Origin: Sphingobacteriaceae bacterium | GTDB lineage: Bacteria > Bacteroidota > Bacteroidia > B-17B0 > Aurantibacillaceae | Assembly: GCA_947480015.1 (NCBI GenBank) | Contig: CANKBS010000032.1 | Coordinates: 1 to 36,529, forward strand | Reading direction: 5' to 3' | DNA: 36,529 nt | Shown here: positions 1 through 36,529 of the stretch, piece after piece | Numbering within the stretch: the stretch's first letter is position 1 | How the letters are laid out: the number at the start of each line of letters is the position of its first letter | Made by a program: the position numbers and the translations under genes | Notes under the pieces: model-generated | Told to the model about the DNA's origin: nothing | Seen by the model: the letters and a program-made list of their open reading frames with translations, nothing else | The model's database searches: none

Positions 1-16
1 CCACATCAAGCAGAAT

Positions 17-46
17 AAACCTTTCAATTTCGTGAAAGGTTTTTTT
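17..46 (+). terminator. Rho-independent terminator of a gene left of the window
   Basis: A perfect 10-bp stem (17-26 AAACCTTTCA paired with 33-42 TGAAAGGTTT, 6-base loop) runs into a T-tract on the + strand. It probably ends a + strand gene that lies before base 1. From here to base 325 I see no gene. The stretch is AT-rich and presumably holds the promoter of the lipoprotein gene, but no convincing -7/-33 pair stands out. Confidence 0.75.
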
Positions 47-325
47 GTTTTATTCAGGCTTGAAAGATCTGACGATAGGAAATCCCATTCACTCAGGGAG
101 TAAACACTTCTTTGCTTTTTTTGTGAGAATGCTTCCCCACATCTTCCCCACAAAAACATTAGATTTGAATTAGTATAATAAACCTCTTTTAAAGCCCTTC
201 ATTTTTTATTTCAAACACGTTTAAATTTATGAATGTGAATGCACTGATAAACATTGAACAACTCAACTGTTAAAACAACCTGTCATGTAACCTATTTAAT
301 AAACCTCATTATAACCCAGTATAAG

Positions 326-1969
326 ATGAAAAAAATGAGACTACAAACACGATGTATTTTAGCGGGCTGCTTCTTAAGCCTTTTTCTTTTTTCGTGCAAG
401 GATTCAACGCCTACAGAAAAACTAAACCTTTCTGTCAAAGATTCTAGCAATAAATCTTTAAAGGACGCTGGAACACTTGCTAATATAGTTAAACCTATTG
501 AATCGTCATGCCCGGATTCTTGCTCAACTACTTTTGAACAAAGGTTCAGGTCGGTTTCTGAAGTCAATAAACGTTTAAATAAAAAGCCTTCCTGTTTTGT
601 CATTAAAACAAATAGAGATACGGTAATAAAATGCAAACAAGGGACATTACTTTCCATACCTGCTAATGCATTTGTAAATGCTTCCGACCAGAATCGTATC
701 GTAGGCGAAGTGAAAATTATGGTGAAGGAATTTTATAAAATATCCGACATGATGATTCAGGGCTTAACAACCACCAGTAATAATCGTTTATTAGAAACCG
801 GTGGGATGATAAACATTAAAGTTACCAGTAAAGAAAATAATGACTCGTGCATTTTAAAAACCGGAAAGACCATTACCATTGCTCTGGCTAATTCAGACAC
901 CACTTCATTTGACAGGATGCAATTATTTAATGGCGTTCATGATAGCACGCACCTTAACTGGGCGCCACGAGGCGGTATTGCCGGATTTGCACAAAGCTGG
1001 CGATTCGGGAGAACAAATTCTGTAGCCAATATAGCGCCATTAAATGTTGGCTTGGTTTTCCAAGACGAGAAAATGAAAGTAAAACCAGCCGTTATAAATA
1101 CAAATGCCGAAAATTTTCAGACCGAAATTAAATTACCACTAAGGGATTTGTTGCAAGACATTGGCATGATGACAAAAAAGGCAAATGCTTATATTGATAC
1201 TATAGGCAACCTTCAATGCTATAAAATTGGCAGTACCCTCCAACAAATAACATTTCATCAAATCTATGGCCCAACCAGCATCCAAGACGTAAAGGTTAAT
1301 TTAGCCGTTGATGTTAACCTGAACTATACATCAACTTTAAACCATGAGTATTATCAGAAATTATTTAAAATGCGTAAAGCCAATCCTGATAGTTTGGTAA
1401 CAGTAACGGTTACTTTAAATCCAACTGCAAAACTAACAGGATATGAAAAAATTAAAACACATTATAAGGATGTGTTAACATTAAAACAGTTTAAGAGAAA
1501 TCAAAGAATTCGCGAATTATTAGTTCAGGCATATGAAAACAAACTAAAAAAATTACGCTTAAAGGATGAAGAAAATTTAATAAACGCTGAAACAAAGGCC
1601 GGCACGAATTTGCAAAGCGCACAAAATTATTTATTATTAAGCACCCCAAATATAGGCTGGATAAACTGCGACCGCTTTTATGATGCTCCGGCGAAGGTTG
1701 ATTATCTGGTAAAATTAAATGAACCGGCAAGTCTGTTGATTGTTTTTAACTCCATTAAAGCAATCATGTCCTCCGACAGAAATGGCCTTTTTCAGGGTGT
1801 ACCCCTCAATGAAAAAATAACCATTGTTGGTTTAAAAACAGTAAATGGCCAACTCATGATGGCTTATCATCAAACCACGGTAACTGATCAACCATTTGAG
1901 AAATTAAGTTTTGTGCCTGTTACCATAAAAGAATATAAGAGCAGGCTGGAAAACTTAAATAGGTTGTAA
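326..1969 (+). CDS. Predicted outer-membrane lipoprotein, function unknown
   Basis: The start at 326 is chosen because it puts a lipoprotein signal at the N-terminus: basic residues (MKKMR), a hydrophobic stretch, and the lipobox LFSC with the lipidated Cys at about residue 24. A longer frame opens at 254 but would bury the signal. The mature protein has a Ser/Lys-rich linker and then a beta-rich domain (about residues 90-210) of the pattern 'TVIKCKQGTLLSIPANAF ... GEVKIMVKEFY ... LLETGGMINI', a layout I have seen in unnamed Bacteroidota surface proteins. A Lys-rich helical stretch lies near residues 390-430. No catalytic motif is visible. It stands alone and may be cell-surface structural or binding. 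Family name not recognised. Confidence 0.75.
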   Translation: MKKMRLQTRCILAGCFLSLFLFSCKDSTPTEKLNLSVKDSSNKSLKDAGTLANIVKPIESSCPDSCSTTFEQRFRSVSEVNKRLNKKPSCFVIKTNRDTVIKCKQGTLLSIPANAFVNASDQNRIVGEVKIMVKEFYKISDMMIQGLTTTSNNRLLETGGMINIKVTSKENNDSCILKTGKTITIALANSDTTSFDRMQLFNGVHDSTHLNWAPRGGIAGFAQSWRFGRTNSVANIAPLNVGLVFQDEKMKVKPAVINTNAENFQTEIKLPLRDLLQDIGMMTKKANAYIDTIGNLQCYKIGSTLQQITFHQIYGPTSIQDVKVNLAVDVNLNYTSTLNHEYYQKLFKMRKANPDSLVTVTVTLNPTAKLTGYEKIKTHYKDVLTLKQFKRNQRIRELLVQAYENKLKKLRLKDEENLINAETKAGTNLQSAQNYLLLSTPNIGWINCDRFYDAPAKVDYLVKLNEPASLLIVFNSIKAIMSSDRNGLFQGVPLNEKITIVGLKTVNGQLMMAYHQTTVTDQPFEKLSFVPVTIKEYKSRLENLNRL

Positions 1970-2128
1970 AAAGCTTAACGCTTTTGGTAAACAAAACGTT
2001 TTGTTTTATTGGGTCAATTAGTTAGCACCTTGTATTAGTCTACTTTATTTCTTATTTTTGATTAGACCCAAAACCCAATGCAGTTTCTTAGGTTTTGTAA
2101 AACAGTCTGAAGTTTTTAATGAATCAAG

Positions 2129-4918
2129 ATGCAAAAACCAAAGTCAAAAAATAGTGTCCGACTTTTTATTCTGGTTTTTTGCATACTACAGCAATACGCC
2201 AAAGCACAACCGGGTTGGCTGCAAAATAATGGTTTCGAATTAAGTTCTGCAGGCATTTACACCACTTCAAATGCCGTTAGTGGCTGGACCGTTATGAGTC
2301 AATTTAATATGACCTGCACGCCTAGCAGTACTTGGGCCCCCGGCAGTCCTGAATTTTCAGTCATTACAACGCCGGTGTTAAATGACGCTGTAGTTGGCAC
2401 CTTAACCAACTCACCTTTAGGGGGTACTAAAATTGTGAGGCTTAATAACACGACGCCTAATGTTCTAACCACAAAAATCTCACAAAGGGTAAATGTTACT
2501 TCAGCCAATAATTGTTTATTTTTTGCCTTTGCAGGTTCCTGGTCGGATGGAAATTTACATCCCTGTTGCGAAAAAGCCAAGCCTTTTGTTCAGGTAAAAG
2601 ATTGCGCTGGAAATGTTTTGATATCACAACCTATCAATTTACTTTTGCCCTGCCCCGGTGGTAATCCTCCTGTTTATAACACTTATAATTTTAATCCAAT
2701 TGGTGACATTTATTGGTGCAATTGGCAAGTGAACTGGATCAATCTCTACCCATATATAGGTAGTTGTGTTACAGTTGAGTTCCTCACTTGTGACTGCATA
2801 GGGCAGGGCCATTTTGGAAGCATGTACCTGGATGTAATGGAGTACGACCCTTTATTTAATTATAATGCCGTTCTATGTCCGCCATACATCAATGCTAACT
2901 TTAGCGCAAGTTCCTTAGGAACCCAGCAAACGGTGCCTTATTGTGCCGGCAACACTTCGGTGGGTATAAACGCCGGGGCTTTGTTAAACAACAACCAAAC
3001 TTTTTACTGGACCGCACCAATAGGCTATACCTTATCAAGCGCTCAAACAACGGCCATGCCATTAGTCATAAATAATCCTGTAAGTGGTTCTGTCTTTACG
3101 CTTACGGTTTTAGGTGGCTTGGTAAATAATAGTCAGTTAACCTACACCATCACTTCCTCCAACCTTAACGCACTTGCCATCGCATCAAGTTCTGCCTGCT
3201 CAGTAAATGCACTAGGCTCAGCTAGCATTGTTCCAAACATAGCGGGTTTAAATTATTCTTATGTATGGACCAACACCGCCAATGTTATTGTCGGGACGCA
3301 ATCCCTTGTTTCGAATCTTAGTCCGGGTATTTACAACGTCACCTTTAGTGCTAACGGATACACTAATTGCGGCATTGGCACTGCTTCAGTGCAGGTTGGC
3401 ATAAAACCTCCTTCTGAATCTTCGGTAAGTGCTGCCTTTTGCAAAAATCAATCGGCTTTTCTTTCTGCACCCAGCGGCTCATCTTTTCAATGGTATAATG
3501 CAAACTCATTAATTTCTTCAGGCAGTGGTGGAACGGCTAATACGTATACAGTGCCTAATGCCCAGCATAATGCCATCTATCATTTAGGCTTTACCTTAGC
3601 TAATGGTTGCCGCGACTCCATCAAGTATATTCTCACCTCTAGTCCACCTGGAGGAATAAGTTTCCTTAAATTAAACTTTCTTTGTCAGGATAGCGCGAAC
3701 GGAAAACTTCAGTTATATTATGGCCCTTCGCCCAACTATTTATATACAAACAATCTGAGTAACACATTGAGTCTTCAGGTTAATTCAACCAATACGGCTT
3801 CGCCATATTCCTTTTCTTCTACAAATTATAACTTTTACAATTCTATTCTTTCAGGTCTTCCAGCCAGTACTTTTAGTGTGCATATTTTTGATGGTTTTTG
3901 TTATTACGACACTTTGTATACAAACCACAGTTACGAAATGAGTTTTTCACTTACGCCTTCTAGTAGCACTTTGTGTTCCAACTCTGCCATTCAATTCTCA
4001 GCAGCCATATCTACTTCCTCTAACGTTAGTACAACTTGTATGTGGACACCTAATACTAATTTCCTTCCGAGTTCTAATACCACTTCCCTTCTCTATACGC
4101 CCAGTATTAGCATAGGTTCAAGCCTTTCAATCATTTATACAGTTCAGGTTAATCTTAATTTTCATAATTGCCCCGAAACAAAAACCATAGAAGTACTTGT
4201 TGTTAATCCTATCACTCCCTCTGTTTCCTTAATTCCCGAACTTTGCATTGGCGGACCCATTTATAGTTTAACAGCTAATCCTGCAGGTGGTATATTTAAT
4301 CCAGGAAATTCCTATGCCATTTCGCCTTTATCCCCAACCGGCATTTTAACGCCGAGCAATGCCATTTTCGGTTATAATACCTACACTTATAGTTACCAAG
4401 TGGCAAGCTGCATCAGCAGTGTTGTTTCGAGTTATACGGTAACTGGTCCTGAAATTCAGACGGTAGACATTGAACCCATTTGCGCTGGAGAATCGATTAT
4501 TTTAATGGCATATGGTGCTAGTAATTATTCCTGGAGTAGCGGTGCTATAACAAGCACACTGCTCGTTGCACCAATCACCAATACCTATTATGTGGTGACT
4601 ACAGTTGATTCGCTGGCTTGTAAAAATTCAAAAAAATTAGAAGTTACCGTTAATGCCTGTGTGTCACTAGCTGATTATAGCGATAACAACGAATGGCAGG
4701 TAAACATTTATCCGAGTTATTTTAAAACTTCCTTTTTTATCGCAAGCAATTGTGATTTGGAATTTACATTAACAGATAACCTTGGCCGAATTGTTTTAAA
4801 TAGCAAATCCTTATCTGGGATTACTGAATTCAATCTTAATCAATACCCTTCAGGTATTTATTTTGTGAAATTAAATTCGGCTAAAAAAACCAAGAGGTTT
4901 AAAATTGTAAAAGAGTAA
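2129..4918 (+). CDS. Large secreted protein with T9SS type A sorting domain
   Basis: 929 aa with a Sec signal peptide (basic start, hydrophobic core, cleavage near YAKA-Q at about residue 26). Residues about 30-250 form a Cys-containing beta-rich module that starts 'NGFELSS' and resembles a galactose-binding or jelly-roll fold. The middle (about 260-840) is a series of Ser/Thr/Asn-rich Ig-like segments with repeated 'C..N....L.A' patterns. The last 75 or so residues fit a T9SS type A C-terminal sorting domain: 'YPSYFKTSFF', 'LTDNLGRIV', 'YPSGIYFVKL' and a basic end. By family knowledge such proteins cross the outer membrane through the type IX system and are attached to the surface or released. 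It converges on the next gene with a 34-bp gap. Its ligand is unknown. Confidence 0.85.
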   Translation: MQKPKSKNSVRLFILVFCILQQYAKAQPGWLQNNGFELSSAGIYTTSNAVSGWTVMSQFNMTCTPSSTWAPGSPEFSVITTPVLNDAVVGTLTNSPLGGTKIVRLNNTTPNVLTTKISQRVNVTSANNCLFFAFAGSWSDGNLHPCCEKAKPFVQVKDCAGNVLISQPINLLLPCPGGNPPVYNTYNFNPIGDIYWCNWQVNWINLYPYIGSCVTVEFLTCDCIGQGHFGSMYLDVMEYDPLFNYNAVLCPPYINANFSASSLGTQQTVPYCAGNTSVGINAGALLNNNQTFYWTAPIGYTLSSAQTTAMPLVINNPVSGSVFTLTVLGGLVNNSQLTYTITSSNLNALAIASSSACSVNALGSASIVPNIAGLNYSYVWTNTANVIVGTQSLVSNLSPGIYNVTFSANGYTNCGIGTASVQVGIKPPSESSVSAAFCKNQSAFLSAPSGSSFQWYNANSLISSGSGGTANTYTVPNAQHNAIYHLGFTLANGCRDSIKYILTSSPPGGISFLKLNFLCQDSANGKLQLYYGPSPNYLYTNNLSNTLSLQVNSTNTASPYSFSSTNYNFYNSILSGLPASTFSVHIFDGFCYYDTLYTNHSYEMSFSLTPSSSTLCSNSAIQFSAAISTSSNVSTTCMWTPNTNFLPSSNTTSLLYTPSISIGSSLSIIYTVQVNLNFHNCPETKTIEVLVVNPITPSVSLIPELCIGGPIYSLTANPAGGIFNPGNSYAISPLSPTGILTPSNAIFGYNTYTYSYQVASCISSVVSSYTVTGPEIQTVDIEPICAGESIILMAYGASNYSWSSGAITSTLLVAPITNTYYVVTTVDSLACKNSKKLEVTVNACVSLADYSDNNEWQVNIYPSYFKTSFFIASNCDLEFTLTDNLGRIVLNSKSLSGITEFNLNQYPSGIYFVKLNSAKKTKRFKIVKE

Positions 4919-4952
4919 TGGGAAAGCATCCTGACTTATTTTATAAAAGCGT

Positions 4953-6416
4953 CTACTCCTTTATCACCTTTTGCTGATGCATAAATAAACCATCTTGGTA
5001 AAAGCGAACAAAATAAATTCCGGTCTCTAATTCGCTAAAATCAAGCATAAAATCGCACCCCTCCGCCCTAATGGTTTTAATTAATTGCGCTCTGTAATTA
5101 TACACATCCAGTGAAACATTTTTTAACCCTGCAGCACTCCTAACCTGTAAAATATCCTTCACCGGGTTTGGATACAGATGAAAGCCCAATTGGGATTGAG
5201 CACTAAGGCTTAGTCCCGTGCAATGTGATACCATTTGCGTGTAAGTAATTTTATTCACGCAGGTATTTCCATCCATGCCCGTTAAGGTATACGTGGTATT
5301 TATCGTTGGCGATACAACCACACTTGGCACCACCGAAAAAGTGTTTGCATTGGGCATCCATGAATAACTCGTAGCTCCAGATGCAGCTAAGGTAGAAGAT
5401 TCGCCAATACAAATTAAACTGTTACTCGTGTTTATACTTAAATTCGGCAAGGCATTAACCGTAATGCTTAGTGAGGCGCGAGGCACAACCGTGCACGAAT
5501 TAACTTCTACATAATAAGGATAAATACTGTTTCCATTTGTTGCTGCCAAGTTAGGCGTACTATAAAGCGTTCCGGTATTTATTGAACTTGTACTCGAAAC
5601 AGAATTATACCAACTAAGCACATTACTTCCCGCACCAACCGCTGTTAAACTAACAGAAGTACCGGCGCAAATGTTTAAACCCGGACTTGCATTGAGCGTA
5701 AGCGCTTGATTACAGTCAGGCTCCTTATAAATTTCTACGACCTCGGCAGAACTTAACACACGATTATAAAACCTCACATCATCAAGCTCACCTTCAAAAA
5801 AGAACGTGGAAGCCAAAGTTGTTCTTGCACCAATAAACGCACGGTATGGTGTTACTGTGCCATAGTTCGCTTGACTATTTGTATTGCTAGGCGTTGCCGA
5901 CGAAACAAGCATGCCGTTAATGTACATCATGATATCGGATGCGTCGCGCGTTACCACCACGTGTAACCAAGCATTGTTTGGAATGGTGCCCGATTGCGAA
6001 TACGATAAACTCGGACTAGTACCCACATTAAATGAACTGGCAAATAAATACCCCGCCGTTTGATAGCTAAGACTTTGCACCAAGCCCCCGTTTTCGCCGA
6101 TACAAATAATACGTCCGTTATTGCTTGAAATAAACGCTCTGATCCAAACGCTGTAGGAATAATTATTTAAACCTACATAACTGGTTGTTGGCAAAGAAAT
6201 ATAATCGGAAACGCCGTTAAAATGATAGGCGTTGTTAGCATTACCAAAACGATCGGTAGTTAAAACAGCACCATTTACGCTGCCATTTTGAGCATTGCCA
6301 CTAACATCGTTGGCATTACCAATAAATGGGTAATACCCTAATAGACCCGCTGAGGGTACCTGCGCCTGTGTAAAAAAAATAGCGACAACAAAAAGAAAAG
6401 ATAAGTTTAATTTCAT
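4953..6416 (-). CDS. LamG-domain secreted protein with T9SS sorting domain
   Basis: 487 aa. The N-terminus MKLNLSFLFVVAIFFTQAQ is a Sec signal peptide. Residues about 25-230 are a LamG/concanavalin A-like domain, shown by 'YYPFIGNANDVSGN', 'AYHFNGVSDYI' and 'GELDDVRFYNRVLSSAEV'. Two Ig-like or PKD-like segments follow (about 235-400, with 'C.G.S..L.A.G'). The C-terminal 75 residues match a T9SS type A sorting domain ('LYPNPVKDILQV', 'VYNYRAQLIKT', 'LETGIYFVRF'). The family usually binds or processes carbohydrate, but no catalytic domain is present, so it is most likely an adhesin or binding protein. It shares cargo type with the convergent neighbour but not an operon. Confidence 0.9.
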   Translation of the reverse strand: MKLNLSFLFVVAIFFTQAQVPSAGLLGYYPFIGNANDVSGNAQNGSVNGAVLTTDRFGNANNAYHFNGVSDYISLPTTSYVGLNNYSYSVWIRAFISSNNGRIICIGENGGLVQSLSYQTAGYLFASSFNVGTSPSLSYSQSGTIPNNAWLHVVVTRDASDIMMYINGMLVSSATPSNTNSQANYGTVTPYRAFIGARTTLASTFFFEGELDDVRFYNRVLSSAEVVEIYKEPDCNQALTLNASPGLNICAGTSVSLTAVGAGSNVLSWYNSVSSTSSINTGTLYSTPNLAATNGNSIYPYYVEVNSCTVVPRASLSITVNALPNLSINTSNSLICIGESSTLAASGATSYSWMPNANTFSVVPSVVVSPTINTTYTLTGMDGNTCVNKITYTQMVSHCTGLSLSAQSQLGFHLYPNPVKDILQVRSAAGLKNVSLDVYNYRAQLIKTIRAEGCDFMLDFSELETGIYFVRFYQDGLFMHQQKVIKE

Positions 6417-6566
6417 GTAGGTTTATGATAAATGGATTTTGACCCTAACCGTTTTAATTACAAATTCAGCTACAAAGTAAATGTAAAAATTAATAGGTTT
6501 TAAACTTTGGAAGTGTAATTGTCACTTTTATTCCTGAACAGCCGCATACCCCATTTTAAAACCCCT

Positions 6567-6683
6567 TTATTCCTCGTAATAAAACCCTTCTTCCAACAAA
6601 ATTTGGCGAATGCCTAATTCCTGACAAAAATCAGCTTTCCTTTTGTTTTCTGTAGGCGTAACTATCTCACCATGTCCAAACAT
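6567..6683 (-). CDS. Possible 38-codon ORF or gene remnant
   Basis: A short minus-strand frame begins MFGHGEIVTPTENKRKAD and ends GFYYEE-stop. The same frame stays open without a start codon for about 120 bases upstream (to roughly 6807). It has a coding-like composition and no membrane segment. It could be a small protein or the degraded 3' end of an older gene. Low confidence. It occupies an otherwise empty gap of about 430 bp that also holds the promoter element at 6747. Confidence 0.2.
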   Translation of the reverse strand: MFGHGEIVTPTENKRKADFCQELGIRQILLEEGFYYEE

Positions 6684-6746
6684 TGATTTTATAGTCCATT
6701 TTCGGAGAAATACATTTAAAAATGGATTCTTTACAGAATTTGGAAT

Positions 6747-6812
6747 AATCTTACATCTGTAATAAATTCCCGTAAATGTAAAGTTACCAAAACTTTTCTG
6801 TGGTTACCTTCA
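6747..6812 (+). promoter_or_regulatory. Copy 1 of the shared upstream element plus -7 box
   Basis: AATCTTACATCTG lies at 6747-6759. Exactly 58 bases after its first base begins the octamer TACCTTCA (6805-6812), which differs at one base from the TACCTTTA found in copies 2 and 5. A half-repeat TTTAC (6730-6734) sits 20 bases upstream of CTTAC, as in copies 3 and 5. No TTG is seen 19 bases before the -7 box. The ATG of the next gene follows 33 bases after the octamer. Same-strand, fixed-distance conservation suggests an activator-dependent promoter. Confidence 0.6.
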
Positions 6813-6845
6813 TGGGTATAAGTCATTAGACTTAAGGGCTGTGGC

Positions 6846-7187
6846 ATGAATCGTAATAACAAAGGAATAAAGGTGGCTTTTACCCCTATTATTTTTGGAA
6901 TAATAGGGGTTTTAGCAGGTGGCTTTGTGGTGAAACCCGAAGCGCTTGCCTCATATTTGGAATCTTTCAAAAACATAAAAGGGATTGCTTTTGCGCTCTG
7001 TACTGGTATTTTTTGGGGCCCCCTCGTTCATTTTAATGTGAAAAAAAACAAAGCCTTTCTGAACGTACGTGAGTTTAATGCAAACAAAATGCGTTTGTTA
7101 CCATACCCTATGTTTGAGGTGCTTGCTCCAATAAATCACGATTCGCTGCATAAACACATACCTAAATGGATGCTAAATACATCATAA
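6846..7187 (+). CDS. Small two-span membrane protein, unknown function
   Basis: 113 aa with hydrophobic segments at about residues 11-29 and 44-63, then a basic, soluble C-terminal half ('NVKKNKAFLNVREFNANKMRL'). No family recognised. Support for a real gene comes from its position just after the conserved upstream element and -7 box, with a plausible leader. It ends 96 bp before the histidine kinase on the same strand with no clear terminator between them, so the two may be co-transcribed. That would place the kinase inside the putative regulon. This is inference. Confidence 0.6.
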   Translation: MNRNNKGIKVAFTPIIFGIIGVLAGGFVVKPEALASYLESFKNIKGIAFALCTGIFWGPLVHFNVKKNKAFLNVREFNANKMRLLPYPMFEVLAPINHDSLHKHIPKWMLNTS

Positions 7188-7283
7188 TCAGAAAAAGAAT
7201 TTTTTTCGTGCAGAATAACTTGGCTGTAGGTTTTATCAACTAGCCAATGCAGGTAAAATTGCTTGTGCTCCTATTAAAAACAA

Positions 7284-10200
7284 ATGCTTCTAGCAAACAT
7301 TTTTTTATTTAACCAATTAAAAGAAGTGCCTTACGCGAAATTGAATATTCTAATTGTTGGAGATAATCCGGGTGACTTTATTCGCATTGAAGAGTATATT
7401 CGCTCAAAGGCTGCGCATGTTGCCATTCACAGCGCCTTAAACTTTATCGAAGCTAAAAAACGTTTAACTCAAAAACACAAGTTGGATGTTATTTTACTCG
7501 ACCTGAGTTTACCCGATGCGGGGGGTGAAAGTTTGATTATAGCCATGATAGGTCTTGCTGCAGAAACTCCCATTATTATTTTAACCGAAAATACCGATGA
7601 AGCTTTTAGCATAAAAATGCTTTCGCTTGGCATTGCCGACTGCTTGCTCAAAGCTGAATTAAATCCTTTGCATTTACACAAAAGGATTTATTACAGTATC
7701 GAAAGAAAACGTTACCAAGCCGAACTAAAAGAATCAGCCCGTTTTTACCACAGCACCTTTAGCGCAAGTCCCATTCCCATGTTTTTAGTTGAGCCTGCAA
7801 CCTTTCAAATAATTGAGGTGAACCAAGCTGTTATTACTAATTATGGGTATACCCGTGCGGAAATTGAAGCGCGATCAATTCTTGAAATCTACCCAAAAGC
7901 AGATAAAAAAGAAGCCCGAAAAATAATTAAAAGTTTAGCAAAACATAAAGAAATTTATACGGGTTATACACGACACAGCAAAAAAAACGGAGAAATCATG
8001 GATGTTGAGCTTCGCAGCAGTGCTATAAGTCTAAAAGGCAAAGAAATTCGAGTAGTCATTGCCCTCGACATTAGCAAACAATTAAAAGCCGAAGAAGATT
8101 TAAAATTGAGAAAGCGTCGTTTTGAAGGCCTCATTCAAGATAGCGCCGATTTGATTGCTGTAGTTGACATGAATGGCAATTACACATACGTTAATCCCTC
8201 TCCCGATAATCCTTTTCGTATTGACCCTGCCAACCTATTTGGTCTAAATATCTTTGATTTTATACATGAGTTTGATAAAGCAAGATTACGCACACAATTT
8301 ACTTTACTATCGTCACAAAGAAAAGTAAGAACTGCCCCATTCCGTTTTTTGGTAGATGGTTCATATATTTGGATAGAAGCCACCGCCAGTAATTTACTTG
8401 ATGACCCATCCATAAACGGCATTGTAATCAATTCACGCGACGTATCAGAACGTTATGCTTTTGAAGAAAAACTTAGCCAACAAGCAGCTTTATTCAGATC
8501 CATCATAGAAAAAGATACAGAAATGAAAATGCTCCTTAAACCCGACGGCACCATTCTATTCGGCACGCCTTCTTTTAAACAATATATGGGTTACGAACCC
8601 GAAGATTATCTTGGCAAAAATGAAACTGATTTTGTTCATCCGGATGACGTAGGCTATTTATTTGAAAAAATAAATGAAAGCAGTAAAAACCCTCAGTCTA
8701 TAAAGAGTTTTGAAGTGCGTGTAAAAAACAAGGCGGGTGAATACCGCTGTTGCGAAAAAACAATTACCAATCTCTTGGATGATCAAAATGTGAATGCCTT
8801 GGTTTGTTCGTTTAGAGATATAACCCATCAAAAACAATACGAACTGAAAATAAAAGAAGCCAACGAACGCTATAACCTCGTATCACTTGCCAACAATAAT
8901 GCCATTTGGGATTACGACTTTAAAACCCATCGCACCTATATTTCCGGAACGGGTTATTACGAATTATTTGGGCACAAGGTGATAGATGCATTCACGGATA
9001 GAAAAACCTGGCTAAGTTTAATTCATCCCGATGAACGTGATCATGTTCTCTTTAATTTAAGACAATTTGTACGTACATCCAACAATTCGCAATATGTGCA
9101 AGAGTACCGATTATTAAGGGCCAATGGGTCTTATACGCATGTGAGAGATAAATTATTTATTGTGCGTAAAAACGCACAACCCATCAGGTTAATTGGAGCC
9201 CTGTCAGATATAACCCAAGAAATAAAAGAAGTGCAAAAGTTAAAATTACTTGAATCAGTGATTACCAATGCAACTGATGCTGTGATGATTACCGATGTGC
9301 CTGTTGATGCTAAAAGTGCCCCAAAAATAATTTACGTGAACGAAGCTTTTTCGCGCATGAGTGGTTTTAAAAAAGATGAAATTTTAGGTAACACGCTCGG
9401 CATGTTTAATGGTCAAGATAGCAGCGAAACCTCACTGTTAGTGATCGAACATGCTTTTAATAAAAGGGAGGGCTGCGACGTTGAAATAATCAACTATAAA
9501 AAAACCGGTGAACAATACTGGACCAACATTGCGATTGCACCGGTTACGGATTACAAAGGCACGGTCATCAACTTTATTGTTATCGAGCGCGATATTAGCA
9601 ACCGTAAGTTACGGGACCAAGAACGCGAGAATCTTATCACTGAATTAATTCAAAACAATAAAGATTTGCGTCAATTCTCATACGTTACCTCACACAACCT
9701 GCGTGCCCCAATTGCCAACTTGCTTGGCTTATCGAGCCTTATTGATTATTACAAAATAAATGATCCCACACTTAAACAAATTCTCGAAGGCATAAAAATA
9801 TCCACCTTACGTTTTGATGAAACCATTCGTGATTTAATCAGTGTATTAGAAGTAAAAGATCATAGATTTATCAAAAAAGAGAATTTGGAAATTGCAGACG
9901 TGTGTAATAACGCACTTGCAAATTTGAAGAAGGAAATTAATGAAAGCAAAGCCCTGATTAGTATTGATTTTAGCGCAGCAACCTACGTTAATTTCAACAA
10001 ATCCTATCTGGTAAGTATATTTTTTAACTTGATCTCCAATGCCATAAAATACCGTTCCCCTGATCGCCCTCCTATACTAAGTATTAGCAGCCATGATAGC
10101 GAAAACAGTGTGATTCTTATATTTAAAGATAATGGCTTAGGAATTGATTTGGATTTACATAAAGATAAATTATTTAATCTGTATCAGCGCTTTCACGATA

Positions 10201-10328
10201 ACACCGATGGAAAAGGATTAGGCTTATTTTTGGTTAAATCGCAAATTGAATCTTTAGGTGGCACTATCGACATTGTGAGTGTCGTTGGTGAAGGCACCCA
10301 ATTTACGTTAAGTTTTGGAAAGAAATGA
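7284..10328 (+). CDS. Hybrid multi-PAS sensor histidine kinase with N-terminal receiver
   Basis: 1014 aa, with no membrane span or signal peptide, so probably cytoplasmic. Domains in order: receiver (about 19-145, phospho-acceptor D73 in 'VILLDLSLPD', conserved Lys K123), then about five PAS/PAC modules (near 155-265, 280-390, 405-515, 525-645, 655-775), a HisKA-type dimerisation domain with phospho-His H804 in 'VTSHNLRAPI', and an HATPase_c domain with N box 'NLISNAIKY' (about 915), G1 'DNGLGID' and G2 'GKGLGLFLV'. All kinase motifs look intact. The receiver acidic pocket reads 'IVGDNPGD' where 'VDDNPGD'-like pairs are normal, so one acidic residue is Gly. The output regulator is not fused. 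The nearest candidate is the single receiver protein at 12215. The signal is unknown. Confidence 0.93.
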   Translation: MLLANIFLFNQLKEVPYAKLNILIVGDNPGDFIRIEEYIRSKAAHVAIHSALNFIEAKKRLTQKHKLDVILLDLSLPDAGGESLIIAMIGLAAETPIIILTENTDEAFSIKMLSLGIADCLLKAELNPLHLHKRIYYSIERKRYQAELKESARFYHSTFSASPIPMFLVEPATFQIIEVNQAVITNYGYTRAEIEARSILEIYPKADKKEARKIIKSLAKHKEIYTGYTRHSKKNGEIMDVELRSSAISLKGKEIRVVIALDISKQLKAEEDLKLRKRRFEGLIQDSADLIAVVDMNGNYTYVNPSPDNPFRIDPANLFGLNIFDFIHEFDKARLRTQFTLLSSQRKVRTAPFRFLVDGSYIWIEATASNLLDDPSINGIVINSRDVSERYAFEEKLSQQAALFRSIIEKDTEMKMLLKPDGTILFGTPSFKQYMGYEPEDYLGKNETDFVHPDDVGYLFEKINESSKNPQSIKSFEVRVKNKAGEYRCCEKTITNLLDDQNVNALVCSFRDITHQKQYELKIKEANERYNLVSLANNNAIWDYDFKTHRTYISGTGYYELFGHKVIDAFTDRKTWLSLIHPDERDHVLFNLRQFVRTSNNSQYVQEYRLLRANGSYTHVRDKLFIVRKNAQPIRLIGALSDITQEIKEVQKLKLLESVITNATDAVMITDVPVDAKSAPKIIYVNEAFSRMSGFKKDEILGNTLGMFNGQDSSETSLLVIEHAFNKREGCDVEIINYKKTGEQYWTNIAIAPVTDYKGTVINFIVIERDISNRKLRDQERENLITELIQNNKDLRQFSYVTSHNLRAPIANLLGLSSLIDYYKINDPTLKQILEGIKISTLRFDETIRDLISVLEVKDHRFIKKENLEIADVCNNALANLKKEINESKALISIDFSAATYVNFNKSYLVSIFFNLISNAIKYRSPDRPPILSISSHDSENSVILIFKDNGLGIDLDLHKDKLFNLYQRFHDNTDGKGLGLFLVKSQIESLGGTIDIVSVVGEGTQFTLSFGKK

Positions 10329-10480
10329 CAGCAAGCGGATTCGTTTTTGGCCACTAGTTTGCGTGTTGGTGTGATACAATTAATACAACAATACCCTTCT
10401 AAGAGCCTGCTGTATTTGTTAAAAGGGAATTGTCGGCTAGTTAGTACTGTTCCATTGGCGATGTATAAAAATGGAAAAAA

Positions 10481-10488
10481 TATATTTG
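10481..10488 (+). promoter_or_regulatory. Candidate -7 box with long leader
   Basis: TATATTTG matches the Bacteroidota -7 consensus TAnnTTTG. A TTG at 10455-10457 is 23 bases upstream, longer than the usual 19 or so. If used, it would give the next gene a leader of roughly 290 bases. The rest of the 10329-10786 gap is AT-rich and shows no gene. Confidence 0.3.
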
Positions 10489-10786
10489 ACATTGACTAAT
10501 TTTTTTGATAAATTTAAAGTTTGATTAGCTAAAAAAAGAGCGTTTTTAAAACGAATTCAGCGGGAGTGCATTAAAGGTAGAATCAACTTTAACATTCTAA
10601 ATTATTCACTAAATCCCAGTAGGCTTCAAAAAAACCTATTGGCAACTAAAATTTACAACCTATTTTTTTTGAATAAGGTGATTAAAAAATAGTAATGACA
10701 ACAAATTGCAATAAAAAAGAATATATTTTAATAATGTAAAACGTGCTTTTTAAAGCTTTTAAAATAAAGTCAAAGCAATAAACAAT

Positions 10787-12199
10787 ATGATTAAACTAAG
10801 AAAAGTAATAAGTGATTTAGCGGAAGATTTTTATAAGAGCATTGAGGAGAATTTAATTAAAAATAAAGCCGATAATTTTTTGTTTTTGTTTCAATCGTAT
10901 CGTTCAAAAACTATAAGTGATGATGGGATTATCAAAACGCTTAATATTAATTCGAATTCGTTTTATGTTTTAAAATCACGATTATACGATAAAATTCAAG
11001 AGTTCATGTCGGGCGATATACACTCTAATGTGGAAGAGGTGATTAAACAATTGCACCTTATACCACAGGTATGTTACACTTCCTCCCGCGAAATTGCAGC
11101 TGCCTTCCTCCAAAAACTTGAAAAAGATTTGTTAAGACATGATATGCACAACGAATTACTGGTGGTGTATTCGGCCCTTAAAAAGATTCACCTTTATTCT
11201 GAAAAGTATTTCTTTTATTCGCAACTTTACAATAAACACATTGCTTTTAGCCTCTCCATCGAAAAATCAGAAGAAATTCTGGGTAATTTTAACCTGGCAT
11301 TAGGGCAGTATTTCTTTTCGCGCTCAACAAAATCTCATGAAACCCTTAATTTTCTAAAAAAAGGCATTTCAGAACACTATGCCTTAAACCCATCCAAACA
11401 AATTGAGATTATTAAGAACCTTATCGAATTGAAATTGTACTTTTTCTGTGGCGAGCCTATTAATAAGGATTATAGCGTAGAAGAAATGCTTATGCAAACT
11501 CAAAAGATTTTGCAAAATCTTCCTGAATCTTCACCTAGTAGAAGTTGGTTGCCGGTATTGGATTATTTGTTTTTCGAATATTATGTGAGTATTAATCAAA
11601 CCAAACAAGCACAAATTTATTACGAAAAAGTAAATGCACTGCGCGATACCCTTTTACTTTACAATAACATTGCCTTTACCCCTAATTTTTTGATCACCAA
11701 AATTGTTTATTTACAACAACAAGATCGTATTTCTGAATTGCAGGGGGATTACGGAAATAACTTTCTCTATGATCCCGAAGACCGTCACTCACAGGTAATG
11801 TTAGGCATTTACAACGCAATGATTTCCTTCTATGCCGGCAAACCAAAAGAAGCAGCCTCCCGTTTAAATGAAATTCTCAACATAAATAGCTTTAAAGATT
11901 TTTTCCACATCAACACCGATATTAAATTAAGTCTAGCTTACTTTTATTTGTGCCTCAAAGAGTATGACTTAGCAGACAGTATATTAAAAAACATTAGCCG
12001 TAAAATTAAATCGGATGGCTTAGAAAAATATACGAATGTGATTGATCTCATCAAAGTATTTAATGAAGATATTAAACAAGGAGAAAACAAAATAACGGCT
12101 AAACAAAAAGATTATTTTACTTTATTTCTCGCCAGAAATAACGGGGAAAATAAAATAATTAGTCCACTGGTTTACGAACTTAAAAAGAAATATACTTAA
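10787..12199 (+). CDS. Helical-repeat (TPR-like) protein next to a response regulator
   Basis: 470 aa, almost wholly helical by composition. It begins 'MIKLRKVISDLAEDFYKSIEENL' and then has a segment 'IIKTLNINSNSFYVLKSRLYDKIQEFM' that recalls a small helix-turn-helix-like or docking region. The remainder looks like degenerate TPR or similar alpha-helical pairs ('AREYFFYSQLYNK'-type Tyr-rich helices). No signal peptide, membrane span or catalytic motif. It sits 15 bp upstream of a CheY-like gene on the same strand, so they are very likely an operon. A partner role in signalling, such as a scaffold or sensor, is inference. Family not named. Confidence 0.75.
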   Translation: MIKLRKVISDLAEDFYKSIEENLIKNKADNFLFLFQSYRSKTISDDGIIKTLNINSNSFYVLKSRLYDKIQEFMSGDIHSNVEEVIKQLHLIPQVCYTSSREIAAAFLQKLEKDLLRHDMHNELLVVYSALKKIHLYSEKYFFYSQLYNKHIAFSLSIEKSEEILGNFNLALGQYFFSRSTKSHETLNFLKKGISEHYALNPSKQIEIIKNLIELKLYFFCGEPINKDYSVEEMLMQTQKILQNLPESSPSRSWLPVLDYLFFEYYVSINQTKQAQIYYEKVNALRDTLLLYNNIAFTPNFLITKIVYLQQQDRISELQGDYGNNFLYDPEDRHSQVMLGIYNAMISFYAGKPKEAASRLNEILNINSFKDFFHINTDIKLSLAYFYLCLKEYDLADSILKNISRKIKSDGLEKYTNVIDLIKVFNEDIKQGENKITAKQKDYFTLFLARNNGENKIISPLVYELKKKYT

Positions 12200-12214
12200 T
12201 AATTACCAACAAAT

Positions 12215-12631
12215 ATGAAAAGGAAGGAACCGAAATTCAAGTATAGAAACGTAATGCTAATTGATGATAATGAACTCGACAACTTCATTAACGAAAAAAC
12301 CCTTGAGGCCAATTTGTTTTCTAAAAAAATCTATTCGTGCACCAGTGGGAAAAGCGCGCTCGAGTTTTTAAATAACATCGTAACGATGGGTGATCAGTTT
12401 GCTGAAGTTTATCCTCAGGTAATTTTTATTGATATTAACATGCCGATGATGGATGGTTTTCAATTTATCGATTATTTTAAAAAGGAATCAGAAAAACAAT
12501 TGCAGAAACCAAAACTGGTGCTCTTAACATCTTCTGTTTACAATGAGGATCGCGAAAAAGCAAAATCCATTTCAAAGGATATCGTATTTCTTAATAAACC
12601 TTTAAAAAAAGAAATGCTAGACGCTCTTTAA
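12215..12631 (+). CDS. Single-domain CheY-like response regulator
   Basis: 138 aa, receiver domain only. The conserved positions are present: acidic pair D17-D18 ('LIDDNELD'), phospho-acceptor D73 ('VIFIDINMPMMDG'), T105 ('LLTSS') and K128 ('LNKPLKK'). There is no output domain, so by family knowledge it would act through protein binding or as a phosphorelay shuttle. It is encoded 15 bp after the 470-aa helical protein. It could accept phosphate from the orphan-like hybrid kinase at 7284, but that pairing is only inferred from proximity. Confidence 0.92.
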   Translation: MKRKEPKFKYRNVMLIDDNELDNFINEKTLEANLFSKKIYSCTSGKSALEFLNNIVTMGDQFAEVYPQVIFIDINMPMMDGFQFIDYFKKESEKQLQKPKLVLLTSSVYNEDREKAKSISKDIVFLNKPLKKEMLDAL

Positions 12632-12810
12632 TCGCCAAGCGTTTCAACACATCATACTAACCTTACCCGTCTTTTAAATTCAATTTCCGGCCTGATAGCG
12701 GAGATTTTATTTTGTAAGGATTTACATCGCGCAACGAAATTCAAGAATGTACTAAATTCAAAGGGACTAATCACCTCGACGTGACTCCTAATAAATCCTT
12801 TCTTTAACTA

Positions 12811-12876
12811 AATCTTACATATGTATTAGGCCATGTTTAATCAAAAGCAATGCCGATTTATTCCGCCGTACCTTTA
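12811..12876 (+). promoter_or_regulatory. Copy 2 of the shared upstream element plus -7 box
   Basis: AATCTTACATATG occupies 12811-12823 and TACCTTTA occupies 12869-12876, start to start 58 bases. The ATG follows 17 bases after the octamer, giving a very short leader. There is no -33 TTG at the usual place. Unlike copies 1, 3 and 5 it lacks a clear TTTAC half-repeat 20 bases upstream. Confidence 0.6.
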
Positions 12877-12893
12877 TAAAAAAGATCTGCGTC

Positions 12894-13160
12894 ATGAAAA
12901 CTCTAACAATCTCACCGGTAATTAACCTTAGCTCCTTCTACAACTTCGCCAAAATGAGTCTTACTCAAAAAGAAGAGGTTTTAAAACACAAAGGTATATG
13001 CTTTGATTGTTTTTGCGAAAATAACCTAAAAACCAACGTCTATTACCTGAATGGTTTTTATGTGGAAGAAATTTTTGATAATATTAAAAACATCCTTCAA
13101 GACATCATTCCTTATAAACATGGGTATCGCATCCAGCCCGAAGATTTTATATTTAACTAA
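12894..13160 (+). CDS. Small soluble protein, unknown function
   Basis: 88 aa, no signal peptide or membrane span. A helix-forming stretch ('MSLTQKEEVLKHKG') is followed by a two-Cys element ('CFDCFCEN') and beta-type strands ('NVYYLNGFYVEEIFDN'), a layout reminiscent of short Bacteroidota proteins I cannot name. The first six codons (MKTLTI) are nearly identical at nucleotide level to those of the 191-aa gene at 17374, although the proteins differ afterwards. It is a single-gene unit with its own copy of the shared promoter element and its own terminator at 13184. Confidence 0.7.
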   Translation: MKTLTISPVINLSSFYNFAKMSLTQKEEVLKHKGICFDCFCENNLKTNVYYLNGFYVEEIFDNIKNILQDIIPYKHGYRIQPEDFIFN

Positions 13161-13183
13161 ACGAATTTAAACGATTGTTGATG

Positions 13184-13213
13184 CGCCGTGGCTAAACCAC
13201 GGCGTTTGCTTTT
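13184..13213 (+). terminator. Rho-independent terminator after the 88-aa gene
   Basis: Perfect 8-bp GC-rich stem CGCCGTGG / CCACGGCG with loop CTAAA, then TTTGCTTTT. The following 460 bases, up to the promoter element at 13674, contain no ORF, repeat or RNA gene that I can support. Confidence 0.85.
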
Positions 13214-13673
13214 ATAAGCACTTACAAACCTAAGGTAAAGCGCCTAGAAAAACCTTCAGAATTCGCATTCGTCAAATTTTCCAAAACATTTCTTTTTTCC
13301 ATAAATAAGAATTAACCATTCGTTCGTCTTAATTCTAGACTGTTCCGTAAGCCTGTTTAAAGAAGAGTAAGCCTCAGTTGGTTTGAGTACATAAAAAGCG
13401 ATGCCTCATAAAGCACTTAATAGTCAGGAAAAGAATTACCTGTTTAAACTAATTTTACCTAATTTTTGAGAAATCATACTGCCTATAAACCCGGCCTGGT
13501 AATCAAATAAAGCAATTTACTACTGTAAATCCACTTCAAAACAACAAGCCTAAGCCTAAATTCGTAATATCCATAGCTTTATTGCTTTACCAATAATCCC
13601 TAAATCCTTTATTCATAGGGTATACAGCAATTAAAGCAAGTTCTATCCGGCCAATCTTTACGTATTTACCGTA

Positions 13674-13739
13674 AATCTTACATATGAAATAAGCTATGGT
13701 CAAAGGGGAAAAATACCATCCTAAACCGTCGTTTCTTTG
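13674..13739 (+). promoter_or_regulatory. Copy 3 of the shared upstream element plus -7 box
   Basis: AATCTTACATATG at 13674-13686 and the -7-like TTTCTTTG at 13732-13739 are again 58 bases apart start to start. A second, imperfect copy (AATCTTTACG at 13653) lies 20-21 bases upstream, making a direct repeat about two helical turns apart. The 47-aa peptide starts 28 bases downstream of the octamer start region. Confidence 0.6.
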
Positions 13740-13766
13740 TACAGGAAAAACAGCCATACCAACCAC

Positions 13767-13910
13767 ATGAAACCTGCATCACCTAGCAACCATAACAGTG
13801 AATCAGAATCAACAAATTTTTTGTTAGACACTAGTTTATTTGTTGAAATAGCGATTGACATTTTTTATATCGTTCTACTTATTTGTTGTTTCGAACTTCT
13901 TATTTCTTAA
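13767..13910 (+). CDS. 47-aa single-span membrane peptide (cassette B)
   Basis: Too short for routine ORF lists. ATG at 13767, TAA at 13908-13910. A polar N-terminus (MKPASPSNHNSESESTNF) is followed by a hydrophobic span (about residues 24-45, 'VEIAIDIFYIVLLICCFELL'). It has the same design, length and genomic position as the 45-aa peptide at 15921: first gene after the shared promoter element, 23-27 bases before a secreted protein. That conserved order in two places is the main evidence that it is real. Function unknown: a small membrane regulator, chaperone or anchor are options. Confidence 0.6.
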   Translation: MKPASPSNHNSESESTNFLLDTSLFVEIAIDIFYIVLLICCFELLIS

Positions 13911-13937
13911 TACCAAAGTCGTCCATCATTACGAGCC

Positions 13938-15074
13938 ATGAAAACTCTAGCCCTCAGTCTAATCCTCTTTTGTAATTTAATTACTGCGCAAACCTATGTA
14001 AGTTACAATGCCCAGTTAAAGTGGCTAGAAGTGAATAACGTAAGCGCGCAAAATACCAGCTCAACAGTTAAATCACTTCAACCGATTCCTGATATCGGTC
14101 AAATCAATATTGAAAGTCTTCCTCCATTAAACGCAAGAAGCATGACGCCTTTTAATTTAAAATTGAACCACAAAGGGAGTTACCGTTTCAATTTAAGTTC
14201 AACTATGAGTATCCCAACAAACCTTTGTGTATACATTGAAGATCTTAACACGTCGCAATTATTCGACCTTAGAACTGCTAAAACCTGTTCGTTTTCAGTA
14301 AACGACACCACTCTATCCATTCGTTTTCTATTACACATTACACAACCCATCCGACTTAGTGCAATTGCTAACACGTGTTCAAAATCAACTAATGGCAAAA
14401 TCATTCTTAAAAGTAACATAACTACTAATTGGACATTTGTATGGAAAAATGCTAAAGGCATTATTGTGAAGGTTAATAATACCAGCAAATTATGCGACAC
14501 TGTAAAAAACCTTTGCGCCGGAATGTATTACCTAAAAGCTATTTCTAATACCAATTGTTGCGCAAGTATAAGCGACAGTATAGAGGTAAGAACAGCCGGC
14601 AGTTTGGTGGTGCAAGCTACGCTATTCAAAAAACACGACGTCCACGATAATGCAACACTTATAAAATCAACTAAAGGAAGTCATATTAAATCGACTTATG
14701 CTATTAATTGGACAGAAAGTGATGATTCTGTGCCGGTAAAAAATGCCAATCCAAGTGCTTATGCGCAAATTTTACAAGACTCCAAAAAATGTCGCGAAGC
14801 CTTTACAAATTTAGTTGTTAAACCAAACACAACCTTGATCAAGAACTATCCAACCATCTTTCCGGATATGTATCTCATGATAAGTTTAAACCCCTTGAAC
14901 AAAATTATGATACCCGAAAGCATTTACCAACTCCTAATGAAAGCCGAAACATTAAACGCCATCAATAAAAAAAGAGAATCTGAACACAACAGAATATATG
15001 CCTTTCATTTTAAAGGGCAAAAAGAAAAACACAAAGCAAACCTAAGCACCCCTATTGTATTGCGTGTTAATTAA
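13938..15074 (+). CDS. Secreted beta-rich protein, cassette B
   Basis: 378 aa with a signal peptide cleaved near residue 17 (LITA-Q). Residues about 98-219 are homologous to residues 106-227 of the protein at 16082: both have 'CV(Y/F)IED....(Q/K)(L/F)FDL', 'RFL(L/M)H(I/V)..PI', a 'TCS...NGK' segment, 'W...WK(N/D)A.G' and a 'SDSI.V' end. I recall this domain type near the C-termini of T9SS proteins, but no T9SS sorting domain is present here. The C-terminal 150 residues ('TLFKKHDVHDNAT' to 'LSTPIVLRVN') match nothing I know. Eight or more Cys suggest disulfides. Probably co-transcribed with the 47-aa peptide upstream and the 186-aa gene 12 bp downstream. Confidence 0.8.
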   Translation: MKTLALSLILFCNLITAQTYVSYNAQLKWLEVNNVSAQNTSSTVKSLQPIPDIGQINIESLPPLNARSMTPFNLKLNHKGSYRFNLSSTMSIPTNLCVYIEDLNTSQLFDLRTAKTCSFSVNDTTLSIRFLLHITQPIRLSAIANTCSKSTNGKIILKSNITTNWTFVWKNAKGIIVKVNNTSKLCDTVKNLCAGMYYLKAISNTNCCASISDSIEVRTAGSLVVQATLFKKHDVHDNATLIKSTKGSHIKSTYAINWTESDDSVPVKNANPSAYAQILQDSKKCREAFTNLVVKPNTTLIKNYPTIFPDMYLMISLNPLNKIMIPESIYQLLMKAETLNAINKKRESEHNRIYAFHFKGQKEKHKANLSTPIVLRVN

Positions 15075-15086
15075 AATAAAAACGCC

Positions 15087-15647
15087 ATGAAACCCTCCAA
15101 CATCCTCCAATCATCAAAATATTCACTTATTGTGAATATCACATCCATCACATTATTATTCTTTCTGTTTTTACTTCTACTTTTTAATTTACCCGCTTCG
15201 GCTCAGTCGACCGATTCGCTAGCTTGTCTCGAAATTACCGGCAAAGTGTTAAATGTTTTTGAAGGCGAAGACGCTTCCTGCAAAGTGGAATTGATGAACA
15301 AAGGCGAAGTGGTGCGCACACTCATTTTAAAAGAAGGCAAAGACCATTTTCATTTAATATTATCTAAAGATCAGTATTACGCTATTCGCATCTCTAAAAC
15401 AGGATACGTGCAAAGAATTCTAGAAATCAATACCGCGATGTTAGTTGAACCCGACGGCCTCTATACTTTTCATTTTAACACCGAACTTATTAGCGAAAAA
15501 ATAGCTAAAAAATTAAATCAAGACGCACTAGACTTTCCAATAGCAATGATTTATTTTAATCATGATGCGGATTGTTTTGATTATTCGAAAGAATACACCG
15601 AAGCCCTAAAAAATGAAATGTTTACTGAAAGTAAAAAACAAAATTAG
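15087..15647 (+). CDS. Exported carboxypeptidase-regulatory-like protein (paralog 1)
   Basis: 186 aa. A long N-terminal hydrophobic signal (about residues 15-38) ends at SAQ, so it is exported or anchored. Mature part: 'CLEITGKVLNV...CKVEL' then 'F.LILSKDQYYAIRISKTGYV', a beta-sandwich pattern like carboxypeptidase-regulatory or surface-repeat domains in which a short Gly/Lys turn precedes 'YAIRISK.GY'. It is clearly paralogous to the 191-aa protein at 17374 across about 130 residues, including 'LYTF.F.T.LI.E..AKK.N.D.L'. It lies 12 bp after the secreted 378-aa gene and is followed by a strong terminator, so it closes the cassette B operon. Confidence 0.8.
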   Translation: MKPSNILQSSKYSLIVNITSITLLFFLFLLLLFNLPASAQSTDSLACLEITGKVLNVFEGEDASCKVELMNKGEVVRTLILKEGKDHFHLILSKDQYYAIRISKTGYVQRILEINTAMLVEPDGLYTFHFNTELISEKIAKKLNQDALDFPIAMIYFNHDADCFDYSKEYTEALKNEMFTESKKQN

Positions 15648-15675
15648 GGTGATTTTATCTATAATAGGTGTGATT

Positions 15676-15708
15676 AGCCGGGATGGGGGTCCCGGCTTCT
15701 TCTTTTTT
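15676..15708 (+). terminator. Rho-independent terminator of the cassette B operon
   Basis: Perfect 8-bp stem AGCCGGGA / TCCCGGCT, loop TGGGGG, then TCTTCTTTTTT. It follows the 186-aa gene by about 30 bases. Confidence 0.9.
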
Positions 15709-15826
15709 ACCACTTTTTTGTGTATTTACGGGTTTATACCCCAAAAATGGCTTAAGGTCTTTAATCACGGCACTTGGTGAGCTTTAACAACTTTAGGTGC
15801 TCCTTATCTTACCCCAATTCTTACAA

Positions 15827-15892
15827 AATCTTACATATGCAACATGCCGAAGTTTAAGGCAAATAATTCTGTATACTTTGTAACGACATTTG
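15827..15892 (+). promoter_or_regulatory. Copy 4 of the shared upstream element plus -7 box
   Basis: AATCTTACATATG at 15827-15839, and GACATTTG at 15885-15892, exactly 58 bases start to start. Extra CTTAC repeats lie 10 and 22 bases upstream (15820 and 15808). A competing TTTG at 15877 is nearer but does not keep the spacing. The 45-aa peptide begins 28 bases after the octamer. Confidence 0.6.
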
Positions 15893-15920
15893 ATTCAATA
15901 GATCCATTAAAATTGAGACC

Positions 15921-16058
15921 ATGAAAACGATCAACGACAACGACCAATCAAACGAACCAAATAATCTTACCATCATTAATGAGTTTTGGATAAAAATAGT
16001 TATCGGCATTTTTATTGTCGTAGTAAATATTTGCCTCATCGATCTCATACTAGATTAA
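15921..16058 (+). CDS. 45-aa single-span membrane peptide (cassette C)
   Basis: ATG at 15921, TAA at 16056-16058. Polar, Asn/Asp-rich N-terminus (MKTINDNDQSNEPNN) then one hydrophobic span (about residues 23-43, 'IKIVIGIFIVVVNICLIDLI'). It matches the 47-aa peptide of cassette B in length, topology, promoter context and distance to the following secreted-protein gene, though sequence identity is low. The start codon context ACCATGAAAAC resembles those of neighbouring regulon genes. Function unknown. Confidence 0.6.
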   Translation: MKTINDNDQSNEPNNLTIINEFWIKIVIGIFIVVVNICLIDLILD

Positions 16059-16081
16059 CTAATCTTCAAAAAAAACAGATC

Positions 16082-16996
16082 ATGAAAGCCATTATCCTTT
16101 TTTACGCGAGCCTCCTGTTTACAGCATATGGGGCTTGCGCCCAAACCGATAATGAGACAGATGAACCTGAATCCATCGAACACGTAATTACGGAAGACCA
16201 TTGCTACATTGGCTTTTCGGCCGATGCAGGTGGCATTACACACGAAGATCAAACCCCGCATAAATGTAAAGAACTCCTTATTTACAGCTTACCGGCCGTT
16301 TCAGTGAGTGCCTTCGACATTCAAGTAAATTTCGACAACAAAGGAATTTATGCCTTCAAAAGAGATTCCAAGCTTATTGTTCCTGTTGATGAATGTGTTT
16401 TTATAGAGGATGTTTTTACCGGGAAATTTTTCGATCTTAAATCCACACAATCGTATACTTTCGCCATTAATCATAACACACGCGAGACCCGCTTCTTAAT
16501 GCATGTAAACAAACCTATTTCAAAAGTGACTTTCGCGCCAACGTGCTCTTATAAACTCAATGGCAAAGCCATCGTAAAAACCAATTTGCCCGGCATATGG
16601 CAATATACCTGGAAAGACGCCATTGGTAATACTTTAACCGTTCACAGCGACCTAGGAAAATCAGATACCCTTAAAAATATTGCGCCAGGCATTTACAACA
16701 TTGTAGCCACCAGTAATAATGAATCGTGCTCCATGCTTTCCGATTCGATAGTAGTTAAAAGCAAGCCACAAATTAAAATAAAACCAATTATTAATAACAC
16801 AACATGCAGCAATTGCAAAGAAGGGCAAATTAACGCCAGTAATATTGAAGGTGGTACGGCCCCTTTTAATCACAAATGGTCAAATGATCAAAGTGGGCCG
16901 GTTATTAAAAACCTGAGCCCTGGGGTATATATTTTGAGTTTAAGCGATGCAAATGGTTGCATGGACACGTCGTATTACGCGATTCGTAAACCCTAG
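16082..16996 (+). CDS. Secreted protein with SprB-like repeat, cassette C
   Basis: 304 aa from the ATG at 16082, chosen because a clean signal peptide starts there (MKAIILFYASLLFTAYGACA-Q). The longer frame from 15986 overlaps the 45-aa peptide and has no signal. Residues 106-227 are homologous to the 378-aa protein of cassette B. Residues about 231-300 form an SprB-type repeat ('GGTAPFNHKWSND', 'LSPGVYILSLSDANGCMD'), known from the Flavobacterium gliding adhesin SprB and other surface proteins. No T9SS sorting domain follows, so export beyond the periplasm is uncertain. Start lies 23 bases after the peptide stop. Confidence 0.82.
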   Translation: MKAIILFYASLLFTAYGACAQTDNETDEPESIEHVITEDHCYIGFSADAGGITHEDQTPHKCKELLIYSLPAVSVSAFDIQVNFDNKGIYAFKRDSKLIVPVDECVFIEDVFTGKFFDLKSTQSYTFAINHNTRETRFLMHVNKPISKVTFAPTCSYKLNGKAIVKTNLPGIWQYTWKDAIGNTLTVHSDLGKSDTLKNIAPGIYNIVATSNNESCSMLSDSIVVKSKPQIKIKPIINNTTCSNCKEGQINASNIEGGTAPFNHKWSNDQSGPVIKNLSPGVYILSLSDANGCMDTSYYAIRKP

Positions 16997-17281
16997 AATT
17001 TAGATCAATTTAAAAATTATCCTCAATTGAAAATAATTCCAATACAAAAGCAAGCAGAATATATCTAAACAAAATAACACGCCACAATTCAGCTGTTTTT
17101 TTGTGAATGGTTCCTCGAAAATGACGACATCGATTTGGGCTTACACAGCCATTCAAAAAACCAAACAAACGCTGCCTCTGCATTCAGCCATTACCTCTGA
17201 AATCATTAGCAGTACCTGTTTTCATGTTACCAATGCATCACAAGACCACAGATAAAAAAACAGTTTTACAAAACAAACATA

Positions 17282-17347
17282 AATCTTACAGGTGTTGTTA
17301 AACCTGATTTTTTGAAAGAAATAGACGGCACACACCACGTACCTTTA
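17282..17347 (+). promoter_or_regulatory. Copy 5 of the shared upstream element plus -7 box
   Basis: AATCTTACAGGTG at 17282-17294 and TACCTTTA at 17340-17347 are 58 bases apart start to start. A TTTAC half-site (17265-17269) lies 20 bases upstream of CTTAC, as in copies 1 and 3. The gene ATG is 26 bases after the octamer. The rest of the 16997-17373 gap shows no gene that I would defend. Confidence 0.6.
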
Positions 17348-17373
17348 TCACAACAAATTTAAAAGCTCTTGTT

Positions 17374-17949
17374 ATGAAAACTCTCACAATCAGCAACCCC
17401 CAAACCAACTCAACGCTCACGCCTTTCAACGCTCATCTTGTTAAAGCATTCACGATCATTGGTTTTATTTTTTTATGCCTCGGCAGTGGCGCCGGAAATT
17501 TACACCCTATTAAAATCGACTCAAATGCTTGCTTAGTGGTTGTAGGAAATATTTTGAATGTTCATGATAAAACAGACAATAAATGTAAAATCGAGCTCAT
17601 TACGTATAACACGGTGACTGATTCTGTTTTATTAAAAGGTTCTAAACATAGATTCAGATTTGTTTTGTCGAAAGATATGAATTACGCAATCCGTATTTCT
17701 AAAAAAGGCTACATCAGCAAACTGGTAAGTATTGACACTAAATTTTACACGGAATCGGATGTGCTTTATACGTTTGAATTTACCACCGACCTCATTAAAG
17801 AAGAAGAGGCTAAAAAATTTAATCCCGATGTGTTAGAACTTCCGGTAGCTTTAATCAAATTCGACTACCAGCACAACTATTTCTCATACAACAAAAAATA
17901 CACCACTCAAATTAAAAAAGAACTCTACGCAAGCAATACCCAAGAGTAA
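17374..17949 (+). CDS. Exported carboxypeptidase-regulatory-like protein (paralog 2)
   Basis: 191 aa. A 22-residue polar leader precedes the hydrophobic segment (about 23-42), so this is either an unusually long signal peptide or a membrane anchor. The mature part shares 'CK(V/I)EL', 'F.LSKD..YAIRISK.GY', 'LYTFEF.T.LI.EE.AKK' and 'KYT..IKKE' with the 186-aa paralog at 15087. The first codons (MKTLTIS) nearly duplicate those of the 88-aa gene at 12894. Here the gene has its own promoter copy rather than following the secreted protein directly, unlike its paralog. Function unknown, probably an envelope protein. Confidence 0.8.
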   Translation: MKTLTISNPQTNSTLTPFNAHLVKAFTIIGFIFLCLGSGAGNLHPIKIDSNACLVVVGNILNVHDKTDNKCKIELITYNTVTDSVLLKGSKHRFRFVLSKDMNYAIRISKKGYISKLVSIDTKFYTESDVLYTFEFTTDLIKEEEAKKFNPDVLELPVALIKFDYQHNYFSYNKKYTTQIKKELYASNTQE

Positions 17950-17975
17950 AACAAACTCTCTTTTAGCTTTTTTGG

Positions 17976-18004
17976 AAGCGTGGTTTTAGACCGCGCTTTT
18001 TTTA
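17976..18004 (+). terminator. Rho-independent terminator after the 191-aa gene
   Basis: Stem AAGCGTGGT / ACCGCGCTT (9 bp with one G-T wobble), loop TTTAG, followed by a run of T. Confidence 0.85.
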
Positions 18005-18041
18005 TTGAATGGATTACCAAGCCAAATCCCTTCATAAAGCG

Positions 18042-18049
18042 TATATTTG
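18042..18049 (+). promoter_or_regulatory. -7 box for the helicase gene
   Basis: TATATTTG fits TAnnTTTG exactly and precedes the ATG at 18104 by 54 bases. It overlaps the TTG at 18047 that would otherwise extend the frame, which argues for the downstream start. Confidence 0.5.
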
Positions 18050-18103
18050 CAGCGCCCTCATGTGCTTACATGGCTTTACTGGGCTACACAAAAGATCATA
18101 CAT

Positions 18104-19417
18104 ATGAACCTATCAAAAATTCTTTCTAATTTTTCAATAAGCGAACTCAATGCCATGCAAAAAGCCAGCATGGAAGCTATTAATCAACCAAAAGATGTGG
18201 TTTTGATCTCTCCAACCGGCTCCGGTAAAACACTGGCCTTTTTATTACCCCTACTCGAATTTATTGATCCCGATAAAAAAGGGGTACAAGTGCTTATTGT
18301 TGTGCCAACCCGCGAACTGGCCCAGCAAATTGAACAGGTATTTAAACAAATGGCCAGTGGTTTTAAAATTAATTGCTGTTACGGCGGACATTCAGTTGCC
18401 ATTGAAAGAAATAATTTATTGGAAGCACCCGCTGTTTTGGTTGGTACACCCGGCCGCCTTGTTCATCACCTCCGTAAAAAAACGCTCGATCTGCACGGCG
18501 CCGAGACCCTTATCCTCGATGAATTCGACAAATCACTCGAATCGGGTTTTCAAGATGAAATGGCTTTTATTATTAAAAGTAGTCCTCAACTAAATAAACG
18601 CATCCTCTCCTCAGCAACCCACCTAGAGGAAATACCTTCTTTTGTTGGCATGAAAGCTTTTACCGTATTAAATTTTTCGCCGGAACAAAAACACAGCAAA
18701 GAAGGTCTGAGTATTAAAGTGGTGCATGCCACGGGTGACGATAAACTGGAAGCACTTTTATTATTACTCGGAAAAATTCATGCACAATCTACCATCGTGT
18801 TTTGTAATCACCGCGATGCTGTGATGCGCATTTCAGCCCAACTCAGCGAGCTAAAGGTAGCCCACGGTTTTTATCACGGTGGTTTAGATCAAATCGATCG
18901 CGAAAAAACACTCATCAAATTAAGAAACGGCAGCACCGCTTTATTAATATCAACCGATCTGGCCGCCCGCGGATTGGATATCCCCGATATTGAAGCTGTC
19001 ATCCATTACCAGATTCCGGCTACCGAAGACGTCATGATTCATCGTAATGGCCGCACTGCCCGCATGAATGCCACCGGCACGGTTTACTTTTTACTCGACA
19101 GCGAAGAATACCTACCTCCTTTCTTAACAGTTAAACCCGAAGAAGAAAAATTACCCTCGAAACAAATTCTACCTAAACCCAGCCAGTGGAAAACCCTATA
19201 TATTTCTGCCGGTAAAAAAGACAAGGTAAATAAAATGGATATTGTGGGTATGCTCTTACAAAAAGGCGGATTAAAAAAAGAAGAGCTCGGCCGCATTGAA
19301 GTACTCGATCACTCGGCCTATGCCGCCATTAAAAGCGATAAAATCATTAAAACGTTACAATTGATCAAAGAAGAACGGATCAAAAACAAAAAAGTTAAAA
19401 TGGAGATTTCTACCTGA
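18104..19417 (+). CDS. DEAD-box RNA helicase, DbpA-like
   Basis: 437 aa from ATG 18104. The frame extends to a TTG at 18047, but that overlaps the -7 box. Helicase motifs are intact: Walker A 'SPTGSGKT', Ia 'PTRELAQQ', 'GTPGRL', Walker B 'LDEF' (DEFD in place of DEAD), 'SSAT', 'IVFCN', 'STDLAARGLD' and 'HRNGRTAR'. The C-terminal 75 residues ('TLYISAGKKDKVNKMDIVGMLL') match the DbpA RNA-binding domain, which in E. coli targets 23S rRNA hairpin 92 during large-subunit assembly. A ribosome assembly role is therefore likely. Single-gene unit. Confidence 0.93.
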   Translation: MNLSKILSNFSISELNAMQKASMEAINQPKDVVLISPTGSGKTLAFLLPLLEFIDPDKKGVQVLIVVPTRELAQQIEQVFKQMASGFKINCCYGGHSVAIERNNLLEAPAVLVGTPGRLVHHLRKKTLDLHGAETLILDEFDKSLESGFQDEMAFIIKSSPQLNKRILSSATHLEEIPSFVGMKAFTVLNFSPEQKHSKEGLSIKVVHATGDDKLEALLLLLGKIHAQSTIVFCNHRDAVMRISAQLSELKVAHGFYHGGLDQIDREKTLIKLRNGSTALLISTDLAARGLDIPDIEAVIHYQIPATEDVMIHRNGRTARMNATGTVYFLLDSEEYLPPFLTVKPEEEKLPSKQILPKPSQWKTLYISAGKKDKVNKMDIVGMLLQKGGLKKEELGRIEVLDHSAYAAIKSDKIIKTLQLIKEERIKNKKVKMEIST

Positions 19418-19480
19418 GTAGACAAAGTTTCTCCTTCTAAGTATCACCGGAAGTTACTGATCTACTATTTTTGGGCGCCC

Positions 19481-19557
19481 CGCCAGCAAGCCGGGACAAC
19501 CACTCCATGCTTGCTGGCGGCGGGCTGCTCCGGGCTCCGCTTCGCTGCGGTTTTTTT
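19481..19557 (+). terminator. GC-rich hairpins ending in a terminator
   Basis: An 11-bp perfect inverted repeat (CGCCAGCAAGC 19481-19491 / GCTTGCTGGCG 19509-19519) is followed by CCGC-TTCGCT-GCGG (19537-19550) and seven T. The second hairpin probably terminates the helicase transcript. The first is part of a GC-rich repeat unlike the surrounding AT-rich DNA. Confidence 0.5.
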
Positions 19558-19645
19558 GCAGCCAAAAGAGACAGGCTGCAAAAAGAACTAAACCCTGCAC
19601 ATCCCATGGCGCAGTAATACGTTCACTAGCACCTTCATCAAGCTT

Positions 19646-19995
19646 AGGCGCTTCGCTACGTCTTGGCTAGTGCGGCGGCGAAGTGCGATTTGGTGTGGGG
19701 GCTTGCAAAGCAAGCAGCCAGCTAGTGCAAAGCATTTCTATTTAAAAATAGGGCATTGTATTTAGTCAGCCATGCAAAAGAAATCAGGTCGGCAAACCGC
19801 CTTGATTTCTTTTGTTAATTTCTTTATAAAGCCTATGCGGTTCGCTACGTCTCGGCGAGTGCGGTGGCAGATGGCGATTTGGTGTGAACCCGAATTTTTC
19901 GTTTAGTGAGTAATGCATTTAGGCACACAGCGAAAAATTCAGGTTGGCAAATCGCCTTGATTTTTTTTGTTACTTTTTTTTATCAAGAAAAAAAA
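19646..19995. repeat. Two degenerate tandem copies of a hairpin-forming repeat
   Basis: Copy 1 (19646-19834) and copy 2 (19835-19995) share TTCGCTACGTCT, GAGTGCGG-like, GCGATTTGGTGTG, and an end block with GGCAAA-CGCCTTGATTT. Copy 2 folds into a nested hairpin: GGCGATTTG (19873) with CAAATCGCC (19948), and CGAATTTTTCG (19891) with CGAAAAATTC (19931). The whole 19418-20214 gap (797 bp) carries no ORF. This looks like a dispersed Bacteroidota repeat family and not a gene. Confidence 0.6.
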
Positions 19996-20214
19996 GTAAG
20001 TACTGAAAGGGTTGCCAAAGTATGGGAATTCCAATAAAGCTAAATGATAACCACTAGGCACACAGTAAATGTTAGCATTCAAAAAGCCTGATCTTTTGCT
20101 ACCGCCCACAACCCCGCTTAAACCTGCTTAGGCACGTTTACCGTGCATCAAGGCAAAAAGTAGAGGCAACAATATGGCGATTTGATAACGGATATACTAT
20201 CAATTGAAATTTTC

Positions 20215-20457
20215 TTAAGGCTTTCCCGCAACCTGCCTCTTCTTAATTTCCGTCAGCAAAAACTCCAAACCGTTGAGTTTAATTTCATACAAAGTTGAAA
20301 GCAACATCCCCGTTTTACCGGGCGGAAAACCTCCCTTGCGCACAAACCACTCCAAATAACTCACCGGCAAGCGGTAATACAAAGTACCCTTGTACTTACC
20401 AAAAGGCATTTCCTGATTCACAAGGTCCAATAATAACTGTGGATTAAATCCTTCCAT
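20215..20457 (-). CDS. DUF3820 family protein
   Basis: 80 aa with the DUF3820 signature 'MPFGKYKGTLYYRLPVSYLEWFVRKGGFPPGK'. Such domains are small and often annotated as putative quorum-sensing-regulated virulence factors. The biochemical role is not established. No signal peptide. It starts 8 bases after the stop of the 159-aa gene, so the two form an operon. Confidence 0.85.
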   Translation of the reverse strand: MEGFNPQLLLDLVNQEMPFGKYKGTLYYRLPVSYLEWFVRKGGFPPGKTGMLLSTLYEIKLNGLEFLLTEIKKRQVAGKP

Positions 20458-20465
20458 TCACCAAG

Positions 20466-20945
20466 CTAAAGTTGAATGGTTTCGAGATCACGTAAATAAT
20501 CGTTTTGCAAATCTTCGTGCAGACTCGAAATTAAGGTGTTTATTTTTTTTAACTGCTGCTCATACATATTCACCAGCAACTGACTTTTCCTGAAAGGGAT
20601 ATTAGATTGTTTCAATTTCGCGCAAAAATAAATATGCAGTTCAGCAGCCAGCCCTTTATAATTGAGGTATTTGCAGTAGCGGGTTAAGAGTCGTAATAAT
20701 TTACGCAGACTCTTTTTCACATAATACAAATTTGGCTGGGAACGCAATTCCTGAAAGTACGCATCCATTTCCTCTTTGATTTCCACTACAAATTCGGCAG
20801 CATCGTGCGACTGAAACAACAAATAATTTAAAAAATCCTTATTGTCTTTTTTATATTTGGCCAGAGTCACACACAAATCAACCAGTTCGGTAGCCGGTAA
20901 AAGCTGCAGTTCTTTTTTTAATTCGTGTAAGGAGGCTGATTTCAT
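20466..20945 (-). CDS. Conserved helical protein, operon partner of DUF3820
   Basis: 159 aa, all helical, no membrane span. It begins 'MKSASLHELKKELQLLPATELVDLCVTLAKYKKDNKDFLNYLLF', a pattern recalled from Bacteroidota hypothetical proteins without assigned function. The rest is Lys/Leu-rich with 'YYVKKSLRKLLRLLTRY'. It is the first gene of a two-gene minus-strand operon. Intracellular role unknown. Confidence 0.75.
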   Translation of the reverse strand: MKSASLHELKKELQLLPATELVDLCVTLAKYKKDNKDFLNYLLFQSHDAAEFVVEIKEEMDAYFQELRSQPNLYYVKKSLRKLLRLLTRYCKYLNYKGLAAELHIYFCAKLKQSNIPFRKSQLLVNMYEQQLKKINTLISSLHEDLQNDYLRDLETIQL

Positions 20946-21094
20946 TTTTTTTGTGTTCTGCTAAATTACAATTAAATGTATTAACAGGAAAAGTTGATAG
21001 GAAAGTATAATAATCTAGCTTTTAAGATAAATAAATTTAATCCATCGTAAAAACGGTGGGATAGAAATTAATATTCTGTTCAATGAAATATTCA

Positions 21095-21350
21095 CATTTA
21101 AATACTGAATACCGCGCCACTGACCGCAGCGACATCCCCGTGAAGTCCTGACTTAGAGCGGGTTTTGGTCGGAGGCTTTGGCCCTTAGGACAAAGACGCC
21201 GCAGCAAATTACCCGCTCTTAGGCAGGGCAAACGGGATACAGCAGGGCAAAAGGCTTGTAGCCTTTTGAGCCGGATTGTGCGTTAGCAGGGCCCTCTGAA
21301 GCGAAAGGCAACCGTTAATTACCAAAGCCTTTCTGCTTCAGGGGGAGGCG
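21095..21350. repeat. GC-rich, hairpin-dense intergenic repeat
   Basis: The 20946-21408 gap has no credible gene. About 250 bases are strikingly GC-rich compared with the flanks and dense in inverted repeats: AAAAGGCT-TGT-AGCCTTTT (near 21249-21268) and CTGAAGCGAAAGGC paired loosely with GCCTTTCTGCTTCAG (near 21296-21340). The sequence recalls dispersed Bacteroidota intergenic elements. A 64-codon frame inside has an implausible Arg/Pro/Leu-rich product and is not called. Confidence 0.45.
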
Positions 21351-21353
21351 CCC

Positions 21354-21381
21354 AAAAAAACACCCCGACTAGCGAGGTGTT
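21354..21381 (-). terminator. Rho-independent terminator of phaC
   Basis: Minus-strand stem AACACCTCG / CGGGGTGTT (one wobble) with a CTAGT-type loop, then seven T (A-run at 21354-21360 on the + strand). Confidence 0.8.
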
Positions 21382-21408
21382 TTATTAAAATAAAATACAT
21401 CGAAATAT

Positions 21409-22458
21409 TTACTTATCGCGCTTCTTCAACCACTCCGTAACAGCCGGCGCTAATTCCTTTTGTGATTTACCACCCACAAACACCCCAATATGTCCGCCTT
21501 TAAAACTGTATAATTCCTTATCCGTGCTTCCAACTAAATCGTTTAATGGCTTAGTAGCAGCCGGTGGCACCAAGTGATCTTCGGTAGCAAAAATATTTAA
21601 TAAGGGTGCGGTCAGATTTTTTAAATTCACCCGTTTCCCTCCTACTTCCAATTCGCCTTTTACCAGTTTATTTCCCTGATACAAGTCTTTCATAAACTGT
21701 CGGAAACATTCTCCGGCTTGGTCAGGACTCTCGGCGATCCATTTTTCCATGCGTAAAAAGTTCAACAATTTATCTTTATCATCTAAAGAGTTGGTTAAAG
21801 CCTGTTGTTTTTGCACTTTCATCATGGGTTTCAACATGTCAAAACCTTCATTCAAAAAACTACCGGGAATCAAACCGTGATTACCATCCACTAACAAATC
21901 AAAATCCATATCCTTACTCCATCTGAACAGCAAACCATCGTTGGTGCTGAAATCTACCGGCGTTACATGCGTTACCAAGTTTTTTACTTTATTTGGATAT
22001 AAAGATGAATAAATCACGCTTAAAGTGCCACCCTGACAAATGCTCAGAATGTTAATCTTCTCAACACGATTTTTTTTGCGGATAACATCCACACAATTAT
22101 TAATATAACCATTCACATAATCATCCATGCTTAAAAAACGATCCGATTGTGTTGGGAAACCCCAGTCGATCAAATACACGTCTAAGCCTGCTCCCAGTAA
22201 ATTACGGATATACGAACGATCGGGTTGAATGTCGAGCATTTTGTAGGTATTCACTAAGGCGTAAACCACCAGTACCGGTGTTTTAAACGTTGATTCTGTT
22301 TCACGGTCATAATGAAACAAAGTCAATTTATCTTCGGCGTATACAGCTGTTTTAGGCGATGTGGCAATAGCCACTTCATCAATTTGTTTGAGGGTTTCAT
22401 AGCTCCTCAGCAATCGTGAACTCAGGTTGGTGAATTCAGCTATCATTTTATTTTCCAT
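21409..22458 (-). CDS. phaC: Class III polyhydroxyalkanoate synthase subunit PhaC
   Basis: 349 aa, the size of class III PhaC (about 355). Alpha/beta-hydrolase fold with the lipase-like box 'SICQGG' and nucleophile C141, catalytic D294 ('ATEDHLVPP') and H323 ('GGHIGVF'), the same spacing as the Allochromatium enzyme (C149, D302, H331) shifted by eight. It polymerises 3-hydroxyacyl-CoA into intracellular PHA granules and needs PhaE. PhaE is encoded upstream on the same strand but separated by a 604-aa membrane-protein gene. The start ATG lies 37 bp after that gene's stop. Confidence 0.96.
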   Translation of the reverse strand: MENKMIAEFTNLSSRLLRSYETLKQIDEVAIATSPKTAVYAEDKLTLFHYDRETESTFKTPVLVVYALVNTYKMLDIQPDRSYIRNLLGAGLDVYLIDWGFPTQSDRFLSMDDYVNGYINNCVDVIRKKNRVEKINILSICQGGTLSVIYSSLYPNKVKNLVTHVTPVDFSTNDGLLFRWSKDMDFDLLVDGNHGLIPGSFLNEGFDMLKPMMKVQKQQALTNSLDDKDKLLNFLRMEKWIAESPDQAGECFRQFMKDLYQGNKLVKGELEVGGKRVNLKNLTAPLLNIFATEDHLVPPAATKPLNDLVGSTDKELYSFKGGHIGVFVGGKSQKELAPAVTEWLKKRDK

Positions 22459-22495
22459 ATGGGGGGGGAGGTTTTATGTTTTAAATTTAAGATTA

Positions 22496-24310
22496 TTATT
22501 TTACTGTTTCAAAGCTCCGGTCGGTTAAAATAAACTCAACTTTTACCGCATCAACGTATACCTTTTTCTTGCCCTCAACATTCCACACACTAACTACCAC
22601 CTGCTTCACTGTTTCATTGTTCAATTTCTGATGGTCTACAATTTCATAACCAAATTCGCGTCGGTCCCATTTACCGGGCACTATATAATCGCTGTTGATA
22701 TAAAATGGCACTTCCTCAATCAACTTTTTATTGGCATCAAAAAACTGAATAAAGGCATGCAGGGCCGATACACCCGCTTCAAAATAGGCATCAAAAGAGA
22801 AGCGGATCTTTTTACAGCCGTCTTCCTTAAAAATGTCAGGATAGCCAACTTCCCTTACAGGAGCAAGGTAATGAGCCGAGTCAAGTAAAAGAGAATAATT
22901 GCCTTCACTTTTTTTCGCCTTACTTAGGTTTCCGCTATGTGCTCCACTCTCAAAATTCTCAACAAGCACCATTTCTTTTTTAATGGTTTTTGGAGGAATC
23001 AGATAAATATTGGCTTTTTCTGTTCTGAAAAAATTTTGCCAAAATACTTCTTTGTATGTTGAGAATTCATCGAGAATGCCCCGACTCAGTTGAAAATTTT
23101 TGAACTGATAATACCCCGTACAAAGCATGAAAAGTGACAGCCACAAGGCTTTTAGTGACCGTGATTGGGAGGCGTTTAATAAACCGGCTAAAAAAATGGC
23201 GGGAAAAACATAAAAATCAACCATGGCGCGTTTTACAATGGGCCAGTACCACCACGAACTGTAAAGGAATAAAATAAAGAAAAAGAAACCCGGTAAAAGG
23301 AAGCGTTTACGTTTCAATACAAAAGGAATGCCAAACAGTGAAACAAAAATTAAAGGCACGTAAACAAATAAACCCAAATGGTAACTAAACAAACTTTCAA
23401 TAAATTGTGAATTTTCGAAATCAAATTTTTCGTCGGTATAGGTATACGCTATTAACGAATTGGTTTGGATGTAATTGATGCTAAGTTGATGGTAGATGGC
23501 CCCTAAGCCAATTAGAATGATAATGGCATCAACGCATTTAAATTTCCCGAAATCAATCCCTTCTTTAAAGAAGTTTTTTGGTAAAAATGCCGGAATCACC
23601 AGTATTATCAATACGTTTAAAGGACGAATACATGCGCTGATAATTAAAAAAACCAAACACCATAAAAAAGGACGCAGGCGGTTTTCGCGGTGCTGAAAAA
23701 ACCTAACCAGAAAATAAAGAAATAATACAATGAAGGTAAACGAATAGGCATGCGACAGCGTATTCGCACTAATCGCGTATGAAAAAAGATGCGTGCCATA
23801 AAACACAAAAACCGGCACCACTGCTGCTACCCACTGATTTTGAAACAAGCGGAATAAAAGTTTTCTTAAAAAAAACAGCCCCAGAAAAAGATAGAACAAG
23901 GAAGCCAGTCCCATAAACAACTGGTAAGGTGCCGAAAAACCATCGGGGCTGTAATGAAACACCTTAGCCCAAATATGGGCCATCACAAAAAAGGGAAGCC
24001 AGATATAAGATAAGCCCTGATAATATTTATTTATTTTTTTATCAGCATAGTCAACTAAAATATTTTTATCGGGAACATCAAACGTATCGTATACGTAATT
24101 AGCGTTGTATACCTTATTGAACCATTTAAAATCGTATTGGGGATCGTTGTGTATGTATTTGGCGGGCAGATACGCGTAATATCCTAAACCATCGCCGGCA
24201 ATAAACGGGTGCCAGGGTGAACGCAAGGGCCGGACGTAAAAAAATACAATAATAACAGATAGCAGAAAGCCTAGAAAAAAAGTGTTGTATTTCGTTTTAA
24301 ACCAATTCAC
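22496..24310 (-). CDS. GT-C-like multispan membrane protein with C-terminal beta domain
   Basis: 604 aa. About ten hydrophobic segments between residues 10 and 430. The first loop contains 'AGDGLGYYAYLPAKYI', a position where GT-C glycosyltransferases carry their catalytic acidic residue. The C-terminal 150 residues ('VLVENFESGA', 'RFSFDAYFEA', 'VVVSVWNVEGKKKVYVDAVKVEF') form a soluble beta-sandwich resembling a carbohydrate-binding jelly roll. A lipid-linked-sugar transferase role is inference. The phaE terminator lies just upstream, so it is likely transcribed apart from phaE and possibly with phaC. Confidence 0.75.
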   Translation of the reverse strand: MNWFKTKYNTFFLGFLLSVIIVFFYVRPLRSPWHPFIAGDGLGYYAYLPAKYIHNDPQYDFKWFNKVYNANYVYDTFDVPDKNILVDYADKKINKYYQGLSYIWLPFFVMAHIWAKVFHYSPDGFSAPYQLFMGLASLFYLFLGLFFLRKLLFRLFQNQWVAAVVPVFVFYGTHLFSYAISANTLSHAYSFTFIVLFLYFLVRFFQHRENRLRPFLWCLVFLIISACIRPLNVLIILVIPAFLPKNFFKEGIDFGKFKCVDAIIILIGLGAIYHQLSINYIQTNSLIAYTYTDEKFDFENSQFIESLFSYHLGLFVYVPLIFVSLFGIPFVLKRKRFLLPGFFFFILFLYSSWWYWPIVKRAMVDFYVFPAIFLAGLLNASQSRSLKALWLSLFMLCTGYYQFKNFQLSRGILDEFSTYKEVFWQNFFRTEKANIYLIPPKTIKKEMVLVENFESGAHSGNLSKAKKSEGNYSLLLDSAHYLAPVREVGYPDIFKEDGCKKIRFSFDAYFEAGVSALHAFIQFFDANKKLIEEVPFYINSDYIVPGKWDRREFGYEIVDHQKLNNETVKQVVVSVWNVEGKKKVYVDAVKVEFILTDRSFETVK

Positions 24311-24390
24311 AAAAAGTAAATATTAAGCCTGAAAGTAAATGTAAATTTTTATTAATGCAATTTAATTACGGTTGATTCCTGTCATCCCAT

Positions 24391-24429
24391 AAAAAAAGGC
24401 CGTCCACGAATCATGATGTGAACGACCTT
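24391..24429 (-). terminator. Rho-independent terminator of phaE
   Basis: Minus strand: stem AAGGTCGTTCAC / GTGGACGGCCTT (12 bp with two G-T wobbles, 24396-24407 and 24418-24429), followed by a seven-base T-tract. Confidence 0.9.
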
Positions 24430-24451
24430 TTTGGGGTACTAACTATACTAA

Positions 24452-25819
24452 TTATTTTTTACGGTTTTTACCGTTTTTCTCTTCGTCAAACAATTCAACA
24501 CTTGCAGCATTTTGCATGGCTAATTTTGTTTGTAATTCTTTTACTTGTTTTTTAAGATCGTAAACGGTTTTTTGAAGATCTTCTACTTCACTTTTAAAAA
24601 CAACAGGGAAATTTGCGAAAGTACTTTCGAATTGTTTTTCAAAATGTTTCTTAACATCCATACTTAAGTTTAACGTTTCACCTTTAACTTTGCTAAATTC
24701 TTCGCTGGCGAAAAGTTCAGTAAATAATTGTTCGTTTACTTTAACCCACTCAGCATACATTTCTTGAGATGTAGGCAATTCTTTTAAAGCTTGTGGATTG
24801 CCGTATTTTTCAGAATACTGTTGAGCAATTTTTTCCATGCCTTTTTTAGCGGTTTCTTGTAAAAAGCCTTGCAATTCGGCTTGTTTAATGCTATACTCCG
24901 CCATTCTGTCCATCATCGCAATAATGGCTTCAGCGTTTTCTTTTTCTTTACCGGCGTTTACCACTTTCATCAAAGGTTCGAAGGTTTTTCCGAATACATT
25001 GTTGAATTGTGCGTAAAAGTCTTTCATGCTAGTAACCGCTGAATTATTTCCAAACATGTTTGGCATTTCTTTTGCCATGTTTTGAATTTGAGCGTAGTAT
25101 TCTTTACCTAAGTTATTTTGATCAGCAAAAAAGCTTTGTAATTGTTTCATGCTGTTATCATATACGTCTTTCATCGAAGCATCGTTATAAAAACCACCAA
25201 ACATTTGTTTTGTTAAGTTGGTAAAATGCTCAGGCGTGAATTGTTTTTTAAAAGCCTCCATGTTAAACTGACCGTTTTGCATCAAACTGCTCATCGGTTG
25301 GAAAAACTCCTGCATTTTAGCATACATCTGACTGCCTTGCATATAATTGCTAAACACGTCCTTATTAAAACCACCGTTCATGTTTTTACTTAATGAATCA
25401 AAAGTCGTATTCAAGGTGTTTAACCAAGTAGTGTACATGTTAGTGAAAGCCGTGTTGCTTTGACCGAAATTTGCCATGTAATCATGAGCGGGTTTTCCAA
25501 AACTTTGGTAAGAGTTATTGATACTTTGGTTAAAATCAGCCATTTGTTTTGCATAAGAGGCTTGTTGATTAAACCAATTTTTGAAAAACTCCTGTGGATT
25601 GCTTTCGTTAGCACCAAACATAGTGCCTGAAGATTGTTGCATATTGCTTAATATGCCCATTTGTTTATCGAAATATTCCTTATACAAGGATTGACCTTCA
25701 CTTGTAATATTTCCATTTGTAAAGGCTGACTGCATTTTTTTTGCAGAATCCATCCAATTATTAATGAATTGGGTTTGGCTCTCAACTAACGTATCGATTA
25801 CCGGGTTTGCTGTTTTCAT
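24452..25819 (-). CDS. phaE: Class III PHA synthase subunit PhaE
   Basis: 455 aa, longer than typical PhaE (about 360). Gln/Asn/Phe/Met-rich helices recur ('FFKNWFNQQASYAKQMADFNQSIN', 'SLMQNGQFNMEAFKKQF'). The C-terminal part carries the PhaE-type segment 'KVKGETLNLSMDVKKHFEKQFES' and a terminal coiled coil ('VEDLQKTVYDLKKQVKELQTKL'). PhaE activates PhaC and organises the PHA granule. The extra N-terminal length seems to come from repeated amphipathic helices. Monocistronic by its own terminator and promoter. Confidence 0.88.
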   Translation of the reverse strand: MKTANPVIDTLVESQTQFINNWMDSAKKMQSAFTNGNITSEGQSLYKEYFDKQMGILSNMQQSSGTMFGANESNPQEFFKNWFNQQASYAKQMADFNQSINNSYQSFGKPAHDYMANFGQSNTAFTNMYTTWLNTLNTTFDSLSKNMNGGFNKDVFSNYMQGSQMYAKMQEFFQPMSSLMQNGQFNMEAFKKQFTPEHFTNLTKQMFGGFYNDASMKDVYDNSMKQLQSFFADQNNLGKEYYAQIQNMAKEMPNMFGNNSAVTSMKDFYAQFNNVFGKTFEPLMKVVNAGKEKENAEAIIAMMDRMAEYSIKQAELQGFLQETAKKGMEKIAQQYSEKYGNPQALKELPTSQEMYAEWVKVNEQLFTELFASEEFSKVKGETLNLSMDVKKHFEKQFESTFANFPVVFKSEVEDLQKTVYDLKKQVKELQTKLAMQNAASVELFDEEKNGKNRKK

Positions 25820-25915
25820 GTTATCGTTATTTTAATGTTAAATTATTGTTAATCATGTACTTACTTGTAATTAACTGATATTCAGTTTTTTACATGTGGT
25901 TTTCACAATCGTCGA

Positions 25916-25945
25916 CAAATATCGGTATTTTAGGTCATATTTCAA
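25916..25945 (-). promoter_or_regulatory. Candidate phaE promoter
   Basis: On the minus strand TTG (25943-25945) is followed after 19 bases by GATATTTG (25916-25923), one mismatch from TAnnTTTG. This is the usual Bacteroidota -33/-7 spacing. The phaE ATG is about 97 bases downstream. Confidence 0.45.
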
Positions 25946-25979
25946 TGTTATTTTTCATGAAATTAGTGTTAAAAAAAAT

Positions 25980-26010
25980 AAAAGTCCCTGTTAACAGGGC
26001 TTTTAGCTCC
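25980..26010. terminator. Orphan bidirectional terminator-like hairpin
   Basis: AAAAGTCCCTG-TTAA-CAGGGCTTTT (one internal mismatch) with A/T flanks on both sides. No gene ends here on either strand: phaE is transcribed away on the left, and queG starts later on the right. Confidence 0.45.
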
Positions 26011-26084
26011 GATTTTTAACAATTGACAATGGGACGTTCAATTTCCTGCAACACAGCAATGAACTGTAATAAGGTCCTTTTTTT

Positions 26085-26221
26085 ACCACATAGGTACATA
26101 GAAGGGTGTCGTTTATGCGAAAGAGTAAAAAAAGAGTCACTAAGAAATGCTTCGCCGGTTAAACATCTATTGCTTTTCTTTTTGCCACATAGAAACTTTT
26201 GAAACGATGTCTCTATGTGGT
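26085..26221. repeat. MITE/REP-like element with ACCACATAG ends, copy 1
   Basis: ACCACATAG (26085-26093) and CTATGTGGT (26213-26221) are perfect inverted ends of a 137-bp non-coding segment, with an internal CCACATAGA (26185) also pairing to TCTATGTGG. A related element with the same left end (ACCACATAGATACATAG) lies at 32426. Both contain a GAAATGCTTCGC/GAATGTTTCGC hairpin half. Confidence 0.5.
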
Positions 26222-26274
26222 TTAATCTAAGGTGTTTTTTATCTCATGCAATCTTTTAATCTTAACTTTGGTTT

Positions 26275-27216
26275 TTGGATTCAAAACAAAAACATACTCA
26301 GTTCATAAAACAGGAAGCCAAACGTTTGGGTTTTGATTATTGTGGCATTTCAAAAGCCGATTTTTTGGAAGACGAAGCGCCACGGCTCGAAAAATGGCTC
26401 AAAGAAAATAAACAAGGCCAAATGGCCTATATGGCGAATTATTTCGACAAACGCCTCGATCCGCGTTTACTGGTGGAAGGTTCCAAATCGGTGATCTCGT
26501 TACTATACAATTATTATCCGCAGCAAACGCAGGTCGCAAATGCCCCTAAAATTTCTAAATACGCATACGGTCAAGATTATCACGAAATCATCAAAATCAA
26601 ATTGCAGGAATTTTTATTCAGCTTAAAAGAAAACATAGGCGACATTAATGGCAGAGCCTTTGTTGATTCAGCTCCGGTATTGGATAAGGCCTGGGCTAAA
26701 AAAAGCGGACTGGGTTGGATAGGTAAAAACAGCAACCTCATCACCAAAGAAAACGGTTCCTTCTTTTTTATTGCTGAATTGATTATTGATCTGGAATTGG
26801 AATACGACGGACCTATAAAAGATTATTGCGGCACCTGCAGCAAATGCATCGATGCCTGCCCTACCCAAGCCATTGTGGCACCTTACGTGGTTGATGGCAG
26901 CAAATGCATCAGTTATTTAACCATCGAATTAAAAGAAGCCATTCCTTCTGAATTTAAAACTAACATGGATAACTGGGTCTTTGGCTGTGATGTTTGCCAA
27001 GATGTTTGTCCATGGAACCGTTTCAGTAAAATCAATCAAGAACCTTTATTTACAAATACCACAGGGCTCTTAAATTTTTCGGAAGCCGAATGGCATGAAA
27101 TTACCGAAGAGAGTTTTCAATTAGTCTTTAAACACTCAGCCGTAAAACGCACGAAATACAAGGGTTTAAAACGTAATCTTGAATTTATAAAACCACAACG
27201 GAAGATTAAAGATTAA
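26275..27216 (+). CDS. queG: Epoxyqueuosine reductase QueG (TTG start)
   Basis: 313 aa. Reduces epoxyqueuosine to queuosine in the anticodon of tRNAs with GUN anticodons, using cobalamin and two [4Fe-4S] clusters. Cluster ligands are visible: C185, C188, C191, C195 ('[12 protein letters not shown]') and C238, C241, C245 ('[10 protein letters not shown]') with C211. The catalytic Asp is D131 in '[13 protein letters not shown]'. The C-terminal HEAT-type extension of longer homologs is absent, as is common in this phylum. The frame has no upstream ATG in register (stop at 26263), so TTG at 26275 is the likely start. Confidence 0.95.
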
Positions 27217-27398
27217 AAATTAGAGATTAAAGATTGCAGATTGCAGAGGTTATACTAAAAACTAAACACTTAACATTAAACACTTAATATTAAACACTAA
27301 TAACTAAGCACTAAAAATGAAAAAAACCGAAACCCTCTTGCAGCTGGGTCACGGTTTTCGGGGACATGAAAAAACAATCTTCAATAAGTTCTATTCCA

Positions 27399-27532
27399 TT
27401 ATTTTTTATCTTTCATTACTTTATCATTCGTCAGATCAATGGTTTCTTCCGGGGGTTTTATTTTAATTCCGTTCTCATCTATTTTAATATCGGCTTCTTT
27501 GTTTTTCACATGAATGCCTTTATCGTTAATAC
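27399..27532 (-). other. 48-residue -1-frame continuation of the PspC protein
   Basis: Immediately after the A7 run the -1 frame encodes 'IDKVSINDKGIHVKNKEADI' and continues to 'NDKVMKDKK' before TAA at 27399-27401. The composition is charged and patterned (two 'I.D.GI..K' units), as expected of real protein, and it follows directly from the 0-frame end. Either a programmed or transcriptional slip, a recent frameshift, or a homopolymer sequencing error joins it to the upstream gene. Confidence 0.6.
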
Positions 27533-29230
27533 TTACTTTATCGATTTTTTTGTATCCGAATCAGTTTCTTCATCCTCATGTTTATCCAGATCCTTACAGT
27601 CAATACAACGCAAGCCCCGCTCTGTCATGATCCAGAGGCGACCAACCATATCCCCTTCCCAGGTATTGGAGGTGTTATCAATATCATTTAATACGTACTT
27701 CACACTTTCATCAAAATAAATAACTTTTCCTTTTGGCAGTTTTAATCTCAAATCAAGTACCTGTTTTCTGAATTTTGCATCCGTAAGCACCGTGAAAATT
27801 TCATCAAACAGTAAGTCCGAACCTTTCTGCTTAAAATTATAGTTTATCAATTTCGCATTCTCATTCGCCTCTCGCTTATCCACCCCACGGGCACTTCTGG
27901 TAACCGTTAACTCAATGCTGTCTGAATTACTTTCTGTAACGGTTAATCTGGCGAAGCCAATAATACTCAAATGTTTATTACGCTCGCCAATCATATAATG
28001 ATCACCATGCTTGTTGATGTTTGTTTCAATGTCATCAGCATTATCTAAACTAAGTTCATTTAAGTGAAGCGATGCCGGATTTATTTTTATCCGCAACGTA
28101 TCTCCCGTATTATGCAAAATATAAGCTTCTTTAGACTTCGCATTTTCATTGAACTGTTTTAACGTGATTACGGTGACATAAAAACCAAGAATGAGGCCAC
28201 TGGCCCATAAAATACCCAGACTTAAATTCAGCCAACGGTTATTATAGTTGATTTTAAATAACAATTTGATACCACTGTATAGCAAGGTAAACACCGGTAT
28301 TCCGACTACAATTATTAAAGCAAGTATGGCCAAGGTATAATCGGAAGAAGAGGCAAAAATGACCGACTTCCAATTGGTGATGTTGGTATTTGAATTAATT
28401 ATTGAAATACCCATCACCCCGGCCAGATAGCCAATGAGCAACACCACCCCTATCACAATTAAAAATAAACCAATTAATCTACCTATCACATTAAAAATTC
28501 CATTTAACACGGCTGCTATATTAGAACGGACCGTTTCGCCGTAATTAGCATTTCTGAAATCGCGCCCGTATTGATTCATGCGACTTTTGGCATTGGCCGA
28601 TTCGTTGTGAAAGGTTTTGTGCATGCGGTTTTTTACATCCGCAGCTTCCTCTTTAAAAGACTGAAAAATAGTATTTACATTCGCTGCCTCGCCACGCATG
28701 GCAAATTTATCGGCCGTTGTTTTAGCTTCAGGAATAATGATCCACATAATAATGTAAACCCATAAACTTAAGCCGCCAAAAAAAACGAGTAAAAACATGG
28801 CTAAACGCACCCATACCGTATCCATATCAAAGTAAGCCGCTAAACCGCTGCATACCCCGCCAATAGCCTTTTCATCGGCGTTACGGAACAAACGGCGTTT
28901 AATCTTCTCCTGACTGTAACCCGCGTCCGAATCGTTTTTCGATTCATTACTTTCCGATTTGCTTTGTTCCTCTCCAAACTCTTCGGGTTTACCCATCACC
29001 CCTATTACATAGTCCACATCGGACATTAAAACAACTTGTTTGCCGCTGTTAATCTTACTTTGTAATAACTCGGCAATACGCGCTTCAATATCGCCCATAA
29101 TTTCGTTACCACCATCGGTTTTACTGAAATAGCCATTAATGGTGCTCAGGTAGCGACTCAAACTATCGTAGGCATCCTCTTCAATGTGAAAAATGATCCC
29201 GCTGATGTTTATTGTGACTGTTTTATTCAT
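27533..29230 (-). CDS. PspC-domain membrane protein
   Basis: 565 aa in the 0 frame. N-terminal 95 residues are a soluble domain typical of Bacteroidota PspC proteins ('TVTINISGIIFHIEEDAYD', 'GDIEARIAELLQ'). The PspC domain follows (about 110-170, 'RRLFRNADEKAIGGVCSGLAAYFD', 'WVRLAMFLLVFFGG'). Three or four membrane spans lie around 150-350, and the C-terminal 200 residues are beta-rich. PspC homologs take part in envelope-stress responses. The last codons ACA AAA AAA TCG contain an in-frame A-AAA-AAA heptamer, then a premature-looking stop. It starts 11 bases after the PadR gene. Confidence 0.9.
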   Translation of the reverse strand: MNKTVTINISGIIFHIEEDAYDSLSRYLSTINGYFSKTDGGNEIMGDIEARIAELLQSKINSGKQVVLMSDVDYVIGVMGKPEEFGEEQSKSESNESKNDSDAGYSQEKIKRRLFRNADEKAIGGVCSGLAAYFDMDTVWVRLAMFLLVFFGGLSLWVYIIMWIIIPEAKTTADKFAMRGEAANVNTIFQSFKEEAADVKNRMHKTFHNESANAKSRMNQYGRDFRNANYGETVRSNIAAVLNGIFNVIGRLIGLFLIVIGVVLLIGYLAGVMGISIINSNTNITNWKSVIFASSSDYTLAILALIIVVGIPVFTLLYSGIKLLFKINYNNRWLNLSLGILWASGLILGFYVTVITLKQFNENAKSKEAYILHNTGDTLRIKINPASLHLNELSLDNADDIETNINKHGDHYMIGERNKHLSIIGFARLTVTESNSDSIELTVTRSARGVDKREANENAKLINYNFKQKGSDLLFDEIFTVLTDAKFRKQVLDLRLKLPKGKVIYFDESVKYVLNDIDNTSNTWEGDMVGRLWIMTERGLRCIDCKDLDKHEDEETDSDTKKSIK

Positions 29231-29241
29231 TGTAAATTTTT

Positions 29242-29625
29242 TTATTGGTTAAAGGTTTTCCCCAGTTCAATTGTTTTATTTACAGCCGCAACAAGTTCCA
29301 GCCAAGAGAGCTGCAGTTCTTTCAGATACTGTTCGCCTATTTCGGTTAGTTTGTAATATTTTCTGGGCGGGCCGCTGCTACTTTCTGCCCAGCGATAACC
29401 GAGTAAGCCGGTGTTTTTTAAGCGGGTAAGCAAAGGGTAAAGGGTCCCTTCAACCACCACCAGTTTGGTTTCCTTTAATGTATCAATAATCTCTGTAGGA
29501 TAGGCATCCCCTTGTTTGAGTATAGACAGGACGCATAATTCGAGGACCCCCTTTCGCATTTGTGCCTGAGCGCCGGCCTTTTCTGCAGGGCTTGCACCTT
29601 TTGTTGTCTGATCTGAGTTGTCCAT
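29242..29625 (-). CDS. PadR-family transcriptional regulator
   Basis: 127 aa. Winged-helix PadR signature: 'KGVLELCVLSILKQGDAYPTEIIDTL', 'VVEGTLYPLLTRLKNTGLLGYRW' and 'SGPPRKYYKLTEIGEQYL'. PadR proteins are usually repressors released by a ligand and often regulate their own operon, commonly beside PspC genes in this phylum. A 9-bp palindrome with a 5-base spacer lies upstream of the operon's first gene and overlaps the -33 region of its promoter, a likely operator. Cytoplasmic. Confidence 0.95.
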   Translation of the reverse strand: MDNSDQTTKGASPAEKAGAQAQMRKGVLELCVLSILKQGDAYPTEIIDTLKETKLVVVEGTLYPLLTRLKNTGLLGYRWAESSSGPPRKYYKLTEIGEQYLKELQLSWLELVAAVNKTIELGKTFNQ

Positions 29626-29702
29626 TTTAGTGTTTTTATCGTTCTAGTCGTTTAGTAGCGCCAACGTAATTCTAAATCAGGTGATGATTCACGATTTAAA
29701 AT

Positions 29703-30053
29703 TCAATTCACCGAGTGCAGCACATCCTTGTTTTGTTTGGTAAGCTGCACTTTCGAAAACTGTTTTTCAATTTCGGTTTTTAAACTTTTATCCGCCGTTT
29801 TGGCGAATACAAAATTAAGCTTCCCATTTTTATCCGTCGAGAAAAGCACTTCTACTTTATTGTTTTGTAAAATACGCTCCTCGTAATACGGCATTAAAAT
29901 GCGTGGAAATTTAAAATAGTCTTTAATGGTTTTAGTGGTCTCGCTGCTTACCGTGTTTGAAACCAAAGCATTTGTTGCCTTAATGAAGCCGATCGAAAAA
30001 ATCAAACTGCTTATAAGAAGGGCGTGTTTGAGGGTGTTGATCCTTGTTTTCAT
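29703..30053 (-). CDS. Small exported protein, first gene of the PadR-PspC operon
   Basis: 116 aa with a signal peptide (about 1-29, ends near ATNA). The mature part contains 'VEVLFSTDKNGKLNFVFAKTADKSLKTEIEKQF', a beta-hairpin plus helix that resembles TonB C-terminal-like periplasmic segments, but no confident family call. It lies 77 bp upstream of padR on the same strand and is nearest to the promoter and palindrome, so it is probably regulated with PadR and PspC. Confidence 0.7.
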   Translation of the reverse strand: MKTRINTLKHALLISSLIFSIGFIKATNALVSNTVSSETTKTIKDYFKFPRILMPYYEERILQNNKVEVLFSTDKNGKLNFVFAKTADKSLKTEIEKQFSKVQLTKQNKDVLHSVN

Positions 30054-30155
30054 TTTTATTTTTTCAGGTTTCTTAGCTTGTGCGCTTTTAAAGCGTTTTT
30101 TTTAAGAAGCTTTTGTTGAACGTCAGTACTTTTATACCATAGCTATTAGGCCATA

Positions 30156-30198
30156 CAAACATACAACAAATTAACAGTACTATGTAACGCATAGTACT
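30156..30198 (-). promoter_or_regulatory. Promoter and palindromic operator of the PadR-PspC operon
   Basis: Minus-strand -7 box TATGTTTG (+ strand 30156-30163, matches TAnnTTTG). Just upstream is a perfect inverted repeat AGTACTATG-TAACG-CATAGTACT (30176-30198) covering the -33 region. A second palindrome CTGTTAATC-TATT-GATTAACAG lies at 30215-30236. Position over the promoter suggests repression, by PadR most likely. The remaining gap to 30651 shows no gene. Confidence 0.6.
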
Positions 30199-30651
30199 AA
30201 AATTTGTGAATTTACTGTTAATCTATTGATTAACAGTGTTATTATTTTTTGTTTGTTTTTATTTTATATGGGTTTTAGGGCAATTCTTAAAATTATTCTT
30301 TTTTTTGGCACCTACTCCTGCCCCTCCTTCTTAGCGTGATAGTGATAAATTACTACAAAGAAAATCATCTAAGGGCTAATAACTTTAGGCCATGTTTTTC
30401 CTCTAAGGATTATAAACGTATTAAAAAACCGCTTCCTATGCGGCATTATTTACCTGCATGTGTTCGGCAGATCATAAGCAAGGTGTAATAAAAAGGTTCT
30501 TGAAAGAAAAACAAAAGCTGAATCATGAACGTTCTATGAAATAAATTTATCGCTAGGATATTCGCCTCTAGTAAACAAAATACGTTTTACACTAAACATT
30601 ATAAAACCAATATTTTATCTCTAGGAATCGGTAAGACTTCGCGTTAAAAGA

Positions 30652-31929
30652 TCAGGCTTCCACAAACAAAGGGTACTTCGCCATCATGGTATTCACCTTC
30701 TTTTTAATTTTGGCGAGTTCTTTTGGATTTTCTCTGTTTTTTAAAACCTGATCGATCAGATCAACCACCTTTAAGCAGTCTTTTTCTTTTAAGCCACGGG
30801 TCGTAATAGCGGCTGAGCCTATGCGGATGCCGGAAGTCACAAAAGCCGATTTATCATCAAATGGCACCATGTTTTTATTCACTGTAATATTTACGTGTTC
30901 AAGGGCAGCAAGCGCCTCCTTGCCACTTAACTTTTTATTACGCAAATCAATTAAAAACATGTGGTTATCGGTTCCCATAGAAACGATGTGATATCCCAGA
31001 TGCTCAAAACCCTTGGCCATAGTTTGGGCATTTTTAATGACTTGAATGCAATAGTGCATGTATGCATCGGTTAAGGCTTCACCAAAAGCAATGGCTTTAG
31101 CGGCAATCACATGTTCGAGCGGGCCTCCTTGAATACCGGGGAATACAGCCATATCCAATAAAGTGCTCATCATTTTGATTTCACCTTTTGGGGTTTTTTC
31201 ACCGTAAGGATTTTCAAAATCTTTACCCATCATAATGAGTCCACCACGCGGGCCGCGCAGGGTTTTGTGGGTGGTGGTGGTAACAATATGACAATGTGGT
31301 AGTGGATCGGATAAAATTCCTTTGGCTATTAAACCGCTTGGGTGAGAAATATCGGCCAATAAAAGTGCGCCAACACTATCGGCAATGCGACGTAAACGGG
31401 CATAATCCCAATCGCGGGAGTAGGCACTGGCACCGCAAACAATGAGTTTTGGCTTTTCTGCTTTTGCGGTAGCTTCTAATGCGTTATAATCAATTAATCC
31501 GCTTGCTTTTTCAACACCATAAAAAACAGGTCGATATAATTTGCCGGAGAAATTCACCGGAGAGCCATGCGTGAGATGTCCGCCATGAGAAAGATCCAGG
31601 CCTAAAATAGTATCGCCGGGCTTTAAGCAGGCCAGCATAACGGCCGCATTGGCTTGTGCACCCGAGTGTGGCTGCACATTTACCCAAGCGGCGCCAAATA
31701 ATTCTTTAGCCCGGTCAATGGCCAATTGTTCAACTTTATCAACTACCTCACAACCGCCGTAATAACGTTTAAAAGGCAAGCCTTCGGCATATTTGTTGGT
31801 GAGTACAGAGCCCATGGCCTGCATCACTTGTTTGCTCACATAATTTTCGGAGGCTATGAGTTCGATGCCGGTAATTTGGCGCTGCTGTTCTTCTTTAATT
31901 AAATTGAAGATGACGCTATCTTTTTTCAT
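30652..31929 (-). CDS. glyA: Serine hydroxymethyltransferase
   Basis: 425 aa. Interconverts serine and glycine with tetrahydrofolate, feeding one-carbon metabolism. PLP-binding Lys is K222 in '[15 protein letters not shown]' (E. coli K229). Other hallmarks: '[10 protein letters not shown]', '[12 protein letters not shown]', '[10 protein letters not shown]' and '[16 protein letters not shown]'. Full-length, with no odd residues in the active site. Its ATG overlaps the end of the upstream membrane-protein gene by 14 bases, indicating translational coupling. Confidence 0.97.
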
Positions 31930-32398
31930 AAGGAGAGTTTTTATAAAGTTTTTCTGAAGCCAATAAAATTAAACAAATAATTGGAGATTGTGCAATGCCC
32001 ATTAGCCAGCGACTGAGGGTATATTCATCATCTTGTAAGCGATCGTTAAAAAAGTAACCAAAGGTCATTGAGCCGACAGCTAACAGCAACATGATGGCAT
32101 AGGTATAAAGTAGAATTTTAATCAAAATAGGCGAATCGCTTAATTTTTTGAGCGCGAAATAATTGGCCCATAAAAAAAAACTCAACCAAATAAGGGTTAA
32201 CAGGTATTTGGCATAATACAAACCGTCGTAGGAAAACTTTTGAAAGATCTGCATAAGCGGTGCTACAGCTAACATGGTTTCGCGGTTATAATACTTTCGG
32301 TAAAGAATATTATTGATCTGCACAAAGAAAAATTCCCTGAAATAGCCCAAAACAGCGAAGATGAGAAAGACGAGTAAAAAGTATTTAAATTTTTTCAT
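31916..32398 (-). CDS. Four-span membrane protein upstream of glyA
   Basis: 160 aa from the ATG at 32398 ([16 protein letters not shown]). The frame extends upstream to 32506 but the added residues come from the repeat element at 32426 and are not credible. Four hydrophobic segments (about 5-21, 58-82, 90-117, 132-155). No family recognised. It overlaps glyA by 14 bases, so the two are translated together; a functional link to glycine metabolism is not implied by the sequence. Confidence 0.75.
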
Positions 32399-32425
32399 TA
32401 ACCGAAGAGTTTGGCATGTTTTTTT

Positions 32426-32545
32426 ACCACATAGATACATAGTTAGCATAGTTTTCTGCGTGCCTAAAGCTAAGTGACACATAGGAATGTTTCGCGAGCG
32501 AAACATTTTGCTTGGCCAAATGACCCCCTTTATTATTTATGTGGT
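32426..32545. repeat. MITE/REP-like element with ACCACATAG ends, copy 2
   Basis: Starts ACCACATAGATACATAG (32426) and ends TATGTGGT (32538-32545). Inside is a perfect hairpin AATGTTTCGC-GA-GCGAAACATT (32486-32507). It shares the left end and the hairpin half with copy 1 at 26085. Confidence 0.5.
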
Positions 32546-32607
32546 TAAATAGGCGCAACCTGCTTATATTTCCTTATATCGCTTATGTGGTTCCAATTGG
32601 CTAACTC

Positions 32608-32637
32608 CTTATATGACCTTATGTTCCTTATATGGTT
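32608..32637. repeat. Left copy of a 30-bp direct repeat flanking the 88-bp array
   Basis: CTTATATGACCTTATGTTCC followed by TTATATGGTT. An identical 30-bp copy lies at 32899-32928, one on each side of the tandem array. Confidence 0.75.
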
Positions 32638-32875
32638 CACCCTTCGACAGGCTCAGGGTGACGGTTAAATGGTTTAAAAATGGTTTAAAATAGTTCAAAA
32701 AAGTGTTCAAAGGTTTAAAGTTGTTCACCCTTCGACAGGCTCAGGGTGACGGTTAAATGGTTTAAAAATGGTTTAAAATAGTTCAAAAAAGTGTTCAAAG
32801 GTTTAAAGTTGTTCACCCTTCGACAGGCTCAGGGTGACGGTTAAATGGTTTAAAAAAGCGGTTCAAAAGGTTGAT
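32636..32875. repeat. 88-bp tandem repeat, about 2.6 copies
   Basis: Units start with TTCACCCTTCGACAGGCTCA at 32636, 32724 and 32812. The first two are essentially identical over 88 bp; the third breaks off after GGTTTAAAAAA. Each unit carries a 6-bp hairpin CACCCT...AGGGTG, and the rest is built from GGTTTAAA-like hexamers. No ORF in the array is credible. Confidence 0.9.
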
Positions 32876-32898
32876 TCGTCCAAAAAATTTAAGCTTTT

Positions 32899-32928
32899 CT
32901 TATATGACCTTATGTTCCTTATATGGTT
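32899..32928. repeat. Right copy of the 30-bp direct repeat
   Basis: Identical to 32608-32637, 291 bases apart. It overlaps the 3' end region of the exosortase gene (its stop is at 32900-32902), so one repeat copy forms the tail codons of that gene. Confidence 0.75.
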
Positions 32929-33454
32929 TAGTTGGTTCAGAAGCGAACTTATTCACCCACAGCATCCACAAGCCAAAAATAAAGGAATAAACCAAAAAAG
33001 TAAAGGTAAAGGTATGGTTAAAATTGAGGTAGTGGGGGTAAGCATTTGCAATCATAGCCAGGGCTACTACCCTTAGGATATTGATCACATGGATAATGAT
33101 AATACCCAGTGGCACAAACCAGAATTTATGTTTTTGATTGCCGGGATAGGCTATGATGAACACGGCAAATAAAGTAAACAAGGTAATGGCATTACAGTTG
33201 GAGCCCACCCAAACACCGTTTGAGCCATCGATGCCGATTACCTGGTAGTCGTGATCTTGAAGTACTTTAAAGGTTTTGTATCCGATATCCATTAAAACAA
33301 CATCGGCTGAATTAATAATAAAACCAATAAAGGCTTGGTCGTAATAGGTATACCGTTTTACAACGAACTGGTAAATGAGATAGAGAAGGAAGTATAAACT
33401 ACCTGCTGTGATGATAAATCGTACAAAGGCATTGGATTTGGCAAAGGCCTGCAT
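32900..33454 (-). CDS. Exosortase/archaeosortase-family transpeptidase (XrtX/XrtF-like)
   Basis: 184 aa from the ATG at 33454. The open frame runs to 33808, but that part overlaps the sorting-signal gene in another frame. About seven membrane segments. The catalytic triad of the family is present: Cys C87 in 'GSNCNAI', Arg R128 in 'NILRVVAL' and His H147 in 'NFNHTFTF'. Exosortases cleave small C-terminal sorting signals at the membrane and are tied to exopolysaccharide loci. The gene begins 12 bp after the stop of the 74-aa sorting-signal protein, so they are an operon and very likely enzyme and substrate. Confidence 0.88.
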   Translation of the reverse strand: MQAFAKSNAFVRFIITAGSLYFLLYLIYQFVVKRYTYYDQAFIGFIINSADVVLMDIGYKTFKVLQDHDYQVIGIDGSNGVWVGSNCNAITLFTLFAVFIIAYPGNQKHKFWFVPLGIIIIHVINILRVVALAMIANAYPHYLNFNHTFTFTFLVYSFIFGLWMLWVNKFASEPTKPYKEHKVI

Positions 33455-33465
33455 AAGGCTGGGTT

Positions 33466-33690
33466 TTAGGAGTCCCGCAAAGCTTTTTTCCGGGAATCGA
33501 TCATTTTTTTGGCAGCATAAATACCACCGGCAACAATTAAAAATGTTATTCCGCCATCGATGGGAACGCAGGGTGGTGGCCAACAAGCAGGGCCTCCCGT
33601 AGTTCCACCCGGCGGTGGAGCAGGAGCCGCAAGAATTAGCTGATAAACAAAAAGTAATAATGCTGTAAAAAAACCTTTGACTGTTTTCAT
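33466..33690 (-). CDS. Tiny exosortase substrate with PID-type C-terminal sorting signal
   Basis: 74 aa. Layout: signal peptide (1-22), a Gly/Pro/Cys-rich linker (APPPGGTTGGPACWPPPCV), the motif PIDGG at residues 43-47, a membrane span (48-60) and a Lys/Arg tail (KKMIDSRKKALR). This is the tripartite PEP-CTERM-like architecture; I recall the Bacteroidota variant being called PID-CTERM. If the signal peptide is removed and the sorting signal is cut near PID, only about 20-25 residues remain. It precedes the exosortase by 12 bp. Confidence 0.85.
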   Translation of the reverse strand: MKTVKGFFTALLLFVYQLILAAPAPPPGGTTGGPACWPPPCVPIDGGITFLIVAGGIYAAKKMIDSRKKALRDS

Positions 33691-33747
33691 TATAAGATAC
33701 GAATTTATAAAAAAACCCTAAACTCCACAACATTAGTATTAAAACTT

Positions 33748-33755
33748 TATATTTG
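33748..33755 (+). promoter_or_regulatory. -7 box for the Wzc-like gene
   Basis: TATATTTG matches TAnnTTTG exactly. It overlaps the first possible TTG start (33753), so the translated start must be downstream. Confidence 0.55.
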
Positions 33756-33773
33756 TTAATTAAAAAAAATAAG

Positions 33774-36149
33774 TTGGCAAACCCTATAAACAATAAAAAA
33801 CAGGCCATTGTTTCTCAAAAAGACATTAATCTCATTCTTCGTGTTTTAAAGGCTAATTGGTGGGTGCCTATCGTTGTTCTGCCCATTATTTACGGCATAG
33901 GCACTTTTTACATTTACCGCTTAAGCACCGTGTATAAGGCTTCTACCGAGTTTTTGCTTAAATCCGATGACGCCTATTACAAAAACAATGTCCTTAGTGA
34001 TGCCAGTTTTAATGCAGCGAGTTCGTATATGGATAATTCAAACGAAACCCGTATTATACAATCGTACGATTTATCAAGTAAGGTGGTTGACCGCTTATTG
34101 CATCGTTTGCAGGTTTCTTATTTTATTGTGGGTAAGGTGCGCACAACCGAGCAGTTTTCGGGTACGCCGTTTGAAATAGAGGTTAAAACCATGAGCCCCG
34201 ATTTATATGAGCAGGTGTTTGATTTGGAAATTATTGATTTAGACCATTACCGCATACGGCTAACTAATACGGGTAACGCGCTTGTAAAAACAGGGCAATT
34301 TAACAAAGAACTTTTAGATGCCGATTTGAACATCACCATTAACAGGGCCGCCAGCTTTAATAACGGAACTGTTGCAGGCATCAAAACTATCTATTACCAA
34401 TTTAGCATTCATAGCAAAGATTATTTAATCACGAAGATTCGTGAAAATTTAACGGTAGAAAACCCTGAATTTACCCAGATTTTAAAAGTAGACCTTAAGG
34501 ATGAACTGCCTGAACGCGCTATATTAATACTCGACACGCTTAATGTGGTTTATGCCGAAAATAGACTCAAATCCAAATATGAATTAAACGAACGCACCAT
34601 TGCCTATATTGATAAACAGTTAAACGAGATTGCCTGTTCTTTAAAAAGCATTGAGGATACCATGCAGAATTATAAAGAAAAAAAATCGATTATTAATTTG
34701 GACTGGCAACAAACTGATTTTCTGAGTAAAATTAGCGCTTTCGATGAGCAAAAATCACAAATGCAATTGCAGGTGTCGGCCTTAAACGATTTAGAAAAAT
34801 ACATCATCGAAGATAAGGATCCTCAGTTTTTACCCCCCTCTGTTTTTGTGATAGAAAAAGCGGGCTTTATGACCCAGGCAGTGAATGACCTTTACACCAA
34901 ACAAATTCAACTAAATCGCTTGTACAATTTAGCGAAAGAGTCAAACCCTATAGTGTCTGACCTTAAAGCAAGTGTTAAAAAAACCAAACAAGACCTACTC
35001 ATTTACATCAACAATGTACGTAAAGCTTCTACACAACAAATTGCGAGCTTAGAAAAGGAAATACTGGATTATATTAATGAGGCCAAATTAATTCCCGGCA
35101 AACAACGCGATATGCTTAACATACAAAGGCAGGCGAATGTGAGCGAACAGTTATACAATTTTTTATTGGAGAAAAAAGCCAGCACTAAAATTGCTAAGGC
35201 CAGCATTGTGCCCGATTTAAAGATTGTGGAAGTGCCGCGCTTCGTGGGTATTGACTCGCCGGACAGACCAAAATTAGAAAAACAATTTATTTCCATAGGA
35301 TTAATCTTATCGGTACTCCTCATTTTTGCCAGGGCCTTCTTTTTTAACAAAATAAAAACCGTTGACCAGTTAAAGGATATGACGGACTTGCCTTTGATTG
35401 GTGTTTTGCCACTGTTAAAAGAGGGCGAGTCGGAGGGTATTGTTGTGGAACAAAGCCCAAACTCGCTCGCTGCTGAGTCTTTTCGGAATTTTAGAACCAA
35501 TTTACAATATGCCAATATTGAGGTGGACGCTAAAACCTTTTTAGTGACGTCTTTTTTACCGGGCGAGGGTAAAACCTTTACTTCGATTAATTTGGCTGCT
35601 ATTTTAGCTAAGAGTGGTAAACGAACGATAATTTTAGAACTTGATTTACACAAACCTCGTATTTACAAACGCTTTGGCCTCCCAGAGCAAACAAAAGGGA
35701 TTACCACCTGCATCTCGGGGCTGCATAGTTTTGATGAGATTGTTTCACCTACGTATGTGCAGAATTTATTTTGTATGTACGCGGGGCCCGTTCCGCCTAA
35801 CCCGTCTGATTTTGTGCTTTCTGATAAATTAAAAGAACTGATTACCCGGGCAAAAGCCGAGTTTGATTTTGTAATTATTGATACGCCGCCTGCGGGTTTA
35901 TTGTCGGATTCTATTTATTTGATTCAAAATGTGGATGCTTCTATTTTTGTTTTAAATACAAAATCGAGCACACGACGGGTCATTACTTTTTTAGAGGATG
36001 TGATTGAGGCGAATAGCATTAAAAATATTGTGCTGGTGCTGAATGGCTTTGAGAAAATAGGTAAACGGTATTATTATAAGGGCTATGGTTATAGCTATGG
36101 TTATGGCTATGGTTATGGCTACGGCAAGGGTAAAGGGTATATGAGGTAA
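33774..36149 (+). CDS. Wzc/CpsD-type polysaccharide co-polymerase and tyrosine kinase
   Basis: 791 aa from TTG at 33774; the frame opens at 33753 but that codon lies in the -7 box. Wzz-type N-terminus, membrane span 1 (about 30-50), a long periplasmic coiled-coil region, the GNVR-like stretch 'LYNFLLEKKASTKIAKASIVPDLKIVE', span 2 (about 503-523), and a cytoplasmic BY-kinase with Walker A 'PGEGKT' (Lys near 600), Walker A' 'ELDLHKP' and Walker B 'FVIIDTPP' (about 700). The last 25 residues are Tyr-rich with GY repeats, the expected autophosphorylation cluster. It sets polymer length and export. Divergent from the exosortase operon. Confidence 0.93.
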   Translation: MANPINNKKQAIVSQKDINLILRVLKANWWVPIVVLPIIYGIGTFYIYRLSTVYKASTEFLLKSDDAYYKNNVLSDASFNAASSYMDNSNETRIIQSYDLSSKVVDRLLHRLQVSYFIVGKVRTTEQFSGTPFEIEVKTMSPDLYEQVFDLEIIDLDHYRIRLTNTGNALVKTGQFNKELLDADLNITINRAASFNNGTVAGIKTIYYQFSIHSKDYLITKIRENLTVENPEFTQILKVDLKDELPERAILILDTLNVVYAENRLKSKYELNERTIAYIDKQLNEIACSLKSIEDTMQNYKEKKSIINLDWQQTDFLSKISAFDEQKSQMQLQVSALNDLEKYIIEDKDPQFLPPSVFVIEKAGFMTQAVNDLYTKQIQLNRLYNLAKESNPIVSDLKASVKKTKQDLLIYINNVRKASTQQIASLEKEILDYINEAKLIPGKQRDMLNIQRQANVSEQLYNFLLEKKASTKIAKASIVPDLKIVEVPRFVGIDSPDRPKLEKQFISIGLILSVLLIFARAFFFNKIKTVDQLKDMTDLPLIGVLPLLKEGESEGIVVEQSPNSLAAESFRNFRTNLQYANIEVDAKTFLVTSFLPGEGKTFTSINLAAILAKSGKRTIILELDLHKPRIYKRFGLPEQTKGITTCISGLHSFDEIVSPTYVQNLFCMYAGPVPPNPSDFVLSDKLKELITRAKAEFDFVIIDTPPAGLLSDSIYLIQNVDASIFVLNTKSSTRRVITFLEDVIEANSIKNIVLVLNGFEKIGKRYYYKGYGYSYGYGYGYGYGKGKGYMR

Positions 36150-36238
36150 CCTGAACAGGCTTATTTTGTTGCTTGGTAAGTTTTCATTCCCCTCGAGAAG
36201 CTCCAAAAGAGGCCCTTAGTGTCTGATTCCGGCAATTT

Positions 36239-36529
36239 CAAAGAACAGATTCTTCCGCCGCCCCCGCAATCGCTTTGTTGCGGCGTCTGAATGAGGGGCT
36301 GTTATCGATCTACTGGCAACTGAGGGTACACAGCAATGAAACGGACCAGAAGAGTCCCTTCGTACCGCATGCTAGCAATGCCAAAGAACAGATTCTTCCG
36401 CCGCCCTCGCAATCGCTTTGTTGCGGCGTCTGAATGAGGGGCTGTTATCGATCTACTGGCAACTGAGGGTACACAGCAATGAAACGGACCAGAAGAGTCC
36501 CTTCGTACCGAATGCTAGCAATGCCAAAG
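36239..36529. repeat. 143-bp tandem repeat at the window end
   Basis: Units begin at CAAAGAACAG (36239), 36382 and again at 36525, where the window cuts off a third copy. The two full copies differ at only a few bases. Each contains a small hairpin CGCAA-TCGCTTTG-TTGCG. A more degenerate partial unit (AGAGGCCCTTAGT..., about 36209-36238) precedes copy 1. No ORF is called in 36150-36529. Confidence 0.92.

Follow-up and report, generated by a model that had tools for sequence, protein, structure and literature searches.

A promoter-like motif marks a proposed small regulon of exported proteins and clade-limited micropeptides in an uncultured Bacteroidota

We analysed a stretch of 36,529 nucleotides from a Sphingobacteriaceae genome (contig CANKBS010000032.1; hereafter the window, at its full length) and found that its cassettes of exported proteins appear to belong to a small, dispersed and undescribed regulon marked by the motif AATCTTACATATG. 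The motif stands at a fixed spacing from a promoter-like box and co-occurs within the genus with the gene of a 470-aa protein. Some of its units include a micropeptide gene, from a family that is under purifying selection and is placed before exported-type genes. The best overall explanation, to which we give a probability of about 0.4, would be a signal-driven regulon in which the 470-aa factor acts at the motif and the micropeptide modulates a membrane partner. Neither the motif nor the peptide family nor the system as a whole turned up in our search of the open literature.

Organisation of the units in the window

The regulator locus and units A to D all lie on the + strand. Unit A consists of the motif AATCTTACATATG (12811-12823), a -7-like box (12869-12876), the gene of an 88-aa protein of a regulon family (12894-13160; 41% identical to a 112-aa protein of genome G003, E 3e-18, with the cluster present in 4 loci) and a terminator-like hairpin (13183-13205). 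In unit B, the motif AATCTTACATATG (13674-13686) and its -7-like box (13732-13739) are followed by a 47-aa single-span micropeptide (13767-13910), a 378-aa secreted protein (13938-15074), a 186-aa exported protein (15087-15647) and another terminator-like hairpin (15676-15697). Unit C has the motif AATCTTACATATG (15827-15839), a -7-like box (15885-15892), a 45-aa single-span micropeptide (15921-16058) and a 304-aa secreted protein (16082-16996), and unit D the motif variant AATCTTACAGGTG (17282-17294), a -7-like box (17340-17347), a 191-aa exported protein (17374-17949) and a hairpin (17974-18000). The peptide stop is separated from the next start by 27 nt in B and 23 nt in C.

The six ORFs that the preliminary description had assigned to two duplicated cassettes were all recovered, sizes, coordinates and both peptide-to-protein gaps included. 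Homology bears out the duplication, the 378-aa and 304-aa proteins sharing 32% identity over 248 aa (E 3e-39) and the 186-aa and 191-aa proteins 39% over 174 aa (E 1e-43). The second cassette is not a strict copy of the first: B is probably a single unit closed by its hairpin, and the 304-aa and 191-aa genes have separate promoter-like stretches, in agreement with the earlier view that the 191-aa gene has its own promoter. That description did not include the promoter element common to the units, the regulon or its neighbouring regulator locus (10787-12631), nor did it have the 88-aa gene as a fourth co-regulated unit.

Sigma-70-type promoters showed no excess (20 sites, with 18.8 expected from shuffles), terminators were barely above expectation (6 vs 4.6 in shuffles), and searches of the window for Rfam families and tRNAs found no match.

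A fixed-spacing motif and its proposed regulon

The motif AATCTTACATATG begins 58 nt ahead of a -7 box of the Bacteroidota type and is found upstream of the four units of the window, as a variant before the 191-aa gene, and of a third micropeptide cassette elsewhere in the genome; a TTACA-like repeat lies about 20 nt further upstream. In each of units A to D, the box at +58 agrees with the TAnnTTTG type at 5/6 positions. A further copy, AATCTTACATCTG (6747-6759, + strand), lies 5' of a 113-aa membrane ORF (6846-7187) and a gene encoding an RR-PAS-histidine kinase (7284-10328), with only 4/6 positions of a -7-like box at +58. The whole genome (3.77 Mb) contains 8 matches to the loose form AATCTTACANNTG, 5 of them in this contig, as compared with 2 for the reversed control. 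The others precede the third micropeptide cassette (contig C5), a pair of 304-domain proteins (C17) and a sigma54 response regulator (C19).

Across 40 genomes of the genus, AATCTTACATMTG gave 84 matches vs 6 for reversed controls. Among the 72 sites lying in the analysed loci, palindromic sites being counted on both strands, a TANNTTTG-like box (at least 5/6 positions) is found at exactly +58 in 39, the next best offset reaching 4/72. The -7 box is absent at 28 of the 72 sites, and some motif sites must therefore be due to chance. An ORF follows at 30/72 sites, a count that covers 900 nt downstream and misses long ORFs. The composite pattern AATCTTACA-N53-TTTG was found 128 times in 87 genomes of the family, vs 25 for reversed controls, and in other genera some of its sites lie just before 186-family genes (G052:C5, G054:C285, G058:C13, G071:C9).

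A candidate regulator

Two genes of the window, encoding a 470-aa HTH/TPR-like protein (10787-12199) and a 138-aa single-domain receiver (12215-12631; Pfam Response_reg, E 7e-11), are the best candidates for the control of this regulon. The 470-aa gene is present in 20 of the 40 genus genomes, and at 16 of 17 loci its neighbour is the receiver gene. Gene and motif are both found in 18 genomes and both missing from 18, with two genomes for each of the mixed classes (Fisher p 5e-7, uncorrected for kinship); such co-occurrence may reflect joint inheritance. The looser composite pattern gave 64 matches vs 11 for controls in the 20 genomes with the gene, and 11 vs 5 in the 20 without it.

The model of the 470-aa protein (pLDDT 89.6) has an HTH-like N-terminus followed by a TPR superhelix, with generic TPR matches. 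VIA placed Rap (4gyo, Z 16.1) first and separase at 15.6, and Foldseek gave no match at E<=0.001. The HTH is visible only in the model, none of 17 family members having a Pfam HTH match, and the net charge over the N-terminal 80 residues is only +1. In 14 loci inspected by eye, chosen to have complete and clear 470-aa genes, no small hydrophobic ORF recurred in the 500 nt upstream of the gene or the 600 nt downstream; a pheromone precursor adjoining it was thus discarded, none being recurrent.

Almost as plausible as our preferred explanation is that the motif is read by a different protein, for example a response regulator of the NarL/LuxR type, and that the 470-aa protein is only a linked partner. 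In 11 of the 18 clustered loci the 470-aa gene has a NarL-type gene close by, in G008 such a gene lies about 460 nt behind a motif, and the exact palindromes AATCTTACATATGTAAGATT of G005, G008 and G034 are what a dimeric factor would bind. However, the distribution of the 470-aa gene follows that of the motif much more closely, and a search at E 1e-40 found no match to that NarL protein in the motif-bearing genomes G000 and G003, so that we discarded this protein, at the threshold used, as a universal reader.

A clade-limited family of micropeptides

The two micropeptides of the window show no detectable similarity in pairwise comparison (E 14) and are united by a family profile, which collects seven members of 37-48 aa from 3 of the 87 family genomes; an order-wide search covered the same 87 genomes. 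Leave-one-out profiles recovered 6/6 peptides tested, each outscoring 500 composition-preserving shuffles of itself and 474 N-termini of hydrophobic ORFs, with the narrowest margin for the C5 peptide (16.9 vs 15.7 bits for the best shuffle). Purifying selection is apparent in two pairs, one orthologous and one paralogous (pN/pS 0.26/0.82 and 0.16/0.87). The micropeptides thus look like genuine genes and, as the preliminary description held, easily missed ones. The 45-aa and 47-aa peptides match no Pfam family at E<=1 and no NCBIfam family. Most members have the core hhNIC[CL]I, and in five the hydropathy maximum over 19 residues is 2.2-3.0, a value from hydropathy only.

All seven lie 19-65 nt 5' of a gene whose product begins with a signal-like stretch, as judged by eye; outer-membrane-like proteins and helicase neighbours were likewise identified by eye. 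These genes encode several kinds of protein: the 378/304 type, the 186 type, a 146-aa protein and a THIVGG type. The regulon motif is upstream of five micropeptides, one of them being a second ORF. TCTTACA is absent within about 900 nt upstream of the two 37-aa micropeptides (G003 and G004), which still precede exported-type genes; in G004 the preceding gene encodes a SiaC-type phosphoprotein.

Since most homologous loci have no micropeptide, the corresponding G004 locus among them, the peptide is a clade-limited addition and not a conserved part of their core. Absence of the small ORFs, which the preliminary description had itself named as counter-evidence, is thus observed at most of these loci. 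The earlier suggestion that selection holds the cassette architecture is not supported for the family as a whole; in several genomes a 186-family gene directly follows the motif. With three genomes carrying the peptide and 20 genus genomes the 470-aa protein, the regulon does not need the peptide. As an aside, the 186-family gene behind the motif in G011 carries an in-frame stop.

The exported proteins

Neither Pfam nor NCBIfam gave a family above cut-off for any of the six cassette proteins. The 304-aa protein has an SprB match below threshold, and an 857-aa homolog matches SprB and PKD. No C-terminal T9SS sorting domain was above cut-off (Por_Secre_tail at 16.3 bits vs the required 27 in the 304-aa protein, none in the 378-aa protein). 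By eye, SprB-like repeats are common to the THIVGG and 304 types and absent from the 186 type.

For the 186-aa protein, previously described as an exported beta protein, the structural model is that of a transthyretin-like beta-sandwich. Residues ~44-140 resemble 5aq0 (Z 6.1), 8bdw (Z 5.8) and the SusC N-terminal extension 9hfj (Z 5.8), with extra C-terminal strands and a helix. Among the 50 matches listed (Z 5.3-7.5), many are transthyretin-like, CnaB or CarboxypepD_reg-like, and a Z below 8 may reflect a common arrangement only. By sequence, a relative of double length matches PEGA marginally, a four-paralog profile found nothing in the PDB at E<=1, and a first scan of genome contigs with the 186-family alignment confirmed nothing. 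In a tree of 18 proteins of the 186 family no branch met both support limits; the only useful join is that of the 191-aa protein with the C5 paralog (90/92).

A possible mechanism and the role of the micropeptides

We propose that the histidine kinase/receiver module next to the units (7284-12631) senses a signal, and that the 470-aa protein, in concert with the receiver, is the factor most likely to act at AATCTTACATATG, which starts 58 nt before what would be a -7 box recognised by the housekeeping sigma factor. The regulon would then switch on envelope and exported proteins, namely the secreted 304/378 type, the transthyretin-like 186 type and the 88-aa protein. Some units in one small clade may have gained a co-transcribed micropeptide of 37-48 aa, predicted to sit in the inner membrane with its mostly acidic N-terminus inside and to end just after its single span. 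Its core hhNIC[CL]I would modulate a membrane partner, most likely a sensor of the regulon, in a negative feedback such as that of MgrB, and next most likely the export of the protein encoded downstream.

This last role, in which the micropeptide is an accessory that aids translocation, retention or folding of the next-encoded protein, is rather unlikely as a full account. The position before exported-type genes of several kinds is found in all seven cases, including the two outside the motif regulon, and since this position, and not one beside kinases, is what is conserved, it favours export over feedback. Against it, relatives of the same partner proteins lack the micropeptide in most genomes, and we know of no domain common to all the partners. 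It is improbable that the ORF is instead a leader tuning translation of the next gene, for example as a stalling peptide whose residues matter in the ribosome. The ORF is upstream, short and best conserved near its C-terminus, and there is a short inverted repeat (GGGAT-taacc-ATCCC) in the C5 gap, but the hydrophobic span is retained although gaps range from 19 to 65 nt, and inspection by eye showed no arrest motif. More doubtful still is an origin as the remnant signal-sequence end of a former exported regulon protein. Several outer-membrane-like proteins of the regulon and the 139/146-aa proteins do begin with an extension and a hydrophobic stretch, yet this likeness is by eye only, profile scores for the four such N-termini tested were not significant (best E 0.17), and purifying selection and seven intact ORFs argue against decay. 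We give very little credit to the idea that each micropeptide is processed into a hydrophobic C-terminal signal peptide that leaves the membrane and is sensed intracellularly by the 470-aa protein, which would then fire the motif promoters, those of the peptides included; if true, it would be a peptide-receptor circuit of the RRNPP kind outside Bacillota.

Our preferred explanation, that of a signal-driven regulon, offers a testable system in an uncultured Bacteroidota, with an exact promoter element, a candidate regulator and a defined set of exported proteins of unnamed families. It also illustrates that single-span micropeptides outside both searched profile libraries can be validated through homology, selection and promoter context, and that micropeptides may be added late to exported-protein operons within a single clade. 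Should the peptide prove to target a sensor or export, it would provide a genetic handle on the system.

Comparison with known systems

A close parallel is MgrB, described in PMC2789325 as an inner-membrane peptide of 47 aa that belongs to the PhoP regulon, represses transcription under PhoP control and interacts with PhoQ, the sensor. The micropeptides are similar in size (about 47 residues), in a predicted single span with the N-terminus inside, and in apparently being expressed from the promoter of a signal-controlled regulon with sensor kinases. Unlike MgrB, the window peptides have no Pfam match and almost no tail after the span, and stand before exported-protein genes; any kinase partner of theirs is putative. 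The 470-aa model, through its HTH-like N-terminus and TPR superhelix, recalls the RRNPP receptors of Bacillota (Rap, NprR, AimR), but its gene lies beside a receiver gene and lacks a recurrent adjacent small hydrophobic ORF, and separase scores similarly. Among exported proteins, the 186-aa model resembles the fold of transthyretin-like, CnaB and carboxypeptidase-regulatory-like proteins without a sequence family match, and the 304-aa protein recalls the T9SS-linked surface proteins of the SprB/PKD type through its sub-threshold SprB match, although neither it nor the 378-aa protein has an above-cut-off sorting domain. Finally, the -7-like box is shared with the Bacteroidota housekeeping promoter, given as TTTG / TAnnTTTG in PMC6847099, to which the regulon adds an upstream element at a fixed distance, itself preceded by a TTACA-like repeat.

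Two divergent gene cassettes

Re-reading of the sequence agreed with the preliminary description on the lengths and gaps of six forward-strand ORFs, namely those of 47 (13767-13910), 378 (13938-15074) and 186 aa (15087-15647) in unit B, of 45 (15921-16058) and 304 aa (16082-16996) in unit C, and of 191 aa (17374-17949) in unit D. Pairwise comparison also bore out the homology of the 378- and 304-aa proteins and of the 186- and 191-aa proteins; between the two small peptides (47 and 45 aa) no significant alignment was obtained, and no Pfam or NCBIfam family was above cut-off for any of the six proteins. What had been observed thus stands, whereas the interpretation, duplicated cassettes whose architecture selection seems to hold, is partly right: the architecture is not widely kept, as most homologous loci lack the small ORF. 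Elsewhere on the contig lie PhaC-like and PhaE-like polyhydroxyalkanoate synthase genes (21412-25819).

Modelled at pLDDT 82.1, the 186-aa protein combines a hydrophobic N-terminal helix with a beta-sandwich. The latter resembles, at middling scores, domains of the transthyretin-like, CnaB and carboxypeptidase-regulatory types, most of which score Z 5.4-6.2 (best Z 7.5). A double-length relative gives a marginal PEGA match. At six loci (L233, L234, L235, L238, L239 and L246) a motif-led version of about 298 aa is followed by a receiver gene, the motif copy at L239 having one mismatch. The 304- and 378-aa proteins have, by eye, signal-like N-termini; the similarity of the former to SprB is sub-threshold, and a relative of 857 aa matches both SprB and PKD.

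A shared promoter-like element

The element AAATCTTACATATG stands 80-100 nt upstream of the ATG in three units, those led by an 88-aa ORF at 12894 (unit A) and by both micropeptides, and a variant precedes the 191-aa ORF. Of 8 matches to the loose form AATCTTACANNTG in the 3.77-Mb source genome, 5 lie on this contig; the reversed control gives 2. The other three precede a third micropeptide, behind which a 189-aa paralog is encoded (contig C5), two proteins (143 and 147 aa) homologous to the 304/378 family in its N-terminal half (C17), and a sigma54-type response regulator (C19). In two species a motif copy precedes the gene of this regulator by about 100-115 nt (C19:22601 and, in genome G004, C1:5308300-5311700), Pfam having been run on the source copy; in G004 a FIST-like gene, recognised by eye, lies 3' of it.

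In the 40 genomes of the genus, AATCTTACATMTG has 84 matches against 6 when reversed, spread over 20 genomes. Alignment of 72 exact sites out of these 84 revealed, 13 nt upstream, a C that 56 of them share and that belongs to a TTACA-like repeat, and a downstream box resembling TAnnTTTG, which is described as the -7 element of Bacteroidota (PMC6847099). Five of the six box positions are matched at exactly +58 in 39 sites, the next best offset accounting for 4, and 28 sites have no box at +57 to +60. Within the window, the box agrees at 5 of 6 positions in each of units A to D and at 4 for the 6747 site. Terminator-like hairpins were found 3' of units A, B and D, in a scan that as a whole is hardly in excess (6 versus 4.6 in shuffles). 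The full palindrome AATCTTACATATGTAAGATT at three loci (L140, L145 and L166, in G005, G008 and G034) suggests that a dimeric DNA-binding factor acts on the motif.

A candidate regulator

A 470-aa protein encoded at 10787-12199 is present in 20 of the 40 genus genomes. It occurs together with the motif in 18, and another 18 have neither (Fisher p 5e-7, kinship ignored); G021 (1 site) and G028 (2 sites) have the motif without the protein, G026 and G029 the reverse. The looser composite AATCTTACA-N53-TTTG has 128 matches versus 25 reversed controls in 87 family genomes. Within the genus, the 20 genomes that have the 470-aa gene contain 64 matches (11 reversed) and the 20 that lack it contain 11 (5 reversed), a less sharp separation; in other genera it lies just upstream of 186-family genes in G052, G054, G058 and G071.

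The 470-aa protein was modelled (pLDDT 89.6) as an entirely helical structure in which an HTH-like pair at residues 45-75 accompanies a TPR-like superhelix. By VIA, Rap-type receptors matched this model best (Z 16.1), separase being level with them (15.6) and LGN a little below (14.1), and Foldseek gave no match at E<=0.001; in this predicted structure the matches are evidence of TPR architecture only. A 138-aa receiver gene adjoins the 470-aa gene in 16 of 17 loci, and about 10 kb around it hold, in part of the loci, the 186, 88-aa and outer-membrane-like families, hybrid kinases and NarL-type regulators. The last are the obvious rival as readers of the motif, but at E 1e-40 no match to the NarL-type regulator was found in the source genome and G003.

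Motif-led genes include those for 186-family, outer-membrane-like and FIST-domain proteins, 88-aa relatives, kinases and response regulators. FIST-type sensor proteins are encoded directly 3' of the motif at L148 and L151 (FIST N and C by Pfam for L148 only). Five motif-led proteins that look outer-membrane-like by eye (L147, L167, L171, L191 and L193) carry S[ST]GNGHG and a long N-terminus ahead of the hydrophobic stretch. A motif copy also lies upstream of an RR-PAS-histidine kinase gene with a 113-aa membrane ORF in front (6747-10328), so the sensor itself may belong to the regulon.

A micropeptide family of one small clade

Searching the 87 genomes with the aligned peptides identified seven members in three of them (three in the source genome, three in G003, one in G004) and no match at E<=0.001 in the others; six were also recovered by another search. 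The seventh (G003, 4188467), only 8e-4 on its own, is evidently the counterpart of the G004 peptide. In leave-one-out profiles each of the six first-found members exceeded 500 shuffles preserving the composition of both halves and 474 hydrophobic ORF N-termini, with a thin margin for the C5 peptide (16.9 versus 15.7 bits). For the 37-aa peptides of G003 and G004, pS is 0.82 and pN 0.26 (other two frames, 0.59/0.32 and 0.18/0.43), and for the two regulon peptides of G003 the values over the last 26 codons are 0.87 and 0.16. Most members share a core, hhNIC[CL]I, near the span end, where the G003 37-aa peptide has NVS in place of core residues.

All seven precede, by 19, 23, 27, 53, 54, 58 or 65 nt, a gene whose product has a signal-like N-terminus (by eye). 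Between the C5 peptide and its partner gene there is an inverted repeat, GGGAT-taacc-ATCCC (L023, 3101-3158). The motif lies upstream of five; at locus L069 of G003 the micropeptide is the second ORF behind it, after an 88-aa-family protein. No TCTTACA was found within about 900 nt upstream of the 37-aa pair, and in G004 a SiaC-type regulatory phosphoprotein gene (L197, 1843-2964, minus strand) precedes this non-regulon peptide.

Counterparts of the locus were identified via the DEAD-box helicase downstream. In G003 the motif is followed by genes for a 46-aa micropeptide, for proteins of 146 and 195 aa and for the helicase, in that order; in G004 genes for proteins of 139 and then 195 aa stand between motif and helicase, with no separate micropeptide. 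The 186-family gene is directly 3' of the motif in G005, G016 and G034, as is a copy with an in-frame stop in G011, and 304-type and 186-type genes are also paired in G013, G031 and G052, the last from another genus. As counterparts mostly lack it, the micropeptide seems to have been added late, in one small clade, and the promoter with the 186 and 304 families seems to be the older core. Judging by Pfam, NCBIfam and the literature searches made, neither the peptide family nor the promoter-defined regulon seems to have been described before.

Possible role of the micropeptide

In the mechanism that we propose, the kinase/receiver module and the 470-aa protein together would switch on the regulon promoters. 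The micropeptide would be co-transcribed with an exported protein, sit in the inner membrane and modulate a membrane partner. The nearest known parallel to such a mode of action would be MgrB, described as a 47-aa inner-membrane peptide, itself a product of the PhoP regulon, which interacts with the sensor PhoQ and lowers PhoP-regulated transcription (PMC2789325). Nearly as likely, the micropeptide would serve the export of the protein encoded next, since the one trait that all seven members keep is their location ahead of exported-type genes. In the most daring interpretation the peptide would act as a pheromone for the 470-aa protein; this is very improbable, as no recurrent small ORF adjoins the 470-aa gene and the peptide is absent from most genomes with that protein; the RRNPP survey gives its scope as complete Firmicutes genomes (PMC10075063).
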